From positions 239,636 through 303,635 of IMG/VR virus record IMGVR_UViG_3300042868_005134: a stretch of 64,000 nt of DNA. One strand, written 5' to 3'. Source of the stretch: a virus. The notes beneath the pieces are model-generated. The model was not told where the DNA came from. It ran no database searches and worked only from the letters and a program-made list of their open reading frames with translations. Below are positions 1-64,000 of this stretch, piece after piece. Within the stretch, counting starts at the first letter, position 1, and every line of letters starts with the position of its first letter. The position numbers and the translations under genes were made by a program.

Positions 1-86
1 TTGTAATTTTTAGAGACTAATAGTTCGGCAAGGTAAGAGGCATCTTGTCCATTTGCTCCAATAATTAATGCTGTTTTTTGAGTCAT
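1..86 (-). CDS. gmd: GDP-mannose 4,6-dehydratase, N-terminal fragment (gene runs off the window)
   Basis: Only the first 28 codons are present; the rest lies beyond position 1. The visible peptide begins MTQKTALIIGANGQDASYLA, which fits the Rossmann glycine motif and the GQDxSYLAE signature of GDP-mannose 4,6-dehydratases. That family makes GDP-4-keto-6-deoxy-D-mannose in the cytoplasm. The gene follows, in transcription order, a ColD-like dehydratase and an Fcl/ColC-like reductase that both act on this product, which supports the call. The assignment rests on a short stretch, so another NDP-sugar dehydratase of the extended SDR family remains possible. Confidence 0.7.
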   Translation of the reverse strand, partial: MTQKTALIIGANGQDASYLAELLVSKNY

Positions 87-87
87 A

Positions 88-1242
88 TTATTCCTGATTT
101 ATAATCGAAGCAATAACTTCGATGTCTTCCTTAACTAGTCCTTGATGATTAGGAACATAAAAACCTTGTTTATCAATAATATCGGCATTTGGTAAATCTG
201 TCAAACGTCCGTATCGTTTGATCCAGAAAGGTTTGTTTGCCATATTGCCAGCAATTAAGGGACGAGTTTCAATATTGTTTTGTTTAAGTTTTTCTATAAT
301 TTTATTTCTATTGGGCAATACAACAGGGTATGCGAAATTTGAAACAAAGTCGTTATCTCGTTGCGCAAGTAATAATTTGTTATTGTTAATTAGTTCTTTA
401 TAAATTAAAAAGTTTTTGTTACGTATCCGACTGTACTTATCCAACTTGTCAACTGCTCCAAGTCCAATGAACGCCTGTAAATCTGTTGATCTAACATTGA
501 GTCCCGGTACGTAAAATGTATATAATGCTTCAAAGTCAGTTACATTGGCTTGCTTTCTTAATTCTTGTTGTTTACTTGTTGGCAAATCTCTATCCCATCC
601 ATGACTACGCATCATTAGTAATCCGTGATAAAATTCTTCATTATCAGTATTAATAAACCCGCCTTCGATGGTGCTTAAATGATGACCAAAGTAAGTGGAG
701 AACAGCGACGCAATACCAAATGATCCTAAATACTTTCCTTGATATTTAGAACCCATTGATTCGCAATTATCTTCTACTAATAGAACTCCGTATTCTTCGC
801 ACAAGTGTACTATTCTTTGTATATCTGGTACTAATCCTAATGGAGTTACCAAAATGAATACAGATGGTTCAAACTCTTTAAAAATAGTTTCTAAGTGGGC
901 AAGGTCGCACGATAGGTCAACTAAATTACAGTCACATAGACGTGTTTCAAAATTTAACAGCATAGGGGAACTTACATCGGTAGACCAACTCAGTGCCGGA
1001 GCAACTAATCGATTATTCTTTAAGAAACCAAACTCTTTTAATACTGCTAACGAAAGTAAAATAGCTGACGAGCCTGAGTTGACAAATACAGAATATTTTG
1101 TTCCTATCTTCTTTGCCCATTTGCGTTCTAACTCAATTGTTAATTCGCCTTTGGTTAATCGAGGAATCGTATCCTGCGATAGCCATTCTACAAGTTTAGC
1201 AATGTCAGATTTATCAATAGTATCACTGACCAAATTTATCAT
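88..1242 (-). CDS. colD: ColD-like GDP-4-keto-6-deoxymannose 3-dehydratase (PLP/PMP-dependent, DegT/AHBA fold)
   Basis: A 384-residue protein of the DegT/DnrJ/EryC1/StrS family. The VEDNC motif near residues 156-160 supplies the Asp that binds the pyridine nitrogen. Where sugar aminotransferases have the Schiff-base lysine, this protein has FGHHLSTIEGG with His188, followed by the R-x-HGW-x-R-x-LP motif. A histidine here is the hallmark of the 3-deoxygenating members ColD and RfbH, and ColD is known to use His188. ColD removes the 3-hydroxyl of GDP-4-keto-6-deoxymannose, using PMP and glutamate. The start overlaps the end of the upstream reductase gene by 20 nt, so the two are probably co-translated. 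Gmd lies directly downstream. The substrate is inferred from the neighbours. Confidence 0.8.
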   Translation of the reverse strand: MINLVSDTIDKSDIAKLVEWLSQDTIPRLTKGELTIELERKWAKKIGTKYSVFVNSGSSAILLSLAVLKEFGFLKNNRLVAPALSWSTDVSSPMLLNFETRLCDCNLVDLSCDLAHLETIFKEFEPSVFILVTPLGLVPDIQRIVHLCEEYGVLLVEDNCESMGSKYQGKYLGSFGIASLFSTYFGHHLSTIEGGFINTDNEEFYHGLLMMRSHGWDRDLPTSKQQELRKQANVTDFEALYTFYVPGLNVRSTDLQAFIGLGAVDKLDKYSRIRNKNFLIYKELINNNKLLLAQRDNDFVSNFAYPVVLPNRNKIIEKLKQNNIETRPLIAGNMANKPFWIKRYGRLTDLPNADIIDKQGFYVPNHQGLVKEDIEVIASIINQE

Positions 1243-2119
1243 ACGTTTTCCTTATGCCATCTCGTAAGGTAGTTAAACCAAACTCTGGAAATATTTTTGT
1301 TAACTTACTTATACTAACATCTTTTCGAAGTTGTCCATTAGGCATAGTTGTATCCCAGTTTATTGATAGATGAGTAGCATCACATACATCTAACGCAATT
1401 TCAGCAATTTCTTTTATAGTTAATGTTTCGTTTGTGGCAACATTAAAACTTTCAGTAATATTATTATCTATTACAAATTTAATAACATTACAAAAATCAT
1501 CAACATGCATAAATTGTCTTAACGGTGTACCATCTCCGAATAAAGTAATAGAGTTATCATTATTTTGTTTAGCTTGCCATATCTTTTTAATTAAGGCTGT
1601 TACAAAATGACTGTTATTGCCATGCTTGTCTCCTTCTCCAAAAAGATTACACGGAATAAGATAGCTATATTGTGTGTTGTATTGTGTATTGTACGCATCA
1701 ATTTGTACTCCTAAACATCGCTTTGCATAACCGTATGAAAAATTAGTAGGAGTAGGCGGCCCTAAATGTAGCATGTTTTCGTCGAGTGGGTATGTCTCAA
1801 CTACATCCGGATAAATGCAAGTGCTTAATACTCCAATGAATTTCTTTACATTATACGCATGGGCGTATTTTACTAATAATGTATTCATCAGTATATTTTC
1901 AGTAAAGTACGGTGCTGGATTATTAATGTTATCAATGATTCCGCCAACTTTAGCGGCAAGGTGAATAATACAATCTGGTTCTAATTCTTTATACATGTTG
2001 ATTACATGTTGTTCGCAAGTTAAGTCATAATCTGCCGATGACAAATATATTGCGTCTGAAATATATTTTTTTAAATTGGCACCGACTAATCCACTTCCGC
2101 CAGTTACAACTATTTTCAT
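1223..2119 (-). CDS. NAD(P)-dependent epimerase/reductase, GDP-L-fucose synthase or ColC-like
   Basis: A 298-residue extended SDR protein. It starts MKIVVTGGSGLVG (NADP-binding GxxGxxG) and carries the Y-x3-K catalytic pair in SYGYAKRCLG, as in GDP-L-fucose synthase. I take the ATG at 2119 rather than an in-frame start 63 nt upstream, because it overlaps the stop of the preceding gene as ATGA and gives the expected N-terminus. Fcl makes GDP-L-fucose; the related ColC turns the ColD product into GDP-L-colitose. With a ColD-like gene immediately downstream the second role is more likely, but the two cannot be separated from motifs alone. Confidence 0.78.
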   Translation of the reverse strand: MKIVVTGGSGLVGANLKKYISDAIYLSSADYDLTCEQHVINMYKELEPDCIIHLAAKVGGIIDNINNPAPYFTENILMNTLLVKYAHAYNVKKFIGVLSTCIYPDVVETYPLDENMLHLGPPTPTNFSYGYAKRCLGVQIDAYNTQYNTQYSYLIPCNLFGEGDKHGNNSHFVTALIKKIWQAKQNNDNSITLFGDGTPLRQFMHVDDFCNVIKFVIDNNITESFNVATNETLTIKEIAEIALDVCDATHLSINWDTTMPNGQLRKDVSISKLTKIFPEFGLTTLRDGIRKTYDKFGQ

Positions 2120-2880
2120 TGTTTTCTCTCTATATCTTCTTCTATACATTCTGTACCGTATTGTATTTCCACAATACGACAAACCGCTTCGAACGGATTA
2201 TGTATTTTATGCCAATTGCCCAAAGGTATTACTACCTGAGAATGTTGTGTTAATGTTAGCATAGGCAATGCGTAGCCGCTCGTCAACTGCTGTTCTAATA
2301 CGCATTGTCCTTCAGCAACGTGCCAAAATTCGTGACGTTTTAAATGCCGTTGCATGCTTAATGATTGTCCCGGTTCTATAGTAAGCTCTTTTACTTTACA
2401 ACCGTTTACATCATATAGTACTTGATAGTAACCCCATGTACGTGATGTTTTAATAGATTTCCATTCTTCCAATATCCAACTACTTGAATTTTTCTTTGTG
2501 TTTCCGCCAACTCCAAATACAAACTCTAGTTTATCGTCTACTAAGTCCATTTCATGTATATTTTCTTTTGTACGGTCTCCACCGTTGGCAAAAATAATAG
2601 TAGCATCGGGGTACATAGCTCTAACACCTGTGATAGTGTTTTTACTACTACCGTCGGCATCAGGGTAACAAACCACTTTATCTACAACTTTAAGAGATTC
2701 AATGATGCGGCAACGTTCGTATTCTTCCATAAAGGCCTGACCCTTTTTACGAACTAACCAATCATCTGTATTAATACCAACAATCAGCATGTCACCTAGT
2801 TTACTAGCTGCTTCAAAGTACTCAATATGCCCAGAATGAAGGGGGTCGAAACCCCCTGTTACAAGTACGATTCTTTTCAT
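2116..2880 (-). CDS. Fusion: HldE-like nucleotidyltransferase + phosphomannose-isomerase-type cupin
   Basis: A 254-residue, two-domain protein. Residues 1 to about 130 form a cytidylyl/adenylyltransferase domain with the GGFDPLHSGH nucleotide-binding motif. From about residue 148 there is a cupin like the C-terminal domain of ManC (RTWGYYQVL, SLSMQRHLKRHEFWHV, HKIHNP, ECIEEDI). ManC-type cupins bind mannose phosphate, so a role in supplying GDP-mannose to the adjacent Gmd pathway is plausible. The nucleotidyltransferase half resembles HldE/TagD rather than the mannose-1-phosphate guanylyltransferase of ManC, so the fused reaction is uncertain. No Shine-Dalgarno sequence is seen; a TATAAATA box ends 4 nt before the ATG. 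Confidence 0.72.
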   Translation of the reverse strand: MKRIVLVTGGFDPLHSGHIEYFEAASKLGDMLIVGINTDDWLVRKKGQAFMEEYERCRIIESLKVVDKVVCYPDADGSSKNTITGVRAMYPDATIIFANGGDRTKENIHEMDLVDDKLEFVFGVGGNTKKNSSSWILEEWKSIKTSRTWGYYQVLYDVNGCKVKELTIEPGQSLSMQRHLKRHEFWHVAEGQCVLEQQLTSGYALPMLTLTQHSQVVIPLGNWHKIHNPFEAVCRIVEIQYGTECIEEDIERKQ

Positions 2881-2884
2881 ACAC

Positions 2885-2892
2885 TATTTATA
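2885..2892 (-). promoter_or_regulatory. T4-type late promoter box TATAAATA
   Basis: On the minus strand the sequence reads TATAAATA-GTGT-ATG, a perfect match to the T4 late promoter core. It overlaps the thyX stop codon and ends 4 nt before the next start codon. At T4 spacing, transcription would begin at or inside the ATG, giving a leaderless message. Confidence 0.45.
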
Positions 2893-3568
2893 GTGTATTT
2901 GCCATAGGAAAAATTTCAGCAATTACTTTAGCACAAGCAAGAGCGATATGTTGATGTTCTTTTTGAGTACCGTTTTCTTTGCGGAGATCAATGTAGTGAA
3001 TCCAACTACGCAATGTACCATTCATATACATACGGCTGATAGTAAGCCCTTCAGGCAGCACTGCTCTAGCTTGTTCTTTAGCAATGCCGTTCTTGATAGC
3101 CCACGCATACTCTTGTTTGACCGAAAAAAGCACTCGTTTTTGGGCCCGCTCCCATTCAATGGCAATTAATTTTTGTGCTTCGTCACTCATATCTGCTTCT
3201 ACACTATTCTGACGATTTTTTGTATCTTGGAATCTAGCTTCACGCAATACAAACGCTTCGTCTAGTTCTGCTGTTGGATCAGCATAACGCTGACTAAATT
3301 CTTGAAAGCTAAAACTGCGATGACGTAGAATTTGTCTAGCAATATCACGTGTGGTTTCAATTTCAATACAGGCACTTACCATTTCAAGAGGACTCCAGTG
3401 TTGATGCTTAATCAAATATTTGATTAATTTCTCACTTGTCTCTGTGTTAAATTGGTTGGCAGGATTACTGACTCTCGCACAATACGCAACAAGATCTAAT
3501 GCGTCTTTGATATTTTGTTGACGAAATTCTTCTGTTGGCTGACTATTCGATACTAATTTAACTTTCAT
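2888..3568 (-). CDS. thyX: Flavin-dependent thymidylate synthase
   Basis: A 226-residue protein with the ThyX signature RHRSFSFQEFSQRY (general form RHR-x2-S-x-N/Q-x2-S-x-R-Y) near residues 80-93, and a C-terminal LRSWIHYIDLR motif. ThyX methylates dUMP to dTMP using methylene-tetrahydrofolate, FAD and NADPH, and phages use it to supply thymidine nucleotides. Length and motifs are complete, so it should be active. The start overlaps the stop of the upstream gene as ATGA, and the dCMP deaminase at 45373 would feed the same pathway. Confidence 0.95.
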   Translation of the reverse strand: MKVKLVSNSQPTEEFRQQNIKDALDLVAYCARVSNPANQFNTETSEKLIKYLIKHQHWSPLEMVSACIEIETTRDIARQILRHRSFSFQEFSQRYADPTAELDEAFVLREARFQDTKNRQNSVEADMSDEAQKLIAIEWERAQKRVLFSVKQEYAWAIKNGIAKEQARAVLPEGLTISRMYMNGTLRSWIHYIDLRKENGTQKEHQHIALACAKVIAEIFPMANTL

Positions 3569-3885
3569 TTTAATTTCTTGTTATTTAAAAATTTGTTGGT
3601 GTGTTTGGTTATATCTTTTTTAATTCGATTAGTATCTAATTTAAAATCGACATTTTCGATAGTATCTTCATATTCTAATACAATCTCTTTCATCTGCCGT
3701 TCAAAGTTACCCCAACTTCCTTCATTAAGTTCTTTTTCTAATTCTATTTCCCAAATCTTTTTATTTTTGAATGTAATTGTAACCGAATGAAGATATCGGA
3801 GAGGAACTACATTAAGTGTTATCTCTCCGAATACTTCGGGCCAGCGATCTATTACGTCTTTGGGAAGTGTTTTCCCACGTGTCAC
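3565..3885 (-). CDS. Conserved T4-like phage protein, function unknown
   Basis: A 106-residue, charged protein rich in Lys and Glu with a basic C-terminus (KHTNKFLNNKKLK). No signal peptide, membrane segment or catalytic motif is visible. Both ends are coupled to neighbours by ATGA overlaps, placing it in the thyX operon. Its general look (IDRWPEVFGEI near the N-terminus) resembles small proteins conserved in T4-like aquatic phages, but I cannot name a function. Confidence 0.7.
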   Translation of the reverse strand: MTRGKTLPKDVIDRWPEVFGEITLNVVPLRYLHSVTITFKNKKIWEIELEKELNEGSWGNFERQMKEIVLEYEDTIENVDFKLDTNRIKKDITKHTNKFLNNKKLK

Positions 3886-4502
3886 TTTACTTTCTTCGTA
3901 GGCACAAGTTCTTCAGCTTTACGTCTAAAATCAGCAGCCTGTTTTGCTAACTTGTCTGCGTCACTTCTAAACTTTTTAGCCTGAGCTTCAGGGCTAAGAT
4001 TTTCTACCATGGGTTGAATATCTTCGTTTACACTTTGTGATGTGGTTTTTGCCGAAGGGCTAATGTCTTTGACAGTGGCCACATCGACAACTTCAACGTT
4101 AGTAGGAATTTTTACTACGTCTTTAACAGCTAAATCATCCACTGCAATTCCACGTTGCTCTGCAATTAACTGATTAAGTTCATCTAGGCTAATGCGTGTT
4201 GTAAAATTTGGAATCATTTCAACTTCACTAGTAGATACTTTTGTTAACATACCCTTAGTGTGTAAACTAGGCAGCATTGTACTACCATCTGGAAACTTTG
4301 CTCTGGCTAGTACTTCAGAAAATTCAAATGCTTCCTGTGCTGAATTATTTTCTACAAGCTGTATTAGAGCATCGTGGTAACTATCGGACAAATTTTCTGT
4401 TGGGATGATTAGACAACTGTAAGAATCGCCGGGCAATGTCCTGTACGCTACTAATACTTTACGGCCAGTTTTTTTCATTCGGCCTACGTGTTTAATATCC
4501 AT
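3882..4502 (-). CDS. Conserved phage protein with C-terminal coiled coil
   Basis: A 206-residue protein. The N-terminal half, up to about residue 85, reads like a compact globular domain (GRKVLVAYRTLPGDSYSCLI). It is followed by a linker rich in Val, Asp and Lys and a charged, Ala/Lys-rich helix likely to form a coiled coil (about residues 170-200). It has no enzyme motif. Its position beside thyX and two tiny paralogous proteins suggests a conserved early or accessory block. Function unknown. Confidence 0.7.
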   Translation of the reverse strand: MDIKHVGRMKKTGRKVLVAYRTLPGDSYSCLIIPTENLSDSYHDALIQLVENNSAQEAFEFSEVLARAKFPDGSTMLPSLHTKGMLTKVSTSEVEMIPNFTTRISLDELNQLIAEQRGIAVDDLAVKDVVKIPTNVEVVDVATVKDISPSAKTTSQSVNEDIQPMVENLSPEAQAKKFRSDADKLAKQAADFRRKAEELVPTKKVK

Positions 4503-4503
4503 A

Positions 4504-4749
4504 TTATTCTCCTTGAGCAGGCGCTGCAGGTTGTGCTTTCTGCGCCGCTTCTAAGAAGCTATTTAATTTATCAAACAATACACCAACGCTTGATAATTCG
4601 ATAGCTTTGAATGCGCCGCGTGTAGTTACTACGTCGATTAGATTACGCATAGCAATTAAATCATTAATGTTAAGTTCTGGCGCTGCAGCGGGTGCGGCCT
4701 CTACCGGCGTTTCGACGCCATTTTGTTCTGTTACAACTTGTTCAATCAT
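4504..4749 (-). CDS. Small paralogous protein, copy A
   Basis: An 81-residue protein with Ala/Pro-rich ends and a conserved core, DLIAMRNLIDVVTTRGAFK, followed by a second helix ending FLEAAQK. The same core occurs in the next gene (DLAAMKSIIDIASARGTFK), so the two are tandem paralogues. The start overlaps the stop of copy B as ATGA. No catalytic residues are seen; a small helical structural or regulatory protein is likely. Confidence 0.75.
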   Translation of the reverse strand: MIEQVVTEQNGVETPVEAAPAAAPELNINDLIAMRNLIDVVTTRGAFKAIELSSVGVLFDKLNSFLEAAQKAQPAAPAQGE

Positions 4750-4955
4750 TTTGTTTCTCCTTGGTTTTGTTTAACACCTTCTAAAAAGGTTGTTAGTTTG
4801 TTATAAGTTTGCCCGACAATCATCATTTCGTTCGGTTTAAACGTACCTCTAGCACTTGCGATATCGATAATGCTTTTCATTGCCGCTAAATCGGTAAGTG
4901 TTAATTGAGCAGGATCCTGTTGAGGAACCTCTTGGTTATTAGTTTCTTCAGTCAT
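4746..4955 (-). CDS. Small paralogous protein, copy B
   Basis: A 69-residue protein. Its core DLAAMKSIIDIASARGTFK-PNEM-VG-x2-YNKL-x2-FLEG aligns with copy A at 4504-4749 over roughly 45 residues without gaps. A good ribosome-binding site (GAGGAG) precedes the ATG at 4955. It is the first gene of this run. An AT-rich stretch at 4956-4995 with TATAAT-like sequence on the minus strand may hold its promoter, but I see no clear -35 box. Confidence 0.75.
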   Translation of the reverse strand: MTEETNNQEVPQQDPAQLTLTDLAAMKSIIDIASARGTFKPNEMMIVGQTYNKLTTFLEGVKQNQGETK

Positions 4956-4995
4956 ATAAACTCCTCGTAAATTATATATGCTTATAATTTATCTA

Positions 4996-5274
4996 TTAGG
5001 CTAAATGTGGACAAGCAAGTCTGAAAAAACTAAGTTCTTTTTCAGATTCGAATCCTATACGTGTAGTATAAATTATGGTATTGTCGATAATGCCTATGTA
5101 TTGCCCTACATAATATCGACTATTAAGATTGGCATAGATCCAGCGATCTATATGATTAGACAATACAGGATTGTACTTGGGTACATCTGTATAGTGAAAA
5201 TGATGCGCTGGAAACGAGACTTTTCTCAGATCCAGCGCATTAAGCGGATTTATTTTACCGTTTTTTAACGCCAT
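4996..5274 (-). CDS. Hypothetical protein (92 aa)
   Basis: A 92-residue, aromatic- and His-rich protein (FPAHHFHYTDVP near residues 17-28) with no recognisable motif, signal peptide or membrane helix. Its ATG overlaps the last base of the VWA/metallopeptidase gene, so it is probably translated from the same message as that gene and moxR. It could be a third component of that module, but nothing in its sequence shows this. Confidence 0.65.
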   Translation of the reverse strand: MALKNGKINPLNALDLRKVSFPAHHFHYTDVPKYNPVLSNHIDRWIYANLNSRYYVGQYIGIIDNTIIYTTRIGFESEKELSFFRLACPHLA

Positions 5275-6485
5275 TAACTACTTGCTTCTTCTTCGTAATA
5301 AGCATGGGCGCCCCAAGGTGGCACAATGCTGGTAGTACCGTGAATAATAAACACTGTATCGCAGTAGTTTTCATCACCCCATGAATCCCACGGATAACCG
5401 TCTGTGAACATGATAAACTTCTTAGGGTTAATGTCATGTTGCTTCATGTATTCCCAGTTAGCCATAAAGTCAGTACCACCACCGCCCATTGGTTCGTACT
5501 CGGTAATATCGTTGCCGCCGTAACCGTCGAAGTCTTGTTCGTTATAGACTTTAGTATCGAAACACCAAACTTTAATACTGTAGTCCTTGTACTCGTCCAT
5601 AATGCCTTTAATTTCAGTTAAGAAATCTTTAGCTTGCTCATCGCTAATAGAACCTGACATGTCAATACTAATACAAATGTCGATAGTTTCATCAAAATTC
5701 ATACCTGGCAAAATAGCACCAGTGTGCCATGCCTTACGACTAGGACGACTAAAGGTATAGTCATGCTTGATAGTGCTTTGAATTTGCTGACGCAAAATTT
5801 GACGCCAGTTCATTTTAGGTTCTGTCAACTCACGGATTATACGCTGAATTTCAGCAGGAGTGTTACCTGCTCCAGCAGTCTGCGCCGCGGTGATAGTAGC
5901 TTCGCGAATTTCGTCACGAATCTTTTTCAATTCTTCTTTACTATATTGTGGCCGACCTTTACCGGATCCGGGTTGATTACCACTACCATCGCCATCACCT
6001 TTTTGCCAATCGATATGTTCGTCGAGCAATTGACCAAGAGCAGACAAACTTTGTTCGTCCATGTCTTCGTAAATTTCGTCGTACACTTGTTCAGCACTTT
6101 TGCCGTAATGCTTAGGATCGTGGAAAATTTTAATACCTTTTGGCTGATCTCCAATACGGTCTCGAACCAATTGCCCATTTACACAATAGTCGATTGCGGC
6201 ATTCCAAATGCCTCGATCTCTGCCTTCTGTGCGGGCAATGTGGTCAAATACATTGTGTAGGATTTCGTGTGCCACCACAAACTCAACTTCTTTAGCACTG
6301 AGTTTTTCAAAGAACGGTCGGCTGTAGTACAGGCTGCGCCCATCTGTAGCCGCAGTATTACACCATTCGCTGGCATCGACAATTTTCAATCGCGTTGCCA
6401 TGTTGCCAAAGAAAGGATGGCGGAGTAGCAAACCAATCCGTGCTACAATAATTTTATCAACAATTGGGTCTAAATCATGCGACAT
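5274..6485 (-). CDS. Putative metallopeptidase with C-terminal VWA domain (DUF2201-like)
   Basis: A 403-residue protein. The N-terminal part has a zinc-peptidase-like helix, VAHEILHNVFDH (HExxH, about residues 71-82), followed by a conserved NAAIDYCVN motif. The C-terminal part is a von Willebrand A-like domain with a metal-ion-dependent adhesion site, ISIDMSGSIS (about residues 273-282), and later GGGGTDF and FTDGYPWD segments. A Gly/Asp/Lys-rich linker lies between (about residues 160-185). Proteins with this layout usually pair with MoxR ATPases, and a moxR gene lies directly upstream. By analogy the pair may remodel or mature protein complexes; the target is unknown. A consensus sigma-70 promoter precedes it. 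Confidence 0.85.
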   Translation of the reverse strand: MSHDLDPIVDKIIVARIGLLLRHPFFGNMATRLKIVDASEWCNTAATDGRSLYYSRPFFEKLSAKEVEFVVAHEILHNVFDHIARTEGRDRGIWNAAIDYCVNGQLVRDRIGDQPKGIKIFHDPKHYGKSAEQVYDEIYEDMDEQSLSALGQLLDEHIDWQKGDGDGSGNQPGSGKGRPQYSKEELKKIRDEIREATITAAQTAGAGNTPAEIQRIIRELTEPKMNWRQILRQQIQSTIKHDYTFSRPSRKAWHTGAILPGMNFDETIDICISIDMSGSISDEQAKDFLTEIKGIMDEYKDYSIKVWCFDTKVYNEQDFDGYGGNDITEYEPMGGGGTDFMANWEYMKQHDINPKKFIMFTDGYPWDSWGDENYCDTVFIIHGTTSIVPPWGAHAYYEEEASS

Positions 6486-6514
6486 ACTTGCTCCTGTTAT
6501 TTGCTATAGTATAT

Positions 6515-6543
6515 ATTATAACACCGCCCGCAGGCGGTGTCAA
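6515..6543 (-). promoter_or_regulatory. Consensus sigma-70 promoter with palindromic spacer
   Basis: On the minus strand, TTGACA (6543-6538), exactly 17 nt, then TATAAT (6520-6515): a perfect consensus promoter for the VWA gene. The spacer and part of the -35 box form a perfect 8-bp inverted repeat, ACACCGCC-4 nt-GGCGGTGT, at 6521-6540. The palindrome could be an operator, or a stem at the end of the moxR message; no U-tract follows it, so a simple terminator is less likely. Confidence 0.85.
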
Positions 6544-6560
6544 TTGGATTTGGCTACTAA

Positions 6561-7652
6561 TCAACGCTTTTCTGTGGCCGCCGCAATGTACTTACCGAAC
6601 TTAGCATGGAATGCGTCAAAACACTCAATCTCATCTGGATCCAAAGGCAGTTGATATTGTGTCAACGCAAGTTTAGTACCCATAACAACCAATTCAGTTT
6701 CGAAATTGTCCATCATGAATTGGAAGAAACAGTTAACTTTATCGTTAAAGCCTTTGTCGTTTTTATCAGACGCATCTTTCAATTCATAGCACAGGGACAC
6801 AGTCAAAGAGTACATGGCACTAATTTCTTTAGTATCCATTTTCTTAACCTTGCCCTTGAGAATCTCTGTAGGGTTAGGCAGTTTAGAGGCAATCTTACGA
6901 TGAGCCATAAACTTAATGGCAAGACCTTCACCAACCGCACCCGACACTAAATCTGTCAAAGTGTTTTCGTCTTCGTCGTCATCAAACAACAGTTCACTAA
7001 CAAATGCCCAGCTACGTGGAGTGGCAAATGCCTTTGAGCTAGAACGAGGATCAAAATCGTACAAGTCTTTCTTGCTAAAAGTCAAAAAGCCCACAACGTC
7101 TTTGTGTTGGCGATTTTCAGTAGCCCAGCTAAAGTAGTCGTCCCAATCAACACGCATCTCCATGTGAACAAAACGGTTAGCCAACGGAGCAGGCATACGA
7201 TAAGTAACGCCCTTGTCAGCTTCACGGTTACCTGCTGCCACAATGAACACATTGTCAGGCAGTTTATAAGTACCTACGCGGCGATTCAAAACCAACTGAT
7301 AAGCCGCTGCCTGTACAGCAGGAGCCGCACTGTTCATTTCGTCCATGAACAGGATAATGTTTTTATGCTTGGACGCTTCGACTTCGTTAGGCAACTCAAT
7401 TGGAGGAGCCCATGCCATGCGGCTAGTGTTAGCATCAAAGTAAGGGATACCTTTAATGTCAGTAGGTTCCCACAAGCTCAAACGAATATCAATAACATGA
7501 GCTTCTAATTCTTCGCCCAATTGCTTGACAATATCTGACTTACCAATTCCGGGAGGACCCCAAAGGAACACAGGACGTTGTGCCTTAAAAGCACGACGAA
7601 GGGACTTTTTAGCGGCTTTAGGGCCAACGGTGCGTGAAACAATCTCGCTCAT
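6561..7652 (-). CDS. MoxR-family AAA+ ATPase
   Basis: A 363-residue AAA+ protein with Walker A GPPGIGKSD (about residues 32-40), Walker B LFMDEMNSA, a sensor-1 segment FIVAAGNRE and a downstream arginine in MPAPLANRFVH. These are the marks of the MoxR branch, chaperone-like ATPases that work with VWA-domain partners. The partner gene follows at 5274-6485. It has its own near-consensus promoter (7702-7730). MoxR pairs occur in bacterial stress and conflict systems; the role in this phage is unknown. The motifs are intact, so ATPase activity is expected. Confidence 0.9.
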   Translation of the reverse strand: MSEIVSRTVGPKAAKKSLRRAFKAQRPVFLWGPPGIGKSDIVKQLGEELEAHVIDIRLSLWEPTDIKGIPYFDANTSRMAWAPPIELPNEVEASKHKNIILFMDEMNSAAPAVQAAAYQLVLNRRVGTYKLPDNVFIVAAGNREADKGVTYRMPAPLANRFVHMEMRVDWDDYFSWATENRQHKDVVGFLTFSKKDLYDFDPRSSSKAFATPRSWAFVSELLFDDDEDENTLTDLVSGAVGEGLAIKFMAHRKIASKLPNPTEILKGKVKKMDTKEISAMYSLTVSLCYELKDASDKNDKGFNDKVNCFFQFMMDNFETELVVMGTKLALTQYQLPLDPDEIECFDAFHAKFGKYIAAATEKR

Positions 7653-7701
7653 ATATACTCCAGGGTTAAAAAAACGTTGTAAACTAAGTGTCTATGTATG
7701 T

Positions 7702-7730
7702 ATTATAAACGATATCTGTGCCCACGTCAA
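7702..7730 (-). promoter_or_regulatory. Sigma-70 promoter for moxR
   Basis: Minus strand TTGACG (7730-7725), 17-nt spacer, TATAAT (7707-7702). It starts transcription about 40 nt upstream of the moxR ATG at 7652 and is the main feature of the 85-bp gap between the flanking genes. Confidence 0.8.
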
Positions 7731-7737
7731 CTGTTTT

Positions 7738-8145
7738 TTAACTTTTTTCTTCGTTTTGAGCATCCTTTTTTCGAGCATTCATAGCTTTGACTAGTCCATA
7801 TTTTCGAATATCATCCGAAAACATGTATAGCTCAAAAGCCTTTTTTTCCGAAAAAACGGTTAAACTTTGTCCTGTTAAGAAATAAGGGCAGTCCAAATAG
7901 TTGTCAAAAAATATGATTGTTTGGGGACTAAGTTCAATTTTATCTGTGAAAGGAACTTCAAATTCTTCCAATTTAAGTTCGCCAATTAAAAATTCATATC
8001 CTTCTAGACTCAGTCGCAGTGCTCCGGATTCTTTGGTACGTTTACTTTGCCACCATTTGTGTAAGTGTAGTTTGACATTGGCTTCATCCGTACTACGTTC
8101 CATTGATTTAAGGAAAATTCTAGTGTAAAGTTCTCGACTAATCAT
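7738..8145 (-). CDS. Hypothetical protein (135 aa)
   Basis: A 135-residue protein with no membrane segment or enzyme motif. The centre (TIIFFDNYLDCPYFLTG) looks like a compact alpha/beta fold, and the C-terminus is charged (NARKKDAQNEEKS). It overlaps the SGNH-like gene by 4 nt (ATGA). T4-like phages carry conserved proteins of this size and character, but I cannot place it. Confidence 0.65.
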   Translation of the reverse strand: MISRELYTRIFLKSMERSTDEANVKLHLHKWWQSKRTKESGALRLSLEGYEFLIGELKLEEFEVPFTDKIELSPQTIIFFDNYLDCPYFLTGQSLTVFSEKKAFELYMFSDDIRKYGLVKAMNARKKDAQNEEKS

Positions 8146-9002
8146 AATTGATCTTTTATTTTTTTAAACACATTTTCAGCAAATCTTCTATGTGACATTT
8201 TACCAAGGTGCATGCCATCTCTTGCCACGTCTTGATGATTAAAAGTTATATCTAAATTATTAAAATTTGATAATCTATCACATATTGTTTGTATTATATT
8301 ACAATCTGGATTATTGGACCATGTGTTTTCTTGATTTTCTATTCCGATATGGTAGTGTATTTTAGATTCTTTAAATCTAGCAAGAGTGTTGATTAACATC
8401 AAATTTTTATAACTTTCAAAAGCGGCATAGCCCTCGTCCATAAATGTTGGATCTGCTTTAGTTAACTTTCTCTGTAGACTGTCAGAATATTCCGCATACT
8501 CCTGCCAATTTGGAACATAGTCTACTACTGCATCTTCTAATATAATCTCACGTCTGTACATACCAGGAACTGAAAAAAATATTAATTTTGGATTAAGTTT
8601 GTGTATATGTTTTTCTAATAGCATTGCCTGTCTATCTATACTCGATCCAGCTGTTGCCAAGTTCCAAAACGGAATTTTTTTACCTGTATAGTCTTTAATT
8701 TTGTTTAACAGTACGTTTGACCATACATCTTGAATTTCTAAACCAACTCCTGATGTATGACTACACCCTAAAAATACTATAGGTAGTTCACTGGTAGTTG
8801 TAAATTCGTCGCATCTAAATCTTTGACTATTGTACTTATAACTGTATGTTTTTGATCGTTCCAATGCCAAGTTGGGGTGTTCTTTTAAATCATGATTTGA
8901 CCAAAATCGTGGTTCGTCAGTCGCACAAAAAATATGTTCTGAACCACCTTCGTAAAAGCAAACAGTACTGGCGTGATCTAGAAGATGATTTATGCGACTC
9001 AT
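8142..9002 (-). CDS. SGNH/GDSL-like hydrolase
   Basis: A 286-residue protein. FLGCSHTSG (about residues 76-84) matches block I of SGNH hydrolases with Ser as nucleophile, NLATAGSS supplies the conserved Gly/Asn region, and ARDGMHLG near the C-terminus matches the catalytic Asp-x2-His block. Such enzymes remove acetyl or other acyl groups from sugars or lipids. No signal peptide is present, so it probably acts inside the cell or in the virion. The substrate is unknown; the phage's sugar-nucleotide genes make a glycan esterase plausible. ATGA overlaps link it to both neighbours. Confidence 0.65.
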   Translation of the reverse strand: MSRINHLLDHASTVCFYEGGSEHIFCATDEPRFWSNHDLKEHPNLALERSKTYSYKYNSQRFRCDEFTTTSELPIVFLGCSHTSGVGLEIQDVWSNVLLNKIKDYTGKKIPFWNLATAGSSIDRQAMLLEKHIHKLNPKLIFFSVPGMYRREIILEDAVVDYVPNWQEYAEYSDSLQRKLTKADPTFMDEGYAAFESYKNLMLINTLARFKESKIHYHIGIENQENTWSNNPDCNIIQTICDRLSNFNNLDITFNHQDVARDGMHLGKMSHRRFAENVFKKIKDQL

Positions 9003-9283
9003 TTAACGATTTCTCCAGCAGTTAATCTAACCACCTGAAAATCACCACAATCGAACATCTGATTTAATTTTTTTGCTAGATTGATAGCATGTCCAGGGTT
9101 GCTAAATGATACTTTCTTATATTTAGGACCTGGGTAGGATGTAAGGCTGTTAAAGCTCTTTAAATTGAAAGGTTCGTTTTTGTAAAATACTGCCCAAATA
9201 GCATCGGACTCTAAAACTTGTTCGGTTTTATAGTTCTTTTTATTGGTGTATTCTAAAAGTACCTTAGGCTTGGGTCTACTCAT
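8999..9283 (-). CDS. Conserved T4-like phage protein (94 aa)
   Basis: A 94-residue basic protein beginning MSRPKPKVLLEYTNKK, with DAIWAVFYKNEPFNLK and a C-terminal FSNPGHAINLAKKLN segment. This pattern recurs in T4-like phages of aquatic bacteria as a conserved protein of unknown function. The Pro/Lys-rich start and compact alpha/beta pattern suggest a nucleic-acid or protein-binding role, which is inference. A late-type box lies 25 nt upstream. Confidence 0.75.
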   Translation of the reverse strand: MSRPKPKVLLEYTNKKNYKTEQVLESDAIWAVFYKNEPFNLKSFNSLTSYPGPKYKKVSFSNPGHAINLAKKLNQMFDCGDFQVVRLTAGEIVK

Positions 9284-9307
9284 ATATGCGTCCTTAATAT
9301 ACGCATA

Positions 9308-9315
9308 TATTTATC
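9308..9315 (-). promoter_or_regulatory. Late-type promoter box GATAAATA
   Basis: Minus-strand GATAAATA in the short gap between two genes, about 25 nt before the ATG at 9283 and followed by an AAGGAC ribosome-binding site. It differs from the T4 late core by one base and matches the boxes seen before several structural genes in this window. Confidence 0.5.
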
Positions 9316-9317
9316 AT

Positions 9318-9560
9318 CTAGGTAGTGGAAAATCCCCCACCATCCATTTTGATAGTAACTTCGCTGCCTTGCGCCTGTGCCAATTTGCTTAACAATTCGT
9401 CTTGATCTTCTAGCAATTTGGCAGTTATTTCACCTAGACTATAAGCCAGCATCTTTGCTGACTTAATGTCTATTTTTACTTCTTTTTGCTGTGCCAATTC
9501 AGCACTTTTTACCTGCTGAATAAACTGCTGAATAGGCAGTGTGTTAATTGGATTTGACAT
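9318..9560 (-). CDS. Small conserved phage protein (80 aa)
   Basis: An 80-residue, Gln/Lys-rich, mostly helical protein (PIQQFIQQVKSAELAQQKE, then a DIKSAKML helix) ending in a short Gly-rich tail. No enzyme motif. It overlaps the upstream gene by 17 nt, so the two are probably co-translated. Small helical proteins of this kind sit near the RNase H gene in related phages; function unknown. Confidence 0.65.
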   Translation of the reverse strand: MSNPINTLPIQQFIQQVKSAELAQQKEVKIDIKSAKMLAYSLGEITAKLLEDQDELLSKLAQAQGSEVTIKMDGGGFSTT

Positions 9561-10023
9561 TACTTAGTACCTGTTTCATTTCAAATTCTGTTTTAAAAGG
9601 TCCACGGTTCTCGTAGCGTTCAATTGTAATTAGTTTAGGGCAGAAACTTTTAACCCAACCTTTGTCAAATCGAATAATATAATAACCTGCGCAATACAAA
9701 CTTTTGCTAGCTTCACTTTTTGTAAACAGGGGCAATTTCTTTTGTACATTATACATGGGATTACATGGAGTACAGCTTGTTGGATACCCGTGTACATCTT
9801 TGCTTTCATCTTGACTAATAGTAGTTGTAATTTTACCACTAAAAAAATCCTTCCCGAATGCTTTAATAAGCTCTTCTTTTTTGCCAAAGAAACTACTGCC
9901 GTCTTTGCCACTTAACATATATTTGTTATTTTCTTTCTTGTGTAATGTACCAATCTTTTCTCCGTCTTGTTCTACAATCCAAAACTTGCCATCTACGATG
10001 GGCTTGGCGTGAATTTCTGTCAT
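9544..10023 (-). CDS. Conserved T4-like phage protein (159 aa)
   Basis: A 159-residue protein with an alpha/beta N-terminus (GKFWIVEQDGEKIGTL), then GYPTSCTPCNPMYNVQKKLP and SLYCAGYYIIRF-x-KGWVKSFCPKL, motifs I associate with a protein conserved in aquatic T4-like phages. Several cysteines could bind metal, but no standard zinc-finger spacing is clear. I chose the ATG at 10023 because it has a strong GAGGA site. An alternative start at 10086 overlaps the rnh stop as ATGA and would add 21 residues. Confidence 0.75.
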   Translation of the reverse strand: MTEIHAKPIVDGKFWIVEQDGEKIGTLHKKENNKYMLSGKDGSSFFGKKEELIKAFGKDFFSGKITTTISQDESKDVHGYPTSCTPCNPMYNVQKKLPLFTKSEASKSLYCAGYYIIRFDKGWVKSFCPKLITIERYENRGPFKTEFEMKQVLSNVKSN

Positions 10024-10082
10024 AATATTTTCCTCACAATCTTGTGTTTCATTTGGACATGTATTTTTATATAAACATATTG

Positions 10083-11045
10083 TCATTTGTATTTTGCCTG
10101 AAATGGTTCAGCATACTGCTGAATGCTGTCAATCATACGTTTCATATCGTATAGTTGACAAAATTTTAATAGTCTAATGCCCACTTGATCAACAGTCTTG
10201 GGTACAGCATTAGTTGTAATTGTTTCTTTAATAAAAGACTTAATGTCTTCAGGCTGTGCTTTAAGGTCGATCAGCTGACGATTACGGTGGTAGTCATCTA
10301 GCACCCTGTGTTCACCGCCATTGTGATCAACCCACCTCTGCAACATGAGATTGTTCCACGCGAAGCCTTTGTTACTGCGGTCCTTAAATGCGTCTTCTAA
10401 TTTGTTCTTACGAACTTTAGGATAGGCACTAAAGACATTATCGCTACTATCGCCACGCATACACTTCTCGAACAAAATCCATTCAGGATTAGGAATATCT
10501 TTAGGCAAGCCAGTCTTAGTGTCTTTAACCATTTTACCTTTTTTATCAAAGATGCCTTCGATAGTGGTAAGTGTTTCAGCTACGCCGTTATACTGTTTGA
10601 CATTGTCGGCAATCAGCTGATGAAAATCGCTGTCTGTTGAAATGATCACGTGGCTATCATCAGGATGATCCGCAATGAACCCAGCAATTAAATCGTCTGC
10701 TTCTAGCTGACTATGTTGTAATACTGTACAGTTAGTTTTCTCTGTAATGAACTTTTTAAACTCGTCAAACGCTTCCCAGAACAACTTATCTTCTTCTGCT
10801 TCTTTGACAGTCATGGCCGCACGAGTTTCTGCCCTATTAGCCTTGTAGGGCTTGTAATAATCTTTGCGCCAGCTTCGACCTTCGAGGCAGAAGACCACGT
10901 GCTTCCCTTCAAAGTCATTCCATGCTTTTTTGATACTGTTAAATGTGATATGGAATGCCATACCTACTTTAATATCGGCATCGCCGCGAATAACGTGTCT
11001 AGCACGAAAGAATGTGTTAGCAGTATCAACTAAAATATATGTCAT
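10083..11045 (-). CDS. rnh: 5'-3' exonuclease / RNase H (T4 Rnh-like)
   Basis: A 320-residue FEN/PIN-fold nuclease. The start, ILVDTANTFFRARH, contains the first metal-binding Asp. Later acidic clusters follow at SQLEADDLIAG and STDSDFHQL, then the DSSDNVFSA helix-hairpin-like region. The layout matches T4 RNase H, which removes RNA primers and short DNA from lagging-strand fragments together with gp32 and the clamp. The acidic residues are intact, so activity is expected. Confidence 0.9.
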   Translation of the reverse strand: MTYILVDTANTFFRARHVIRGDADIKVGMAFHITFNSIKKAWNDFEGKHVVFCLEGRSWRKDYYKPYKANRAETRAAMTVKEAEEDKLFWEAFDEFKKFITEKTNCTVLQHSQLEADDLIAGFIADHPDDSHVIISTDSDFHQLIADNVKQYNGVAETLTTIEGIFDKKGKMVKDTKTGLPKDIPNPEWILFEKCMRGDSSDNVFSAYPKVRKNKLEDAFKDRSNKGFAWNNLMLQRWVDHNGGEHRVLDDYHRNRQLIDLKAQPEDIKSFIKETITTNAVPKTVDQVGIRLLKFCQLYDMKRMIDSIQQYAEPFQAKYK

Positions 11046-11512
11046 GAAACCTCTGACTTGCCTTTGGCAATTGGAACTACGTTAATATAACCGGCACCTC
11101 TACTAGTGTCCAGACCTTCCTCGCCTAGCATGTTTCTAACAATGTCACGGAACCAACGATCTACAATCTCTTCGTCCGGGTCACCATCGAAACCGTATCC
11201 AGCTTGTTTCAATTGTAACACAAAAAGTTCATTCCAGTCAAGCTCAAAGAAGCCATTACGGATATTATCTTTGTTAACGTGCGTATCCAAAACACTTACC
11301 CACGGCTCGCCTTTGGCAGTAGCACGATCTTTTGGTGTCATCTTGGCAACGGCTTCTGCCTTCTGCGCTGCCTCGGCGGCATCGAGTGCGGTTTTAGCAA
11401 TCTTGGCAGAATCTTCTGCGGCTTTTAATGACGCTTCTGCTTCCTCTTTAGCCTTGGCCTTTATCTTATCGATGCCGGTTAAGCGTTCAATTATGTCTGT
11501 TATTTTCCCCAT
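11042..11512 (-). CDS. Hypothetical protein with Ala/Lys coiled coil
   Basis: A 156-residue protein. Residues about 12-60 form a long Ala/Lys/Glu-rich helix (KAKEEAEASLKAAEDSAKIA) likely to be a coiled coil. The C-terminal half is globular (ELDWNELFVLQLKQAGYGFDGD) and ends in a basic, Ser-rich tail. I use the ATG at 11512, which has a GGGGGAA site 5 nt upstream; 11524 is possible. It overlaps the queE 3' end. Function unknown. Confidence 0.65.
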   Translation of the reverse strand: MGKITDIIERLTGIDKIKAKAKEEAEASLKAAEDSAKIAKTALDAAEAAQKAEAVAKMTPKDRATAKGEPWVSVLDTHVNKDNIRNGFFELDWNELFVLQLKQAGYGFDGDPDEEIVDRWFRDIVRNMLGEEGLDTSRGAGYINVVPIAKGKSEVS

Positions 11513-12360
11513 CCGTTCCCCCATAAGTCTACGTGTAGTCTTGGGCTATAGTAATAGCCTCTTTTTAATGCTTCGTCGGCAATGTGTATACGATTACCAT
11601 CATACACACTGACAACACCGCCCACAGGCATAACGTACACCGGTCCTACAAAACCTGCGTCACGATATGCCATCACAGCTTGATCAACTTCGTCAAAGTG
11701 TTCTAACTGATCCACTACGAATTTCAAATATACAAAACCGTATTGTTGATAGTCTGCTACCACATCGGGTTTAACAGCATCATTCCATTTTTCTCCGCTT
11801 GCGCTTAATTTAGGACTTACGCTAAATGTAATTTCTCTAAACGAGTGATACCAATTATCTAAAAATGTTTTAAATTCTTCATGTAACGGCTGGGTACCGT
11901 TTGTTTCAAATGTTAGATTTTTTAAATCCTGCATTTTTGTATGATTCAGTAATGCGGGATATAACTGTTGCCAGCCCAGCAAAGGCTCACCGCCTGTGAT
12001 AACAAGATGTACATCGTTACCGTTGCTTTGTACCCAAGTATTTTTATTAGGTGTTAATCCCAGTATCTTAGATACAATCTCGTCAATGGTATAATAAGGA
12101 CTTAGTTCTTTGAATGCCGGATGCCAACTAGCATAGCTATCACAACCTGTGTTAACTAAGGGTAATTGTTCAAATGTTTTGTAAAGGTGAACACTGTTAG
12201 CAATAGGTTCTACCTCGTTAGTTAGTTCGCCTTTAGGCATGCCAAATCCAGCACATTTAAAATTACATCCGAATGTTCTTAAGAACACACTAGGTACACC
12301 AATAAATCTACCTTCGCCTTGTGCTGAATAAAATACCTCACTGATTTTTATCTTGTCCAT
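11500..12360 (-). CDS. queE: 7-carboxy-7-deazaguanine synthase, radical SAM, variant cysteine spacing
   Basis: A 286-residue QueE-type radical SAM enzyme: YSAQGEGRFIGVPSVFLR near the start, VITGGEPLL in the middle (the SAM-contacting GGE motif), FETNGT, and SPKLSASGEKW. QueE turns 6-carboxytetrahydropterin into 7-carboxy-7-deazaguanine, the first 7-deazaguanine of the queuosine and DNA-modification routes. The cluster cysteines are unusual: Cys32 and Cys36 (CNFKC) are followed by a 36-residue insertion before GCDSYASW, whose Cys73 sits where the third cysteine should be. The start at 12360 gives the standard N-terminus. FolE, QueD and DpdA are encoded nearby. Confidence 0.88.
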   Translation of the reverse strand: MDKIKISEVFYSAQGEGRFIGVPSVFLRTFGCNFKCAGFGMPKGELTNEVEPIANSVHLYKTFEQLPLVNTGCDSYASWHPAFKELSPYYTIDEIVSKILGLTPNKNTWVQSNGNDVHLVITGGEPLLGWQQLYPALLNHTKMQDLKNLTFETNGTQPLHEEFKTFLDNWYHSFREITFSVSPKLSASGEKWNDAVKPDVVADYQQYGFVYLKFVVDQLEHFDEVDQAVMAYRDAGFVGPVYVMPVGGVVSVYDGNRIHIADEALKRGYYYSPRLHVDLWGNGWGK

Positions 12361-12589
12361 CTTCTTTCTCTTTCTTAAATTCATTGTACGAAGTAGTAAT
12401 ACTATCCCATACTGCCCACTTAAACAACCAAGACAACAAGGATGTTAAACCTAATACTAGCAATAAAGCACCAATAATTCCAGGTAGTAGAAATCCTATA
12501 ATAACAGAAGTCATAGCAATAACATAAACCTTTTGCCAAGGTTTCCATTTACTCCATTGCCATACTACAAAATTGTAAACGTCTTTCAA
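12338..12589 (-). CDS. Small membrane protein (83 aa)
   Basis: An 83-residue protein with two closely spaced hydrophobic segments (about residues 22-42 and 43-58: VIAMTSVIIGFLLPGIIGAL, LLVLGLTSLLSWLF), an aromatic N-terminus and a charged tail (EFKKEKEDGQDKNQ). It is probably an inner-membrane hairpin. It overlaps the queE start by 23 nt and the upstream gene by 4 nt. Function unknown. Confidence 0.7.
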   Translation of the reverse strand: MKDVYNFVVWQWSKWKPWQKVYVIAMTSVIIGFLLPGIIGALLLVLGLTSLLSWLFKWAVWDSITTSYNEFKKEKEDGQDKNQ

Positions 12590-12903
12590 TTTTTTAAACT
12601 TTCCAATGTTGCGATTTTGGCAATACGTTCTCCAAAATCTTGATCTTGTGTAATTATGTATGTTTGATGATCACTGCGATCCTGTCTGCGATCATATCGA
12701 CTAAATTCTACTATTTTACCACCTATGGCATTATAGACTTTAAAGTGTAGCGTTGGTTCACTATCGATAGACTGTTTGCTAACAGCTATACCTATACCTA
12801 TACTACCTTTAGATATTGTGTTATAATGTACTGGTTGTTCTTCCCGTGCGTTTTCCCAATCATCTCGCACCCATTTAATTACCATTCTTTTAAACCAGTT
12901 CAT
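12586..12903 (-). CDS. Hypothetical protein (105 aa)
   Basis: A 105-residue soluble protein (NWFKRMVIKWVRDDWENARE at the N-terminus, then a beta-rich middle and DQDFGERIAKIATLESLKN at the end). The basic amphipathic N-terminal helix could associate with membrane or nucleic acid. It is coupled to both neighbours by 4-nt overlaps. No known domain recognised. Confidence 0.65.
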   Translation of the reverse strand: MNWFKRMVIKWVRDDWENAREEQPVHYNTISKGSIGIGIAVSKQSIDSEPTLHFKVYNAIGGKIVEFSRYDRRQDRSDHQTYIITQDQDFGERIAKIATLESLKN

Positions 12904-13118
12904 TTACATATCTCCAACCAATTATCTAATTTTTTTGCTGCCTCGTCGAACTCTAAAGCCCACACCGTAGCATATATTGTAGCATCTTCTATACGTAAGT
13001 CAAATGGTACTACGCCATTAATTCTAAAATCTTCCGGCACTCTAGTAGTAACTTCGAATTCTTGTAAATTCTTAGCACGACTAATAAAGTGATCCATTAT
13101 ATCTTTAGCTGTTTCCAT
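12900..13118 (-). CDS. Hypothetical protein (72 aa)
   Basis: A 72-residue protein with a helix (TAKDIMDHFISRAKNL), a short beta region (FRINGVVPFDLRIEDA) and a C-terminal helix (FDEAAKKLDNWLEICK). No motif of known function. ATGA overlap with the downstream gene. Confidence 0.6.
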   Translation of the reverse strand: METAKDIMDHFISRAKNLQEFEVTTRVPEDFRINGVVPFDLRIEDATIYATVWALEFDEAAKKLDNWLEICK

Positions 13119-13119
13119 A

Positions 13120-13620
13120 TTACTCCTTTGGAAATTCTTGACTAAAAGGCCACGATGTATTTGGATCGGGTCTCGGCTTTAGCTTAACATTCTCTTCAAT
13201 AACTTCACCTGTTATTTCATCACAAAGGCTAACTTGATATGGAGCAATAATATGTACAGCACAATCTTCCTCCTGCCAATCATGTTCTCCATCATAGAGC
13301 CAACCTGAGCCACCTTCGTAGTAGAGTTCTTTGAGTTCTTGTTGTTCTAATTCTGAAATGTCATCGCTGAATTCCCACTCGACACTAATGCTGTCATCGA
13401 ACTCACAACCCCACCCTACATCGGTCTTAGCGTAGGCAACATCATCTCCTTCCCACGGAAGATTACAGTCTAAGTCTTCTTCGATAAAGCCTTGACCCCA
13501 ACGATATGTTTCGTCAATGTTAAACCAACTAATAGATCCATCTTCGTTTTCACGAAACATCTCTACGTGATATACAATGCTTTTCTTTTCTAAAGGTTTT
13601 ATAAGATAAACGTGGCTCAT
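13120..13620 (-). CDS. Highly acidic protein (166 aa), possible DNA mimic
   Basis: A 166-residue protein in which about 41 residues are Asp or Glu and only about 11 are Lys or Arg, with many Trp and Tyr. Acidic patches run throughout (GFIEEDLDCNLPWEGDD, EFSDDISELEQQELKELY). No catalytic motif is visible. Phages use acidic DNA-mimic proteins against restriction enzymes and other DNA-binding proteins, and this composition fits, but fold evidence is lacking. Its ATG overlaps the stop of the tiny membrane protein upstream. Confidence 0.7.
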   Translation of the reverse strand: MSHVYLIKPLEKKSIVYHVEMFRENEDGSISWFNIDETYRWGQGFIEEDLDCNLPWEGDDVAYAKTDVGWGCEFDDSISVEWEFSDDISELEQQELKELYYEGGSGWLYDGEHDWQEEDCAVHIIAPYQVSLCDEITGEVIEENVKLKPRPDPNTSWPFSQEFPKE

Positions 13621-13790
13621 TTAAACATCCTTGCATCTAAGATAATTGCTGCACCCAAGATTAGCCATACTATTCCAGGCCAAACACTACCACCGGCGAT
13701 TGCGGCAATACCAGAACCTAAGTTAACACCACCGACTAGGTAGCCGATCGTTTTACGGTTACGACCAAACCATTCAAAAAACTTATTCAT
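13617..13790 (-). CDS. Tiny membrane protein (57 aa)
   Basis: A 57-residue reading frame from MNKFFEWFGRNRKTIGY to LDARMFK. A basic, aromatic N-terminus precedes two short hydrophobic Gly-rich stretches (YLVGGVNLGSGIAAIAG and VWPGIVWLILGAAIIL), giving a probable membrane hairpin. The start overlaps the upstream stop as TAATG and the stop overlaps the next ATG, so it is locked into the folE operon. Function unknown. Confidence 0.65.
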   Translation of the reverse strand: MNKFFEWFGRNRKTIGYLVGGVNLGSGIAAIAGGSVWPGIVWLILGAAIILDARMFK

Positions 13791-13903
13791 TATATTTCCT
13801 TAATGTAGTATTGTGAAGCAGGGTATGTTTGTTGTAGCCATTCTAACAAGCCTTCTTCGACTGGCAAGCGAATGCTTTCAAACTTGTTTGTAATATATTT
13901 CAT
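13790..13903 (-). CDS. Tiny protein (37 aa) coupled to folE
   Basis: A 37-codon frame, MKYITNKFESIRLPVEEGLL and onward to YYIKEI. The ATG overlaps the folE stop as ATGA and the stop overlaps the next start as TAATG, which argues for real translation. No motif or membrane segment; function unknown. Confidence 0.5.
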   Translation of the reverse strand: MKYITNKFESIRLPVEEGLLEWLQQTYPASQYYIKEI

Positions 13904-14646
13904 CGCGGAGCAAACTCCTGTTGCATCTTAATGTTGTCAAAGAATTCTTTCTTAGTACCCATGTCTGTATTAAATGCGCCTTTGAGTACTGTAGTCTGTG
14001 TCAATGAGCTATGTGCCATAATGCCACGATTCTCACAGCATCCGTGTGTGGCTTGAATATACACTGCTACGTTTTCTGATTCAGTAGCTTTGCTAATCTC
14101 ACGGGCAATGTCGTTACAAAGTTCCTCCTGGAGAGTACCGCGTCGAGCACACCACTGAGCGATCCGTGTGTATTTCGAGAGACCAATAAGTTTATTAGCG
14201 GCAATGATACCGATGTAGGCAACCCCAGATACAGGCTGGTGATGATGAGAACACATACTTCGAAGTTCACTACGTACCACAAGCATACCTTCGTAACGGT
14301 CCTCTGAATCATTGGGAAATGCTGTTGCGTCTGGTGCTCTTTCATATCTTCCTGCCATAATTTCATTAAAATACATTTTAGCAAGACGTCTTGCGGTGCC
14401 TTTACTGTTGGGATCATTCTCGCGATCAATTAGTAACTTATCTAAGATTTGTTCGAATGCCGGTGTTGCTTCGTCAATTAGTTTTTCTACGTCGCCTTCG
14501 TGTAGATAATCACTGATGTTATCGCCAGCCCAAAACCGTTTGTTATCACGTTTCATCTTAAAGCGAAGATGATCTCCTAGATATGCTTCTTGATAACCGC
14601 CATCACCTGCCATTGCGTCAAGTGCTGTTTCTTTTTTATCTGTCAT
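13900..14646 (-). CDS. folE: GTP cyclohydrolase I
   Basis: A 248-residue FolE. SMCSHHHQPVSGVAYIGI supplies the zinc Cys and the His pair, GLSKYTRIAQWCARR and TLQEELCNDIA match the conserved GLSK/R-x-Q-x-QE blocks, and HGCCENRGI gives the second zinc Cys. It converts GTP to dihydroneopterin triphosphate, the entry point to folate and 7-deazaguanine. With QueD, QueE and DpdA in the same window the second use is likely. A Ser replaces Glu in the usual CEHH motif. The gene has its own sigma-70-like promoter. Confidence 0.93.
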   Translation of the reverse strand: MTDKKETALDAMAGDGGYQEAYLGDHLRFKMKRDNKRFWAGDNISDYLHEGDVEKLIDEATPAFEQILDKLLIDRENDPNSKGTARRLAKMYFNEIMAGRYERAPDATAFPNDSEDRYEGMLVVRSELRSMCSHHHQPVSGVAYIGIIAANKLIGLSKYTRIAQWCARRGTLQEELCNDIAREISKATESENVAVYIQATHGCCENRGIMAHSSLTQTTVLKGAFNTDMGTKKEFFDNIKMQQEFAPR

Positions 14647-14689
14647 TTTATTTTCCTATGTTAAGGCAGAGGTCATTGCCATTTGTATT

Positions 14690-14719
14690 AGTATACACTA
14701 TTATTTAGGTTTTTGTCAA
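14690..14719 (-). promoter_or_regulatory. Sigma-70 promoter for folE
   Basis: Minus strand TTGACA (14719-14714), 18-nt spacer, TATACT (14695-14690), about 44 nt before the folE ATG. The -35 box lies inside the 3' end of the upstream dehydrogenase gene. Confidence 0.7.
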
Positions 14720-15502
14720 CCTTAGTAATGTATTTTTCTTAACTGCTTCTTTCAAAACATTTAAATTTATATCTAGTGTTTCTGCGTACTTTAATAAGGC
14801 ACTAGTATCTTTGGGAAAACACATACCGCCGAATCCGTTGTACCCATCTGGACCCGGTACTTGGGTATGGCTGATGTTAATGCGATTGTCTTTGGCAACC
14901 ATGCCTCGAATTCTATTCCAGTCATGACCTTGCGCTTTTGCCAATTGACACATCTCGTTCATAAAAACTACCTTGGTTGCTAGAAACGAATTAATAATAT
15001 ATTTTACCATGGCAGCTTCGCCAATAGTACAGAACACTGAATCTACATTTGGTTTGGTATATTTTATAACACGTTCTGCTTCTCTTTGATAGGCCAGTGT
15101 GCTACCGCCAATAATAGCCCAGTTTTCTTTGGCATAATCCTGAGCAGCATTAGCGGCAGTTAAAAATTCAGGCACATGTACTAGATTGGAATATTGGGTT
15201 TGTAAATATTCGTATACATTGGGAGTAGCTGTCACTTTTGAAATGATGACCCCTTTAAAGTTTTTTAAATTAGTCAACGTAGATACTAGGGGCAGAGTAT
15301 TACAACTTCCATCATCATTCATGGGACTAGGTACACAAACAAACACAGCTTCGGCATCTGTTAAATCAGCGTATGTGCTGTTAAAACCTTTACTAGGATC
15401 TGTATCGATAATTACCAGGTTGGCAAATCCTTCATAGTTGGAGGCAATAGCACTACCAACAAAGCCGCATCCCACGATACCAATTTTTGGCAGATCAAAC
15501 AT
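14705..15502 (-). CDS. UDP-glucose/GDP-mannose dehydrogenase-like protein, short form
   Basis: A 265-residue protein. The start MFDLPKIGIVGCGFVGSAI carries the NAD-binding GxGxxG. FNGFGGMCFPKDTSAL near residues 225-240 holds the catalytic Cys of the family. UDP-glucose 6-dehydrogenases oxidise a sugar nucleotide to the uronic acid. The protein ends about 30 residues after the Cys motif, so the usual C-terminal UDP-binding domain is missing; the enzyme may be specialised or need a partner. I chose the ATG at 15502 because upstream in-frame codons give a non-homologous extension. Confidence 0.8.
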   Translation of the reverse strand: MFDLPKIGIVGCGFVGSAIASNYEGFANLVIIDTDPSKGFNSTYADLTDAEAVFVCVPSPMNDDGSCNTLPLVSTLTNLKNFKGVIISKVTATPNVYEYLQTQYSNLVHVPEFLTAANAAQDYAKENWAIIGGSTLAYQREAERVIKYTKPNVDSVFCTIGEAAMVKYIINSFLATKVVFMNEMCQLAKAQGHDWNRIRGMVAKDNRINISHTQVPGPDGYNGFGGMCFPKDTSALLKYAETLDINLNVLKEAVKKNTLLRLTKT

Positions 15503-15776
15503 TATTTTCTTTCTCCCATTCACCTCTACCATGATCCCAGTGTCGATTATCGTAAAAATTAAAATGTACACAATAACCAAACAGGCCTGCTTCTAAGTCT
15601 AGTCCCGCATGACTTTGACGTACAGTCCAATTGAACATGAGAGACATTAATGTGAAATCTCGAGTAACTTCTAATTCAATATGTTTATTTTTAAATGGAG
15701 TATTGTATGCACGGCACCACAAATTCTTAAAGGTGTTACTCCAAGGGTTGCGGATGTTAAAGTTAAATGAAATCAT
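15495..15776 (-). CDS. Conserved phage protein (93 aa)
   Basis: A 93-residue, aromatic-rich protein (MISFNFNIRNPWSNTFKNLW, then HFNFYDNRHWDHGRGEWE). Its look matches a small protein common in aquatic T4-like phages. The His/Asp-rich end could bind metal. It overlaps both neighbours by 4-8 nt. Function unknown. Confidence 0.7.
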   Translation of the reverse strand: MISFNFNIRNPWSNTFKNLWCRAYNTPFKNKHIELEVTRDFTLMSLMFNWTVRQSHAGLDLEAGLFGYCVHFNFYDNRHWDHGRGEWEKENNV

Positions 15777-15955
15777 ATGTAATCTACTGATTTTTTAGTT
15801 CGCAGTTTTCTACACTCGGCTTTAACTTCGGCTGGATAGTCGGGATGAAATTCTGACAAACTACAATCGTAGATTCTGCCTCCATCATCCGGCACTGTTA
15901 CTAGTATTAAGAATGCCAATACTAGAAATATTAGTGCTACTACTGCTTGTTTCAT
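15773..15955 (-). CDS. Small N-terminally anchored membrane protein (60 aa)
   Basis: A 60-residue protein with an N-terminal hydrophobic segment (VVALIFLVLAFLILVTV, residues 4-20) and a short charged tail with two Cys (CSLSEFHPDYPAEVKAECRK). It is probably anchored in the inner membrane with the tail outside; no lipobox is evident. ATGA overlaps join it to both neighbours. Confidence 0.65.
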   Translation of the reverse strand: MKQAVVALIFLVLAFLILVTVPDDGGRIYDCSLSEFHPDYPAEVKAECRKLRTKKSVDYI

Positions 15956-16272
15956 GAATTGATATCTCCTTGATATCGTGGAATCATATGTATGTGGGGA
16001 TATTTACCGTCTTGCCCGGCAATATCTCCCACACTTTGAACTAGGTTAAATCCCTGCCACTTTTCAGATTCGATTCCGTCGTAGCCCCACTTATAGGCTG
16101 CTCTGTAAGTTTCGAAGAGACAGTCCATTGATTTTTGGGTAGGCACAAAACACAAATACCCTTCACAGGGTGCTGACGGGTCTTTAAAAATCCAAAACTT
16201 TGTTGTTCTGTATTCGATTTCTTTCCAAGGAGCGCTGCCATCATTTAGTGCCTTTTCGATATCTGTTGTCAT
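15952..16272 (-). CDS. HIT-like (histidine triad) protein
   Basis: A 106-residue protein. The C-terminal GFNLVQSVGDIAGQDGKYPH-IHMIPRYQGD region resembles HIT-family proteins, where an H-x-H-x-H-x2 motif hydrolyses nucleotide phosphoramidates. Here only PHIHMIPR remains, with two of the three histidines, so catalysis may be altered or lost. It is encoded among small proteins downstream of a tail-type gene. The assignment is moderate. Confidence 0.55.
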   Translation of the reverse strand: MTTDIEKALNDGSAPWKEIEYRTTKFWIFKDPSAPCEGYLCFVPTQKSMDCLFETYRAAYKWGYDGIESEKWQGFNLVQSVGDIAGQDGKYPHIHMIPRYQGDINS

Positions 16273-16278
16273 TACAAT

Positions 16279-16482
16279 TTACGATACTAGACTTTGTGCT
16301 AATATTTTAAGTTCGTCATCGGTCATAAAAAACTGATAAGTTGAGGTCATGTCAACTTCTCCGTTTATATTTTTACATTCTTGTATAAACTCAAGAGCAT
16401 TTAGTGTAGCTGGGTTTACACATTTCCAGCTTTTAACCCTCAGTCTAAATCCTGCTGTATCTTTAATTATGCTTTCTTTCAT
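16279..16482 (-). CDS. Hypothetical protein (67 aa)
   Basis: A 67-residue protein with a basic N-terminal half (GFRLRVKSWKCVNPATLNAL) and an acidic helical end (FFMTDDELKILAQSLVS). It has no known motif and overlaps the upstream gene as ATGA. Confidence 0.6.
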   Translation of the reverse strand: MKESIIKDTAGFRLRVKSWKCVNPATLNALEFIQECKNINGEVDMTSTYQFFMTDDELKILAQSLVS

Positions 16483-16718
16483 TGTAGTGTCCTTTTGTCT
16501 TCTCCGGCTAGACTGTTAATAAGTTTTTCAGCCCATTCGGGTTCTTCTTCCAGTAATTCTTCTAAGTCTACTTGACGACTTTGTTCGAACAGCTCACCTG
16601 AATGTGCCATTTTGGTAATTTCAGCAATCATTTCTTCAAGCTCTTCTTGCGAGCCTTCAAAATCGTCAAAAGCGCCTGGCGCAAATTCGATAGTGAGTGG
16701 TTTCTTTTCATCAGTCAT
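16479..16718 (-). CDS. Small acidic conserved phage protein (79 aa)
   Basis: A 79-residue protein beginning MTDEKKPLTIEFAPGAFDDF and continuing as Glu-rich helices (EELEEMIAEI, DLEELLEEEPEWAEKL). The N-terminal phrase and acidic helices match a small conserved protein of aquatic T4-like phages. Function unknown; a protein-protein adaptor is a guess. Confidence 0.7.
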   Translation of the reverse strand: MTDEKKPLTIEFAPGAFDDFEGSQEELEEMIAEITKMAHSGELFEQSRQVDLEELLEEEPEWAEKLINSLAGEDKRTLQ

Positions 16719-17196
16719 AGTCGCCTTTTATACGTTCAAAAGTTTTATATTTTTCCAAAGCATTGATATATTCATCAAACAGTTTCTTTAGCTTAGGATG
16801 CTTCTTCTCTAGTATAACATCTCTTTCAGGAATACACAAGACTTTTTCGATTGTGTTTAACCGTTCTTCTAAATCTCTATCATTTATAACAACTTTGCCT
16901 TTGACAGTTAAAGTTGCATCTTTTTCCAAAACAATTTCGTCTTTGCCAGATGGCACAGTCATAATAGGTTTGCCATTGCTATTATTAAATTGAGTGCTTG
17001 AATTAGTCCAACTAGTACCATTCAATCCGCTTGTTAAAAACTGACCACTGCTGCCACCACCTAGACTTGTATTATTAGTAGTATAAACTGTTCCAACTGT
17101 TAGTGGTGTTGTAGCAAGTGGTATTGTACCGTAGCCAACACTCACTGTACTGCCAACAAACCCATTACTGACGACGTTGTTCAAGGTATTGCTCAT
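16711..17196 (-). CDS. Tail-type protein with C-terminal helix (161 aa)
   Basis: A 161-residue protein. The first half is Gly/Ser/Thr/Asn-rich and resembles fibre repeats (TTNNTSLGGGSSGQFLTSGL). The second half has a LTVKGKVVINDRDLEERLN motif, then a helical end. Such proteins occur in aquatic T4-like phages beside structural genes and may decorate the tail or head. It overlaps the upstream cupin gene by 32 nt. Confidence 0.6.
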   Translation of the reverse strand: MSNTLNNVVSNGFVGSTVSVGYGTIPLATTPLTVGTVYTTNNTSLGGGSSGQFLTSGLNGTSWTNSSTQFNNSNGKPIMTVPSGKDEIVLEKDATLTVKGKVVINDRDLEERLNTIEKVLCIPERDVILEKKHPKLKKLFDEYINALEKYKTFERIKGDYD

Positions 17197-17644
17197 TGTG
17201 TATCCATTTGTTCTTTACAAGAAAGCCCCATTCTCTTTTTTGTGGTCCTGGCATAAACAATGTCCACGCCGTTATATTAGGATCAAGCTCAATGCGATGA
17301 TATGATGTGGCTTTACAAATACGGAAATGTCCAGGCCCCCGCCACTTTGCTATCTCAGTTATCTTTCGACCGTCTGAATTAAATTGTGGAATCCATTCCC
17401 AATAGCCGCCTGACAGTATTAAAGTAAAATAAGGCCATGGATGATCATGTACGTCATCGGGATCCGATTTAAGAAACTTGTGTAGAAACACATTAAAGGG
17501 AAAACGGTTTCTGTCTTTAAGGAAGATATAATAACGTTCGAGATATGGCTCTTCACTAACTCTGTCCATAATAATTCTTTTTCTGTCATGCTGTTCTAAC
17601 CAAGCAAAAAACTTATTCTTTATCTTTTGGATTATCATAATCAT
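17165..17644 (-). CDS. Cupin-like protein
   Basis: A 159-residue protein with a cupin-type metal site: DDVHDHPWPYFTLILSGGYWE (His, His and later Tyr/Glu) near residues 70-90, and ATSYHRIELD as the second cupin block. Cupins range from sugar isomerases to dioxygenases and small-molecule sensors, so the reaction is open. A basic N-terminal helix (KIKNKFFAWLEQHDRKR) precedes the barrel. It overlaps genes on both sides by 32 nt. Confidence 0.65.
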   Translation of the reverse strand: MIMIIQKIKNKFFAWLEQHDRKRIIMDRVSEEPYLERYYIFLKDRNRFPFNVFLHKFLKSDPDDVHDHPWPYFTLILSGGYWEWIPQFNSDGRKITEIAKWRGPGHFRICKATSYHRIELDPNITAWTLFMPGPQKREWGFLVKNKWIHNEQYLEQRRQ

Positions 17645-18002
17645 CCTTTACAAGTGTATACACTGTTCGAAAATTTCTTAATGCGATTTCTAGTCCAGGA
17701 TACTGTTTGCACATATTTTGAACACGTTGCCAGTCCGGAAACAAGTCTACAAATTCTACAGAGCTTCCCCAACTAATTTGATAATCGGTGTTAAGTGTAA
17801 TAGTATCGCTAGATAACGTTGTATATGTAACCCCACTTCCACTGCCAGTTATTGATATAGTGTTCATATTTGTATCAATATAATAACCAGACGATGCGTG
17901 TAAATCAGAAGGTAACTCTATAGTAAACGTGTCTCCCAATGCTATAAAAGACTCAGTTGGCAAGTCGCTTAATAAGTTCTGTTGCTGAGAAGAATTGCTC
18001 AT
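17613..18002 (-). CDS. Hypothetical virion-type protein (129 aa)
   Basis: A 129-residue protein. Residues 25-85 are a beta-rich Ser/Thr segment (FTIELPSDLHASSGYYIDTN), followed by a helical end with FPDWQRVQNMCKQYPGLEIALRNF, a pattern known from structural proteins of T4-like phages. It overlaps the glycosyltransferase end by 50 nt and the cupin start by 32 nt. Confidence 0.6.
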   Translation of the reverse strand: MSNSSQQQNLLSDLPTESFIALGDTFTIELPSDLHASSGYYIDTNMNTISITGSGSGVTYTTLSSDTITLNTDYQISWGSSVEFVDLFPDWQRVQNMCKQYPGLEIALRNFRTVYTLVKDDYDNPKDKE

Positions 18003-19053
18003 GTAATACCTCTGTTTGTTTTTTTAATTGTGGCAAAAACTGTTCGTAATGATTCATATACTGTATGATTTTATTACACACTGAAGGTCTTGCGAAGTCG
18101 TATGCTTCAAAACTTTCAGTCCACTCACTAGGATACTTGAATGTGTCAAATGCCATCTCGCTGTAGCTTAATCTATCCGGCACCATAGGAATGGCACCTA
18201 CCACAGCACCTTCGTACCAGCTAATGCCCAGCGTCTCTTGAAGATTTGCACTAAACACTATTTTAGCACGACCTAACAGTTTGTGATATTCATGTTTGTC
18301 TAGTTGCTGATCTTGACAAACGACAAATTCGTATTGAGGTAGGTGCGTAGCCAAGTCACGAAAAATGTCAACTTGCTTCTCCGGAGCAATGCGATGAGGA
18401 AACAAAATTAGATCACGCTTGGGCGTAGTCCAGTAGTTGTCCAAAGTATCTTGCATATACTCCATGGGCCAGCCTGTTCGCACAATCTTTCCATCGGTAA
18501 TTAAATCAGACTTATCCTCTTCGTGCCACGGATTTTCTGTTTTATAACCATCTTCTAATAAGTTATCTACAAACATATCAATATGGAACTTGGTAGCAAA
18601 ATAGTTGTGATCAAATGCGTGGAAAAAACTCTTCTCAGCATGTCTTACCCATTTCCTCTTACCAACAAGACGTCCTAAAAAATCTTGTGGATCATATGAT
18701 CCAGCATGCCATAAACCATGTGTAACTACCGGAATGCCCAGCAGTTCACTCATGTATTTGAGATTGATGACGCCAGGGTGCCAAGCATCAGTAAATATAA
18801 AATGATCACCAGGGCTAACTGATCCGGAGCAAAATAAGCGACCCATCTGCTCCACTTGACTAGCCTTGTATATATTAGTGCCGCCAAAGTTGAGAAATGC
18901 GCCAGGAGTGGTAGCACTAGGAATGTCCGTAGGACCTGATATAATGTTGACATTGTGTCCTGCCTTTCGTAAGAGAGCAGGTACATGGCGCTTCCATTGC
19001 CCCGTGTACCTTGTCTCTACTGCTTCTAGATCAACGAGAAAAACTTTGCTCAT
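17953..19053 (-). CDS. GT-B glycosyltransferase
   Basis: A 366-residue GT4-like glycosyltransferase. The true start is MSKVFLVDLEAVETRYTGQW at 19053; a longer in-frame extension overlaps the upstream gene and lacks family sense. The Rossmann-like C-terminal half carries LILFPHRIAPEKQVDIF and the sugar-nucleotide-binding block ANLQETLGISWYEGAVVGAI, with two Glu of the E-x7-E motif. It transfers a sugar from an NDP-sugar to an unknown acceptor: DNA bases, virion protein or a cell-envelope glycan. The window also makes a GDP-deoxysugar, a possible donor. Confidence 0.82.
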   Translation of the reverse strand: MSKVFLVDLEAVETRYTGQWKRHVPALLRKAGHNVNIISGPTDIPSATTPGAFLNFGGTNIYKASQVEQMGRLFCSGSVSPGDHFIFTDAWHPGVINLKYMSELLGIPVVTHGLWHAGSYDPQDFLGRLVGKRKWVRHAEKSFFHAFDHNYFATKFHIDMFVDNLLEDGYKTENPWHEEDKSDLITDGKIVRTGWPMEYMQDTLDNYWTTPKRDLILFPHRIAPEKQVDIFRDLATHLPQYEFVVCQDQQLDKHEYHKLLGRAKIVFSANLQETLGISWYEGAVVGAIPMVPDRLSYSEMAFDTFKYPSEWTESFEAYDFARPSVCNKIIQYMNHYEQFLPQLKKQTEVLHEQFFSATELIKRLAN

Positions 19054-19318
19054 TGCGTGGACCGCGATAGTTGTTATTTCCACCGCTTCGATTAAATTCG
19101 CCACGCGGCTTGCGAGTACCATCCCATGGCTTCTTTGGACGAGTACTGTAATAGAAATTGTTCCAAATTTGACTATTACGATTGTAAAGATTTGCCTCGT
19201 TAAAGTCACACATCTCGAAACGACAAAAATCGTGAAACTTTTCCAAGTCGTCGAAAATTTTAACAATATCAGGACGGTTTTCTAAGTAGTTAACGTCTTT
19301 GTAATTATTCTTAGCCAT
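19031..19318 (-). CDS. Basic protein with Arg/Gly-rich tail (95 aa)
   Basis: A 95-residue protein beginning MAKNNYKDVNYLENRPDIVK behind an AAGGA site. Residues 20-50 are globular (IFDDLEKFHDFCRFEMCDF); the last 35 are a Pro, Gly, Asn and Arg-rich basic tail (RPKKPWDGTRKPRGEFNRSG) that looks disordered and nucleic-acid binding. The start at 19318 is chosen because an upstream in-frame codon lies inside queD. It overlaps the glycosyltransferase start by 23 nt. Confidence 0.7.
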   Translation of the reverse strand: MAKNNYKDVNYLENRPDIVKIFDDLEKFHDFCRFEMCDFNEANLYNRNSQIWNNFYYSTRPKKPWDGTRKPRGEFNRSGGNNNYRGPRNEQSFSR

Positions 19319-19331
19319 TATAGCTTTCCTT

Positions 19332-19727
19332 TTAATACTTAATAAATGAACCATTTTCTCCGTCTTCGGAGACTTCAATCCAAACCTCACGGTCGGGATA
19401 CCTTTGTGAGACTTGAGCGTGTAAATCATCGCTCATCATTTCGCAACTTTTGTAATCTAGCGACAAAACACCTTGTGTGCTAGAATACAGTTTTTCAAGC
19501 CATCGCTTGAATTGTATAAATTCCACATCTCTGTCATTGTGGGTGACACTAAGCCATACCCTAAAATGAAAAATATGGCGATGAGGATTAGCCAAAAACG
19601 AAACATCATATTCATCTCCTGTTGCTAAGTTTGGATCTGTTGCGGCTGCTGGATATTTGTGAATACCTTCTTTACGAAAGGTTACCCAAATCATTTTGTT
19701 AGGTCTAATATCTTGTTTAATAATCAT
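19332..19727 (-). CDS. queD: QueD-like 6-carboxytetrahydropterin synthase (6-pyruvoyl-tetrahydropterin synthase fold)
   Basis: A 131-residue protein. The zinc His of the T-fold family can be placed in EGIHKYPAA and in PHRHIFHFRVWLSV (H-x-H), and KSCEMMSDDL and WIEVSEDGENGS match the later conserved blocks around the SCE and VxE motifs. Such enzymes turn dihydroneopterin triphosphate from FolE into 6-carboxytetrahydropterin for QueE. The usual catalytic Cys before the His pair is not obvious, so the precise chemistry is less certain than for FolE and QueE. It lies five genes from dpdA in the same run. Confidence 0.68.
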   Translation of the reverse strand: MIIKQDIRPNKMIWVTFRKEGIHKYPAAATDPNLATGDEYDVSFLANPHRHIFHFRVWLSVTHNDRDVEFIQFKRWLEKLYSSTQGVLSLDYKSCEMMSDDLHAQVSQRYPDREVWIEVSEDGENGSFIKY

Positions 19728-19948
19728 TCTTTTCTGAACCTTGGAGTTAAAATCTCTGCATCAACTTTATTTAAAAATTGACAATTTTCTAATCTTACTA
19801 ACAGTTCATCTAACGAACCAGTATGATCTTCAACTATAACTCTAATTGGTTTAGTAGTGTCTGTTCTGTCTTCTAGAATGTATGTTAGTTTTCCATTTGC
19901 AGCTAAAATTTGCTCGCTGAAATATTCTTGTAAATTAATTAAATTCAT
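19724..19948 (-). CDS. Hypothetical protein (74 aa)
   Basis: A 74-residue protein starting MNLINLQEYFSEQILAANG at the ATG that overlaps the upstream stop as ATGA. It has an alpha/beta pattern (KLTYILEDRTDTTKPIRVIV) with no known motif. It sits between queD and a conserved 172-residue protein and is coupled to both by overlaps. Confidence 0.6.
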   Translation of the reverse strand: MNLINLQEYFSEQILAANGKLTYILEDRTDTTKPIRVIVEDHTGSLDELLVRLENCQFLNKVDAEILTPRFRKE

Positions 19949-20463
19949 GTTGGTGTATCCTGTGTATATTGATCCCAATAGGTAAATTTGTCTTTACTCA
20001 TTAGGCTTTGTAGGTGATGAGTCCATACGCCAGGGTTAGTAGCACCCCAAGTACGATCATCTAGTTTGAGTGTTGCGTTATAGTTAAGTTGACTAATGTA
20101 AGGCAACTTTACACTAATCATAGGAATAAACCTATCTTGTTCGCAGTAACCGCTTTCGATTACGCCTTCAATATGTTCTACACCGAAGTCTAAAGCGACC
20201 CAGTAATTTTCTTTAAGACATCCGAGTATAACTGTATCCCATACCGCATATTCTTCTTGTGTCATTGCTTTTGGATTGAAGCTCTGACTAGTACCAAAAT
20301 AAATTTGCTTAATGTCGATGTCTCTGTTTGCTTGTTGTAGTATTTCCTCTAAAGGAGGAGTGCCAACAACAAACAAAGTTTTCATACCATAAGCAATAGT
20401 ATGCTCGACCTCATACCCTGTAAAGTAAACAACATTCTGTCGTTCTTCAGTGTTTAGTCCCAT
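19945..20463 (-). CDS. Conserved phage protein in the queD-dpdA run (172 aa)
   Basis: A 172-residue protein: VVYFTGYEVEHTIAYGMKTL at the start, then IYFGTSQSFNPKAM, NYWVALDFGVEHIEGVIESG and a C-terminal ISQLNYNATLKLDD region. I associate this with a protein found near 7-deazaguanine genes in aquatic T4-like phages, but I cannot assign a reaction. There is no PP-loop (SGGxDS) motif, so it is not QueC. Confidence 0.65.
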   Translation of the reverse strand: MGLNTEERQNVVYFTGYEVEHTIAYGMKTLFVVGTPPLEEILQQANRDIDIKQIYFGTSQSFNPKAMTQEEYAVWDTVILGCLKENYWVALDFGVEHIEGVIESGYCEQDRFIPMISVKLPYISQLNYNATLKLDDRTWGATNPGVWTHHLQSLMSKDKFTYWDQYTQDTPT

Positions 20464-21335
20464 TTAATATAACCTCTGCTGTAACCGCTTGGACGATCCA
20501 TACCATCCGCAAACGCTTGCTGCCATTCAGTGTTACGATTGTAACACTTTGTCCAGAAACTATCAACCTCAAGATAGCCGTTTTCAATCATGAACACTGC
20601 TTCTTTCATACATTGGAAAAATCCATCAGTGCGTGGACTTGGCCGAACTGTAGTACAGGCTTTCCAAAGTTGAGCTTGAGCTTCCTCACGACTAACTGCT
20701 TTGCCAACACCGTCAATAATAAGGGCATTGTTATTTAGGTTGATGTCTATACCTAACGCATATTTGCCACTCAAGTCGATAACTATATCATAACTTTCGC
20801 TAGTACCAATCAATAGTTTATCACCCCACAGTTCCGTATTGCTAGACCCTAGTACATTGATGTCTTGTTTGCGTAATATCAATCTGTGATAAGCAACCCA
20901 CGCAAGGAATCCACTACCAATAATCAATATCTTGCCATTTCTTTTATTAATTTCGCCTGCGGCTTGTTCCACTACATTGATACCGCAAGCAACCGGTTCT
21001 AGTATATAGCGAGGATGTGCTTCGGGTACTAGGACATACTCTTTAGATCTTACATTATAAATATCTGCGTATGCGGGTTCGCCTCGGGTGGCAACAAAGT
21101 CTCCAAAGTTGACGTCTTTAATATTAGCACCAATTCCAATAACTTGTCCAAGTCCTTCGTGCCCTTGCATGTGTAAAGGTAACGGCCCAAAGTCTCCTAC
21201 CATCATGTCGATATCACTACGACATACACCAGTCATAACACTTCGAACACAAATTTCATCTTCAGTTAACGGATCTACATGAAATTCGATTTCAGTAAAA
21301 CTACCATTGCCTGTTGTTTGTAAAATTCTATTCAT
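20454..21335 (-). CDS. Zinc-type medium-chain alcohol dehydrogenase-like oxidoreductase
   Basis: A 293-residue MDR-family protein. TGVCRSDIDMM gives the zinc Cys and Asp, MQGHEGLGQVIGIG the GHE motif of the GroES-like domain, and ILIIGSGFLAWVAY the Rossmann glycines. This branch includes glucose and sorbitol dehydrogenases. It is shorter than the usual 340 residues, mainly in the C-terminal half. It is coupled by ATGA overlap to the MocA-like oxidoreductase. The substrate may be a sugar nucleotide or a deazaguanine-pathway intermediate; no direct evidence. Confidence 0.8.
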   Translation of the reverse strand: MNRILQTTGNGSFTEIEFHVDPLTEDEICVRSVMTGVCRSDIDMMVGDFGPLPLHMQGHEGLGQVIGIGANIKDVNFGDFVATRGEPAYADIYNVRSKEYVLVPEAHPRYILEPVACGINVVEQAAGEINKRNGKILIIGSGFLAWVAYHRLILRKQDINVLGSSNTELWGDKLLIGTSESYDIVIDLSGKYALGIDINLNNNALIIDGVGKAVSREEAQAQLWKACTTVRPSPRTDGFFQCMKEAVFMIENGYLEVDSFWTKCYNRNTEWQQAFADGMDRPSGYSRGYIKWD

Positions 21336-22207
21336 AGTTTTTCTATTTGTTCGTGAATCCACATATCTTGCTGATATTGATTGTTCCAGAACTCATTATT
21401 ATTTAGGTTTTTAACAGCAGTCTCTACCATAGTTTTGTAGGCAGATTCTGGACACAATCCTAGCTCATGTCTTATGGCACTATTTCTCATGCTAAACGCA
21501 ATACTACTGTCGTCATGATCTAGATTAGTTTTCCAGTTGGCACTTAGTATCCACGTAATGTTCTTATTCTCGAATTCTAAATGACAAAAGTCGTCTACGT
21601 CATACGTGCCGGTATGATTGACTACACCGTAATCTGTACTGTCAATATCTTCTAGTTTATAGTTTTGAAGTGATTGTGCTTTAAGTTTAACACCATGTTT
21701 ATAGTCTGTTAACGCACAATAGTAACTAAGCATATGAGGAATTAAGTCTCTGCTAACTCCGCCAAATGCTAATTCTTTTGTAGTAAACCAACTACCGGGT
21801 TGTGGAATACGATTAGCGTTATTCCAACGAACATATACTCGTTCGCTTTGATCAGCTTGACTTTTGAATAGTTTAATCTCGTCTCTGTACTGATTATTTT
21901 TAACCATCATGAAACGTGTGTCGGGAAAGTCTTCTACTAGACAGAACCAACACTTGGCATCTTGTACACCTGGCTTTTCAATTAGAACAATTTTACACTT
22001 GTTAGCAATAGTTCTTGCTACCAGTTCATGTGTAAAATTTGGTGTACAAATAACGACAATATCATATTCGCCTGTGACAATATCAGCAGTTTTAAATGTT
22101 GCGTTCTTTTCCGGATTAGAATCCACAGTATCGATTTCATAGCCGAGGCCGGTGAATACGGAATGATATAGTTGTCCTATACCCATTCCTACAATTAAGG
22201 CCTTCAT
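21332..22207 (-). CDS. Gfo/Idh/MocA-family oxidoreductase
   Basis: A 291-residue protein with an N-terminal Rossmann motif (ALIVGMGIGQLYHSVF) and IVVICTPNFTHELVA, then the EKP catalytic segment IVLIEKPGV, typical of Gfo/Idh/MocA sugar dehydrogenases. These oxidise or reduce sugars or sugar nucleotides using NAD(P). The gene forms a tight pair with the MDR dehydrogenase at 20454. Confidence 0.85.
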   Translation of the reverse strand: MKALIVGMGIGQLYHSVFTGLGYEIDTVDSNPEKNATFKTADIVTGEYDIVVICTPNFTHELVARTIANKCKIVLIEKPGVQDAKCWFCLVEDFPDTRFMMVKNNQYRDEIKLFKSQADQSERVYVRWNNANRIPQPGSWFTTKELAFGGVSRDLIPHMLSYYCALTDYKHGVKLKAQSLQNYKLEDIDSTDYGVVNHTGTYDVDDFCHLEFENKNITWILSANWKTNLDHDDSSIAFSMRNSAIRHELGLCPESAYKTMVETAVKNLNNNEFWNNQYQQDMWIHEQIEKL

Positions 22208-22455
22208 TCTTTTTTACTTTCTTCGTATTGTTTAAACAATCTAGTAACCGGTTCCATTCGTTCTTGGAACACATCCGGCGCACCTATGGCCGCACGTTCT
22301 AAATCCCATTCACTAGGGAAATGTCGCAAGATACTATATGCTTCTCCGCGAACTTTTTTAGGAACTCTAGGATAGTCTTTGGTATTGTGGGCTATATCCT
22401 GTAAGAATCTCTTGGCCCACATTACGGAACGATATCTTTCATCTGGTAATGTCAT
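22204..22455 (-). CDS. BPSL0761-like small protein next to dpdA
   Basis: An 83-residue protein. LPDERYRSVMWAKRFLQDI, then PRVPKKVRGEAYSILRHFPS and an ERAAIGAPDVFQERM segment match the BPSL0761-like family of small proteins found in proteobacteria and their phages. The family has no proven function. It overlaps dpdA by 17 nt and the MocA gene by 4 nt, so it probably belongs to the same functional unit. Confidence 0.6.
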   Translation of the reverse strand: MTLPDERYRSVMWAKRFLQDIAHNTKDYPRVPKKVRGEAYSILRHFPSEWDLERAAIGAPDVFQERMEPVTRLFKQYEESKKE

Positions 22456-24148
22456 GATGTATTTCGTTTTCTAGTTGATCTAGTTTGTCAATTTGGTCTT
22501 CGGCAAATTCGCCATCTTCACTTGATTGTACACTCTCTTCATCTTCTTCGTCAAATAGATTGGCAAAGTGTGTGCTAGCATTAACTGTTTTTTTACCAAT
22601 AGCGCCCCGTGTTCCTGGAATAGCTTGCCAAAATTTATCAAAGCCGTCAATGATAGCATCAGCTGTTGCTCTATCAGGCGCACTAAAAATAGCATCCACT
22701 ACGTCTTTAAAGTATACACGTTCGAATCTTTCATCTACTAGCATGGCAGGACATAGACCAGCATCATACTGTCGATTAGCTTCTTGTACACTATTCAAAT
22801 GTAGCCACACATTATGACCCATCATAATTGCGTATGTGAAACTATCCCACGATGTTTTACCTTCTTTACCTATCTTATTTAGGTCGCCTGGTCCGTAGAT
22901 ACAAATATCTTTAACTTGTACGCCATCCATCAAGGGGCTGGTAGTAAACGATTTAAAGTGTCCATCTTGTACAACAACATCCTGAAACAATCTAGTATCT
23001 TTACTATACTTCTTATTGTCTAAACTAGGCAACATGCGATATAACCATTTTTGTCTATCTACAATTTCAGTTTGTACATAAATCTGTCCGTTGGCAGTGG
23101 CAAGGAACGGACTGGCACAGTCAAAGCTGATTGTAAACTTGGGATTGTGGTACTTACGAACAGCACGTTGAATGTCTGTCAGCAGTAATGCCCACTCTAA
23201 TTTACTTGTACCCAAGAAGTGCATCCAGTCTTGATGACCTTCTTCTAGTAATCCATCAAACTTTAGAGCTACTAGTCTGCGTAGAACTAAATCTACGTCA
23301 CACATATTCTGTCCACCCATAGCCCAGCCATTAAACGGTCTTTCATATTTTGTTGGATCGCAGAAGTCTTTCATTTGTTGATACCAATCTTCTGCCTGTG
23401 CGTGATTCTCACCTTGTAGAACGTTTAAGAACTTACAAGCACCTGTACGATGTTTGATAAAGTATTCATTGTTGTATTTGGTAGCGGCAACAGCTTGTTC
23501 ATAACTAGCAATGCCACTGTTCTTGGCACCCACTGGACTGCGTCCAACCCATGCTGGAATATCAAGTACCATGCCGTAATCCATTAAGGCATCCATCCAA
23601 GCTAATACTTGTTCACGTTTCTTTTGTGCCGCATCTAGTTTTGCTTGAAAAAGTTTAACATGGTCAATTTTAGTATACTTGACATTTCCGTTCTTGTCTG
23701 TTTTAGGATCACCAGTTGGGTGTAATTGTGGAACAAGTTCAACACCCTTGGCAACTGCTTCTGCCATGCGTTGTGCTACTTCCTCACCTACTGGATCGTT
23801 CCATTCACCTTCCCACACGCCTTTACCAATTTGGAAACCTCCAGAGTCGCCTAATACCCAACTAGTTGAGCGATCTCTATTGCGAAACATATCTTCGCTT
23901 GGATCTGGCTTAGTCAAGTCTAAGTTAGCGTGTCCAGCTGAATACAAACAATGGTCAAAGTAAAATGTCGCATTGGGATTCAAATAGTTCATGGCTTCAA
24001 TGCCTAGTGGTCCAAAGCTGGCAGGTATGCGAGCAGGGTCTACATAGTTATTGTAGCGTTGCTTTCCGATATACGTACTATAAAAGCCAGATGTTGCCGG
24101 CAAAAAGTAGGCATAATCATTTTGATGTGCGGTTAAATTTTTATTCAT
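22439..24148 (-). CDS. dpdA: DpdA-like DNA (7-deazaguanine) transglycosylase, TGT fold
   Basis: A 569-residue TIM-barrel protein of the tRNA-guanine transglycosylase superfamily. VLGDSGGFQIGKG places the base-binding Asp at 101, the GWAMGGQ block (about 274-280) and HFLGTSK match TGT loops, and SFDCASPF supplies the nucleophilic Asp at 343. The C-terminal zinc motif of bacterial TGT (C-x-C-x2-C) is absent and there is an acidic tail, as in phage DpdA proteins that insert 7-deazaguanines into DNA. With FolE, QueD and QueE nearby, DNA modification against host restriction is the best reading. Confidence 0.82.
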   Translation of the reverse strand: MNKNLTAHQNDYAYFLPATSGFYSTYIGKQRYNNYVDPARIPASFGPLGIEAMNYLNPNATFYFDHCLYSAGHANLDLTKPDPSEDMFRNRDRSTSWVLGDSGGFQIGKGVWEGEWNDPVGEEVAQRMAEAVAKGVELVPQLHPTGDPKTDKNGNVKYTKIDHVKLFQAKLDAAQKKREQVLAWMDALMDYGMVLDIPAWVGRSPVGAKNSGIASYEQAVAATKYNNEYFIKHRTGACKFLNVLQGENHAQAEDWYQQMKDFCDPTKYERPFNGWAMGGQNMCDVDLVLRRLVALKFDGLLEEGHQDWMHFLGTSKLEWALLLTDIQRAVRKYHNPKFTISFDCASPFLATANGQIYVQTEIVDRQKWLYRMLPSLDNKKYSKDTRLFQDVVVQDGHFKSFTTSPLMDGVQVKDICIYGPGDLNKIGKEGKTSWDSFTYAIMMGHNVWLHLNSVQEANRQYDAGLCPAMLVDERFERVYFKDVVDAIFSAPDRATADAIIDGFDKFWQAIPGTRGAIGKKTVNASTHFANLFDEEDEESVQSSEDGEFAEDQIDKLDQLENEIHHDITR

Positions 24149-24335
24149 CTGTTAAGTAATCGTTATGCTCTTCGATCCTCCAAATATGGATGTTTTGAGG
24201 TACGTTGCCTTTCTTCTCAACGTACCCAATCCTAACATCCACATTTAATGTTCCAAGATCGGACATAAGCTCATTAACTTCTTTTACAAGGTCCTTGAGC
24301 TTAATGACTTTTGACTTTACATTGTCGTCTTTCAT
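24141..24335 (-). CDS. Small helical protein (64 aa)
   Basis: A 64-residue protein beginning MKDDNVKSKVIKLKDLVKEV with an amphipathic helix up to about residue 30, then NVDVRIGYVEKKGNVPQNIH. It lies between the clamp and dpdA genes with overlaps on both sides. It could be a small DNA-associated adaptor, but no motif proves this. Confidence 0.6.
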   Translation of the reverse strand: MKDDNVKSKVIKLKDLVKEVNELMSDLGTLNVDVRIGYVEKKGNVPQNIHIWRIEEHNDYLTDE

Positions 24336-25063
24336 TTGCTCTGTGCTGGCAATATATAGTTGTATTCAACCATGCCACTATCCACAGTAATCATCATGGC
24401 GCCAGCATCACTAATCTTCATGGTCTTGTCGCCTGCTAATCCTAGAATTTGCATAACCTGTTGTACAGGCCAAGACCAGGTGCCCTTCAGTTTTCCACCT
24501 GCCGGAGATTGGAATGTGAATTTGCCTGCGTGTGTGCTAGCATCGCCAAAGCTAACAATTAAATCGCTGTTTTCTGTTTTAACTTGGAATACAGTTTCTT
24601 CTGAGTGTGCTTGACTTTGGAACTTTAAACGTTGGATGCTGGCAACTGCTGGCTGAAACTCAATATCCCAAGCCGCACCTTTAAACTTTACAGTCTTGAG
24701 TTTTTCGTTAATAATCTCTGTACTCATGAAACGGTAGTCATTGTGAAAGTCGCCAGTGGCGTTTTCAAAATGCATAGTAGTTGGGATTTCTGCTCCGTTG
24801 CGTTGTTGTCGCACAACTTCAATCTTGGCATTGTCTTTGTACTCTGGACACTTCAAGTGAATGTTAAGTTTGTCCAAGTTGGGCATACCAAACGTGCCTT
24901 GAAATTCTTCAACTGGCATGTGAGTTTTTGCTGTTAAAATAACACTACGGTCTTCGGCCATAGATTCAATGTTAGTTTCTTCAATTGTTCCTGAGATTTT
25001 AATGATAGGTAAAAATCCTAGAGCGTGTGTATGTGTTACGATGTCTTGTAAAATGTCTTTCAT
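24332..25063 (-). CDS. Sliding clamp, DNA polymerase accessory protein (gp45-like)
   Basis: A 243-residue protein with the weakly conserved clamp fold: LDKLNIHLKCPEYKDNAKIE, then VNYRF-like contacts (FHNDYRFMSTEIINEKLKTV), a long beta-rich middle and the C-terminal MMITVDSGMVEYNYILPAQ. Length and position directly before the gp43 gene match T4 gp45, which rings DNA and holds the polymerase. T4 gp45 also activates late transcription. It has its own early promoter. The call is supported by synteny as much as by motifs. Confidence 0.85.
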   Translation of the reverse strand: MKDILQDIVTHTHALGFLPIIKISGTIEETNIESMAEDRSVILTAKTHMPVEEFQGTFGMPNLDKLNIHLKCPEYKDNAKIEVVRQQRNGAEIPTTMHFENATGDFHNDYRFMSTEIINEKLKTVKFKGAAWDIEFQPAVASIQRLKFQSQAHSEETVFQVKTENSDLIVSFGDASTHAGKFTFQSPAGGKLKGTWSWPVQQVMQILGLAGDKTMKISDAGAMMITVDSGMVEYNYILPAQSK

Positions 25064-25080
25064 AATGATTCCTTTGTGTT

Positions 25081-25109
25081 AGTATATAGGTATTTAGGTC
25101 AGAAGTCAA
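25081..25109 (-). promoter_or_regulatory. Sigma-70 promoter for the sliding-clamp gene
   Basis: Minus strand TTGACT (25109-25104), 17-nt spacer, TATACT (25086-25081). Transcription would begin about 11 nt before the clamp ATG, leaving room for the AAAGGA ribosome-binding site. The -35 box lies inside the last codons of the polymerase gene. Confidence 0.7.
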
Positions 25110-27765
25110 ATAATTTATTAAAAGTATTTGTCTGTTCGGTTGATCTGACGTCCCAATTAAGAACGCCAATTAAATTTGATAGTTTATTATCAATAATTGT
25201 ATTTTCCATTTCTTCGTGATTAAAAGGTAAGTCTTTAAACCACTGTGGCAAACGCAATTCATCTACGGGATAGGCTACACTGGTAAATCCTAGCGGATTA
25301 TCTTTCAGTTTACAAACAATGACTTTGGCACCGTCTGTAATCCCCATTGAATATTTGTCTCCAAACATTCGTTTTAGTGTATTCCAGTTAATACTTGCTC
25401 TGACATGCCCTGGCATATTTGCCTTGCCTGCTTTGGCTTCTTTGTTTTGATAGTCTGTAATGTTGTTGGCACGTTTGGGACTACCTTTCTCCCACCCTGG
25501 ACGTACTTTAAAGTTGGTTCTAAAGTCAGTGATAAAATCTAATACATCACGTTCCGCTTCTCCAGTTAGAACTTTTTCCAATACATCGCTTAAGAAGTTT
25601 TGAATAAATTCAGGAGTATCACTGCGCTTGAGATCCAATCCCATGGCTTTGATTTTACCAGGCTTGTCATCTACGTCAAGGCGCTTGCCTTCTTTATCAT
25701 AGTACAGCACAGCATAACGTTTCTTAGTAATGAACAAACCTTTACTAGCAACAAGCTCACGACCTGCTTTGATAACTTCCCCACGACTTTTAGGACAATG
25801 AAACGAGTCCTGCATAAACTTGGGAAATGTATTGTTAACCTCATTGCTCACTTGGTCATACAACTGTATTACAGTTTCTTTTGACCACGGGATTTGACCC
25901 GAGTCGATATCTTTCTTAAGCGTCTTATAAGCACTAAAATAACAACTATCAGTATCACCGTATATAATAGCTTTTCCACGATAATCAAACTCCCCAGTAA
26001 TAATCTCATTAACTTTGCCAGCCATGTGCTTAACAATCTGACGACCTGTCAATGTAGTGCTTTGTCCAATACGTTTGTCATAGAATCGACAATGCGGATT
26101 AAGAATAGCACCGTACAAACTGTTCAGGTTAATCTTCTTGACCAGCTGACGTTTATCCCAATATTCTTCTTCTACCTTATTAGCTGCCTTAATAGCATCT
26201 TTAAGTTTGGCCTGCATGTCTTTACGTTCACTATACCAACGCTTTAGCAAGCCTGGAATAATACCTTCTTTTTCATAAGTGAAGATTGTACCATTGGCAC
26301 TGATCAACAAACTGGCATTGCTTTCAAAAATCATCTTGTACACTTCTGCCGCACTCAGTAACTCACTGCGACCATCTTCCCAGTCCACAGTAATTTCTGT
26401 GCCAATTTCTTTATTCATAATGGCAGTATATTCTACACTACCAAACATACCTTCCCATGCTGCCGCAAAGCTCTTGCCTTTGTTTACAAGATTATCAATA
26501 TACTCCTGTGTTTTTTCTTGCCGCAGTTGACCCACAATAGTTTCGGGCCCCATGTTCAATGCTCTAATAGCACTGGGATACAGACTGTTAATGTCCAAGG
26601 AGCCAATCCATTCGTGTATGCCTTCTTTGGGATAGGCAACATAGGCTCCAGCGGCACCTTCATTTTCTTCATTGTCATTTCTGCGTATCTTGTTGGGCAC
26701 TTGAAAGCCACGACGATGTGCTTCGTTAATAATGGCCTGTTCAGTTACAGCCACAGCACCCATAGTTGTTTGGATCAACACAGTACATTCGTGTGCCAAT
26801 GTATTAGCAAGATCCAAGAACTTTAACTTCTTATCTAGTTTATCCAACAAGGCAGTATCCTGTCTGTTGTAAACAACAAACTTACGGAAGTCATTATTGT
26901 ATAGTTGATCCAGGGTGCCTTCGTAGACAGTTTTAGTTTCGCCAATTTCCATCTCACCAATAGCATCTAGTCGATAAGTGTGGCGTTCTTCATATGTGTA
27001 TTTGCGGTACAGTTCAAGACTGTCCAAGTGTACACGACCAATTAGGTCATATGTTGTGGCGGTTTTACCATACTTTTCAAATTCACGTTTCTTGGGATAT
27101 TGATCCCATAGACACATTCTGCGTGTGTCATCTTTACTGAGCACTTTAGTAATACGATTGACAGTGTAGGGCATATCAAAGCCTTCGCTGTTCCAACCGC
27201 TGAGAACATCAGCATCTTGTATTAGATTTAAGAATGTGTCTAGTAAATCTGCTTCGTTGTCAAAGATATGTGTGTTTGGTAAATCTTTAACAAGTTCTTC
27301 GCCTTGAGCTACAGTCATGCCTTTTGGAGGCATAGCAAGACATACCAGTGTATCTAACCACTGTAAGTGAACAGCAATCGCAGTAATTGGCATGAACGCA
27401 TCGTCTGGACTTGCGTAGCCGCGTTCCGGATCAAAGTCCACTTCAATGTCCCAGAAAGCGACATTTAGCTTGGGTGCGTCTTGATTTATGTAATTTTCAC
27501 TTAGACATGCCACGACGGGATTGATATCCGCTTCGTAGAGTTTCTTTCCATTGTTTATTTTTAACTCTTTATGGAAATCTTTAGAGTTTCTACAGACAAT
27601 GCGACTTAGTGGATCACCGTAAATTGATTGAAATTTACCACGGGAATCTTCGTAATAGAAAGTATAACGTACAGGGAATTCTTTGAACTCTCTGTTACCG
27701 TCTTTGTTTCTTTCTACCACTCGCACAATGTCAGCATTTCTATCAAAGTATGCGTCAACGTACAA
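25099..27765 (-). CDS. Family B replicative DNA polymerase (gp43-like)
   Basis: An 888-residue polymerase. The exonuclease block FWDIEVDF gives the catalytic Asp-x-Glu, and SGWNSEGFDMPY and the VYNRQDTALLDKL block complete the proofreading domain. Polymerase motif A is SLDINSLYPSAIR, motif B KKINLNSLYGAILN, motif C IIYGDTDSCYFSA (YGDTD). All are intact. No ATG begins the frame; a TTG at 27765 follows an AGGAG site by 7 nt and I choose it over a TTG at 27804. The mRNA leader holds a perfect 6-bp hairpin. Clamp (24332) and clamp loader (46142) are encoded in this window. Confidence 0.95.
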   Translation of the reverse strand: MYVDAYFDRNADIVRVVERNKDGNREFKEFPVRYTFYYEDSRGKFQSIYGDPLSRIVCRNSKDFHKELKINNGKKLYEADINPVVACLSENYINQDAPKLNVAFWDIEVDFDPERGYASPDDAFMPITAIAVHLQWLDTLVCLAMPPKGMTVAQGEELVKDLPNTHIFDNEADLLDTFLNLIQDADVLSGWNSEGFDMPYTVNRITKVLSKDDTRRMCLWDQYPKKREFEKYGKTATTYDLIGRVHLDSLELYRKYTYEERHTYRLDAIGEMEIGETKTVYEGTLDQLYNNDFRKFVVYNRQDTALLDKLDKKLKFLDLANTLAHECTVLIQTTMGAVAVTEQAIINEAHRRGFQVPNKIRRNDNEENEGAAGAYVAYPKEGIHEWIGSLDINSLYPSAIRALNMGPETIVGQLRQEKTQEYIDNLVNKGKSFAAAWEGMFGSVEYTAIMNKEIGTEITVDWEDGRSELLSAAEVYKMIFESNASLLISANGTIFTYEKEGIIPGLLKRWYSERKDMQAKLKDAIKAANKVEEEYWDKRQLVKKINLNSLYGAILNPHCRFYDKRIGQSTTLTGRQIVKHMAGKVNEIITGEFDYRGKAIIYGDTDSCYFSAYKTLKKDIDSGQIPWSKETVIQLYDQVSNEVNNTFPKFMQDSFHCPKSRGEVIKAGRELVASKGLFITKKRYAVLYYDKEGKRLDVDDKPGKIKAMGLDLKRSDTPEFIQNFLSDVLEKVLTGEAERDVLDFITDFRTNFKVRPGWEKGSPKRANNITDYQNKEAKAGKANMPGHVRASINWNTLKRMFGDKYSMGITDGAKVIVCKLKDNPLGFTSVAYPVDELRLPQWFKDLPFNHEEMENTIIDNKLSNLIGVLNWDVRSTEQTNTFNKLFDF

Positions 27766-27806
27766 ATTTTTTCTCCTATGCGATTTAAGGCTCGCAAATA
27801 CCAACG

Positions 27807-27824
27807 GATCAGTTATGGCTGATC
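27807..27824 (-). promoter_or_regulatory. Hairpin in the DNA polymerase leader (possible translational operator)
   Basis: On the minus strand GATCAG-CCATAA-CTGATC, a perfect 6-bp stem with a 6-nt loop, about 40 nt before the TTG start of the polymerase gene. T4 gp43 is known to repress its own translation by binding a leader hairpin, so a similar control is possible here. Distance from the ribosome-binding site is larger than in T4. Confidence 0.4.
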
Positions 27825-27835
27825 AAACCCTTCTC

Positions 27836-28123
27836 TTACATATTTATAAGTCTAATATAGCCCACTATGTCAATAGTGACTAACAGTATATAGTTGGCAA
27901 CCATGCCTGTACTCTTGCGAGTCCAAGCGGCCCATCCAAAGATAGCACATTGTACAATGAATATTGGGTATAGATAAAAGAACAGTGGATCGGTTGCCCC
28001 GGCTGCTAGCGTTAGCGAACACCCGAGGCTCATAAACCATGCTGTGATTTCCAATGTAAATCGGGTGGGCCATTCTCTGTAGTCTCGCCTTGCCCAATTA
28101 AAAATGCCTTTTAAAAAATCCAT
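27836..28123 (-). CDS. Small membrane protein (95 aa)
   Basis: A 95-residue protein with three hydrophobic segments (about 25-45, 48-66 and 75-92: FTLEITAWFMSLGCSLTLAA, FFYLYPIFIVQCAIFGWAA, ANYILLVTIDIVGYIRL) after a basic start (WARRDYREWPTRF). Probably an inner-membrane protein. Its start overlaps the last base of the upstream gene. Function unknown. Confidence 0.7.
   Translation of the reverse strand: MDFLKGIFNWARRDYREWPTRFTLEITAWFMSLGCSLTLAAGATDPLFFYLYPIFIVQCAIFGWAAWTRKSTGMVANYILLVTIDIVGYIRLINM
27841..27848 (-). promoter_or_regulatory. Late-type promoter box TATAAATA
   Basis: Minus-strand TATAAATA at the end of the small membrane gene at 27836 and upstream of the polymerase gene (about 75 nt before the TTG). 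It is a perfect late-core match, but a replication gene would not normally depend on one, so it may be chance. Confidence 0.3.
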
Positions 28124-28389
28124 TAATCTTTCGGCAAGCGTCCAGTTACACCAAGAATCATTTCAATTTCGTTCCAATCATTTTCATGATCTCGCCAATT
28201 GTCTTTGTGAGCAATGGTTATGGCTTTGTTAATAATGCTGGGTTTTACATCAAGTTCTTCTGCTACTGCTTTAACAGTTTCTTTTAAACCTTCTTTGAGA
28301 TCTTCAATTTCTCTCAAAACAGTCGAACCTTCGTTAATCAAACGTTCTAATTTGGCTTTTTCCTCAGGTCCATACATGCGTGTTGACAT
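28123..28389 (-). CDS. Hypothetical helical protein (88 aa)
   Basis: An 88-residue helical protein (EEKAKLERLINEGSTVLREI, then LKEGLKETVKAVAEELDVK, INKAITIAHKDNWRDHENDW). The pattern matches a small phage protein, resembling T4-like proteins with a DNA-binding or transcription role (for example Dsb/DsbA-type late-transcription helpers), seen only as general resemblance. It is the first gene of an operon behind a strong early promoter. Confidence 0.6.
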   Translation of the reverse strand: MSTRMYGPEEKAKLERLINEGSTVLREIEDLKEGLKETVKAVAEELDVKPSIINKAITIAHKDNWRDHENDWNEIEMILGVTGRLPKD

Positions 28390-28409
28390 TTAACTCTCCT
28401 TAAAATGTA

Positions 28410-28438
28410 ATTATACAGTAGTTATCGTTGTAAGTCAA
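28410..28438 (-). promoter_or_regulatory. Sigma-70 promoter, minus strand
   Basis: Minus strand TTGACT (28438-28433), 17-nt spacer, TATAAT (28415-28410), about 21 nt before the ATG at 28389 and ahead of an AAGGAGAG site. It is divergent from the plus-strand promoter at 28469. Confidence 0.8.
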
Positions 28439-28468
28439 CAACACCAAAATTAATATTGTTCAAACACA

Positions 28469-28497
28469 TTGACTGTCTAGCTCGAAAATAGTATAAT
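28469..28497 (+). promoter_or_regulatory. Sigma-70 promoter, plus strand
   Basis: TTGACT (28469-28474), exactly 17 nt, TATAAT (28492-28497). The start codon of the following gene is only 6 nt beyond the -10 box, so transcription would begin at the ATG and give a leaderless message; no Shine-Dalgarno sequence is present. Confidence 0.75.
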
Positions 28498-28503
28498 AAC
28501 GCT

Positions 28504-28830
28504 ATGAAGAAACTTTTATTACTGTCAATGTTTGCCGCTCAATTGGCCAGTGCTCAGACTTTTCACGATTGGGATAACCCCAGTAAAAAGTTTGACCTTG
28601 GTAATACTACTAAATCATTTAACATCACTGTTAAGTCGACAGATGATGTACAAAAGATATGCGAAGCAGAAAGTAAGAATAGAGGCCACGGCGGCTTTGG
28701 GTTTCAAGTAAACAGTTGTGCCTTTTGGAACACTGAACAAACTGAGTGTACTATCGTAACACCCAAACGATCCAGCATGCACTTGCTAGGACACGAATTG
28801 CTACATTGCCTAAAAGGTAACTGGCATTAA
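28504..28830 (+). CDS. Secreted small protein with HExxH motif
   Basis: A 108-residue protein with a clear signal peptide (MKKLLLLSMFAAQLASAQ, cleavage after ASA). The mature part contains three Cys and ends GHELLHCLKGNWH: HExxH followed six residues later by another His, a layout that could bind zinc. It is one of only two plus-strand genes and forms an isolated unit with its own promoter and a bidirectional terminator. Small proteins ending this way occur in phages and proteobacteria; the substrate, if it is a protease, is unknown. Confidence 0.8.
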   Translation: MKKLLLLSMFAAQLASAQTFHDWDNPSKKFDLGNTTKSFNITVKSTDDVQKICEAESKNRGHGGFGFQVNSCAFWNTEQTECTIVTPKRSSMHLLGHELLHCLKGNWH

Positions 28831-28831
28831 A

Positions 28832-28851
28832 AAAGCGCCTTGCGGCGCTTT
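28832..28851. terminator. Bidirectional rho-independent terminator
   Basis: AAAGCGCC-TTGC-GGCGCTTT, an 8-bp stem with a 4-nt loop, with A-rich and T-rich flanks. It lies between the converging plus-strand secreted-protein gene and the minus-strand 806-residue gene and can stop transcription from both sides. Confidence 0.8.
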
Positions 28852-28852
28852 A

Positions 28853-31273
28853 TTAGAATCGGAAAGCTGATCTAATTCGTTTAAGAATTTCGTCGTCTTC
28901 GGATTTAACATCTTCGAAAGTTGACCTATCAACATTGGGAGCACCTGCTGAAATTGGACCTGAAGATGGCCTTGTTCTGCTCCTATCTCTGGCATCGCCT
29001 TGAGCTTTAATTAATGCCGCAGCCGCTTCTGGATATGCTGGATCCCCAGGGTTTACGACCTTACCATTGAATGTGATAGGACCATCTGGTTTGCCCATTC
29101 GTAAAGTACCATCTACAGATTGTTTAGATTGAGTACTTGTACTTGTGTTTGTACTTGTTCCGCTTGTACTTGCGGGTACGCCAGCTGCCGGACTTGCTGC
29201 CTGATTGCTAGTACTAGCTGCAGCCACTTTATCTAATCCTTTTAACGCACTTTCTAATCGTGTTTTTAGTTCAGGAGGTAACTGAGCCATCATGTCAGTA
29301 TTTTTCTGATATTGTAATATTACAGCCATGTGCTTCTTGATAAGTTCTTGATCAGCAGGATCCATCGAAGGAAGTTCATCGTCCTTGAATGTATCATACA
29401 AAGCCTTGCCCACATCGTATGCGGTCCATGCTGCCATGCCTGCTCCTACTATCAGTGCCGCAGGCCCAGCCAACGCAGAGGCTCCAGCCCGCGCCGCAAT
29501 TTTCCTGCCAATACCCGAGGCCCCGCCCAGCTTGCTGGTAAACTTAGCTAACTTACCTGGTGCAGTAGGCGACCCAGATCGGCCTCCTAGTCCAAAAGGA
29601 TCATTGGCGCGACTAAGAGCAGGATTAGGGTTTCGAGCCATTGCCATTCTAGCTTGTGTGCCAGCATCACGTACTCGACCGCCTGAATTGGGCGGCACAT
29701 ATATGTCTGCTTCAACTAGTAGACTCCAAATCTCCATTTGTTCTTGTAATGTAAAATTAGAAATATTTTCTAGAACTAGCGCATCGTCAGGATGTATACT
29801 TTCTGATTTGATTTTATTTTTTGCGAGAATGGCTTCGATTGCCTTGATTGAATTTTCTAATTCTGTAGTATTAGTTGTGTTTACTTTAGATCCTGCGCTT
29901 TGACCTGCACCAGCTGTAGGTTTTGCTCCACCCACTGGATTACCAGTCTTAGGATCATACCCTAACGCAGTCATTCTTTTAACAAACTCTGGGTTTCCTA
30001 AACTTACTGTACCGGGGCCTTGACCCGGCTTAACATTATAGGCATAAGCCAATCCTGCAATGTTTGCGTACTCGTCTGTACTAACCTTGCCGCTTAAACT
30101 TCTAATAGCCGCTGTAGTTAATGGACCGTCTTTTCCATCTAAATCTAACTTTTGTCCGTGTTTTGTATTTAGGTAGTGCTGTATAGCTTTAGTTCCAGGA
30201 TTGGCCGGTCCTACTTTACCTGCTGCAGGACTTGCGGATTGTCCACCTGGTTTTGTAGTACTCCCTGCTGCGTTAGCAGACATGGCTTTACCTAGTTCAG
30301 CATCGGTACGATCTACATTATCACCGTATTCTTTTTCTCGAGCCGCCTGTGCGTTAGCAGACATGGCTTTACCTAGTTCAGCATCGGTACGATCTACATT
30401 ATCACCGTATTCTTTTTCTCGAGCCGCCTGTGCGTTAGCAGACATGGCTTTACCCAGTTCAGCGTCATCTCTATCTGCTTGATTAGGATCAACTTTTTGA
30501 CCAGTTGGCGCTGCCAGTTTATCCACGGCCTTTTGTGCGGCACCTAATGCTTGTATAACAGCTGGATCATCTATATCTGCCAGTTCTGCCATTAACGATT
30601 TAATTTCAGCAACTTCACTTTGATACTTACCCGCTGTTACACCTGTTGCTGGATTTCTAACAGGTTCGCCTGTGCCCAGTGTCACTTTTTCGTACAACTC
30701 ATAGCTAAAACTTTCAACTAGTGTACGGGATATAGATCCGTCGAATGAAATAGACTCCATAGTGCTGCCACTAATCTTGGCCACTAGGTCATTTAATCTT
30801 TTTAATCTAGGAGCAACAAACGCATCACTGCTTTGTTTACCCTGTACATTGGCACTTTGTTGTTTTACAGCACTTGATGCTTTGTCGTTGGCAGCTTGCG
30901 AATCTTTGTCTAGGCCAAATTTACCTGTACCTATTAAGCCACCTAGTGCTGAAGTCTTTGCTGTACCTGGTACTAATCCTAGTTTTGCCAATGATTGTGT
31001 ATCAGCTTCTCTTGCTGTTGCGGAAATGTCATAGTTACTCTGCCCACGATCGCCCGATGGCATACTCTGTTTTCTAACAAAGTATCCGCTTACAGGATCA
31101 TACAGACCGGGCAGGTTTTCCTTCCATGCTAGGTCGTTTAAAATACCAGCACGTTTTTGTTCGTCTTTTTCTTGGCCAACAGCAGCCTGTATGTCTTTCA
31201 TAGTTATGGCTTCATTTAAAATCTGTCTAGATTCAATCTTGTCCATTCTAGCTATAAGTGCTTTCAAGTCCAT
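28853..31273 (-). CDS. Large low-complexity phage protein with peptidoglycan-binding-like domain
   Basis: An 806-residue protein. It starts MDLKALIARMDKIESRQILN, which resembles the N-terminus of the protein at 31392 and carries L-x-E sites of the kind cut by T4-like prohead proteases. Residues about 270-335 hold a 27-residue repeat (ELGKAMSANAQ-AAREKEYGDNVDRTDA). Next is a domain like peptidoglycan-binding domains (IQHYLNTKHGQKLDLDGKDG-PLTTAAIRSLSG). A hydrophobic Gly/Ala stretch (AGASALAGPAALIVGAGMAA, about residues 605-625) and a Ser/Thr/Pro-rich C-terminus follow. I suspect a head-core or injected protein, with no proof. Confidence 0.7.
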   Translation of the reverse strand: MDLKALIARMDKIESRQILNEAITMKDIQAAVGQEKDEQKRAGILNDLAWKENLPGLYDPVSGYFVRKQSMPSGDRGQSNYDISATAREADTQSLAKLGLVPGTAKTSALGGLIGTGKFGLDKDSQAANDKASSAVKQQSANVQGKQSSDAFVAPRLKRLNDLVAKISGSTMESISFDGSISRTLVESFSYELYEKVTLGTGEPVRNPATGVTAGKYQSEVAEIKSLMAELADIDDPAVIQALGAAQKAVDKLAAPTGQKVDPNQADRDDAELGKAMSANAQAAREKEYGDNVDRTDAELGKAMSANAQAAREKEYGDNVDRTDAELGKAMSANAAGSTTKPGGQSASPAAGKVGPANPGTKAIQHYLNTKHGQKLDLDGKDGPLTTAAIRSLSGKVSTDEYANIAGLAYAYNVKPGQGPGTVSLGNPEFVKRMTALGYDPKTGNPVGGAKPTAGAGQSAGSKVNTTNTTELENSIKAIEAILAKNKIKSESIHPDDALVLENISNFTLQEQMEIWSLLVEADIYVPPNSGGRVRDAGTQARMAMARNPNPALSRANDPFGLGGRSGSPTAPGKLAKFTSKLGGASGIGRKIAARAGASALAGPAALIVGAGMAAWTAYDVGKALYDTFKDDELPSMDPADQELIKKHMAVILQYQKNTDMMAQLPPELKTRLESALKGLDKVAAASTSNQAASPAAGVPASTSGTSTNTSTSTQSKQSVDGTLRMGKPDGPITFNGKVVNPGDPAYPEAAAALIKAQGDARDRSRTRPSSGPISAGAPNVDRSTFEDVKSEDDEILKRIRSAFRF
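30271..30473 (-). repeat. Tandem 81-nt repeat (27 aa), about 2.5 copies
   Basis: Near-identical 81-nt units begin at 30271, 30352 and 30433 (the last partial) inside the 806-residue gene. Each encodes the 27-residue unit containing ELGKAMSANA and EKEYGDNVDRTDA. The first two copies are almost perfectly conserved in DNA, which points to recent duplication. Confidence 0.85.
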
Positions 31274-31391
31274 ATCAATTCCTAATAATATACATGCTCA
31301 CTTCTAGTGTGCCTTCCGGGGCACGACTCCCAAACACTCTAGGGCAGCAGCCGCCCCACACCAGTAACGCATAACGTCCTAAGGTAGTGTG
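31274..31391 (-). other. GC-richer intergenic stretch with a possible 22-codon frame
   Basis: This 118-bp gap is GC-richer than its neighbours. On the minus strand a short frame, 31372-31304 (MRYWCGAAAALECLGVVPRK and two more residues), follows an AGGA site. On the plus strand, 31364-31387 resembles a conserved 23S rRNA segment. GC-rich inverted repeats (GTGCC-GGCAC; GGGGCGG-GCCC) are also present. I cannot decide between a small protein, a structured RNA and a terminator region. Confidence 0.3.
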
Positions 31392-31817
31392 TTACTTGGG
31401 CACACAGTTTGGAACTGTCTTGCCACCTTTTTTCTTTGTACCTACAGGCTTGTAGCCTTTCCAACAAGGATTGTCCTTGGGATCTTTTAATCCTTCGATT
31501 ACCTTGCTTGCTAATTTTGTTGCTTTCTGTTTAGTTCGATCCGCACTTTCGGCAAATTCTTGCTCAACAGTTTTAAAATACTTACCAATCATGCTGGGCT
31601 TTGCGCCCACTGCCACATTCAATACTGGACTAGTAACAGTTTCTCTTGCTACTGGTTTGCTATGATACACAGCAATACTTTCTGCTTGCGTCAATCGATT
31701 TGAAGGGCCTTGCCCTTCTTTAATTACAGATACAAAACGTTTCATATCGTTAACGCCAACTACCGCAGGTTTTGAATCCACGCGGTCCAGCGTTTGTAGA
31801 ATTTTCTTCATGTCCAT
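31392..31817 (-). CDS. Phage protein with head-core-type ends (141 aa)
   Basis: A 141-residue protein. The N-terminus MDMKKILQTLDRVDSKPAVV resembles that of the 806-residue protein, and FVSVIKEGQGPSN (residues 28-40) contains an I-x-E site. The basic C-terminus, NPCWKGYKPVGTKKKGGKTV-PNCVPK, is a module that recurs in proteins of T4-like phages. A packaged internal head protein is a reasonable hypothesis; no enzyme motif is seen. Confidence 0.7.
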   Translation of the reverse strand: MDMKKILQTLDRVDSKPAVVGVNDMKRFVSVIKEGQGPSNRLTQAESIAVYHSKPVARETVTSPVLNVAVGAKPSMIGKYFKTVEQEFAESADRTKQKATKLASKVIEGLKDPKDNPCWKGYKPVGTKKKGGKTVPNCVPK

Positions 31818-31825
31818 GATACTAA

Positions 31826-33070
31826 TTAACGTTTAATGCCTGCGGCAGTAAGTGCATCGGCTCTATCTTTATAACCTTTAACACCTGGCTTAATATCTTT
31901 AGCTGACTTGCCAATAGCAGCTTTTACTTTAGGGGAAGCATCGCTTGCGTTAACATGCTTCATCGTAGTTTTTTCTTGATGACTGGCTTCATACATACTG
32001 CCACATTCTTTCATACCATGTATTGGACAGCTTTTGCCTCTAGCAGTGTGATTACATTTGCCTTCGCCAAGTGCCGCACTTGCTCCTGCTTTCTTTAGAT
32101 CTTGCGGTGTGGCTCTCATACCGGGAACAGTAGTTTTAGCAGTAGCAGCAATACCAGATCGCTGTGGCGCACCACTTATTGCGGTTTCTTTAACTTTAGC
32201 AAATGGATTTTTCTTTTTGTCAGCAATAGCCTTCTTCATTGGCTCTTTCTTGTTGCCGTCTTTATCCATATCTAAGAAGTCTGGCTTCTTGCCTTCTTTA
32301 AATGTTGGATTGGTTGGCCCTGGAGTTTTAGCACTCCAACGCTTGCCTTTGTGTGGACCCGAAGTTACAACAGGATACTGACCGTCTTTGCCTTTTGGTG
32401 GAGGAGCACTAGCACCATCTGGATTCATAGGAGCCATCGATTCTTTTACTTCTTTATCTCTGTTGTCAAATTTCTCGCTGTCTTTCATGCCCCATGTTTT
32501 GGCACTCTTTGGACTTTGCTTTAGTTTTGGAGACTGTGATTTCTTCTCAGCGGCTGATTGTCCTTTAGCATGGCTTGCTTTGCCTTTGCCTGATTTCTGT
32601 TCAGATTCGCCGTCATCTTTGTAACTGGTATTAGTGTGCTTAACACCTGTTGATGTTTTTTCTAGTTCACCAGTGCGAGTCTTTTTCTTATCGCCTACTT
32701 TAGCTTTGTCATCGAAAGTTTCGTCTAAATCTTTTTGATTTTTTTCTTTTAACTTTTCTAACTTAACTTTAGCTTCGGTTAGTTTCTTTTTGAATTCTTT
32801 GCGTACAGCTTCGGTGTACATGTCAGAATTTTCAATTTTGCTACCGTACTCACTAAACTTCATTTCGTATTCTAAATAGTGAAAAACGCTGGCAACATAA
32901 TCAGCTGCTTTAGTAATTTTAGCTTGTACCCAACCTTCAAGTTGGTCACCATCTTGGATCATTTTAAATAGCTTGAAGCTATAGTTGGCTGTCTTGTAAA
33001 GATCGGCCCTGGCCATTGCGGCTTCTTGATCATCTGGATGAGGGTGATTCATCATATTCATTCCTGGCAT
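31826..33070 (-). CDS. Lys-rich phage protein with conserved helical N-terminal domain (414 aa)
   Basis: A 414-residue protein. Residues 15-75 carry a conserved domain (ARADLYKTANYSFKLFKMI, LEGWVQAKITKAADYVASV, FHYLEYEMKFSEYG) found in T4-like aquatic phages. The middle, about 80-330, is a Lys/Glu/Ser-rich disordered region, with MNPDGASAPPPKGKDGQYP-like segments. A Cys/His-rich patch, KCNHTARGKSCPIHGMKECG, could bind zinc. The end (KAAIGKSAKDIKPGVKGYKD) is a further module. The charge and composition suggest a scaffold or internal head protein. A late-type box lies about 25 nt upstream. Confidence 0.7.
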   Translation of the reverse strand: MPGMNMMNHPHPDDQEAAMARADLYKTANYSFKLFKMIQDGDQLEGWVQAKITKAADYVASVFHYLEYEMKFSEYGSKIENSDMYTEAVRKEFKKKLTEAKVKLEKLKEKNQKDLDETFDDKAKVGDKKKTRTGELEKTSTGVKHTNTSYKDDGESEQKSGKGKASHAKGQSAAEKKSQSPKLKQSPKSAKTWGMKDSEKFDNRDKEVKESMAPMNPDGASAPPPKGKDGQYPVVTSGPHKGKRWSAKTPGPTNPTFKEGKKPDFLDMDKDGNKKEPMKKAIADKKKNPFAKVKETAISGAPQRSGIAATAKTTVPGMRATPQDLKKAGASAALGEGKCNHTARGKSCPIHGMKECGSMYEASHQEKTTMKHVNASDASPKVKAAIGKSAKDIKPGVKGYKDRADALTAAGIKR

Positions 33071-33093
33071 AGTAGTAAACTCCGTTGTTCTAA

Positions 33094-33101
33094 TATTTAT
33101 C
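33094..33101 (-). promoter_or_regulatory. Late-type promoter box CGATAAATA
   Basis: Minus-strand GATAAATA preceded by C, about 24 nt before the ATG at 33070 of the 414-residue virion-type protein, with a GGAG site between them. Confidence 0.5.
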
Positions 33102-33336
33102 GTTTTATTGCAGGTCCGCCGAACAAACTAACTCCTGTAGCCTTGTTGGGATCAACTGCTTTTACCTTGGGTTGCGGCGGTGCTTTTGTGCCGCTTTTTC
33201 CAGGGCTTCCTATATAGCTTCTTTTACCCCGGGCTGGACCTGGACTAATGTGTGGATTTACCACTGTGCCTATGTTAGCAGTACTTGTAGCACCTGCTGT
33301 AGCACTTTCTTTCATGGTTATTTCACGTATTTTCAT
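33097..33336 (-). CDS. Small Gly/Pro/Lys-rich protein with capsid-targeting-like start (79 aa)
   Basis: A 79-residue protein starting MKIREITMKES, similar to the short capsid-targeting peptide of T4 internal proteins (I-R-E could be a prohead-protease site). The rest is disordered, Gly/Ala/Pro/Lys-rich (TAGATSTANIGTVVNPHISP, RSYIGSPGKSGTKAPP). Similar segments recur in T4-like phages. No enzyme motif. Confidence 0.65.
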   Translation of the reverse strand: MKIREITMKESATAGATSTANIGTVVNPHISPGPARGKRSYIGSPGKSGTKAPPQPKVKAVDPNKATGVSLFGGPAIKR

Positions 33337-33337
33337 A

Positions 33338-33970
33338 TCAAGACTCGAATAAATCCAATGCTATATTCCAATGCGCCACACGATCTTCTAGACCAATAGT
33401 TCCACCGTTAATACGTTTACTTAACAACACAATGTCACCCTTGTCACAAATAGCGTTAAGTCCATTCTTGTGCCAAAACCAGCAGGCACTCAGTGTGGCA
33501 TAAGCTGGTTGTCTTAGCAAATCTGGATTTTCTATTAGACAATCGTCGCCAAACAACTCTCTGCTACAACGTGTATAGTTATCACGCCCTGTGATTTGTA
33601 GTATGCCACGTCCTCTAAACTTCCAACCATCACCACTTTGTTCGTTTCCGTTGGCCATACGACTAGCATATATACGATTGGCAATCATTTCAGGTTTGCG
33701 TTCATATTGTGCTGCCAGAGCATCTGTTGGAAAGTACTTGCCAAATAAACCACGTAGTCCCTTGGCACTGTAGTTTAAGTTTTCCTGTAGCACAGTGAAG
33801 TCTAAACTTTCGTGTTGACATTGTGCGATGAATCCTGCCACGCGAGCAGGTGTTGTAATTTCAAATGCTGGAAAGTGTTCAGCAAATGCTTCATACCACA
33901 TTTGTGGATTTTTATTTTTATGTATACACTCAGCTAATTTTTCTGGTGTAAATTCAAATTCAAAACTCAT
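33338..33970 (-). CDS. Endolysin, glycoside hydrolase family 19-like
   Basis: A 210-residue chitinase/lysozyme-like enzyme. FIAQCQHESLDFTVLQENLN gives the catalytic Glu54 region and the second Glu63, followed by YSAKGLRGLF, IYASRMANGNEQSGDGWKF and GRGILQITGRDNY, all typical of GH19 phage lysins. It cuts peptidoglycan glycan strands to release progeny. No signal peptide is present, so it would need the holin at 40913. The start at 33970 overlaps the upstream stop as ATGA and follows a GGGAGAG site. Confidence 0.9.
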   Translation of the reverse strand: MSFEFEFTPEKLAECIHKNKNPQMWYEAFAEHFPAFEITTPARVAGFIAQCQHESLDFTVLQENLNYSAKGLRGLFGKYFPTDALAAQYERKPEMIANRIYASRMANGNEQSGDGWKFRGRGILQITGRDNYTRCSRELFGDDCLIENPDLLRQPAYATLSACWFWHKNGLNAICDKGDIVLLSKRINGGTIGLEDRVAHWNIALDLFES

Positions 33971-34677
33971 TTTTCTCTCCCTGATTTCATATTGGCCATC
34001 CAATGGGCTAGTTGACCTTTTCTGCCACCTTGCTTGGCAACCTTGCGTAATGTACTTATGCTAGCCTTGGTTGGAACTCCGTGACGTTTGCTGTCACCTT
34101 TGTCTTGCGGATTTTTGCCATCCGCAAAGTTTTCTTCCAAGTCAACAGCATCATCTTTAAAAAATTCTGGATACTTTTTATTAAAGTGTCTCATTATTAT
34201 GGCAGCTTGAGCATTTGCTTCGTTTTCTATTTCGCTACCAGTACCGCCGCTATTGACATCTAGTCTGTGTTCTGTATTTTGTTTAAAGTGTATAAGTTCG
34301 TGTGCCAGTGTTCTTAATATATCCAATGCGTGTCTGTTTTCTATAGCTAGATAGATTATTTGTTCACTGTCATCGTATTTTCCAAAAGTGGGTTGCTCGT
34401 GATCTATAATAATCTTTTCTAATTTGATTTTAGGCAACTTCTTTAATGCCAGTGCATGCATGGCCAAGGGTAAAAATTTTGTAAATGCAGTCATCAACTG
34501 CGGTTTGTTATCTGTATCTTCAGACACTCCACTGTATCCTGCGTCTGCGCCGTAACTGCCAGCAGGCCCAGGACCTGCTACAGGTTTCTTAGGAGTAATA
34601 TAGGCCTTGGGTTTTTTATTATATTTCTTGGCTCTAACACCTTTTTTATGTTCGTCTACGATTTGGTGAGCTTTCAT
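33967..34677 (-). CDS. Putative zinc metalloprotease (HExxH) with phage C-terminal module
   Basis: A 236-residue protein. A basic start (EHKKGVRAKKYNKKPKAYI) leads to a central domain with LRTLAHELIHFKQNTEHRL (HExxH, about residues 138-156), then acidic residues that could complete a zinc site (ENEANAQAAIIMRHF). The end, GKNPQDKGDSKRHGVPTK and RKGQLAHWMANMKSGREK, is a module shared by proteins of many T4-like phages. A packaged or maturation protease is possible; the substrate is unknown. Confidence 0.7.
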   Translation of the reverse strand: MKAHQIVDEHKKGVRAKKYNKKPKAYITPKKPVAGPGPAGSYGADAGYSGVSEDTDNKPQLMTAFTKFLPLAMHALALKKLPKIKLEKIIIDHEQPTFGKYDDSEQIIYLAIENRHALDILRTLAHELIHFKQNTEHRLDVNSGGTGSEIENEANAQAAIIMRHFNKKYPEFFKDDAVDLEENFADGKNPQDKGDSKRHGVPTKASISTLRKVAKQGGRKGQLAHWMANMKSGREK

Positions 34678-34970
34678 CGGGGTTGCTCTCCAGTCATATA
34701 GGGCAAACTAAACCATAACTTGAACCATTCAGCATCACCGGGTCTAATATTGTTCTTACGCATTATTTCAGCTTTCTCTGTGCCGCTTTGACCAAACGAT
34801 TCGCCATAGCTGACCTGTTGCCCACGATATTCATGTAGTCTGGCTTGACCGCCAAGGCCGCCAAGGCCTGATAAAATTTTAAGTTCTTGTATGGGGTCAG
34901 CAGGATCAAGATAGCAGTCATCAGGACTGTCTCGATTCAAGTCATGGCTAGTGACCTTGTACTGCTTCAT
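34674..34970 (-). CDS. Phage protein with EWFKLWFSLPYMTGE module (98 aa)
   Basis: A 98-residue protein. The middle (DPIQELKILSGLGGLGGQAR) is a short helix and Gly-rich turn, and the C-terminal AEIMRKNNIRPGDAEWFKLW-FSLPYMTGEQP is a conserved module found in T4-like phage proteins. It is coupled to the HExxH and Dps-like genes by ATGA overlaps. Function unknown. Confidence 0.65.
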   Translation of the reverse strand: MKQYKVTSHDLNRDSPDDCYLDPADPIQELKILSGLGGLGGQARLHEYRGQQVSYGESFGQSGTEKAEIMRKNNIRPGDAEWFKLWFSLPYMTGEQPR

Positions 34971-35401
34971 TTTAGCGTGGCCTTTAACATCCAGCCGTGT
35001 TTGCGATGTGCGTCCATTCTTCCAGCAACAAAATCACTGAAGCCATGTTCGCCCATTTGTTCGCTTAGGTCGAACACCATCTTTAAAATTTTAACTATTT
35101 TTTCGTTATCAGTTAACAATTCAATAACCATTTGTTTGCTATCTAGGATTTCTGTTTCGTCTTCGATTTGCGTCAGCATACTGAATCGTTGTAGACTAGA
35201 TGGTGCGTAAGTGCCTAGTGCTCTTAGTTCTTCGGCAAACGTATCAATGCTGCCATAAACTTCTTGATAGATCCTTCCAAACAATGAATGAAACGATTCG
35301 AAAAACATTCCTTCAACGTTCCAATGAAAGTTTTGTGCTTTTAAGAAAAAGCTAAATTCAGTGGCAAATGCTATCTTAGCCGCCTTTTGTAATTCTTCCA
35401 T
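34967..35401 (-). CDS. Dps-like ferritin-fold protein
   Basis: A 144-residue helical protein with Dps/ferritin signatures: LKAQNFHWNVEGMFFESFHS gives the His and HWN motif of the ferroxidase site, SIDTFAEELRALG supplies Asp and Glu, and FVAGRMDAHRKHGWML matches the C-terminal helix. Dps proteins store iron and protect DNA from oxidative damage. In a phage it might protect packaged or replicating DNA; whether it forms a 12-mer or binds DNA cannot be told. It lies in the block of head-type genes. Confidence 0.8.
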   Translation of the reverse strand: MEELQKAAKIAFATEFSFFLKAQNFHWNVEGMFFESFHSLFGRIYQEVYGSIDTFAEELRALGTYAPSSLQRFSMLTQIEDETEILDSKQMVIELLTDNEKIVKILKMVFDLSEQMGEHGFSDFVAGRMDAHRKHGWMLKATLK

Positions 35402-35403
35402 TA

Positions 35404-36261
35404 TTATTTCCTTGTCTTTTTAAATCTTTTGAATATGTGAAACTTTTCGCTAACTGGCTGCGTCTTAGGTTCTTCTTTCTTAGGAGGATTTAACAATTCC
35501 TGTCCACGCTTGCGACTTGCCGCACTTTTAGCTTGTTGACGATCCCATGCTTTACTTAGTTTAGCGGCAGCACTCATGCGAGCAGTCTCCGACATGTCTC
35601 GCTCAGGTTCTTTTGTTTTCTTTACAGGTTTAGCTTTTTCTTTATCTGCTTTTAGTTTGGCCTTGCTGGCCTTGTCAGCTTCCTTGGCCGCCGCCTGATC
35701 CAAGTATGGAGTTAAGAAATGTTTAACAACGTCAAAGAAAGGACGACCAGCAACACGAGTATCAGCAGGAACTCCAGCAGCACGTTCAAATGCTGCTCGG
35801 TCATTGGCTGCTACTGCTGCACGTAAATCTGTTGCGCTGGATATACGTGCCGCTGGTTCCCACACAATGTCTCTAAACTTGTAATAGCCGTGAGGACCTT
35901 CTTTACCATTAGACTTTTGTAATGCTGGCACAAATACTTTTGAATCGTTTTCATCAGTTACAACATGTAGCGTCACAGCACCGTGATTTTTGTAAACCAT
36001 TGATGCTAAAGTGAACCAACTTTGTTCCGCTACTAGATGCCCTTCGATTTCAGGCATGATAGTTTTCATTGCGTCAATCTTTACATTAAAAGGCAATGGG
36101 TCTTTTGGGCCTTGTGTGCTTTGATTAGTACCAATATACCATTCATCAAATTTAGATGCGGTGCTCCAGGCAGCTTTGTGGCCTTGATGTGGTGGATTAA
36201 ATCGACCGAATATAATGCCCACGGACTTGTTTCTTGATTCGAATAGTTCTCTTAGTTTCAT
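35404..36261 (-). CDS. Nucleotidyltransferase with capsid-targeting-like N-terminus
   Basis: A 285-residue protein. MKLRELFES at the start resembles T4 capsid-targeting peptides, with L-F-E as a possible processing site. Residues 14-27 (VGIIFGRFNPPHQGH) carry the (H/T)xGH motif of the nucleotidyltransferase superfamily (NadM/cytidylyltransferase type), and WEPAARISSATDLRAAVAAN resembles the ISST-like product-release motif. A Lys/Ala-rich disordered tail (about residues 195-260) follows. The substrate is unknown; NMN or a sugar or lipid phosphate is possible. An enzyme packaged with the DNA is a fair hypothesis. Confidence 0.78.
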   Translation of the reverse strand: MKLRELFESRNKSVGIIFGRFNPPHQGHKAAWSTASKFDEWYIGTNQSTQGPKDPLPFNVKIDAMKTIMPEIEGHLVAEQSWFTLASMVYKNHGAVTLHVVTDENDSKVFVPALQKSNGKEGPHGYYKFRDIVWEPAARISSATDLRAAVAANDRAAFERAAGVPADTRVAGRPFFDVVKHFLTPYLDQAAAKEADKASKAKLKADKEKAKPVKKTKEPERDMSETARMSAAAKLSKAWDRQQAKSAASRKRGQELLNPPKKEEPKTQPVSEKFHIFKRFKKTRK

Positions 36262-36262
36262 C

Positions 36263-36604
36263 TTAATTCTCGTCGTAGCGACCGTCTTCTACGTTTTTTG
36301 TTTCTTGCTCGTGTAACGCATTACAAATACCTTCGCACATGTCTTTTTCAAGATCCGGCTCTAGTCCTTCTACTTTAAAAGTGCTTTGATATGATTCGTA
36401 GGCTTTTTTAACCAGTCCTTCGAAAGCTCTTGGATGTACCGACTTTCCTGATTCTACATATTCTTTAAATTTGTTCATTACAGGAAAGTATTCCTTACGA
36501 TAAAACTGAGGGTCGTTTTGCATAAAACAAACCAGATCATCTTTAAGATCGTAGCCTAATTGCTTCTTGTTAGAATCTGCGGGTAATAAATCGTTAATTT
36601 CCAT
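36263..36604 (-). CDS. Conserved phage protein (113 aa)
   Basis: A 113-residue helical protein beginning MEINDLLPADSNKKQLGYDL, with LVCFMQNDPQFYRKEYFPVM and AFEGLVKKAYESYQSTF. The pattern recurs in T4-like aquatic phages. Acidic tail (NVEDGRYDEN). No function known. A late-type box sits about 60 nt upstream. Confidence 0.7.
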   Translation of the reverse strand: MEINDLLPADSNKKQLGYDLKDDLVCFMQNDPQFYRKEYFPVMNKFKEYVESGKSVHPRAFEGLVKKAYESYQSTFKVEGLEPDLEKDMCEGICNALHEQETKNVEDGRYDEN

Positions 36605-36647
36605 AGCTGTGTACCAAATTTAGCAGGGACAGCTTGTACTCATGAGA

Positions 36648-36684
36648 AGTCCCCTATCTCGTGTATTTATCGAAATAGGGGACT
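36648..36684 (-). promoter_or_regulatory. Hairpin enclosing a late-type promoter box
   Basis: A perfect 10-bp inverted repeat, AGTCCCCTAT/ATAGGGGACT, with a 17-nt loop (36658-36674). The loop contains the late-type box GATAAATA (36664-36671). On the minus strand it sits after the gene at 36688 and before the gene at 36263. No U-tract follows the stem, so it may act as a regulatory or processing element rather than a terminator. Confidence 0.5.
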
Positions 36685-36687
36685 GGC

Positions 36688-37329
36688 TTAGGCTTTAATT
36701 ACAGACTCTATCTTTGCTATTGACTCACCCATAAACATCCTGACCATGGTCAGTGTTTGATCGCCTTTGACGTAAAAGTAGCTGCCGCCCCAACTTGTGT
36801 TACGGGACAAACTGCGTTTAGCTGTTGGCGTCAGCTTTATCTTCTTGTTATTTTTACACCACTCTACAAAATTTGTATGATTTTGTTTAGTTTTACCCAG
36901 GAAAATTTTGTAATCAAAGTCTAGTTTTTTTACAATTACTGTATTGTTTGCTAATTCGGGATTAGCTTTGTTTGGTACACTGATGTATTTTACACGATCC
37001 GGATCAATTGATGCTAATTTTTCTAAGTTAACAGATACGTTTGTATAGACATTAATTAATGGGTGTTCTATTCGCAATTCGTAATCGGACAGCTTGAACA
37101 TAACATTGTGTAATGTTTTACAATACTCTAAATCCTTGGGTGTTTTGATCTTGAGCCAGACTGGGTATTGTTCGGGGTCCGCTAGTTCGCCAAATTTACT
37201 TGACACAAATGTCAAATCATTGCCTCTAAACCAATTGGCCACTGGACAAACAAGTACAATTTTGTACTTGTACTTGTTCATAAAGAGCTTGGTAGTATCT
37301 TTAATCTTGACTGATTTTGGCAGTTTCAC
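36688..37329 (-). CDS. Conserved phage protein (213 aa)
   Basis: A 213-residue, basic soluble protein (MKLPKSVKIKDTTKLFMNKY). The motif KIVLVCPVANWFRGNDLTFV and the C-terminal TSWGGSYFYVKGDQTLTMVR recall a protein conserved in T4-like aquatic phages. Basic charge suggests nucleic-acid binding, but no domain is recognised. It overlaps clpA by 29 nt. Confidence 0.65.
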   Translation of the reverse strand: MKLPKSVKIKDTTKLFMNKYKYKIVLVCPVANWFRGNDLTFVSSKFGELADPEQYPVWLKIKTPKDLEYCKTLHNVMFKLSDYELRIEHPLINVYTNVSVNLEKLASIDPDRVKYISVPNKANPELANNTVIVKKLDFDYKIFLGKTKQNHTNFVEWCKNNKKIKLTPTAKRSLSRNTSWGGSYFYVKGDQTLTMVRMFMGESIAKIESVIKA

Positions 37330-39565
37330 TTAGTGGAATCCTTGCTACCTTTGGCTTGGCAATCAACAACAAGTTATCGTTTTCAACAACAATACTCAAT
37401 GCCCCGCCGCCCTTTAGCTCTCCAAACAACATTAGTTTAGCAAGTGGCCGCTTGATTTCTTTATCGATTACTCGCTGTAATGGCCTTGCGCCCATCTTGG
37501 CATCAAAACCTTTTTCAATCAACCAATCAATTGCGTCATCACTAATCTTGATGCGAATAGCTTTTTCTTTGATTTGTCCTTTAAGCTCAACCATGAACTT
37601 ACCAACAATTTTAATCATTGTTTCTTTAGTCAGCTTGCCAAACGTAACAACACCATCCAACCGATTACGGAATTCTGGAGCAAAGAATTTCTTAAGATCT
37701 GTATCGCTGTAATCTTTATCTTGCTTACCAAAGCCAATGGCATTCTTCTCACTTGCTTGTGCGCCAGCATTTGTGGTAATAATAAGAATTAGATTACGAC
37801 AATCTGCTTGTTTTCCATTTGAACCTGTGATAAAACCATTGTCCATCATCTGTAACAAGATTGTTGACACATCTGGGTGACTTTTTTCAATTTCGTCTAA
37901 CAGTAATACACAGTTGGGACTTTCTTGAATTTTTGTAATCAGCAATCCAGCATTTTCTTCAAAGCCCACATACCCAGGTGGACTGCCAATCAACTTGGAA
38001 AGACTATGCTTTTCTTGATATTCACTCATGTCAAAGCGGACAAGTTTAGTACCCAAGTGCTTGGCCAGTGCCTTGGCTGTTTCAGTTTTACCTGTACCAG
38101 TTGGTCCCATGAACACAAAGCTACCCACCGGTTTGTTTTCACTCTTCAATCCCGCCCGGGCAACTAGAATCTTGTCTACAATTTCTGTAATAGCAGAATC
38201 TTGTCCGTACACTTCTTGTTTCAATTGACTTTCCAGGTTAGCAAGATTTCCAGCTTCCTGTTCTGCGATTTGCTCTTCAGGTATTTGAATCAGCTTTGCC
38301 ATTTCAAACTGTATGCTTGCTTCGTTGACAACTCGTTCATCGGCCAGCTTCAAATTAAATCTTGAGCAAGCTAAATCAATCAAGTCAATGGCCTTGTCGG
38401 GCAACTTCTTATCTGTTTGATATTTAACACTCAATTTGATTGAGGCCTGTAGTGCATCATCTTTAATTTTAACATTATGATGTTGCTCATAATATTTCTT
38501 AATACCCTTAAGGATTTGTAATGTTACTTCTGGTGTAGGCTCGTCGACAGTAATGCGTTGGAAACGGCGCATTAACGCACGATCCTTTTCAAAGTACTTG
38601 CGATATTCTTCCCATGTGGTGCTGGCAATAACTTTGATGTTGCCCTTACTCAACGCAGGTTTCATCATGTTGGCAAGATCATTTGATCCATTGCTGGCAC
38701 TGCCAGCACCACTAATCATGTGTGCCTCGTCGATAAACAACACTGTCTTACCTTTCTTGCTTAACCCTTTAAGCACAGCTTTAAATCGTTCTTCAAAGTC
38801 TCCACGATACTTACTACCTGCTAACATTGCGCTAATATCTAAGTTGTATACGCTGTAGTCTTTCAAGAAGTCAGGAACTGCTCCGTTTACAATGTTGTGA
38901 GCAAGACCTTCAGCAATGGCAGTCTTACCAACACCGGGATCACCCACAAGGATCACGTTGCTCTTACTGCGCCTTCCTAATGCTAGGGCAATATTTTCTA
39001 ATTCATCTATTCGACCAATAACAGGATCTACTTTGCCTTTTTTAACTTGTTCATTTAAATTTGTAGTAAATGCTTTTAGTGCTCGATCACTTTGTGTATC
39101 TTTAGGTTCGTTTTCTTCTTCCAACGGGGTTTCCACTTCATTATTAAGGTAATCTGCAAACTTGTCTTTGTCAATGTTTGCTTGCTGGATATAATAGTTA
39201 CTCCAACTGCGCTTCTCACTCATCATGGCAAGAAATACATCGGTAGGTTCGATACGTTGTCTACCGTTGAATAACACCTGTGTAAACGCACGATTAAGTA
39301 CACGTTCCACAGTTTGTGTTTTGCGAGGCTTGATGTCAGTGGTTACACCAATTATTTCGTCGCATTTGGTCTTGAGATAATGTTCCAGATTCTTTTTAAT
39401 ATAATCCGGATCGGCTCCGTAACCTGTTACACAGTTGGTAAAACTTTCTTCACAGAGCATGGCAAACAGCAAATGCTCAATGGTAAGATACTCGTGTTTT
39501 AATTTTTTGGCAACATCTATTGCTTTTTCAAACACTAGTTGTAATTCGGTGCTGGGTTCTACCAT
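37301..39565 (-). CDS. clpA: ClpA-like AAA+ unfoldase
   Basis: A 754-residue, two-ATPase Clp protein. The N-domain (EYLTIEHLLFAMLCEES) is followed by Walker A GDPGVGKTAIAEG (about 208-220) and LFIDEAH, then a second module with GPTGTGKTETAKA, LLLDEIEKSHPDV and EFRNRLD. The IGF tripeptide in KNAIGFGKQ stands where ClpA has the IGL loop that docks ClpP. No clpP is seen in the window, so it may recruit host ClpP to degrade chosen proteins. There is no coiled-coil M-domain of the ClpB disaggregase type. Start overlaps the deformylase gene by 38 nt. Confidence 0.92.
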   Translation of the reverse strand: MVEPSTELQLVFEKAIDVAKKLKHEYLTIEHLLFAMLCEESFTNCVTGYGADPDYIKKNLEHYLKTKCDEIIGVTTDIKPRKTQTVERVLNRAFTQVLFNGRQRIEPTDVFLAMMSEKRSWSNYYIQQANIDKDKFADYLNNEVETPLEEENEPKDTQSDRALKAFTTNLNEQVKKGKVDPVIGRIDELENIALALGRRSKSNVILVGDPGVGKTAIAEGLAHNIVNGAVPDFLKDYSVYNLDISAMLAGSKYRGDFEERFKAVLKGLSKKGKTVLFIDEAHMISGAGSASNGSNDLANMMKPALSKGNIKVIASTTWEEYRKYFEKDRALMRRFQRITVDEPTPEVTLQILKGIKKYYEQHHNVKIKDDALQASIKLSVKYQTDKKLPDKAIDLIDLACSRFNLKLADERVVNEASIQFEMAKLIQIPEEQIAEQEAGNLANLESQLKQEVYGQDSAITEIVDKILVARAGLKSENKPVGSFVFMGPTGTGKTETAKALAKHLGTKLVRFDMSEYQEKHSLSKLIGSPPGYVGFEENAGLLITKIQESPNCVLLLDEIEKSHPDVSTILLQMMDNGFITGSNGKQADCRNLILIITTNAGAQASEKNAIGFGKQDKDYSDTDLKKFFAPEFRNRLDGVVTFGKLTKETMIKIVGKFMVELKGQIKEKAIRIKISDDAIDWLIEKGFDAKMGARPLQRVIDKEIKRPLAKLMLFGELKGGGALSIVVENDNLLLIAKPKVARIPLSETAKISQD

Positions 39566-40061
39566 TACGTTTCCTCTGTTTTTTAATTGCTAAATCTAGC
39601 TTTAATTTACTTACTTTTGATGTAAAACATATACCATCTAGATGATCTAACTCGTGTAGGAAACATCTGGCATCAATGCTATCAAGTCTTATTATACAGG
39701 TATTTTTATCCCTGTCAAGGAATTCGACTACAATATGGTATGGTCGTTTAACTGTAAAGAACAATCCAGGATAGCTTAAACATCCTTCTTCGTCTTGTTC
39801 TAGCTCGTCACTCACGGCAATAATTTTGGGATTAAACACTGCAAATGGAGTAGTAACATTGGCCAAGTGTCTAGTCATTATCACAAACACTCTAGCTTCC
39901 ACGCCTACTTGGCAGGCAGCAAGTCCTATGCCATTGTTTTCGTACATTATTCTAACCATTTCTTCTTCTAGAAGATGTGGATCCATTACTGGATTTTCAA
40001 AGTCGAAATTGGGTAATACTTTATCAAGTATTGGATTTGGATGTGTTATTAATTTCAGCAT
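39528..40061 (-). CDS. def: Peptide deformylase
   Basis: A 177-residue PDF with the three family motifs: GIGLAACQVG (motif I), EGCLSYPG (motif II with the metal Cys) and FLHELDHLDG (motif III, HExxH variant with catalytic Glu). It removes the formyl group from the N-terminal Met of new proteins. Phage-encoded deformylases are known in aquatic myoviruses. The C-terminus is basic (KKQRKRNGRTQHRITTS). It overlaps dnaJ by 38 nt and clpA by 38 nt, so the three form a tight block. Confidence 0.93.
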   Translation of the reverse strand: MLKLITHPNPILDKVLPNFDFENPVMDPHLLEEEMVRIMYENNGIGLAACQVGVEARVFVIMTRHLANVTTPFAVFNPKIIAVSDELEQDEEGCLSYPGLFFTVKRPYHIVVEFLDRDKNTCIIRLDSIDARCFLHELDHLDGICFTSKVSKLKLDLAIKKQRKRNGRTQHRITTSV

Positions 40062-40878
40062 GGATTTTTTCTAATTTATCTTTTAGTATAGTGTCTGTTA
40101 CAACGGGAACATTTAATCTTGTGTGAACAATCAAGTTTCCTTTATAACCACTATTTACGTTCCTAAACCCCATGCCTCTAGATAAAAACTCAGTGCCTGG
40201 CTGAACACCTGCTTGTATATTAATACGCACAATGTTGTCATCCAATGTAGTAATATTTTTTGTACATCCAATCATTGCTTCGATAGGGCTGATATCTAAG
40301 AACGCAACCAAGTCGTCACCGCGCCTATCGTAATCTTGACTGGCTTCTACCATTATAGTTACGTTGAGATCACCTTTTGGCAAGTTAGGTATGGAATCAT
40401 CGCCCATACCTCCATACCTAATCACTTGACCGCTTTCTATGCCGGCAGGCACTTTGATCACGACGTTTTGATTTTTACCGGAAGGCAATGCGTAATTGGC
40501 CTCCATGTCGGCGCCGGTGTACGACTGTTTAAAAGAAACAGTACATCTAATATTTAGATCTCTGTTCTTTTGTCGAACACGTTGTTGTCTGCCAAACATA
40601 TCTGCGAAAGGATGTTGTCCTCCAAACATTTGGGCAAATGGATCGAATGGGTTGCCTGTGTGGAAATGGAACTGTGTTCCTCCACCTCTGCGCTCGGCAT
40701 CGTACTGCGATCTCTTGTGGGGATCGCATAGTGTGTCATAGGCTTGACTGATAGATTGAAAAGTAGTAGTGTCACCGCCACGATCGGGATGATGTTTCAT
40801 AGCCAATTTTTTGTAGGCTTTTTTTATTTCATCATCACTTGCCGTTTCGGTAACACCTAAAGTTGAATAATAGTCCAT
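40024..40878 (-). CDS. DnaJ-family co-chaperone (type II, no zinc finger)
   Basis: A 284-residue J protein. The J domain (MDYYSTLGVTETASDDEIKK, with KHHPDRGGDT giving the HPD motif) is followed by a Gly/Phe-rich linker (NPFDPFAQMFGGQHPFADMF) and two C-terminal substrate-binding domains (DLNIRCTVSFKQSY, then GDLNVTIMVEAS). The Cys-rich zinc-finger domain of type I DnaJ is absent, as in CbpA. It should stimulate a host DnaK. A strong sigma-70 promoter ends 5 nt before the ATG. Confidence 0.93.
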   Translation of the reverse strand: MDYYSTLGVTETASDDEIKKAYKKLAMKHHPDRGGDTTTFQSISQAYDTLCDPHKRSQYDAERRGGGTQFHFHTGNPFDPFAQMFGGQHPFADMFGRQQRVRQKNRDLNIRCTVSFKQSYTGADMEANYALPSGKNQNVVIKVPAGIESGQVIRYGGMGDDSIPNLPKGDLNVTIMVEASQDYDRRGDDLVAFLDISPIEAMIGCTKNITTLDDNIVRINIQAGVQPGTEFLSRGMGFRNVNSGYKGNLIVHTRLNVPVVTDTILKDKLEKIHAEINNTSKSNT

Positions 40879-40883
40879 AGTAC

Positions 40884-40912
40884 ATTATATAGCACACAGA
40901 CTAAAAAGTCAA
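40884..40912 (-). promoter_or_regulatory. Sigma-70 promoter for dnaJ
   Basis: Minus strand TTGACT (40912-40907), 17-nt spacer, TATAAT (40889-40884), then GTACT and the ATG. Transcription would start inside the start codon, giving a leaderless mRNA; no Shine-Dalgarno sequence is seen. Confidence 0.75.
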
Positions 40913-41476
40913 CTATTCTCTTGGCGGCATGTAGTCGTCATCAACCGGACCAATATTAGCAGGCTTACCTACTGTGGGCATTGGCTTACCTACCGGTGTT
41001 GTCCCCCAACTCGGTGCTGGTGCGTAATTTGTGCCTGCTGTTGAAGGTGCGCTTCCAAACCCGCCTCCGCTAAAGCTACTTGGTGCTGTAGAACCAAAAC
41101 CGCCGGAGTTGCTGGAGCCTCCTGATTGTGGTTGGCCAAATGTTGAAGGCCCGCCCTGAAATCCTGTTGTTGATGTTTGTATTCCGCCATTGTTGGCTCC
41201 GCCTAGTTTTTCTTGTGTACGACCAAAGGCCGCAATACCTAATACTGCACCCATGGCAATGTGGAATAGTCCAGCACCTTGAAGTGTCAGTGGCATCCAT
41301 TGAGTAATTGGAGATTTAGTTGCTGTTTGTAGCAACGACCATAGGATTGGAAATATAACCATGTCCATCATACAGACTAACATGTACATCCAACCCATAG
41401 CTGGCCGCCATTTTGAATTCATCCAATCTTCTTTTTTTGTCTCGCTTGCGCTTAAAACTTTAACTTCTTCTGACAT
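40913..41476 (-). CDS. Holin-like protein (GTA/3TM holin type)
   Basis: A 187-residue protein. NSKWRPAMGWMYMLVCMMDM starts a domain with three hydrophobic segments (about 27-47, 66-85 and further), ending MGAVLGIAAFGRTQEKL, which resembles the 3TM holin family named for gene-transfer agents. The rest is a Gly/Ser/Thr/Pro-rich tail (FQGGPSTFGQPQSGGSSNSG) facing the cytoplasm. Holins make pores that let the endolysin out. The ATG at 41476 gives the clean N-terminus. Its neighbours are membrane and spanin-like genes. Confidence 0.75.
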   Translation of the reverse strand: MSEEVKVLSASETKKEDWMNSKWRPAMGWMYMLVCMMDMVIFPILWSLLQTATKSPITQWMPLTLQGAGLFHIAMGAVLGIAAFGRTQEKLGGANNGGIQTSTTGFQGGPSTFGQPQSGGSSNSGGFGSTAPSSFSGGGFGSAPSTAGTNYAPAPSWGTTPVGKPMPTVGKPANIGPVDDDYMPPRE

Positions 41477-41498
41477 GGTTTTCGCTCCTATTTGTCTT

Positions 41499-41615
41499 TT
41501 ATTTCTTAGCAATCATTGTTTGAATTTTTTCCTGAATTGCTTTAGCCCAGAAAGGCTGCGGAAAATTCCATCCTACAAATGCTCCAACGGCTACCCATAA
41601 TAAAATATCTAACAT
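41499..41615 (-). CDS. Tiny membrane protein (38 aa)
   Basis: A 38-residue frame, MLDILLWVAVGAFVGWNFPQ onward to QTMIAKK, with one N-terminal hydrophobic segment and a basic tail. An AGGAGAA-like site precedes it. It fits the lysis cluster as a small inner-membrane protein, perhaps an antiholin, though that is a guess. Confidence 0.6.
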   Translation of the reverse strand: MLDILLWVAVGAFVGWNFPQPFWAKAIQEKIQTMIAKK

Positions 41616-41625
41616 AACCTTCTCC

Positions 41626-42189
41626 TTAGAAAAACAAATACAATCCATTAAGACTTAATAATATTCCGAATGCTGCCACAGCAAAACTTCCCCAGAACAT
41701 GGCCACACTAACCGCAAGAATACTTGCTGATAGAACAACGATTGCTAACTGGTAGGCTGTACTTGCGTACCCAATCCAAGGCGATGACTTTTTAGCTTCT
41801 TCGCGAGCTGCTTCCATTTCTCTTGCTTTGACGGCAATTTCTTTCTTGTCAGCATCCATGCGTTCTTTCTCTGCCATGAACTCTGCTTTAATTTTTGGAT
41901 CAGCTGTTGTCTTAGCGGCAATTTCGTAGCTGACGCCCCGACCTGCTTTGGCTTGATACTGTGCCCAGGTGTTGTTAGCACCCAGTGTATTGTTTAATAC
42001 TGTGCTGGATAGTTTGCCACCGTACCATGCGTTAACTGCTAGTAACAAAGCAAATATGCTAATAACCATACCTGCTTTGTCTTTTAATTTTGCTTCACGT
42101 TCGCTACGTGAACCTACTGGCGGCTTGGCCGCATCTGGATCTTTTGGTGTTTTGTTTACTAAATTTAATACTGAATCTATTAATGCCAT
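41626..42189 (-). CDS. DUF4337-like membrane protein
   Basis: A 187-residue protein. An N-terminal soluble stretch, then a helix (AGMVISIFALLLAVNAWYGG) and NNTWAQYQAKAGRGVSYEIA match DUF4337 of proteobacteria. A charged central coiled coil (KAEFMAEKERMDADKKEIAV) leads to two C-terminal membrane segments (LAIVVLSASILAVSVAMFWG and SFAVAAFGILLSLNGLYLFF). Function unknown. It lies in the lysis/membrane cluster. A Lys/Glu-rich coil on one side of the membrane could contact envelope partners. Confidence 0.7.
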   Translation of the reverse strand: MALIDSVLNLVNKTPKDPDAAKPPVGSRSEREAKLKDKAGMVISIFALLLAVNAWYGGKLSSTVLNNTLGANNTWAQYQAKAGRGVSYEIAAKTTADPKIKAEFMAEKERMDADKKEIAVKAREMEAAREEAKKSSPWIGYASTAYQLAIVVLSASILAVSVAMFWGSFAVAAFGILLSLNGLYLFF

Positions 42190-42224
42190 TTTATCCTTCT
42201 CCTGATTAATATACTACTATTTAA

Positions 42225-42446
42225 TCAAAATCCGAATAAGTTCTTCTTTGGCTCTGTTAAGAACTTCTCTGCGATTGAAGCACCTTTAGCCCTGACGTGC
42301 GGATCTGGACTATGTAACATTTCGTTAATTAACGCAGTCTTGGCCATTTTATCCATAGTTTGATCTCTGGAAACAGACTTTTGAACTTCTAGATTAGTGG
42401 CGCATCCTGTTAATAATACTAGGGAGATAATTAATGCAATTTTCAT
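42225..42446 (-). CDS. Small lipoprotein (73 aa)
   Basis: A 73-residue lipoprotein: MKIALIISLVLLTGC is a type II signal peptide with lipobox LLTGC (Cys15). The mature part is short, charged and helical (VQKSVSRDQTMDKMAKTALI). The ATG overlaps the upstream stop as ATGA. It could be an outer-membrane spanin-like partner or a second lipoprotein of the lysis cluster. Confidence 0.75.
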   Translation of the reverse strand: MKIALIISLVLLTGCATNLEVQKSVSRDQTMDKMAKTALINEMLHSPDPHVRAKGASIAEKFLTEPKKNLFGF

Positions 42447-42730
42447 TTTATGCTCTCGTATATTTTCTTTTGTGTATCGTACCACTCTTGCCACCCTTCC
42501 ACTTTAGTTGAGCATTCGTAATACAACGAATAATTGTGTATTACAACTTTTAACATTTCTGTAATAGCCACTTTGTCACCGTCAATCTTTCTTAACTGTT
42601 CACACTTGTCTTTTAATACTTGAGGTGCTTCGGGAAACTTGGGTTTAACTGGAACAGTAGTAGTACACCCTGTTGCCAGAAATGCCAACGTTATAAAAAG
42701 AGCAAGAAAAAATAATTTTATCAATTTCAT
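42443..42730 (-). CDS. Lipoprotein, o-spanin-like (95 aa)
   Basis: A 95-residue lipoprotein with signal peptide MKLIKLFFLALFITLAFLAT and lipobox LATGC (Cys22), followed by a Pro-rich segment (VPVKPKFPEAPQVLKDKCEQ). Size and Pro-rich mature part recall Rz1/o-spanins, which pair with an inner-membrane spanin to fuse the two membranes. The inner-membrane-type gene at 42727 lies directly upstream, joined by an ATGA overlap. Confidence 0.7.
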   Translation of the reverse strand: MKLIKLFFLALFITLAFLATGCTTTVPVKPKFPEAPQVLKDKCEQLRKIDGDKVAITEMLKVVIHNYSLYYECSTKVEGWQEWYDTQKKIYESIK

Positions 42731-43203
42731 TTCTTACCCTCTGCTGCCTTGTTCAATTCAGTTGCTTGGTTATGTAGATCAATTATTTCTTTAGGTACAG
42801 GGCACTGCTCTATGTACTTGATAATTTCTTCTTTTTTAACAACTTCTCTATCTAGATACTGGGTAATGTATTCTGTCTTACCTTTAATAACTTTAGTTTT
42901 TTCAACTACTTTTGATTCAACTATTGTGTTAGTTTCTTGAGATTTTTGTTCAGCAGCTTTGACTTGTGCTTCTAGTTCTCTAATTTTTACTTGCCATTTT
43001 TCTTCGTTGCTGGCAGCACCTAAACACCATACACTTAACACTACAGCTAGTATACCGCTTATTTGAACAGGCAACTTATAATTTTTAATAAAAGGTACAG
43101 ATCCTAGCACGAAACTTGCTAGTATTGCCAAACTACCAGCTATCAATAATGTGGACCAAAACCAGTCGGGTAGCAATCCTAACATCCAAGTTATTTGCAT
43201 CAT
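42727..43203 (-). CDS. Inner-membrane protein with coiled coil, i-spanin-like
   Basis: A 158-residue protein with two membrane segments in the N-terminal half (FWSTLLIAGSLAILASFVLG and VQISGILAVVLSVWCLGAA), then a periplasmic coiled coil (VKIRELEAQVKAAEQKSQET, KVVEKTKVIKGKTEYITQYL) and CPVPKEIIDLHNQA. The layout fits an Rz-like i-spanin, with one extra membrane segment. It is coupled to the o-spanin-like gene. Confidence 0.7.
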   Translation of the reverse strand: MMQITWMLGLLPDWFWSTLLIAGSLAILASFVLGSVPFIKNYKLPVQISGILAVVLSVWCLGAASNEEKWQVKIRELEAQVKAAEQKSQETNTIVESKVVEKTKVIKGKTEYITQYLDREVVKKEEIIKYIEQCPVPKEIIDLHNQATELNKAAEGKK

Positions 43204-43940
43204 TAGATTTTCTCCAGGGCCACCGCGTTGCCTTCATTTTCAAAAATAAATGTATTACCGATTTTAGTAATATTATAATTTCCTATTACTTTTGTTAGAT
43301 AGAGTATTTCGGCAATATCTGAATTTTCTATCATCATACGTCCTTGTACACTTTCGTAAACATCCTTACGTGGTCCCCAATTCTTAATTCGCATGGTCAA
43401 TGGTGCAGTATATTTTTTAGAAAACGTAATACCGTCTGTATCTACATCTATACTTTCTAGATAACTTTTGTTAAAGAAGTTGGTAAAATTATTGACGCGA
43501 CTTTCATGAATACGCATATCATATTCGTCAGGCGTGTTGGGAATAGTTTCTATCAAACTTTGCTCATCTACTGGTAGAGAGTGAAAACTTTTGTGATACC
43601 TAAACTTAAATTTGTCGATGCCTGTTAGCTTACCTACCCCGTCAAGGATTTCCATAATCTGTTCGCCTATACGTCGACCACGTTCGATCTCCACGAACAC
43701 TTTGTATTTGCCATCGCTTAATTCGCCCGGTGTTGCGTCAGCATCCAATACGAAATCGTAGCCACGCTCTACAAAATTTACTAGGTCTTTAGCAGGCTCA
43801 TGATCCTCCACGGTAAAGCTAACAACCACAATGTCTTTGTCGCTGCCCATTTTGCTAGCATAGCTATCAATTTCAAATATGTTGTCAACAAGATTTCGTA
43901 AATCTTCTTGACGTAGGTCTTCGTTAAACTGCTGGGACAC
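43203..43940 (-). CDS. Conserved T4-like virion-type protein (245 aa)
   Basis: A 245-residue protein. It has KDIVVVSFTVEDHEPAKDLV, IERGRRIGEQIMEILDGVGK and RKDVYESVQGRMMIENSDIA, a pattern I associate with a conserved structural or assembly protein of T4-like aquatic phages. No enzyme motif. It overlaps the upstream gene by 17 nt and its stop overlaps the i-spanin start. Confidence 0.65.
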   Translation of the reverse strand: MSQQFNEDLRQEDLRNLVDNIFEIDSYASKMGSDKDIVVVSFTVEDHEPAKDLVNFVERGYDFVLDADATPGELSDGKYKVFVEIERGRRIGEQIMEILDGVGKLTGIDKFKFRYHKSFHSLPVDEQSLIETIPNTPDEYDMRIHESRVNNFTNFFNKSYLESIDVDTDGITFSKKYTAPLTMRIKNWGPRKDVYESVQGRMMIENSDIAEILYLTKVIGNYNITKIGNTFIFENEGNAVALEKI

Positions 43941-44481
43941 TTGGAGCTCCTCCTGCTACTGGCGCTGCTGGTGCGGCGGGTTCTACTTGTGCGTTATCTG
44001 CCGGTTCTGATGGAGCAGGCAGTTGACCTTCTGTTTTGCCTATGCCCATGTGTTCTCTCATCTTGGTCATATAACCGTTGAAGGTATCTTCGACTAGTTT
44101 TCGTGGCATAACAATTTCTACCAACCATACTGGCTTACGGTCCAATTTACCCTTCTGGGTATTAGGTCGCAAGTCATCTGGCGTTTTAACTTGCCTAGGC
44201 TCTAGTAACATTGATTTTTTGTATCGAACTTTACAACCGTAGTCCAGCAATCGTTTGCCTGCCATAGGGTCGGGCATTTTGTCCATGGGCCACATAAAGC
44301 TGGCACTGATCCAGTGCCTCTCTAAAATAGGGCCTTCCGCAAGTTCGCCGTCTTGCCAATTTTTATATACGTACATATCCATTTCGTCAAGCACTCTTTC
44401 GAAATCCTTGAGTTGGCCTAAACTGGTATTAGCAGAATAGATGGACTCTACGTTTTTAATAACGTCTAAAATATCAAGCAT
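43924..44481 (-). CDS. Conserved T4-like virion-type protein with Pro/Ala tail (185 aa)
   Basis: A 185-residue protein. The folded part has DFERVLDEMDMYVYKNWQDG, RHWISASFMWPMDKMPDPMA and RKPVWLVEIVMPRKLVEDTF; the last 40 residues are Pro/Ala-rich and disordered. It pairs with the downstream gene. The late-type promoter box at 44507 supports a virion role. Function unknown. Confidence 0.65.
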   Translation of the reverse strand: MLDILDVIKNVESIYSANTSLGQLKDFERVLDEMDMYVYKNWQDGELAEGPILERHWISASFMWPMDKMPDPMAGKRLLDYGCKVRYKKSMLLEPRQVKTPDDLRPNTQKGKLDRKPVWLVEIVMPRKLVEDTFNGYMTKMREHMGIGKTEGQLPAPSEPADNAQVEPAAPAAPVAGGAPSVPAV

Positions 44482-44506
44482 ATTTCTTCCTAGAAACTTC
44501 TACACT

Positions 44507-44515
44507 TATTTATCG
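44507..44515 (-). promoter_or_regulatory. Late-type promoter box CGATAAATA
   Basis: Minus-strand CGATAAATA about 25 nt upstream of the ATG at 44481, followed by an AGGAAG site. It lies in the divergent region between this virion-type operon and phoH. Confidence 0.6.
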
Positions 44516-44572
44516 AAGCGTAAATCATATCTTATCATATTACTTTTTGCCAAAAGTCTTAAATACTATGCG

Positions 44573-44600
44573 GGACTGTAGGAAATGGTCCCTACAGTCC
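44573..44600 (+). promoter_or_regulatory. Hairpin in the phoH leader
   Basis: GGACTGTAGG-8 nt-CCTACAGTCC, a perfect 10-bp stem, ends 26 nt before the phoH ATG on the plus strand. It is followed by TGCTTTACT, not a full U-tract. It may be an attenuator, a protein-binding site or an RNA-stability element. No clear sigma-70 promoter for phoH is visible in the 145-bp gap. Confidence 0.5.
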
Positions 44601-44626
44601 TGCTTTACTAAAGTGGGAGAAACTTA

Positions 44627-45346
44627 ATGAGTAAAAACCGAGTGAAGAAACGTTTTACCTCGAATGTTAACGTGATTGATTTCCATACACATGCGCCTCA
44701 AAAGAAGCATAGAGTAACGCTGTTGCCACGCAACAGAAACCAAGAGAATTATCTACACCAGCTACAAGACGACAGCAAAAGCATTGTTTTTGCCATCGGC
44801 CCAGCCGGCACGGGTAAAACTCTACTTGCTGTACAAAATGGTATTAAAATGTACCAGGAAGGCCTAGTGGATAAAATCATAGTGACCAGACCCGCAGTTT
44901 CCGTCGATGAAGATTTAGGATTCTTGCCAGGCACGCTAAATGAAAAAATGGCACCTTGGACTAGACCTATATTCGATGTGTTAGGTGAATATTATCAACA
45001 AAAGGATATAGAAAATATGCTTTATGAAGGCATAATTGAAATAAGCCCACTCGCATACATGCGCGGCCGCACGTTTAAGAATGCTTACGTTATAGCGGAC
45101 GAGATGCAGAATGCAACTCAAAATCAAATGAAAATGCTATTAACTCGACTCGGTGAAAATAGCAGAATGGTTGTGACAGGCGATTTAGCACAGGCAGATC
45201 GTGTCAAAGATAACGGTCTTGTAGACTTCTGTAACTTGCTTAAAGCACACCCACGGTTAACTCATATAGAAGTAGTGAGGTTTGATCACAAAGACATCGA
45301 ACGTCATGATGCTGTAAGAGAAGTACTTTCAGTATACGGAGATTAA
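44627..45346 (+). CDS. phoH: PhoH-like ATPase
   Basis: A 239-residue PhoH protein. VFAIGPAGTGKTLLAVQNG is the Walker A (P-loop), ADEMQNATQNQMKMLLTRLG the Walker B and sensor region, and MVVTGDLAQAD a conserved motif. PhoH is common in marine and aquatic phages and is linked to phosphate stress in bacteria; its phage role is unsettled. The N-terminus is basic (VKKRFTSNVNVIDFHTH). One of two plus-strand genes, it stands alone, with a strong terminator after it. Confidence 0.93.
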   Translation: MSKNRVKKRFTSNVNVIDFHTHAPQKKHRVTLLPRNRNQENYLHQLQDDSKSIVFAIGPAGTGKTLLAVQNGIKMYQEGLVDKIIVTRPAVSVDEDLGFLPGTLNEKMAPWTRPIFDVLGEYYQQKDIENMLYEGIIEISPLAYMRGRTFKNAYVIADEMQNATQNQMKMLLTRLGENSRMVVTGDLAQADRVKDNGLVDFCNLLKAHPRLTHIEVVRFDHKDIERHDAVREVLSVYGD

Positions 45347-45371
45347 AAAAAGGACCTTCGGGTCCTTTTTT
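45345..45371. terminator. Bidirectional rho-independent terminator
   Basis: AAAAAAAGGACC-TTCG-GGTCCTTTTTT: a stem of A:T and G:C pairs capped by a UUCG tetraloop, with U-tracts in both directions. It separates the converging phoH and dCMP-deaminase genes. Confidence 0.95.
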
Positions 45372-45372
45372 G

Positions 45373-45825
45373 TTATTCTACTTGTGTGATCTCTACGCCT
45401 GATTTTTCGAGAAACGCGATGCCACCAGTATCCCGATAAGAGTTACGATATAGAACGTGCCCAATACCGCTTTGGTATATAAGTTTGGCACACTCCATAC
45501 ATGGAGCATGGGTAATAAACATAGTAGCGCCCAGACCACTGTTTGTACTTTTAGCCAATTTGGCAATCGCATTAGATTCCGCATGTAATACCTCTGGTTT
45601 AGTTTTTAATCGGTGAGAGATGATAGCGCCTGGAAATCCCGCATAACTATCTACAATCTCAACCTCGCAGTTGTTGTCCCAACCTGCGGGCATGCCATTA
45701 TAGCCGTAACTGATCACGCTGTCATCCTTTACAATGACTGCACCTACTTTGAGTCTTTCTGCGTGACTAAGTTGGGCTGTGCGTTCTGCCCAATCCATAT
45801 ACAAGTCTATGAACTTTTGTTTCAT
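45373..45825 (-). CDS. dCMP deaminase
   Basis: A 150-residue zinc deaminase. [10 protein letters not shown] carries the catalytic His and Glu, and [11 protein letters not shown] the PCxxC zinc pair. [16 protein letters not shown] matches the N-terminal conserved region of dCMP deaminases (ComEB type). It turns dCMP into dUMP, feeding the ThyX reaction. Its start overlaps the ferredoxin stop by 4 nt. Confidence 0.93.
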
Positions 45826-46145
45826 TCTTCTAGCAGGTCAAGTTTGTTAGGCTTATCTTTCCACTCGGCAGCATCGGGCAGTGCCTCTTTCTTTTTAGTA
45901 ATGTTAGGCCACTTTTTACTCAAACGCCTATTCAAGTCAGTCCATACTATGACATTTATAGTAGTGTCGTTGTCAGGCACAATAGCGTCAACAGGACACT
46001 CTGGTACACATACCGCACAATCAATACACTCATCGGGGTTAATTGCTAGAAAATTAGGGCCTTCGTAAAAACAGTCAACAGGGCATACTTCTACACAATC
46101 GGTATGTTTACATTTAATACAATTTTCAGTTACTAAGTAAGTCAT
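45822..46145 (-). CDS. 7Fe-type bacterial ferredoxin
   Basis: A 107-residue ferredoxin. The N-terminal half has C9, C17 and C21-P, the spacing of a [3Fe-4S] site, and C40-x2-C43-x2-C46-x3-C50-P binds a [4Fe-4S] cluster. [20 protein letters not shown] matches FdxA of proteobacteria closely. It carries electrons at low potential in the cytoplasm. A partner may be the radical SAM enzyme QueE, which needs reducing power; this is inference. It is coupled to the clamp loader and deaminase. Confidence 0.93.
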
Positions 46146-47068
46146 TCGTTAATCCTTGCCAATCTAATAAGTGTTGCTGATAGGTTAATTTCGGCATCGC
46201 TTACCAAAGCATGATCCACTAGCCCTTGCTTGATAATCAACACGGCGCTGTCTCTCGTATGGTCGTCTTTGCCAAACAATTCAATGTTGTCATACATCCA
46301 GCGATAAATTTCTTCCATCTCTTCGGGACGAGCTTGGCTACACAAGATTTTACGTGCTTCATTAATCTTACCTTTCTTGAAAAGTGTGACCATTTCAATT
46401 CTGTAATCAAGTGTGCTTTCATCTGCCTCAGCACTTTGTAATTTTCCGTCTAAACTATTCATTTGTATATTGTTAATACATTTACGAAGGTCTGGATATG
46501 TTGCCTTAACAAACGTATCCAGTGTGTCTAAATCAAACTCGACGTTTTCTTCTACAAGAATAGTGGCTGCTCTGGCTGTAAATTCTGTAATATCAGTTTT
46601 TTCAATATGTAATTTTTGGCATCTGCTGTGTAGAGGTGTAATGATACGATTCGGATAGTTACAAGTTAGAATAAATCTAACGCTGTGACTGTAATCTTCC
46701 ATCAAGTTACGTAACGCAGGCTGTACGCTAGTTGGATTAAGATAGTCTGCTTCGTCCAGTATGACCACTTTGAAATCGCCAAAGGGCATTGTTTGACAGA
46801 AACCTTCTAGCTTATCTCGCAACCAATCAATCTTTCTACCGTCTTTACTGGCGTTCACTGACATCACATCAGTATCTTGTACATCCAGCATGTTAACAAG
46901 AATTTTTGCCAAGGTAGTTTTGCCCACACCGGCATTTCCGCTAAACAGCAAATGCGGTATACTGCCTTCCTTAATCCAGTTTTCTATCTGTGCTTTTTGA
47001 TGTTCATCTTTAAACACGTATCCGTCTAGCGTATTAGGACGGTATTTTTCAACCCATAGTTCTTTCAT
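46142..47068 (-). CDS. Clamp-loader ATPase (gp44-like)
   Basis: A 308-residue AAA+ protein. Walker A is [12 protein letters not shown] (about residues 45-56), Walker [13 protein letters not shown], and HSRCQKLHI the SRC arginine-finger motif. It is the large subunit of the T4-type clamp loader that opens the sliding clamp. The small subunit (gp62) was not recognised here. Start overlaps the 45-residue gene as ATGA. Confidence 0.93.
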
Positions 47069-47202
47069 TCTTCGACCTTTGTAAATTCATAAACATCACA
47101 GGAGCGTATTTTATACACCACAAACTGTGTAGCATCGCGTAGCGTGGGAAACAACTTCGTCGTTCTCGTTCCGCCAATCATATAATACTTCACTCTCCAC
47201 AT
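47065..47202 (-). CDS. Tiny protein (45 aa)
   Basis: A 45-residue frame, MWRVKYYMIGGTRTTKLFPT onward to [10 protein letters not shown]. The ATG overlaps the upstream stop (TAATG) and the stop overlaps the clamp-loader ATG, which supports translation. No known motif. Confidence 0.55.
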   Translation of the reverse strand: MWRVKYYMIGGTRTTKLFPTLRDATQFVVYKIRSCDVYEFTKVEE

Positions 47203-47369
47203 TAAACCAACTCTTCAACAATGCCAAGTATCTCTGCCATAATAAGACAAACACCTGCCATTAGTAAATTGCCTGTAATCAAACAGCCGCCTGCTACAAT
47301 ACGAATGGCACTCTTTACAAGACTAACATAAAAATGTCCCTTGCTTGTATCTTTGGGTTGTATTTCCAT
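47202..47369 (-). CDS. Small membrane protein (55 aa)
   Basis: A 55-residue frame from MEIQPKDTSKGHFYVSLVKS, with a hydrophobic middle (AIRIVAGGCLITGNLLMAGV, CLIMAEILGI). Probably an inner-membrane protein. It is coupled to the 45-residue gene downstream. Confidence 0.6.
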   Translation of the reverse strand: MEIQPKDTSKGHFYVSLVKSAIRIVAGGCLITGNLLMAGVCLIMAEILGIVEELV

Positions 47370-47371
47370 TT

Positions 47372-47614
47372 TTAATCCTTTAAAATTTCATCTACAATTA
47401 TATCACTGCCCGGGAACGTAGTTACATGATATTCAGTTTCTCCTATTAAGAAATAACTAGTCCAACTGCGTTGATTGTTTGTTTCTTTGAAAGGCTCCAT
47501 TACCGATAACAGTAATAGAATTTGTTCCTTTTCTTTGCCCTCTAATGTTTTAGTAGGTGGGCCCAAAACTTTGCGTAAAAACGCTTGGGCTTGTTCTTGA
47601 GACATTTCTTTCAT
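47372..47614 (-). CDS. Hypothetical protein (80 aa)
   Basis: An 80-residue protein: MKEMSQEQAQAFLRKVLGPP, then helices and a beta hairpin (RSWTSYFLIGETEYHVTTFP). No known motif. Start is uncertain between 47614 and an ATG nine bases later (47605); the first is only 6 nt from a -10 box. Confidence 0.6.
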   Translation of the reverse strand: MKEMSQEQAQAFLRKVLGPPTKTLEGKEKEQILLLLSVMEPFKETNNQRSWTSYFLIGETEYHVTTFPGSDIIVDEILKD

Positions 47615-47620
47615 TCTCTT

Positions 47621-47649
47621 ATTATACAGAAAAAGAAAGGGTCTGTCTA
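47621..47649 (-). promoter_or_regulatory. Sigma-70-like promoter inside a terminator stem
   Basis: Minus strand TAGACA (47649-47644), 17 nt, TATAAT (47626-47621). The -35 box falls in the loop and stem of the terminator described at 47636-47657. If real, transcription would begin at the first ATG of the next gene. Confidence 0.5.
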
Positions 47650-47657
47650 GACCCTTT
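47636..47657 (-). terminator. Rho-independent terminator after mazG
   Basis: Minus strand AAAGGGTCT-4 nt-AGACCCTTT followed by TCTTTTTCT: a 9-bp stem with a U-rich tail, just after the mazG stop. Confidence 0.8.
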
Positions 47658-47660
47658 GAG

Positions 47661-48017
47661 TTATTTGCTCACAAAAGGAGCCAACTCCGGCGGCACCCAC
47701 CCTATGGGTTTCAATACCTTACCGTCTTCTCGTTTACGCACTTTACCAGTGTCTCGATCAATTTTGGCAAAGTTAGTAGTCATAACTTCTTTCCATGCGC
47801 CTTCAGCATCCCACCCAGCACTGTGGATAGCACCAATGGTAACAACTAAAATATCAATAAGTGCATCTAGTGTTTCAACATCGTTAGGCGCATCTTTGAG
47901 TTCTTTGTATTCCTCATCGATCAAATCCATATACATGTCAAACTGTGCTTGATCTCCGGTGACACTTTGATCGCAAGCCCGCATAAACTTTTCTTGATCT
48001 CTAAAAGGATTTGTCAT
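47661..48017 (-). CDS. mazG: MazG-like nucleotide pyrophosphohydrolase
   Basis: A 118-residue protein with the MazG/all-alpha NTP-PPase pattern: DLIDEEYKELKDAPND gives the E-E-x2-E metal-binding helix, and ETLDALIDILVVTIGAIHSA the second helix with D-x2-D. A C-terminal VRKREDGKVLKPIGWVPPEL follows. MazG removes pyrophosphate from NTPs or damaged nucleotides, and phage copies may affect ppGpp or nucleotide pools. ATGA overlap with the GroES-like gene. Confidence 0.88.
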   Translation of the reverse strand: MTNPFRDQEKFMRACDQSVTGDQAQFDMYMDLIDEEYKELKDAPNDVETLDALIDILVVTIGAIHSAGWDAEGAWKEVMTTNFAKIDRDTGKVRKREDGKVLKPIGWVPPELAPFVSK

Positions 48018-48403
48018 CTTGTTATAAAGTCTTCTGGTTTGATATTGCTAGTTGGACTAGAATCAAATTCTTCACCAATGTATAAATCGTTAGGTTTTTC
48101 ATCTGTTTGAAGCATAATTGAAACAGGCTCTACACGTCTGATAACAATCTCTACTCCGCTATCGTCTACTTTAACACCGCGAGTCCACCGCCCATGTTCC
48201 ACAAGAATCCATTCGCCTACTTGTACATCTAGTTGTGCTGGACCAACAGCCCACACTTTAGCCCATCTAGGTTTGATGCCGTGTGCTTTACCGTCATCAC
48301 TTTGAATAACAATACCACTGGCTGTGGTCTGTTCTTCAAAACTCATGTCTGTTACCAATACATTATCGTGTAGTGGTCTCAGTTTTCCTTTTACAACATT
48401 CAT
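48014..48403 (-). CDS. GroES-like co-chaperonin (gp31-like)
   Basis: A 129-residue protein. KLRPLHDNVLVTDMSFEEQT and ASGIVIQSDDGKAHGIKPRW, then AVGPAQLDVQVGEWILVEHG, follow the GroES beta-barrel pattern with a mobile loop. T4 gp31 replaces GroES on host GroEL to fold the capsid protein; a similar role is likely. The acidic C-terminal extension (about residues 95-129) goes beyond bacterial GroES. Confidence 0.88.
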   Translation of the reverse strand: MNVVKGKLRPLHDNVLVTDMSFEEQTTASGIVIQSDDGKAHGIKPRWAKVWAVGPAQLDVQVGEWILVEHGRWTRGVKVDDSGVEIVIRRVEPVSIMLQTDEKPNDLYIGEEFDSSPTSNIKPEDFITR

Positions 48404-48412
48404 GTAAGCCTC

Positions 48413-48622
48413 TTATTCGTCTTTGGGTTGTGGACGGCCAGTATAATATTCTGCCATAACATCTTCACGTTTGCGAACAATTTTACCGCCAGGCCCAATT
48501 TCATCACCGCGGGCATTTACACGGGCATTGCCCACAGCAAGAACAGTTTCGTTTCTATTGCGTAGTTTATCAAGGTCAATTTCTCTGCCCTGCATAGTTC
48601 TATAAGTTTGTCTTTGTGCCAT
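48413..48622 (-). CDS. Small conserved T4-like phage protein (69 aa)
   Basis: A 69-residue protein with YRTMQGREIDLDKLRNRNET, then VNARGDEIGPGGKIVRKRED and VMAEYYTGRP. This pattern occurs in a small conserved protein of T4-like phages of aquatic bacteria. Function unknown; basic and probably structural. A good GAGAG site precedes the ATG. Confidence 0.75.
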   Translation of the reverse strand: MAQRQTYRTMQGREIDLDKLRNRNETVLAVGNARVNARGDEIGPGGKIVRKREDVMAEYYTGRPQPKDE

Positions 48623-48647
48623 AATAGCTCTCCTGTTATATATGTAC

Positions 48648-49148
48648 TTATCTCAAAAATTCTCGCCAGTCCAAATCGTATTTGACACTGTCGATTTTGT
48701 GTACGCCTATCAAAAATAGCGCATAACTGGCCACGCTACTTCCTCTACCCACACCCCATAATACATTTTTACCATGTAATGTATCTACTACATATTTAAG
48801 TACACGCAGAATATCTATCATGTTTCTTGATTGAAATTCTTGTAATTCTTCAATAAGGCGCGGGTAGTTTTGTTTAGGGCACAGATTTACTAGGAACCCT
48901 TCTATATCCATGTTTCGATATTCGCTGGGCATAAACCAATCAGTTTGGCACATTGCGTCAAATTGTGCTTGATCAACATCTAGTTGTTCAAACAATTTTA
49001 AGTTTAGTTCAGAATGTGTTTTCAGCTGTTGTGTACTGGCTGTTTTTTCTATCAGGATTTCTGAAAGGTAATCTACCTTATTAGAGTATATTAAATCAAA
49101 TATATCTTTTTCTTGATAGATTACGTTGCCTAGTTGGTCATATTGCAT
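48648..49148 (-). CDS. Short DNA polymerase III alpha (DnaE)-like fragment protein
   Basis: A 166-residue protein. The C-terminal half, GVGRGSSVASYALFLIGVHK then IDSVKYDLDWREFL, matches the DnaE palm region (GPGRGS...LLGITDVDPIKYNLLFERFL). It ends just before the point where DnaE has its catalytic PDFDxDF aspartates, so it cannot be a full polymerase. The N-terminus (FDLIYSNKVDYLSEILIE) is not clearly homologous. The family B gp43 does replication. A DNA-binding or regulatory role, or a remnant, are both possible. Confidence 0.6.
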   Translation of the reverse strand: MQYDQLGNVIYQEKDIFDLIYSNKVDYLSEILIEKTASTQQLKTHSELNLKLFEQLDVDQAQFDAMCQTDWFMPSEYRNMDIEGFLVNLCPKQNYPRLIEELQEFQSRNMIDILRVLKYVVDTLHGKNVLWGVGRGSSVASYALFLIGVHKIDSVKYDLDWREFLR

Positions 49149-49157
49149 GCCACTAGT

Positions 49158-49391
49158 TTAGCTGACTTTGATCAAATTGTCAAGATCTTTATCTCTCTTT
49201 TGATAAGTTTGTTCCCATTGTCTTGCTCTGCGCATGGCAAGTTCTGTTTTATACAAATCGATAAAAATGGCAATTTGCTGTTTTACCGAAGGGTTTTGAG
49301 CCTGCCAATATTTTCTACTTAGCTCTTGAAGTTTTTCTTCAACTTCGGTATCTTTCAGTGTGCTAAAATCTTCTGCTAATGGATGTATCAT
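49158..49391 (-). CDS. Hypothetical helical protein (77 aa)
   Basis: A 77-residue charged helical protein (FSTLKDTEVEEKLQELSRKY, ALRRARQWEQTYQ-like segments). No known motif. Its ATG overlaps the stop of the fibre-type gene upstream by 4 nt. Confidence 0.6.
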   Translation of the reverse strand: MIHPLAEDFSTLKDTEVEEKLQELSRKYWQAQNPSVKQQIAIFIDLYKTELAMRRARQWEQTYQKRDKDLDNLIKVS

Positions 49392-51388
49392 GCAAAAATT
49401 ACTCCATTATTACCAACACATACCCATTTATTACTAATGTATGTCATAGTACACCCTTGCCCAGCAGCACTAAATGTCATTGTACCTGCACCTCCCCACA
49501 CGGGATTTGTAACAGTGATAACCATATTCCCGCCGGCCGCTATCATGGCAAATTGTATAGTTCTTCCATTGCCACTTGCTAGTAGTGTAGCAGTCTCTGC
49601 TCCAACTGTGGAGAAATAAATAATTTCAGCTCTTGGATCAACAACTCCGCCTCCCTCCAGATCCTGGGCGTCGAGTACATCTAATATATTTTGTATGATC
49701 CAATTCGTGCCGTCGCTTACCAATGTTATTGTAGAGAAGCTGGATGCACACGTTAAATTAGTTGCAACTCCGTCTATTAGTTTTCCATTCCTGTTTATAG
49801 TAATAAAATTAGTAGATGCGTTTCCGTTGTCAGCAAATGATACAAAATCTCCAGCAACAGTAGTAGACGGTAATGTGATAGTAAACGGACCACCACTACT
49901 ATCACCAATTATACGTTGATTAGGCATCGCAGTGTAATTTTTTCTCACTAATACCTTTGTTTCTGAGCTGCCAATCGGAATCTGTGTTTCTCCGCCTAGC
50001 TTACTAGTATCAATCATTGTGCCAGTTTCATCGCCATATACATATAAGTTTGGTGTTTCAGTACTAACAACAATTTGAATATACGAACCTGGTAGACCGG
50101 CTGTGCCTACAACAGTAACACCTGTACTATATAAATTAACAGTTGCTGGTACTGCAGTATCCGGAGTTGTGGAAAATCTTAAAGGTCCTCCTGAATTACT
50201 ACCGTCGCTCAAGTTAAATTTATATGTAAAACCTGGTACTAATTTTAATCCAGCACTAGTAATTTTATCGCCGTCTATAAAAAATATTTCTTGAATACCA
50301 GAACCATCGTCATCGATAGTAACAGCATATTCTTTAAAATTATTGCTGTCAATGGTTATAGTATTTGTGTCTGATCTAGTTATTGTTGTTCCATATCCAC
50401 TAGCAAATTTAATACTGTCAGTACCACTGCCAGAGCCGCCAGCATCTAAATCTAAATTGGCGCCACCAGTTATTGTGCTAGCTTTAATGCTGTATGTGGT
50501 GTCAGTGTTGACAGTTTGATTAATCCAAGTTGTGTCGAAGTCTGTGTTTGATATTTTAGACAATACTTGTCCGGTTGTGCCTCCTGTGGCTACACCTGTG
50601 CCCGCGCCGCTAGTAATACTAGCAGTAAGGTCGCTACTGTTTACCCACTGACCTCCTATGTATTTTAACACTTGTCCTGAAGAAGGTGTAATAATAGATA
50701 CATTACTTAAATTATTTAAACTTAAATTTATATTGCTGTTAACCCAAGATGTTCCGTTAAATGATAATATTTGCCCTAATGTACTTCCAGATAACGTAAC
50801 ATCTAATAAATCATTAATAGTAGTAGGAGATACGCCATCGGCCGCTAATTCGACAACATAAACATCAACGCCCGCATTTATAGTCCATACTTCAAATACT
50901 CTCGAAGCGGATAGGTCTGTCCCAGTGGCAATTGGATTAGTTAAACTTCCCATGAATCGTACAGCACCGCCGCCGCTTGTGGCAAAGTTGAAGTAATAAT
51001 TAGTGCCATTACTTCTAATAGAAACTTTTATTCTTCCATATAGTCCGTTACTCGGCCAATCTTGAAAAGTTAGTAAATGTGATCCTACTATTGTTATTTC
51101 GTGATACTCCCCGTCTGCTAAACTTACATTAGTAGACGACGTACTGGTAGTTGTGTACACACTGCCATATAATTGATTGGTTACTGCGTTAGAAATAACG
51201 TTTCCGTTAAAATCGTTATCGTCGTTGAGTTTGGCAGTGTTGGTCTGTAATTCAGTAATCTCGGCATTGGCAGTGGCCAAGCCATCTCTAATAATACTAA
51301 AGTTATCTCTGAATCCCTGACTGTCGTTGTCTACTCCGGCTACAGGAAAATCTGCGTCGATGGTAGCTGATACTATTGCGCTGGTCAT
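49388..51388 (-). CDS. Tail fibre/adhesin-type structural protein (666 aa)
   Basis: A 666-residue protein. The start (ADFPVAGVDNDSQGFRDNFS, then IIRDGLATANAEITELQTNT) is a module seen in virion proteins of T4-like aquatic phages. The rest is beta-rich, Gly/Ser/Thr/Asn-rich, with INDLLDVTLSG and GQVLSFNGTSWVNS and GQVLSKISNTDFDTTWINQ repeats, and a GGANLDLDAG unit that recurs in the 1031-residue fibre. It lacks a signal peptide, as expected for a particle protein. A late-type box is upstream. Confidence 0.8.
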   Translation of the reverse strand: MTSAIVSATIDADFPVAGVDNDSQGFRDNFSIIRDGLATANAEITELQTNTAKLNDDNDFNGNVISNAVTNQLYGSVYTTTSTSSTNVSLADGEYHEITIVGSHLLTFQDWPSNGLYGRIKVSIRSNGTNYYFNFATSGGGAVRFMGSLTNPIATGTDLSASRVFEVWTINAGVDVYVVELAADGVSPTTINDLLDVTLSGSTLGQILSFNGTSWVNSNINLSLNNLSNVSIITPSSGQVLKYIGGQWVNSSDLTASITSGAGTGVATGGTTGQVLSKISNTDFDTTWINQTVNTDTTYSIKASTITGGANLDLDAGGSGSGTDSIKFASGYGTTITRSDTNTITIDSNNFKEYAVTIDDDGSGIQEIFFIDGDKITSAGLKLVPGFTYKFNLSDGSNSGGPLRFSTTPDTAVPATVNLYSTGVTVVGTAGLPGSYIQIVVSTETPNLYVYGDETGTMIDTSKLGGETQIPIGSSETKVLVRKNYTAMPNQRIIGDSSGGPFTITLPSTTVAGDFVSFADNGNASTNFITINRNGKLIDGVATNLTCASSFSTITLVSDGTNWIIQNILDVLDAQDLEGGGVVDPRAEIIYFSTVGAETATLLASGNGRTIQFAMIAAGGNMVITVTNPVWGGAGTMTFSAAGQGCTMTYISNKWVCVGNNGVIFA

Positions 51389-54300
51389 GTTATTGTGGTC
51401 CTATCGTTTCTAAATACTAGATATTTATCTGTATATTCACCAGTAACAGAATCTATTGTGTATCTGTCTATGGTGTAATCTAAATTCTTAAAATCAAATG
51501 TTGTAGTTTTTATGTAATTTTCAATGTTTAGCAAAACAGTATCTGCGCCGCCCGGCTTACAATAGCACAAAGGAACGGCCGCTACGTAGTTGATTTCTGT
51601 AGTTTTGCCCAGTTGAATACTGCGCATCCATAATGGCAAATAGTTACGCTCGGTGGCAGTATTCTCCATATTTTGAATCCTGTAACGCCATAAGCTAATA
51701 CTGCTAGGGAATCTAATGCCAGTACCCGGATCTCCGGCAAATACATCGTTCCTATCCAATGTTACATTGAATGGAATTGGACGATGCCAAAACGCAGTAT
51801 CTTTATTAAAATCTGGACCAATATAAAATTCATTGTTTTGATCCACTGTGATGTCTATGTTACTTCTACTATATTTGATAGTTGAAGGCAAATGATCTTT
51901 TCCTTTTTCCAACGGATCTAACATTTCTACATAGATAATCTCATACACTATGGTATTTGTGCCTGGTATTTTTGCCACTGCCTTTTTAAGTTCGCCAAAG
52001 GTAAATCGTTTTGTCTTATGGTTTCGTCCCATGGCACTGATATATTCAACTGCCTGCTTGGTTTCAATTCCTGCGTACACTAACATTTTTAAATCAGTTT
52101 GTATGCCAAAATATGGATCGCTTGGTCGATATATTACCGACTGATCAAACACTTCGCCGTCAGTTATAAAATCTCTAAATATTGATCTTTGATTCAATTT
52201 CAAGAATGGTTTTGCTGTTAAATTGCTGTAGTAGGTATTGTTAGGTGTGTTAACTGTCAACGTAAATGTTCTAGTTATAGCACTGTAACCCAGTTGGTCT
52301 CTAGCCCTTATAGTAAATGTATAACTTCTATCTAGTGTAGTATCGTCTGAATCTAAACTTAGGTTAAGACTGCCAACACGGTCAAATGTGGTAAGTGTTT
52401 TGTCTCTTTCAGGAAATTTATACACACTCCATTTTGTGAGATCTGTACTGAACAATGCGCTGCTAGTGTGAGCCGTAATACATTTGTAAAATGTAGGTAA
52501 ATTATACGTTGTTCCTGACGCTGGCTTCATTCCTATACTAGTACCCTTATTTGGATAGTTAAAATAATTTAACGGAATGATCAATGTCTGTCCTGCGTAA
52601 ACACCTGGTGAAGTTTCAATACTAATTAACCCACTACCAAATGTTCCAGGTGTAGCATAATAATTTAAGGTAATTGTACTTGAGTTAGAGATAGTGGCAA
52701 AATATCTGCCGTTATAATTGCTATTACTATTGCCGTTGATTCTATACCAAAATTCTAAACCTGTAGATGTGGTAAATGTTAAATCGTTGACAACATCAAG
52801 ACCACCAAGGTGCGCACCGCTGACAGTTATCCGATCTCCTGGAAGATAGCCAAAACCTGGATCAACTAAAATCACTGTGACTAGTCCAGTATAATTTGTA
52901 CTGCCATTAGAGCCTTTTTCTATTTTGAATCGTGCACCAGTACCACTACCAGTTGTAGAAGCAGCAGGAACATCGTTATAAACAAACGGAACAATACTAC
53001 TACTAGTTCCTTTTATTAAAGTAAAAACCGGAGCAAGTGGAGTTAATTTTTGTGTAGGAATTGTAAATGCTACTTTAACAGATTCACTCATGATAAATGT
53101 CAAATCGTTTGTGGGACTTGTGCCACCTAACAAATTACCTACTATTTTAATTTGATCGCCGGTACTATATCCTGACCCAGGACTTATCATTTTGATGGTT
53201 GTTACACTATTATAACCTGTTAAACTACTACGTTTAATTACGGTAAATGTTGCACCTGCGCCACCACCCGTAACTGCTACACTGGCAACACCTGTGTATG
53301 TTCCATCAATCGCTACACTCACTCCTGAAATATTAGTATATACATCGTCGGATGTTGTTAAAGTAGATCCAGTTAATTCAATAGCGGCAATAGTGACACT
53401 AACAGCATCATAATAGTTAAAGTTTAAATCGTCACTGACAATTTCCACTAAATCGCCAGTGACAAAATTGTGATCTAAACTGGTAACTACTGTTGCGGTA
53501 TTACGACGTCTTGTTAATGATTTAATTCCGCGGATGTTATTTTGTTTAACAACAGTGTTTATTTGATAGCTACTGCTTGGCTTCCATAAACTTCTATAGC
53601 GTATTTGATTGGTAAGTTGATTTACCTTACCTACCACTTCTCCGTCTAGATTTAAAGTTAAGCCAGGCGGCAGTTTGCCATCTTCTAGTGTATATAGAAT
53701 GGCAGATCCACTAAAGGTACTACTGGCAACTATGCTAAGTGTGCTAACATACCCGCTGTCAATGTTTCCTAGATTTTCAGGACTGGTCCAGTTCATGACA
53801 CTTTCCACTTCGCCCAAGATGTCCACAGTAAATACTCGACGACTTACTGCTTGTTCTGATCCTTGTCCAAATCTAATAGCCTTGATGGTAAATTGATATG
53901 TTAAAGTGATAGCAGGTTGGTATGGAACAGTGCCAAATACTTCACCGGTAGTTTGGTCAAATATCATACCTGTTGGTAGAACGCTATCAGTACCTATGAA
54001 CACAGAACTACCATTAGTTACCGTTACTTCTAGAGCAGGACTAACAGTCAAGCGATAGATATCCCCACCCAGCACATCAACATCTGTTATAGTATAAATT
54101 TCTTCTGTGGCACCTGTAAATTCCCCGTTGAATGAAAATTTATATCCCACTTGCGGTACTCCGTCAGCTCGTTCTATTCTAACAGCAGTCTGTCCTAGTC
54201 TATTGTCATTGGCTGTTTCTCTTATACAGATTGCGCTTATTAACGCATTGATGTCTGAGTAATCGTACGTTACAGGTCCTAGATCACTAAAGCCTTCGTA

Positions 54301-55194
54301 TATATCTATTTTAAATGTTTGATAGTTATTGGCTCTTCGCAAACCGAGATACTGGGGTGTTGTGAATATAGGAGCACGTACATAGGACACATCGGCAGTG
54401 TACGCACCGGTACCCGCAGCTTCAATGACATTGTCGCTTCTAAAGAAATCATCGCCTACTACAAAAATTCTAAATTTTCGTTTGGCCACACTGTCGCCAT
54501 CTGTAACTGTTGCTATAAATTCGTAATTTCGATTTAGCTTGCGTGGTCTTCCGGTAGGTACACTAAAGTCAAACACAGTTAAATCAAATACGTAAGTGTC
54601 GTATCCGTTAGTACTTCTATAGCCAAAGTCGTAGGCTACATTGTCATACAAGTCTGTGTCGAAAGGACCGTTGCCAGCAGCTAACGGAATAGACAATAAC
54701 GGTTGAACAAAGCCTGTAATTCTTCCGCTTTCTGTTAAAATTAAACCTGGTGGCAACTCTCCCTCGTCGCTGGCAATAAAGAATTTAAGTTGCTGGCCAG
54801 CGGCCGTATCGGTATCTGTGACAACTAATTGAAAATCGATATAACTACTATCTAAAATATAATATGCATCGTTGGCACCGATGGGCAATGCACCAGCAGG
54901 AGTTAACCAATTGGGTTCATCGGACCCAACTACTGTAATTGTAAAAGTTCTATCCGCAAATTCACTACTGCTACTTGCTCTAATAACAAATTTAAATTCT
55001 GTTGTTCTAGGTATTTCGTAAGGTGTTCCTACCAAGTTGCTGCCTTGAATACGCATACCCGGCGGAATCTTTCCTGTTATTTTTTGAAAAGTTATGCCAA
55101 CACTAGAGCTTATAGGCAGTGCTATACTTACTGTTTGTCTTTCATTGATTGTCCCTAAACTGTATCCAGAAGGTTGAGTCCACGTTAATGCCAT
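51385..55194 (-). CDS. Very large Ig-like structural protein (1269 aa)
   Basis: A 1269-residue virion protein made of putative Ig/cadherin-like repeats, marked by recurring GKIPPGMRIQGSNLVGTP, GELPPGLILTESGRITGFVQ and GKLPPGLTLNLDGEVVGKVN phrases at about residues 45, 155 and 510. The C-terminal 250 residues are globular (MLVYAGIETKQAVEYISAMG, TIKYSRSNIDITVDQNNEFY). Such proteins form long tail fibres or base-plate parts. No enzyme motif seen. It is coupled to the 666-residue gene (ATGA). Confidence 0.8.
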   Translation of the reverse strand: MALTWTQPSGYSLGTINERQTVSIALPISSSVGITFQKITGKIPPGMRIQGSNLVGTPYEIPRTTEFKFVIRASSSSEFADRTFTITVVGSDEPNWLTPAGALPIGANDAYYILDSSYIDFQLVVTDTDTAAGQQLKFFIASDEGELPPGLILTESGRITGFVQPLLSIPLAAGNGPFDTDLYDNVAYDFGYRSTNGYDTYVFDLTVFDFSVPTGRPRKLNRNYEFIATVTDGDSVAKRKFRIFVVGDDFFRSDNVIEAAGTGAYTADVSYVRAPIFTTPQYLGLRRANNYQTFKIDIYEGFSDLGPVTYDYSDINALISAICIRETANDNRLGQTAVRIERADGVPQVGYKFSFNGEFTGATEEIYTITDVDVLGGDIYRLTVSPALEVTVTNGSSVFIGTDSVLPTGMIFDQTTGEVFGTVPYQPAITLTYQFTIKAIRFGQGSEQAVSRRVFTVDILGEVESVMNWTSPENLGNIDSGYVSTLSIVASSTFSGSAILYTLEDGKLPPGLTLNLDGEVVGKVNQLTNQIRYRSLWKPSSSYQINTVVKQNNIRGIKSLTRRRNTATVVTSLDHNFVTGDLVEIVSDDLNFNYYDAVSVTIAAIELTGSTLTTSDDVYTNISGVSVAIDGTYTGVASVAVTGGGAGATFTVIKRSSLTGYNSVTTIKMISPGSGYSTGDQIKIVGNLLGGTSPTNDLTFIMSESVKVAFTIPTQKLTPLAPVFTLIKGTSSSIVPFVYNDVPAASTTGSGTGARFKIEKGSNGSTNYTGLVTVILVDPGFGYLPGDRITVSGAHLGGLDVVNDLTFTTSTGLEFWYRINGNSNSNYNGRYFATISNSSTITLNYYATPGTFGSGLISIETSPGVYAGQTLIIPLNYFNYPNKGTSIGMKPASGTTYNLPTFYKCITAHTSSALFSTDLTKWSVYKFPERDKTLTTFDRVGSLNLSLDSDDTTLDRSYTFTIRARDQLGYSAITRTFTLTVNTPNNTYYSNLTAKPFLKLNQRSIFRDFITDGEVFDQSVIYRPSDPYFGIQTDLKMLVYAGIETKQAVEYISAMGRNHKTKRFTFGELKKAVAKIPGTNTIVYEIIYVEMLDPLEKGKDHLPSTIKYSRSNIDITVDQNNEFYIGPDFNKDTAFWHRPIPFNVTLDRNDVFAGDPGTGIRFPSSISLWRYRIQNMENTATERNYLPLWMRSIQLGKTTEINYVAAVPLCYCKPGGADTVLLNIENYIKTTTFDFKNLDYTIDRYTIDSVTGEYTDKYLVFRNDRTTIT
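51422..51429 (-). promoter_or_regulatory. Late-type promoter box GATAAATA
   Basis: Minus-strand GATAAATA inside the 3' end of the 1269-residue gene, about 34 nt before the ATG of the 666-residue fibre gene at 51388. Confidence 0.5.
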
Positions 55195-55238
55195 TTCAGC
55201 TCCGTTTTATGTATTTAACCAAAAAACAGAACTTATGT

Positions 55239-57863
55239 TTAACCAAATCTAAAAATTCTAGGTCTGGGCCAGGCCATACCGGAGGATGGTCGTACACCTT
55301 GCGATAGTTTAGGCACTGTTTGCCCTTCTGTAGGACGTTCTTTTTTATAATATAAGTATAGATTAGGTGCTCCTTGAAGATCCCTAATATCAGTTGGGCC
55401 GCCAGTGGTTGCGCTTACCTGTCCTTGTTTTGCGACGCCTGTAATATAGGCCTTTGCTTGAACTTGATTCCAATGCGGGTTTTGTTCTAAAACACAAGCC
55501 AGCACCCCACACACATTAGGGCTTGCCATACTGGTTCCACTAATTTTACCCAGTAGGTATGAGCCATTTCTGCTATCGCCTATACCACTTAGATACGCAC
55601 TGATAATATTAGTACCTGGTGCCCAAATGTCCACACCAGGGCCACAATCACTATAATAACTCTTTTGGTCACTGCTGTTTACATCTATTGCTCCCACACA
55701 TATATTTGGGATAGCAGTATCGTTGGCAGTGGGGCTGGTGCCGCGCATATAGTAATAGGGATTAGCAACACTGGCTGGATATCTACTGGCCATTTCAAAT
55801 GTGTTGTCCCAATCTAAACCACCTGGTACATCATGTTTCCATAATCCGTTGCCAGCTGCCCCTACCATGATAACACCTTCTGCTATAGCATCTACTATGT
55901 CGGCATCACATCCTGGTACACGAGAAGGAATACGTTGCCCCGATATAAATCCCCAACCGTTCAATTGTTCTGTGGTAAATCCACCACCCACAGTTTTTCT
56001 AGCATTGGCACCCAACTGAAGATCAATTTGACTGGGTGTTGCTTCGTAAAAAACAAATTCGTTAACCATGTTTGGACTACCAACAGTGCCACCAGTTGAA
56101 GCTGTACCTTCAAGTCTTACTCTGTATGTTCTATTGGGCGAAGTACCTTCGACACCGTAATAAATTCTTTGTACACTATTGTCGGCACACGACCACATAA
56201 TCTTTGGAAGATTTGGACTTGCTGGACCAAGGCCAGCATATAAAGTTGAGCCACTGCCGAATGTAACATAATGATTAGTGCTAACATAGATAGTGCTATA
56301 TGTGTTACCTAAAAATGTAATACTGAACGGCAACACCAACGTCCAGTAGCCATCATCATTATTTCCGCTAGTTGGTGTAGTACTGCTGGCTAAAGAAGCT
56401 GCATCTAATAAGCTATTAGTTATTTCTGTAACAGTTGCCGCAGAACCAGTTGACGTAGTGTTTACCAACAAACTCATGGCAACGGCAATAGTGGGAGTTT
56501 CTGCGTTAGCTAGATCTAGTGTTGTATCAAATATAATGGTATATACGTCAGTTTCCGCTAAACTAAAATCTTCTCTAATATCAGTTTCTACTGCTATGTC
56601 AGTGAACGGACCTTGGGTGAAGGTATCAACTACACTGTTATCAGATTTTTTAATAGTAATGCTGCTTGTTAAACTAACTGTGCCACTAAAACATTCAGAA
56701 GCAACATTGTTTATTAAACTGATATCTGCAGGTCCTTGAACTGTAACAGAATAGCTGGAATCGGGCTCACTAAACGTAGTTAAGTAAGTTTGCTGTCCTT
56801 CTTGCGACCAACTAACAGGTTTAGTTAAAATGCTGCCTCCAGGGGGCGTATACGGGCCTGTAGTTGTAATTCTATTTCCAAAATTTTCAAATCCCAATAA
56901 CACAGCCAATCTTTCATTAGAGTTACAAACGCCGCTATATCCAGTATAGGTAGTAGCACCACTTGGCGTATATCTTGATCCCCTGTAGGTAACTGCTGTA
57001 ATATCAGTCATACTCCATTCGCTGGGGAAAATACTTTCTCCCCAACTGTTGTTACATATAGTTGGATTACGTCTTCCAGTTGCTGGATTTACGCTTTTAG
57101 CTTTGTGAAATTCTTTTATGTAACCGAATACGTAACTAAAGTCTCCGCTATCACCTGCATCATAATAAATGTTATAGATGTTGGAGTCTCTTGCCCATCC
57201 TTGAGTATTACCAGCAACTGTGCCGCTTACGTGTACACTATGACTGTGCGTGGCATTACTGTATGTTCCAGGAGCTGTTCCTCTCACAGCAAGATTGTGT
57301 TGAAACCAATTGTAGTTCAACATTCGTGAGCCGCCAGTACCGTTGGCGTTAACAGCATATTCTGGATGTGCGCTATCTGGATTACCAGCGTCTACAATAA
57401 CTACATCTACATTTTTTCCTGTTGATGTTATTTGTACTGTGGCTGTTTGGTTGGCAGTCCCGTCACTGCCCCAGCCTGATCTATTAGCGCCTTCTGTACA
57501 GCGTAACAGTGCCCAATTCAACATGTTACTAGATGTAGTTCCTGATTTATTCCAAAAACTACTAGTCTGTGTTGTGGTGGCAAATGTGCCAGGCTTCATG
57601 CCTAGATATCTAGAATGTATTGACACACTTTCAACTCTAAAATCTTGTTTTAGGTCTAATGCTTCCCATTCGGTTAGCATATAGTGTGTGCTTCTGCTAA
57701 ACGGTTTTTGATCTACGCAAGAAACTGCACGCTCAGGCGCTGCACTTCCTTCGAATCTACCATAGTCTGCCATCTCGGCATAAAATGAATCAAGATCATC
57801 GCTACTTTTCAAAGTAACAATATACTCTTTTGTTTCTGTATATTTTTTAATAGAGTCTGTCAT
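55239..57863 (-). CDS. Subtilisin-like serine protease, virion-associated (copy 1)
   Basis: An 874-residue S8-family protein. Residues 1-90 resemble an inhibitor-I9 prodomain (EYIVTLKSSDDLDSFYAEMA). The catalytic triad can be placed at Asp158 (VDVVIVDAG), His208 (SHSVHVSGTVAG) and Ser778 (SGTSMASPNVCG), with a long beta-rich insertion (about 310-650) carrying Ser/Thr-rich and NDDGYWTLVLPFSITFLG segments. The C-terminal RPSSGMAWPRPRIFRFG is shared with copy 2. It sits in the tail-fibre block, so it may process tail proteins or attack host-surface proteins. No signal peptide. Confidence 0.88.
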   Translation of the reverse strand: MTDSIKKYTETKEYIVTLKSSDDLDSFYAEMADYGRFEGSAAPERAVSCVDQKPFSRSTHYMLTEWEALDLKQDFRVESVSIHSRYLGMKPGTFATTTQTSSFWNKSGTTSSNMLNWALLRCTEGANRSGWGSDGTANQTATVQITSTGKNVDVVIVDAGNPDSAHPEYAVNANGTGGSRMLNYNWFQHNLAVRGTAPGTYSNATHSHSVHVSGTVAGNTQGWARDSNIYNIYYDAGDSGDFSYVFGYIKEFHKAKSVNPATGRRNPTICNNSWGESIFPSEWSMTDITAVTYRGSRYTPSGATTYTGYSGVCNSNERLAVLLGFENFGNRITTTGPYTPPGGSILTKPVSWSQEGQQTYLTTFSEPDSSYSVTVQGPADISLINNVASECFSGTVSLTSSITIKKSDNSVVDTFTQGPFTDIAVETDIREDFSLAETDVYTIIFDTTLDLANAETPTIAVAMSLLVNTTSTGSAATVTEITNSLLDAASLASSTTPTSGNNDDGYWTLVLPFSITFLGNTYSTIYVSTNHYVTFGSGSTLYAGLGPASPNLPKIMWSCADNSVQRIYYGVEGTSPNRTYRVRLEGTASTGGTVGSPNMVNEFVFYEATPSQIDLQLGANARKTVGGGFTTEQLNGWGFISGQRIPSRVPGCDADIVDAIAEGVIMVGAAGNGLWKHDVPGGLDWDNTFEMASRYPASVANPYYYMRGTSPTANDTAIPNICVGAIDVNSSDQKSYYSDCGPGVDIWAPGTNIISAYLSGIGDSRNGSYLLGKISGTSMASPNVCGVLACVLEQNPHWNQVQAKAYITGVAKQGQVSATTGGPTDIRDLQGAPNLYLYYKKERPTEGQTVPKLSQGVRPSSGMAWPRPRIFRFG

Positions 57864-57868
57864 GGCGT

Positions 57869-60163
57869 TTAAGATTTGTAAATTTTAATTCTCGGAAACA
57901 CCATGCCACTAGCAGGTCTGGGTTTACAATTAATTTTAGGAAATGTATTACCTGATGTAGCACGTTCCACCTTATGAAAAAGTATTCGATTGTTTCCGCC
58001 TTGTAAACTATTAGAATCTGTGAACCCGCCACCACTGTCTGCCATCTTTCCACTTTGAGCATAACCTGTAATATAATTTTTAGCATCTGCTTGGTTCATT
58101 CGAGGATATGTTTCTAATGCCACCGCTAGCACTCCAGCAACTTGCGCCGCGGCCATGCTAGTACCATTATACTTTTGATAATTGTCTCCACCCTCAACTA
58201 CAATTCCTGCAGTATTTCCGCCGCTTCCTCCGGTGCCATCGTATACACTACTGATAACATTTTTTCCGGCAGCATATAAATCTACTCGAGGTCCAGTATT
58301 ACTTGCTTGTGTTTTATTTTCGTTGCTGGTACTATCCAATGCTCCCACTATAATTATATCAGTACTGGCCGCGTTAGGACTAGAACCTCTATGATAGTAA
58401 ATGGCTTCTCCGTTGTCTAAATAATAATTATTGTAATCTAGACCAGACGGTGTATCTAATTTAAAACTGCCATTACCTGCCGAACCTACAAAAACTATAC
58501 CATCGTTTATACAGTCAACCACATCAGCATCCATGCTGGCATCTCTATAAGGTGCAGCATCGCCACCTTGCATAATACCATATTGTTCTAATTGCGCCGG
58601 TGAAAACTCTCCACGGAACGCAGCATTTTGATCCACGTGTACATCAATTTGATTAGGTGTTGCTTCGTAAAATGTCATTTCCCACAACATGGTAGGACTG
58701 CCTAATACTCCTCCATTTGCTCCATCGTGTCCTTCGAATCTGATTACGAATGTTCTGCTTCCACTGGTACCCTTGGTGCCGTACCATAGTCGTTGGCAGC
58801 TTCTATCTCCACCACTAATGATTATTTTTCTTGTAGTGGGCCTATTTGCACCTGGGTCAACTTTGTAGCAATCAGACGCTGGGTTGCCGCCAAAAGTAAC
58901 AAAACTATTAGAACTCACATGAACATTTTGACTACTGCCAGTTTGGCTTGGCCCATAGTTATTAGTACCACTATTACTAAAATATGTAATATCGAAAGGC
59001 AACGGCAATGCCCAATAGGCATCGTCATAGATATCCACACCATTCGCATCACTGCCAGTGGGCACACCTGCGTTGGTTAGTCCACTAGTTCCTTGCATAT
59101 TTTTAGTTATGCTGACAACACTAGCGGCAGTAGCGCTAGTGTTAGTTATTCTGTTGCCGCCATTGGATAAATTAGCCAGTGTTGATGCTCTGGCAGAGGC
59201 AGTACATACTCCGCTGTAACCTGTATCTAAAGGGGTATTTCCTAAACCGTCAGGTGTTACAAACGAACCCCTGTAATAAATTTTACTAATAATTGAATCA
59301 TTACCGCCGGTGAACGTATTACGCACAGTTGGACTAATGCCAAGGCCCCAGCTGTTGTTAACTATGGTTGGGTTACGTCTTCCAGTTGTTGTATTTACAC
59401 TTTTAGCATTATGGAATGCTCTTATATAATCAAATATATAATCTGAAGGCGTGTACAATCCTGGATCTAAATTTCCTTGATCGTGCCTAAAATTGTATAT
59501 GTCAGCATCTCTAGCCCAACCTTGTGTATCACCACCTATAATACCTGCAACGTGTGTTGCGTGATTGTTTGTTCCTGCGTATCCGTCACCGGGTACAGTT
59601 TCGTAATAGTTGTAGGTAGCATCAGGATTTGCACTCCATACACTTAAATTATGATTGGCAAACCAATCATACTGTTGTGCTCGGCCGACAAACTCGCCGT
59701 GACTGGGATCGATAATCTGATCCACTACAACAACATCTACGTTTTTTCCTGTACCTGATGTCACAGCGGTAGCAGTTTCGTCGCCTTGTGATCCTTCTGA
59801 ACCCCAGCCAACAATATTGTTGGCAATAGTGGATCTGTACAATCCCCAATTTCGATTGCCTATAGCGATAGTTTCACTTCTACTCCAAGTGGCAGTTTGA
59901 CTTGAATGTAGTACAGCCTTGGCGCCCATTAACTTCGACTTTAAGGTCACTGCTTCAACTCTTGGATCATTGCGTAGTTGATCAGCTTCGTCTACTGACA
60001 AACGATAATGTGTATTTCTACTAATGGGTCGTCGATTCACACACTCCGCTATTCTTGAAGGGACATTGTTGGTAGTCCCTTCAGTTTCCATCTCAGAATA
60101 AAATTGTTCTAGGTCATCTTTATTTCTGAGCGTTACAATAAACTCTCTGAAAATTGCTGGCAT
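57869..60163 (-). CDS. Subtilisin-like serine protease, virion-associated (copy 2)
   Basis: A 764-residue S8 protein paralogous to copy 1, with the same I9-like start (REFIVTLRNKDDLEQFYSEM), triad Asp148 (VDVVVVDQI), His201 (NNHATHVAGIIGG) and Ser669 (NGTSMAAAQVAGVLA), and end (RPASGMVFPRIKIYKS). The central insertion is shorter than in copy 1. Tandem duplication followed by divergence is likely. Both retain catalytic residues. Substrate unknown; neighbours are tail fibres. Confidence 0.88.
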   Translation of the reverse strand: MPAIFREFIVTLRNKDDLEQFYSEMETEGTTNNVPSRIAECVNRRPISRNTHYRLSVDEADQLRNDPRVEAVTLKSKLMGAKAVLHSSQTATWSRSETIAIGNRNWGLYRSTIANNIVGWGSEGSQGDETATAVTSGTGKNVDVVVVDQIIDPSHGEFVGRAQQYDWFANHNLSVWSANPDATYNYYETVPGDGYAGTNNHATHVAGIIGGDTQGWARDADIYNFRHDQGNLDPGLYTPSDYIFDYIRAFHNAKSVNTTTGRRNPTIVNNSWGLGISPTVRNTFTGGNDSIISKIYYRGSFVTPDGLGNTPLDTGYSGVCTASARASTLANLSNGGNRITNTSATAASVVSITKNMQGTSGLTNAGVPTGSDANGVDIYDDAYWALPLPFDITYFSNSGTNNYGPSQTGSSQNVHVSSNSFVTFGGNPASDCYKVDPGANRPTTRKIIISGGDRSCQRLWYGTKGTSGSRTFVIRFEGHDGANGGVLGSPTMLWEMTFYEATPNQIDVHVDQNAAFRGEFSPAQLEQYGIMQGGDAAPYRDASMDADVVDCINDGIVFVGSAGNGSFKLDTPSGLDYNNYYLDNGEAIYYHRGSSPNAASTDIIIVGALDSTSNENKTQASNTGPRVDLYAAGKNVISSVYDGTGGSGGNTAGIVVEGGDNYQKYNGTSMAAAQVAGVLAVALETYPRMNQADAKNYITGYAQSGKMADSGGGFTDSNSLQGGNNRILFHKVERATSGNTFPKINCKPRPASGMVFPRIKIYKS

Positions 60164-60164
60164 A

Positions 60165-63100
60165 TCATGCTTCTAGTTGTAGTACAGTTAATGTAACTGT
60201 GATAGTTCTAGTAGTTCCACTCTTATTTGTTACAGCAATTGGAATACTAGCTAGTGGAGTTCCTTCGTTGTTAAAGCCTATTGTTCCAGGGCTAATTAAC
60301 ACTGTTTGGGCTGCACTAGTAGTAATAACTTCGGCAATAACTCCACTACCTGGTGTTGGATCAACACCTTCAGCTCTACTAGAATCAGCACTTCTACTGG
60401 CTGTATCGGTATAAATTCTCACCCATGCTGGTTGATCTACTAATATTTTAAGTAGAGCATAAGATTTATGTCCTGTGACGGCAACGTTGCCAGTGGCTGC
60501 ATCAGCTAGAGAAGCAGTTGTTCCAATTACATCGGCGCGAGTGGCCATGCTGCCACCTCCGCCACTGCTGGCAATGGTAATAGTGTTAGCGTCTGTGCGT
60601 GTTACTGTGACATTGGTACCTGCAGCTATGGTTAAGTTGTCTGTACTGGTATCTGAACCTGTGAGTCTTATGTTTGCACCACCTGATACTGTTTCAGCGC
60701 TGATGCCATAAGTCACGCCACCGCCTGATACTGTGCCTGGTTCCCAATTGCTGCGCACACTGTTCCATACCAATGCCTGACCGTTAGACGGAGCGGCCGT
60801 AGAAGTGTCAACATCACTCAGTGCGTTGATACTAGTGGCTGAATATGCTGCTGGCACATCGCTGGCATTGGCTAATGCGTTCCATGTGGTGCTATGTGCA
60901 AAATACATTTTGCCATCTGCGTGACTGTGCGCAATAGCACCGTGATAGGTAGTAGCATTAGGGAAGGCTGTTTGATCAGCATAGTAAAATGGTATCACTG
61001 ATCCTACACCTGGTGCTGTGATTGCTCCAGTATCACTCACTGTGACCAAACTGGTCTGACTTAATTTTCCAGTTGTTCCATCAAATCTCACTAGAGCATT
61101 GTCTGTGGCACTGGCTGGACCCACCATGTCACCGGCCGATGCTGTGCCTGGCAACCATTTGCTACCAGCAGAATTCCAAACAAGTGTCTGACCATTTGTG
61201 GGCGCACTGGTAGTTGTGTCAACGTCGCTTAGAGCATCGATACTGGTCGAAGCGTAGGCTGCAGGTATACTAGGAGTTCCGCTAAGGTCGCTGTATGCTC
61301 CTGTAGTTGCCACTGTTGACAATGTAGGAGTTCCGCTAAGATCAGCGTATGCGCCACTAGTAGCCACAGTTGACACTGTAGTCCACTCTGTATTATAATC
61401 GGTGCCATCTATTTTCGATAATACTTGACCAACTGTTCCGCCTGTAGGTACACCTTGGCCGTTAGTACCTGCCGGTCCTTGGAACACTCCAAGATCAACC
61501 CATGCAGAACCACTATAGCTCCATAAGTGAGTTGGGCTTGGACTTAATACAACATACGCATCACCTAACGTCATTCCTGTTAACGCTAGTAGTGCAGTAT
61601 TATCTGCAACTGTTCCTTTAATTACAATACTGCCAATTGGTGCGCCGTTCACTGTAGAACCGCCAGGCAAGTTAATTGTTGTTCCCACCGCAGTAATTAA
61701 TCCGCCGCCACTACCACCACTACTACCAATTCTTAAACCATTACTAGTTCCATCAATTGCGACTGTATTAAAAAATCGAGCTGTACGATCTGAATTTAAT
61801 CGTAATACTTCTTGCATTGTACCAGATGAACTAGCTACTTGTAATTTTAATACACCGGGGATTATTCCTGTAGAAATGGTTCCTGTAGCTTCCGCTTTAA
61901 TTTGCGCAATTCTTACATCGAAATTATATGCGGTAACAGTGCCGGCTCCTGCTTCGGAAGTAATATCAGGGCCAGGTGAAGTAACAGTAAAGCTAGTAGA
62001 ACTAGGTACAGTTAATGTTGTAATGTTAATTAAGTTAACACTTGAGTTAGTTGTGCATACAATAGTAACAGCCCAACTAGTTGGTCCTAGACTACTAGTC
62101 GTCATGCCATGTGACCCGCTAGTGGTAACAGTTAGTATACCAGCTGTTCTGGAAATATTAGTGATAGTTGATGTTGGAGCATATCCGTCAAATCCTGACC
62201 ATCTGATAGAATATATATTATCTCCAGTTAACATAGGAGTTGGTGTTCCATCAACTGAACTAATTCTTTGTAATACTAATCCTGGAAGAGTAGATGCACT
62301 TGGACTATACGATCTAAGAGTTAAAACTGGTGTGCCGCCTGCGACTGGAGCACCGTTATCTGTAACAATTAACGAACTTCTACCTTGCCCAGGCGCACCA
62401 CCAATACTAATACTTGATCCTGACAATCTAATGCTTGGCCCAACTAAATCGAGTTGCGAAGAAGCTGATACAGTAATACCGTTAGTATTTGGGGTAACAC
62501 TACCTTTACCCACACCTAACACTTTATAATTGACACGACCTTCTACATATAGTGAGCTACCAGCAGCATCGTATGTTAAGAATCCGTTAGAACCCTTAAC
62601 CGTAGTTCCTGGAATTTCGTAAAATGCTAAATCTAGCCCAAGACCTGATTGAACACGGCCGCTGGTGGAATTTATAGTAATAGTCCCGGCATCAGTTCTT
62701 TCAACAGAAATATCAGTGCCACTAGCCAACTTAACATCGTCTGTGCTAGAATTACTTCCTGTTAAGCGTAAGTTGGCGCCGCCAGTTGCTGTTTCTGAAC
62801 TTATAGCATAAGTTGTATCAACAACATCATTTGTAATTAAGATAGTACTAGCGTCTGTTCGAGATACGGTAATACCAGTTCCGCTGTCAATTTTAACATC
62901 GTCTGTCACCATGTCACTGCCAGTTAAACGTAAGTTGGCGCCGCCAGTTGCTGTTTCTGCACCTACACTATATGTTGTGCCTCCACCACCTGCATCAGCT
63001 GCCGGCGCCCATGCTGAACCGTTCCATTTTAGAACTTGTCCTGAGCTTGGAGTGTCGCTTGTTACATCCGCTAGATCTGCTAGGTTAACGGGAATAGTTC

Positions 63101-63260
63101 CCACAGCATAGCTTAAACTAGTCCACGGAGTAGTGCCGTTACCAATTTTAAATCTACCGGTATTTGTTTCAAATCCTGGTTCGCCTGCTGCTAAGACAAC
63201 AGTACCTGATGCTGTCCACTCTAAAGCAGTTCCTTTTCTCAATATAATTTGTTGGGGCAT
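60165..63260 (-). CDS. Tail fibre protein with internal repeats (1031 aa)
   Basis: A 1031-residue fibre. The N-terminus (QQIILRKGTALEWTASGTVV, LAAGEPGFETNTGRFKIGNG, TTPWTSLSY) is a common phage fibre module. Four units of the type ETATGGANLRLTGSD...TDDVKI...RTDA follow at about 95-185 and again near residue 880. Several DALSDVDT-x-GQ-LVWNS and LSGTPTLSTVATTGAYSDLS repeats occupy about 650-880. Likely a receptor-binding or decoration fibre. A late-type box lies about 25 nt upstream. Confidence 0.85.
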   Translation of the reverse strand: MPQQIILRKGTALEWTASGTVVLAAGEPGFETNTGRFKIGNGTTPWTSLSYAVGTIPVNLADLADVTSDTPSSGQVLKWNGSAWAPAADAGGGGTTYSVGAETATGGANLRLTGSDMVTDDVKIDSGTGITVSRTDASTILITNDVVDTTYAISSETATGGANLRLTGSNSSTDDVKLASGTDISVERTDAGTITINSTSGRVQSGLGLDLAFYEIPGTTVKGSNGFLTYDAAGSSLYVEGRVNYKVLGVGKGSVTPNTNGITVSASSQLDLVGPSIRLSGSSISIGGAPGQGRSSLIVTDNGAPVAGGTPVLTLRSYSPSASTLPGLVLQRISSVDGTPTPMLTGDNIYSIRWSGFDGYAPTSTITNISRTAGILTVTTSGSHGMTTSSLGPTSWAVTIVCTTNSSVNLINITTLTVPSSTSFTVTSPGPDITSEAGAGTVTAYNFDVRIAQIKAEATGTISTGIIPGVLKLQVASSSGTMQEVLRLNSDRTARFFNTVAIDGTSNGLRIGSSGGSGGGLITAVGTTINLPGGSTVNGAPIGSIVIKGTVADNTALLALTGMTLGDAYVVLSPSPTHLWSYSGSAWVDLGVFQGPAGTNGQGVPTGGTVGQVLSKIDGTDYNTEWTTVSTVATSGAYADLSGTPTLSTVATTGAYSDLSGTPSIPAAYASTSIDALSDVDTTTSAPTNGQTLVWNSAGSKWLPGTASAGDMVGPASATDNALVRFDGTTGKLSQTSLVTVSDTGAITAPGVGSVIPFYYADQTAFPNATTYHGAIAHSHADGKMYFAHSTTWNALANASDVPAAYSATSINALSDVDTSTAAPSNGQALVWNSVRSNWEPGTVSGGGVTYGISAETVSGGANIRLTGSDTSTDNLTIAAGTNVTVTRTDANTITIASSGGGGSMATRADVIGTTASLADAATGNVAVTGHKSYALLKILVDQPAWVRIYTDTASRSADSSRAEGVDPTPGSGVIAEVITTSAAQTVLISPGTIGFNNEGTPLASIPIAVTNKSGTTRTITVTLTVLQLEA
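62761..62959 (-). repeat. Near-identical 37-nt repeat in the fibre gene
   Basis: A 37-nt segment at 62761-62797 recurs at 62923-62959 with one difference (162 nt apart, 54 codons). It encodes the ETATGGANLRLTG unit. The two are much more alike in DNA than the other copies, indicating recent duplication or gene conversion. Confidence 0.8.
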
Positions 63261-63282
63261 GTTAAAAATCCTCTATCGTTGT

Positions 63283-63290
63283 TATTTATG
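63283..63290 (-). promoter_or_regulatory. Late-type promoter box CATAAATA
   Basis: Minus-strand CATAAATA about 22 nt upstream of the fibre ATG at 63260, in the short gap to the next gene, which also contains an AGAGGA site. Confidence 0.5.
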
Positions 63291-63300
63291 CGTTTTTGAG

Positions 63301-63876
63301 TTATGGCGTGCCGCCATCGATAACCACAGTGAAAGTGGAACCTGGACCACCACCATCCAATACTACATCAAATACTGTGGAACTTGGGCCGCCACCATCA
63401 ATTATGCTGGTTGAGCTGTCTGTAATGCCGACGCTTACCGTGACAGCTGGAGTAATGCTGTTTAAGGTTACTGTGAATGTTTCCGCGCCTTCTGTGGTAA
63501 AATCATTGGCTACAGCAATCACCAGCGAGGCAGTATTAGAGTTAACAGTAAATGACCCTGTTAAAATAGCCAATCCTAAATCTGCTGCAGTAATCCCTGT
63601 TCCTGTAATGGTATATGGCACACTGGTACCATTATTTACATTAGTTGTAGTCAGTGTAATAGTTACACTCGCGCCTTCGCTCACTGTGGCGCTACTTCTA
63701 GTTAGAGCATATGTAGGGGTAGTAGGAGCAGTGCCTCCAGATAATAAATTGCCGCCAGCTGTTACACCGTCGCCTACATAGATTAACTTTGTATCGGTAA
63801 CATAGATAAGCTCACCTTCTTCTGGTGTAAAACTTAATCTATCTGTTTCAAGACCTCGTCTTAATAATAATGACAT
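63301..63876 (-). CDS. Structural protein with Calx-beta-like domain (191 aa)
   Basis: A 191-residue protein. The start (LLRRGLETDRLSFTPEEGEL, IYVTDTKLIYVGDG) is a fibre-type module. Residues 60-150 resemble a Calx-beta repeat (SSATVSEGASVTITLTTTNV, EGAETFTVTL), a calcium-binding adhesion fold. The C-terminus repeats IDGGGPSSTVFDVVLDGGGP. Likely a small tail adhesin next to the large fibre. Confidence 0.75.
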   Translation of the reverse strand: MSLLLRRGLETDRLSFTPEEGELIYVTDTKLIYVGDGVTAGGNLLSGGTAPTTPTYALTRSSATVSEGASVTITLTTTNVNNGTSVPYTITGTGITAADLGLAILTGSFTVNSNTASLVIAVANDFTTEGAETFTVTLNSITPAVTVSVGITDSSTSIIDGGGPSSTVFDVVLDGGGPGSTFTVVIDGGTP

Positions 63877-63892
63877 TGTTTTCCCCTAATCC

Positions 63893-64000
63893 TTAAAATG
63901 AACCTAAGTCCAATGTAAACCCACTAGGGTTTGTAAATGATCCAAAATCTAAATCTCCGCTAGAGCCACCGCCGGTAGAATTAATAGTTACATCACCCAA
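63893..64000 (-). CDS. Tail-type protein, C-terminal end (gene runs off the window)
   Basis: The last 35 codons of a minus-strand gene whose start lies beyond 64000. The visible peptide (INSTGGGSSGDLDFGSFTNP, then SGFTLDLGSF) is Gly/Ser-rich with aromatic Asp-Phe-Gly-Ser-Phe turns, as in the tails of phage fibre proteins. Product otherwise unknown. Confidence 0.6.
   Translation of the reverse strand: MGDVTINSTGGGSSGDLDFGSFTNPSGFTLDLGSF

Follow-up and report, generated by a model that had tools for sequence, protein, structure and literature searches.

The locus described here raises the question of which base a phage places in its DNA when its 7-deazaguanine genes do not include QueC. Phages 9g, CAjan and nt-1 carry 7-deazaguanine DNA modification through the FolE–QueD–QueE–QueC–DpdA set (Hutinet et al. 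2019, PMC6884629). The giant phage analysed here, represented by a window of 64,000 nucleotides (positions 239,636 to 303,635 of IMG/VR record IMGVR_UViG_3300042868_005134), likewise encodes FolE, QueD, QueE and a DpdA with the fold of tRNA-guanine transglycosylases (TGT), but neither QueC nor QueF was found; instead it carries a QueD-fold paralog and a glycosyltransferase (GT), and by sequence its DpdA is of another subfamily (Table 1). On balance, we favour a pathway in which the paralog and the GT take the place of QueC, and 7-carboxy-7-deazaguanine (CDG) is processed, inserted by DpdA and glycosylated.

Gene set and absence of QueC

The record comprises 383,411 bases and, as comparison of its first and last 3 kb revealed no terminal repeat, may be incomplete. 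Neither a search of the whole record with the QueC profile PF06508 nor inspection of its open reading frames for QueC-like PP-loop proteins gave a match, the part outside the window being covered by stretches that together span it and were analysed one by one, not joined. The absence of QueC, originally noted for the window, thus extends to the record. No member of the QueF family was found in the record, and no QueC or Gat-QueC of the preQ0 branch in 17 related large viral contigs.

FolE and QueE were both correctly recognized in the original prediction, as judged from their family matches and conserved residues. FolE retains C132, H135 and C203 across 73 homologs, which we take to be the zinc ligands; QueE retains C40, C44 and C81-D82, and probably starts at an ATG near 12360. 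The gene for the true QueD is located some 23 kb beyond the end of the window. With the transglycosylase, these genes support the proposed 7-deazaguanine DNA-modification set without QueC, in which CDG is the end of the shared pathway. Neighbouring genes in the run from DpdA through the paralog overlap, in most cases by ATGA. Conservation across viral contigs, more than 590 for each anchor gene, shows that the set is more than a chance arrangement.

Table 1. Genes of the modification locus and the separate QueD gene.
Feature	Position	Strand	Evidence or occurrence
QueE, 7-carboxy-7-deazaguanine synthase	11500-12384	(-)	phrog_2076 E 1.5e-52; TIGR03365 1.1e-12
FolE, GTP cyclohydrolase I	13900-14646	(-)	PF01227 E 8.8e-40
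Short nucleotide-sugar dehydrogenase-like protein	14705-15580	(-)	PF00984 1.3e-20; TIGR03026 1.9e-35; 51/154 loci
Cupin, 'cysteine dioxygenase' PHROG, frequent neighbour	17165-17644	(-)	phrog_4786 9.2e-37; 87/154 loci
GT-B (GT4-like) glycosyltransferase, 366 aa	17953-19053	(-)	EX7E motif E273...E281
Small Arg/Gly-rich ORF between paralog and GT	19031-19318	(-)	conserved in 113/154 loci
QueD-fold paralog (phrog_17812, unknown function), candidate CDG-processing enzyme	19332-19727	(-)	fold, PHROG match
Small lineage-specific ORF, ATGA overlap at both ends	19724-19948	(-)	
Core member p19945, 172 aa, no function assigned	19945-20463	(-)	107/107 distinct loci
Zinc-type alcohol dehydrogenase-like protein, accessory	20454-21362	(-)	PF08240 1e-8; 38/154 loci
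Gfo/Idh/MocA-type oxidoreductase, accessory	21332-22207	(-)	PF01408 8e-6; 39/154 loci
Small protein, no function assigned, overlaps DpdA gene	22204-22455	(-)	homologs in 58/154 viral loci
DpdA-type transglycosylase (TGT fold, 569 aa), putative DNA-guanine exchange enzyme	22439-24148	(-)	structure, motifs
True QueD, 184-aa ORF	G000:C1:326556-327110	(-)	PF01242 E 1.5e-15

The DpdA-type transglycosylase

The DpdA protein has no match by sequence to Pfam, PF01702 included. Its AlphaFold2 model (pLDDT 87) retrieves TGT structures as all of its best 14 PDB matches (top match 5lpq, E 9.7e-8), and D101 (in GDSGGFQ) and D343 (in FDCASP) are invariant. The protein is accordingly placed in the TGT/DpdA superfamily, with a modelled TIM-barrel TGT fold and putative acid/base and nucleophile aspartates assigned by motif, which bears out its initial description as DpdA-like. 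Comparison with the DpdA2 profile gave remote similarity only (probability 70, P 3.9e-5, motifs collinear), and phrog_10773, the DpdA2 family of the nt-1 type, was not matched; judged from sequence, the protein belongs to a subfamily distinct from DpdA2. A PDB sequence search with the DpdA and GT profiles returned no decisive match.

A QueD-fold paralog in relatives without QueC

The product of the gene at 19332 had been called QueD-like, a description that holds for its fold but not for its identity. The AlphaFold2 model (pLDDT 91) has QueD/PTPS (T-fold) structures as its best 14 PDB matches; PF01242 is not matched, the catalytic Cys and Asp-His of QueD are absent, and similarity to phage QueD in profile comparison is weak by sequence. 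Invariant in the paralog are H23, H49, H51, H63, R66, E69, S94, C95, E96 and E121. Assignment as QueD itself was rejected, as the protein falls outside PF01242 and a separate PF01242 QueD is encoded in the record and in all ten named phages with the paralog (weakly matched in D479, E 0.001), so that the paralog is not needed in that role. FolE is likewise present in all ten.

Occurrence of the paralog alternates with that of QueC. None of the ten named paralog phages has a clear QueC, D479 encoding a divergent PP-loop/QueC-like protein. A clear QueC (E 1.7e-51) was present in just one of 28 related records, that of Vibrio phage 2.275.O; this phage combines the DpdA subfamily of the window with QueC and QueF and lacks both paralog and GT. 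The same exchange is seen among phages with DpdA2: Menderavirus and nt-1 have QueC and neither paralog nor GT, and ACP17, X1 and BUCT-ZZ01 have paralog and GT and no QueC. A QueC-like match in X1 was read as a PP-loop protein of NAD-synthetase-like type, and three PP-loop matches at environmental GT loci as TilS; all were rejected as QueC. Because relatives that retain QueC are without the paralog, the latter looks, on this distribution, like a branch enzyme acting on CDG in the place of QueC. In five of the named phages (phiST, RHph_I1_18, Bakedbeans, Ahp1 and D479) the paralog occurs with no detectable homolog of the window's GT and can therefore do without it; the DpdA types tested were not found in these five either.

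A glycosyltransferase adjoining the paralog

Next to the paralog is a GT gene that the original prediction did not mention. Relatives of its product match PF00534 (8e-12) and PF13692 (2.5e-6) above the Pfam cut-offs, the window protein itself reaching only 0.09; assignment to the GT4-like GT-B enzymes comes through the glycosyl transferase group 1 domain of these relatives together with the EX7E motif. A likeness to the queuosine mannosyltransferase GTDC1 was unsupported, PF12038 not being among the Pfam matches.

In all 94 distinct environmental loci whose flanks were long enough, the GT is the paralog's neighbour, and the corresponding counts for other genes are 94/94 for DpdA, 107/107 for p19945 and 32/33 for FolE. 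Searches anchored on the GT recovered the paralog, FolE and a DpdA in all 74 full-flank loci, down to 22–25% identity, with the GT paired with two different DpdA subfamilies. These linkage counts are of viral contigs that are partly related to each other and not independent events. The p19945 protein has no Pfam or PHROG match, and in named phages occurs only in records of the PA5oct group and ACP17. The nucleotide-sugar dehydrogenase-like protein is possibly a donor-sugar enzyme.

Distant GT homologs (25–27% identity) are found in Xanthomonas phages PhiXhv-12, PhiXhv-15 and PhiXhv-16 and, from the match alone, in Erwinia phage Ep032. In PhiXhv-15, which bears FolE, the GT likewise has 7-deazaguanine genes, Gat-QueC among them, as well as PIG-L and Gfo/Idh genes as neighbours. 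The PhiXhv phages differ in having the archaeosine-type branch with Gat-QueC, together with a PIG-L deacetylase, and no phrog_17812 homolog was found in them; a search for environmental relatives of the PhiXhv GT found none.

The α- and β-glucosyltransferases of phage T4 modify hydroxymethylcytosine. The GT described here is likewise a phage enzyme proposed to decorate DNA bases, but its acceptor would be a 7-deazapurine. No member of the thymidylate-synthase/hydroxymethylase or TET/JBP families, which would make an acceptor of the T4 kind, was found in the record; as QueF is absent too, there is no familiar pyrimidine handle for a sugar.

Proposed pathway and alternatives

In the pathway that we favour, FolE, QueD and QueE would convert GTP to CDG. 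The paralog, keeping the zinc- and ring-binding frame of QueD and having lost its catalytic residues, would act on CDG to yield another base, the simplest possibility being decarboxylation to 7-deazaguanine. DpdA would exchange this base for guanine in replicated DNA, and the GT would then attach a sugar, although transfer before insertion is also conceivable; the resulting glycosylated 7-deazaguanine would protect the phage DNA against nucleases of the host. Once the carboxyl group is removed, C7 bears no evident oxygen or nitrogen to which a sugar could be attached by normal O- or N-glycosylation. More tentatively, the phage DNA may carry glycosylated 7-deazaguanine in which, if the paralog is a decarboxylase, the sugar is C-linked at C7, giving a C-glycosylated guanine analogue.

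Processing might also end one step earlier, with the paralog acting as DpdL, 2'-deoxy-7-deazaguanine (dDG) as the sole final base and the GT working elsewhere, for example on the host envelope. Cui et al. in 2023 reportedly gave the name DpdL to a predicted CDG decarboxylase with dDG as product, and the present gene set calls for just such an enzyme, one that processes CDG in phages lacking QueC; we know of no glycosyltransferase in that proposal. The phages that have the paralog without the GT fit such an ending, but one would hardly expect a GT that modifies the envelope to follow a pathway for DNA bases as strictly as the linkage counts indicate, across two DpdA subfamilies, and we regard dDG alone as unlikely. 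That the pathway stops at CDG, as originally proposed, with dCDG in the DNA and perhaps a sugar on its carboxyl, would agree with the absence of QueC from the record and with CDG being the last shared intermediate. It is at odds with the constant presence of a QueD-fold paralog that replaces QueC phylogenetically and with a GT that accompanies it at all environmental loci where linkage could be tested. Such an ending is improbable, and plain dCDG is probably not the end product. Since the paralog replaces QueC and the GT is linked to it, a processed, glycosylated derivative appears more likely as the final base, with phage rather than host enzymes as its makers.

Many bacteria encode QueC, and a host enzyme could supply the missing step, yielding dPreQ0 or dADG as in phages that encode QueC themselves. 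In E. coli, a phage DpdA was indeed shown to insert dPreQ0 when no QueC came from the phage (Hutinet et al. 2019, PMC6884629). Host supply would, however, leave unexplained both the strict linkage of paralog and GT and their mutual exclusion with QueC, and we consider it very improbable. Least credible is a role in host tRNA queuosine metabolism: the enzymes are homologous to those of queuosine synthesis and the TGT fold is common to both pathways, but the DpdA protein lies outside the PF01702 tRNA-TGTs by sequence and is related by profile to DpdA2, a subfamily reported in the DNA-modified phage nt-1 (PMC6884629), and a set lacking QueC is unable to provide preQ1 for tRNA.

Discussion

To our knowledge, the 7-deazaguanine bases described from DNA carry only small groups at C7, and no sugar-decorated guanine analogue of the kind proposed here was found in the literature searched. 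Among cultured phages, Pseudomonas phage PA5oct resembles the window's phage in DpdA (33% identity), paralog (52%) and GT (41%), and also encodes QueE, QueD and FolE. Synthesis and incorporation of deazaguanine in PA5oct were noted by Iyer et al. 2021 (PMC7824862), in the consulted part of which no mention of the paralog or GT was found. The reading as glycosylated 7-deazaguanine would be shared by hundreds of environmental relatives and by isolates such as PA5oct/Paride, ACP17 and Phosso.

If the proposed pathway is true, purine glycosylation would enter the field of phage DNA modification by way of a QueC-replacing paralog and a regularly associated GT. It would predict the DNA chemistry of the laboratory phages PA5oct, Paride, Callisto, ACP17 and Phosso, and would offer a testable reason for the existence of QueC-less pathways.

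The 7-deazaguanine genes

The identification of FolE and QueE was upheld by family searches and by conserved metal-site residues; between the first two cluster Cys of QueE and the third, C81 (‘GCDS’), lie ~36 inserted residues, an arrangement conserved across 51 sequences. Sequence-family searches gave no convincing match for the DpdA-like protein, whose assignment stands on two invariant Asp residues and on the tRNA-guanine-transglycosylase (TGT) fold of an AlphaFold2 model (pLDDT 87, 34-sequence alignment), the first 14 PDB matches being all TGTs (bacterial, human QTRT1, murine QTRT2 and archaeal). We take D101 (GDSGGFQ) and D343 (FDCASP), by motif, to be the general acid/base and nucleophile, respectively; in a profile comparison with DpdA2, a distinct nt-1-type subfamily (prob 70, P 3.9e-5), each of these two motifs aligned with its DpdA2 counterpart.

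Features in the window (239636-303635 of the 383,411-base record) and related phages; L stretches have internal coordinates
Feature	Location	Remark
MoxR-like AAA ATPase	5274-7652(-)	Adjoins VWA-like metallopeptidase-type gene (by eye); chaperone-like pair
QueE	11500-12384(-)	
FolE	13900-14646(-)	
Glycosyltransferase (GT)	17953-19053(-)	GT-B, 366 aa
QueD-fold paralog	19332-19727(-)	
p19945	19945-20463(-)	172 aa
DpdA	22439-24148(-)	
806-aa protein	28853-31273(-)	Imperfect internal repeats (DRTDAELGKAMSANAQAAREKEYGDNV)
QueD	Record 326556-327110	Outside window
UV damage endonuclease-like protein (by eye)	L001:364-1401(-)	Adjoins queD, same record
Two PF01242 proteins, PA5oct (MK797984.1)	169215-169715, 171534-171944	In addition to paralog
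Bakedbeans gp176 (Vibrio phage)	L027:11212-12363	Paralog as C-terminal fusion; N-terminal part ~260 residues
Vibrio phage 2.275.O set	L023:11905-17336	Window DpdA subfamily with QueC, QueF, COG1738-type transporter, amidoligase-like neighbour
Vibrio phage D479	L187:1336-2142(-)	Divergent PP-loop/QueC-like protein with Cys cluster; paralog in same phage
PhiXhv-15 (PV764602.1)	L185:9669-12903	GNAT protein also among Gat-QueC, PIG-L and GT neighbours

A QueD-fold protein in place of QueC

The modelled paralog (pLDDT 91; phrog_17812, function label unknown) has the QueD fold, its first 14 PDB matches being QueD or 6-pyruvoyl-tetrahydropterin synthase. Kept in ten divergent members are H23, H49, H51 and E121, which by motif fit the QueD zinc triad and ring-anchoring Glu. 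A reading as QueD itself was nevertheless not borne out: the paralog has no match to PF01242, the catalytic Cys and Asp-His have no counterpart in those ten members, and the record encodes a separate QueD. Phage QueDs keep these residues (C50 and D93-H94 in this phage’s own), and invariant residues new to the paralog are H63, R66, E69 and S94-C95-E96. Because the ten named paralog-bearing phages, all with FolE, also have a separate PF01242 protein (only weak in D479), the paralog is predicted to be a second enzyme, different from QueD.

The lack of QueC noted for the window extends to the full record, which may be incomplete: PF06508 has no match there, nor in 17 large related viral contigs. 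Among 11 named records, only Vibrio phage 2.275.O has a clear QueC, together with QueF and a homologous DpdA; paralog and GT are both absent, and its set appears to be a different C7 end step replacing them. DpdA2 phages are similarly split, Menderavirus and nt-1 having QueC without paralog and GT (Ps15 is cited for the Menderavirus side; PMC9025141), and ACP17, X1 and BUCT-ZZ01 having paralog and GT without QueC. This exchange among related and DpdA2 phages would place the paralog at the 7-carboxy-7-deazaguanine (CDG) branch point.

A linked glycosyltransferase

Overlooked originally was the GT, which has an intact EX7E motif and relatives passing the Pfam cut-offs for glycosyltransferase group 1; its start overlaps a small Arg/Gly-rich ORF. 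From DpdA to the paralog, adjacent genes overlap, several via ATGA. In the surroundings of 112 distinct viral-contig paralog genes, and scoring only those loci whose flank was long enough, GT and DpdA were each present in 94 of 94, p19945 in 107 of 107, FolE in 32 of 33 and QueE in 29 of 33; environmental loci are partly akin, and these counts are not independent events. p19945 is a core member of the set. The stretch separating DpdA from p19945 holds a Gfo/Idh gene and an alcohol-dehydrogenase gene, which recur in no more than roughly one locus in four; we treat them as accessory, perhaps for sugar or base tailoring.

Reverse searches seeded with the GTs of ACP17, PA5oct, Phosso and X1, reaching down to 22–25% identity, gave 74 loci >18 kb, all with paralog and FolE, 72 with the window DpdA family and two with DpdA2; none had QueC after TilS exclusion. 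The GT occurs in 19 GenBank phage records, 15 of them with the paralog; the other four are PhiXhv-12, PhiXhv-15, PhiXhv-16 and Ep032. In PhiXhv-15, with FolE elsewhere in the record, the GT adjoins a PIG-L deacetylase, a Gfo/Idh protein and a Gat-QueC fusion (PF06508 4.4e-49 plus GATase) annotated as glutamine-fructose-6-phosphate aminotransferase, a candidate glycosylated archaeosine pathway. Together with the paralog loci, this neighbourhood shows the GT family accompanying 7-deazaguanine genes of two different biosynthetic settings. Five named paralog phages have no detectable GT of the window family and neither of two tested DpdA families, so a pathway that lacks this GT can also make use of the paralog.

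Proposed pathway

DNA-modification pathways of this kind are already known (PMC6884629), and one account (PMC7824862) notes the PA5oct deazaguanine system; the literature searched yielded no case of QueC replacement combined with a regularly linked glycosyltransferase. No gene of the QueF, hydroxymethylase or TET families was found in the record to offer another acceptor or end step. FolE, QueD and QueE would make CDG, to be converted by the paralog, most simply by decarboxylation to 7-deazaguanine, a reaction consistent with the retained zinc/ring site and lost QueD catalysis; a DpdL proposal by Cui et al. in 2023 reportedly agrees. DpdA would insert the base and the GT would add a sugar, the natural guess being a C-glycoside at C7 should the carboxyl be removed, whereas a retained carboxyl could carry the sugar as a glycosyl ester.

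Follow-up and report, generated by a model that had tools for sequence, protein, structure and literature searches.

Why would a virus place two large, diverged subtilisin-like proteases next to each other among its tail-fibre genes, and what would they cut? The question is raised by a window of 64,000 nucleotides, part of an IMG/VR virus record of 383,411 bases (IMGVR_UViG_3300042868_005134, positions 239,636 to 303,635). The two open reading frames, A (55239..57863, the tail-linked downstream copy) and B (57869..60163, the upstream copy), lie on its minus strand, as do the other cluster genes and the protein segments located below, and encode 874 and 764 residues, the sizes given in the original prediction. 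In the direction of transcription the order is T1, T2, B, A, P1269 and P666; only 1 base separates T2 from B and 5 bases separate B from A, hence the genes look co-transcribed. The cluster is headed by T1 (63301..63876, 191 residues), with an Mtd_N domain in Pfam, and continues with T2 (60165..63260), a tail-fibre protein of 1031 residues with an N-terminal Mtd_N domain (6.9e-12) and matches to phrog_9627, phrog_15343 and phrog_677. Next after A comes P1269 (51385..55194), a structural protein with a He_PIG (Ig-like) Pfam match whose position is conserved by synteny in many loci, and then the tail-fibre-like P666 (49388..51388; phrog_30742, phrog_693), with a hypervariable distal part. A protein of 166 residues adjoining the cluster (48648-49148), which holds the same place in many relatives, matches phrog_11127 over the start of DNA polymerase III alpha only, and a large ATP-dependent protease (37301-39565; phrog_4871, 2.9e-251) is the third protease gene of the window.

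The record also carries T4-related head genes, namely a Gp23 capsid gene (1.3e-82) and, adjoining it and away from A and B, an S77 prohead protease gene (7.4e-27). Since A and B match S8 and not S77 in Pfam and the genome has its own S77 protease beside Gp23, head maturation needs neither of them and was discarded as their role. Family searches of the virus record gave no match to Phage_sheath_1 and no Photo_RC gene, and no near-identical phage was found among phage records by a near-identity search. The bacterial-genome matches with good coverage were contigs of metagenome-assembled genomes with mixed labels, and are probably stray phage DNA.

Both proteins belong to the S8 family. The Peptidase_S8 matches (1.4e-21 for A and 3.2e-24 for B, with a Pfam cut-off of 21.8 bits) are not due to chance, and both proteins match phrog_9158 (4.5e-97 and 6.3e-85, respectively), although A and B are only 39-41% identical to each other. 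The catalytic residues follow the S8 order. In A, Asp158 (57390-57392) and His208 (57240-57242) lie in a first catalytic segment, residues 97-308 (56940..57575), and the oxyanion Asn672 (55848-55850) and Ser778 (55530-55532) in a second one, residues 645-845 (55329..55931), both delimited by alignment and model. In B the corresponding codons are those of Asp148 (59720-59722), His201 (59561-59563), Asn564 (58472-58474) and Ser669 (58157-58159). An AlphaFold (AF2) model of A, built from 49 sequences of the window and its relatives, has a mean pLDDT of 86 and a complete proteinase-K-type catalytic fold, which superposes on keratinase 5wsl_A with a Z of 36.1 and 2.4 Å over 274 of 282 residues. The Asp-His-Ser triad announced for both proteins is thus present in both; the subtilisin fold is seen in the model for A, and for B it follows from the sequence.

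For the I9-like prodomain proposed for the two proteins, the A model gives an I9-like order of fold elements and the sequences a faint family signature. It spans residues 1-92 in A (57588..57863) and 1-84 in B (59912..60163), as placed by fold order and pLDDT in A and by the aligned prodomains in B. Residues 11-82 of the A model run strand-helix-strand-strand-helix-strand, as in I9, and Ser56, Asp74 and Arg76 (A numbering) are invariant. Among Pfam families, Inhibitor_I9 scored best with the aligned prodomains, but weakly (matched by 10 of 47 members, with a best E of 2.4e-4); the A protein of the window had no Pfam I9 match and the prodomain had no sequence match in the PDB. The linker that follows an I9-like prodomain is the usual place of cleavage in the subtilase fold, and residues 88-94 of A, modelled with low confidence, are the expected self-cleavage region. 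Neither protein has a hydrophobic N-terminal stretch, in agreement with the predicted lack of a signal peptide.

The S8 domain is split between its Asp/His half and its Ser half by a large insert, residues 309-640 in A (55944..56939) and 291-538 in B (58550..59293). The insert of A is beta-rich in the AF2 model and consists of two parts, X (309-490), mostly missing from B, and Y (491-640), which is common to B, whose insert is Y-type, and to two other phage proteins, one of them annotated as a tail fibre, a sharing that was counted in favour of virion enzymes. About 136 residues of A are missing in B. The insert matched no Pfam family and no PDB sequence family, and the modules of A gave no match at 1e-3 among the non-S8 open reading frames of the fetched loci. 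Two B-type proteases (L021:7532-10330 and L032:5081-7840) carry extra tail-protein-like modules of ~70-85 residues near the His region and immediately ahead of the Ser motif. Both proteins and most relatives share the predicted common C-terminal end, RPxxGxxxPRxxI, which in A forms a tail of low pLDDT (residues 846-874, 55242..55328). The S8 proteins of loci L023, L024, L025 and L026 end instead in TYYYICQFHxGMVGQIxIS, a sequence resembling a cupredoxin-type copper site.

Is the active site in use? In an alignment of 88 relatives every untruncated protein but one keeps the Asp, His, oxyanion Asn and Ser, and the invariance of these residues reaches relatives at ~35% identity. The dN/dS values of the catalytic segments, against the three nearest relatives, are mostly 0.013-0.11, which points to strong selection on a working enzyme, although self-cleavage alone could explain them. 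PCSK9 is a subtilase that cuts only its own prodomain, and A and B might likewise do no more cutting than that and otherwise serve as a fibre-tip adhesin on a protease scaffold. PCSK9 was indeed among the structural matches to the A model, as would be expected merely from the common S8 fold. The exception in the alignment, a B-type copy (L031:1442-3718), has had its catalytic Ser segment replaced by an unrelated tail-protein-like module while its paired A and the rest of the locus are kept; it may be a genuinely inactive enzyme or the product of misassembly. In S-CAM1 a 'tail fiber protein' (L102:7389-9644) is S8-like with a Glu aligned at the catalytic Asp position, possibly a degenerate copy. 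Both cases favour a structural role. Against it stands the invariance of the four residues, a weak argument given that self-cleavage alone could maintain it. We judge this role improbable.

The gene that precedes the proteases brings in an element absent from the original prediction. T2 ends in a conserved domain of ~127 residues, T2C (60168..60548), a candidate docking domain singled out by its linkage to S8 and by AF2, whose model is a beta-sandwich (pLDDT 89) with middling matches to PDB folds (best Z 7.3). In 90 of the 91 loci with room upstream, the gene directly before the first S8 gene ends in T2C, and an S8 open reading frame comes next after T2C in 78 of 79 loci with room, a sample drawn from the best 80 of at least 575 T2C loci that holds the T2C matches closest to the window, was searched with a query built on S8-adjacent copies and leans to close relatives. 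The window itself has this arrangement, a T2C-ending gene before S8 inside a fibre cluster. Of 48 annotated phage records that contain T2C, by comparison of coordinates, S8 is adjacent in ~26, a degenerate S8-like tail fibre comes next in 7 (S-CAM1), 2 are unclear (ACG-2014i), and in 13 other genes follow or no S8 was detected. In S-BM3, S-SCSM1, P-SS2 and S-CBS2 a non-S8 gene is next to the T2C gene, so that T2C cannot be a docking domain reserved for proteases.

The same strict adjacency would be expected if A and B were maturases, cleaving virion proteins during assembly (T2, its C-terminal domain, P1269 or P666) and perhaps staying bound, because the pairing of an enzyme gene with a fibre gene fits an enzyme and its fibre substrate equally well, and this counts against a host-surface target. 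In endosialidases, C-terminal fibre chaperone domains are removed by cleavage, and the constancy of T2C on divergent fibre bodies is similar. A survey of jumbo phages further argued that well-conserved structural peptidases mainly process virions (PMC7824862). However, T2C fibres occur in phages with no adjacent S8, so T2C fibres in general do not need it; the large inserted beta modules and the LamG additions of a relative would be odd for a maturase, and there would have to be two cleavage tasks to account for two co-conserved copies. Fibre maturation is accordingly judged unlikely, though it deserves to be taken seriously.

Presence in the particle, the second element of the original prediction, is supported by homology, annotation and gene context. 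A, B and gp144 of S-SCSM1 all match PHROG 9158 (gp144 at 3.9e-116, with its triad intact), and the S-SCSM1 record marks gp144, as well as the T2C-bearing gp141, '(virion protein)'; 46 such marks were counted. This is close to the 45 proteins that mass spectrometry of CsCl-purified virions detected in the report on this phage (PMC9602691), and the marks include the non-structural proteins named there, NMNAT and a D-Ala-D-Ala carboxypeptidase; the mark is read here as probably denoting mass-spectrometry detection. The additional Laminin_G domains of gp144 are as expected for a surface-facing protein. The T2C protein gp087 of P-SS2 is a virion protein by mass spectrometry (PMC2784084). Given that S8 almost always directly follows a T2C fibre gene and that A and B are kin of a cyanophage-particle protease, the tail of this virus is probably equipped with cutting enzymes; for its own particle the claim stands by homology. 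It is conceivable that A and B are late proteases acting inside the infected cell or during lysis, located in the tail cluster by chance, and the virus is known from its IMG/VR record alone; but the tail-cluster position of the S8 genes is conserved across ~90 loci and gp144 bears its virion mark, which makes such a role very improbable.

Two diverged copies had been suggested to serve different hosts or different steps, and a survey of phages for the pair was proposed. Of the 163 loci that carry S8 genes, 34 were found to have them in tandem, on about 23 different contigs, with B followed by A or by a B-type copy, or A followed by a P-SSM2-type copy. In the tree the B-type clade (98/97) lies outside the A-type (100/99), and separate clades together with recurrent pairs indicate that there was no local duplication, so that a recent tandem duplication is ruled out; on these sequences the A/B pair is a recurrent arrangement and an old split, which may go back to an early duplication or to capture from another phage. 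Against the relatives L012 and L013 the catalytic parts of both proteases are ~88-99% and T2C 82-91% identical, whereas identity drops to 37-64% in the T2 body and to 28% in distal P666. T2 and P666 keep conserved N-terminal parts, with bodies or distal parts highly divergent between close relatives in the manner of host-range modules. This turnover beside conserved proteases marks the fibre body and P666 as the parts that are exchanged in a host-range-like way, and the proteases behave as constant machinery. Alternation of host range between the copies is therefore disfavoured, while different substrates or steps are retained as a proposal.

The reading we favour, at close to an even chance, is that the virion carries A and B as active subtilases of its tail or baseplate fibres, in association with T2C, and that they cut a host-surface protein at adsorption. 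Fibre maturation ranks second, a structural or self-cleaving role third and a non-virion role last. The proteins would fold with the help of their I9-like prodomain, from which they would be cut at about residue 88-96, and would assemble into the particle without being secreted. They would join the T2 fibre, probably at T2C, either directly or via the conserved protease C-tail, and the beta-sandwich modules that interrupt their catalytic domain would probably hold the substrate. At adsorption the enzymes would cut a receptor, an S-layer or a similar host-surface protein, which would help to make binding irreversible or to reach the envelope, and the two copies would probably differ in substrate or step, not in host. 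The fold, the intact active site under selection and the genetic linkage to T2C are what the analysis shows; docking on T2C, the host-surface substrate and the division of labour are the steps that we infer. A broader scheme, itself rather doubtful, is a modular entry device in which a variable fibre and a T2C adaptor carry a swappable enzymatic tip, with one protease in most phages, the subtilase hetero-pair here and other proteins elsewhere, and which would cut surface proteins as tailspike depolymerases cut sugars.

Whereas the tail enzymes that cleave host glycans have been studied in depth, a virion protease against host surface proteins has not, and no paper on one, nor anything direct on virion subtilases, was found in the literature searched. 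The T2C-protease linkage offers a concrete, testable partner in the cultured cyanophages S-CREM1, Sf-FR1 and S-H38, and the tandem pair raises the question of why one particle keeps two diverged proteases. S8 peptidases were noted in cyanophage genomes by Sullivan et al. 2010 (PMC3037559). The family is known, as single uncharacterised genes in tail clusters; no description of the split-domain large form, the recurrent hetero-pair or the T2C linkage was found in the searchable literature. The cyanophage peptidases of PHROG 9158 (S-SCSM1 gp144, Sf-FR1 SfFR1_192, S-CREM1 SCREM1_165, S-RSM4 SRSM4_039 and P-SSM2 PSSM2_297) share with A and B the family, the triad and the tail-cluster place, in most cases with a T2C-type gene upstream. 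They differ in that one copy was found per record, at no more than 47% identity over aligned residues, and in being shorter and lacking most of the insert (553-611 residues) or carrying other C-terminal domains (gp144, 1411 residues). The proteinase K-like subtilases (keratinase 5wsl, aqualysin I 4dzt and proteinase K) have the catalytic fold of A and resemble it in the arrangement of the I9-like prodomain, whereas A and B have no signal peptide, an insert of 248-332 residues between the halves and a phage tail context. The S77 prohead protease of T4 (gp21) is also a phage serine protease tied to morphogenesis, but it belongs to another family and another gene cluster. In T4-type phages with gp37 and gp38, a separate fibre-tip protein is encoded directly after the fibre gene, the arrangement seen here; in the present case, however, the protein that follows is an enzyme, and its docking on T2C is a proposal.
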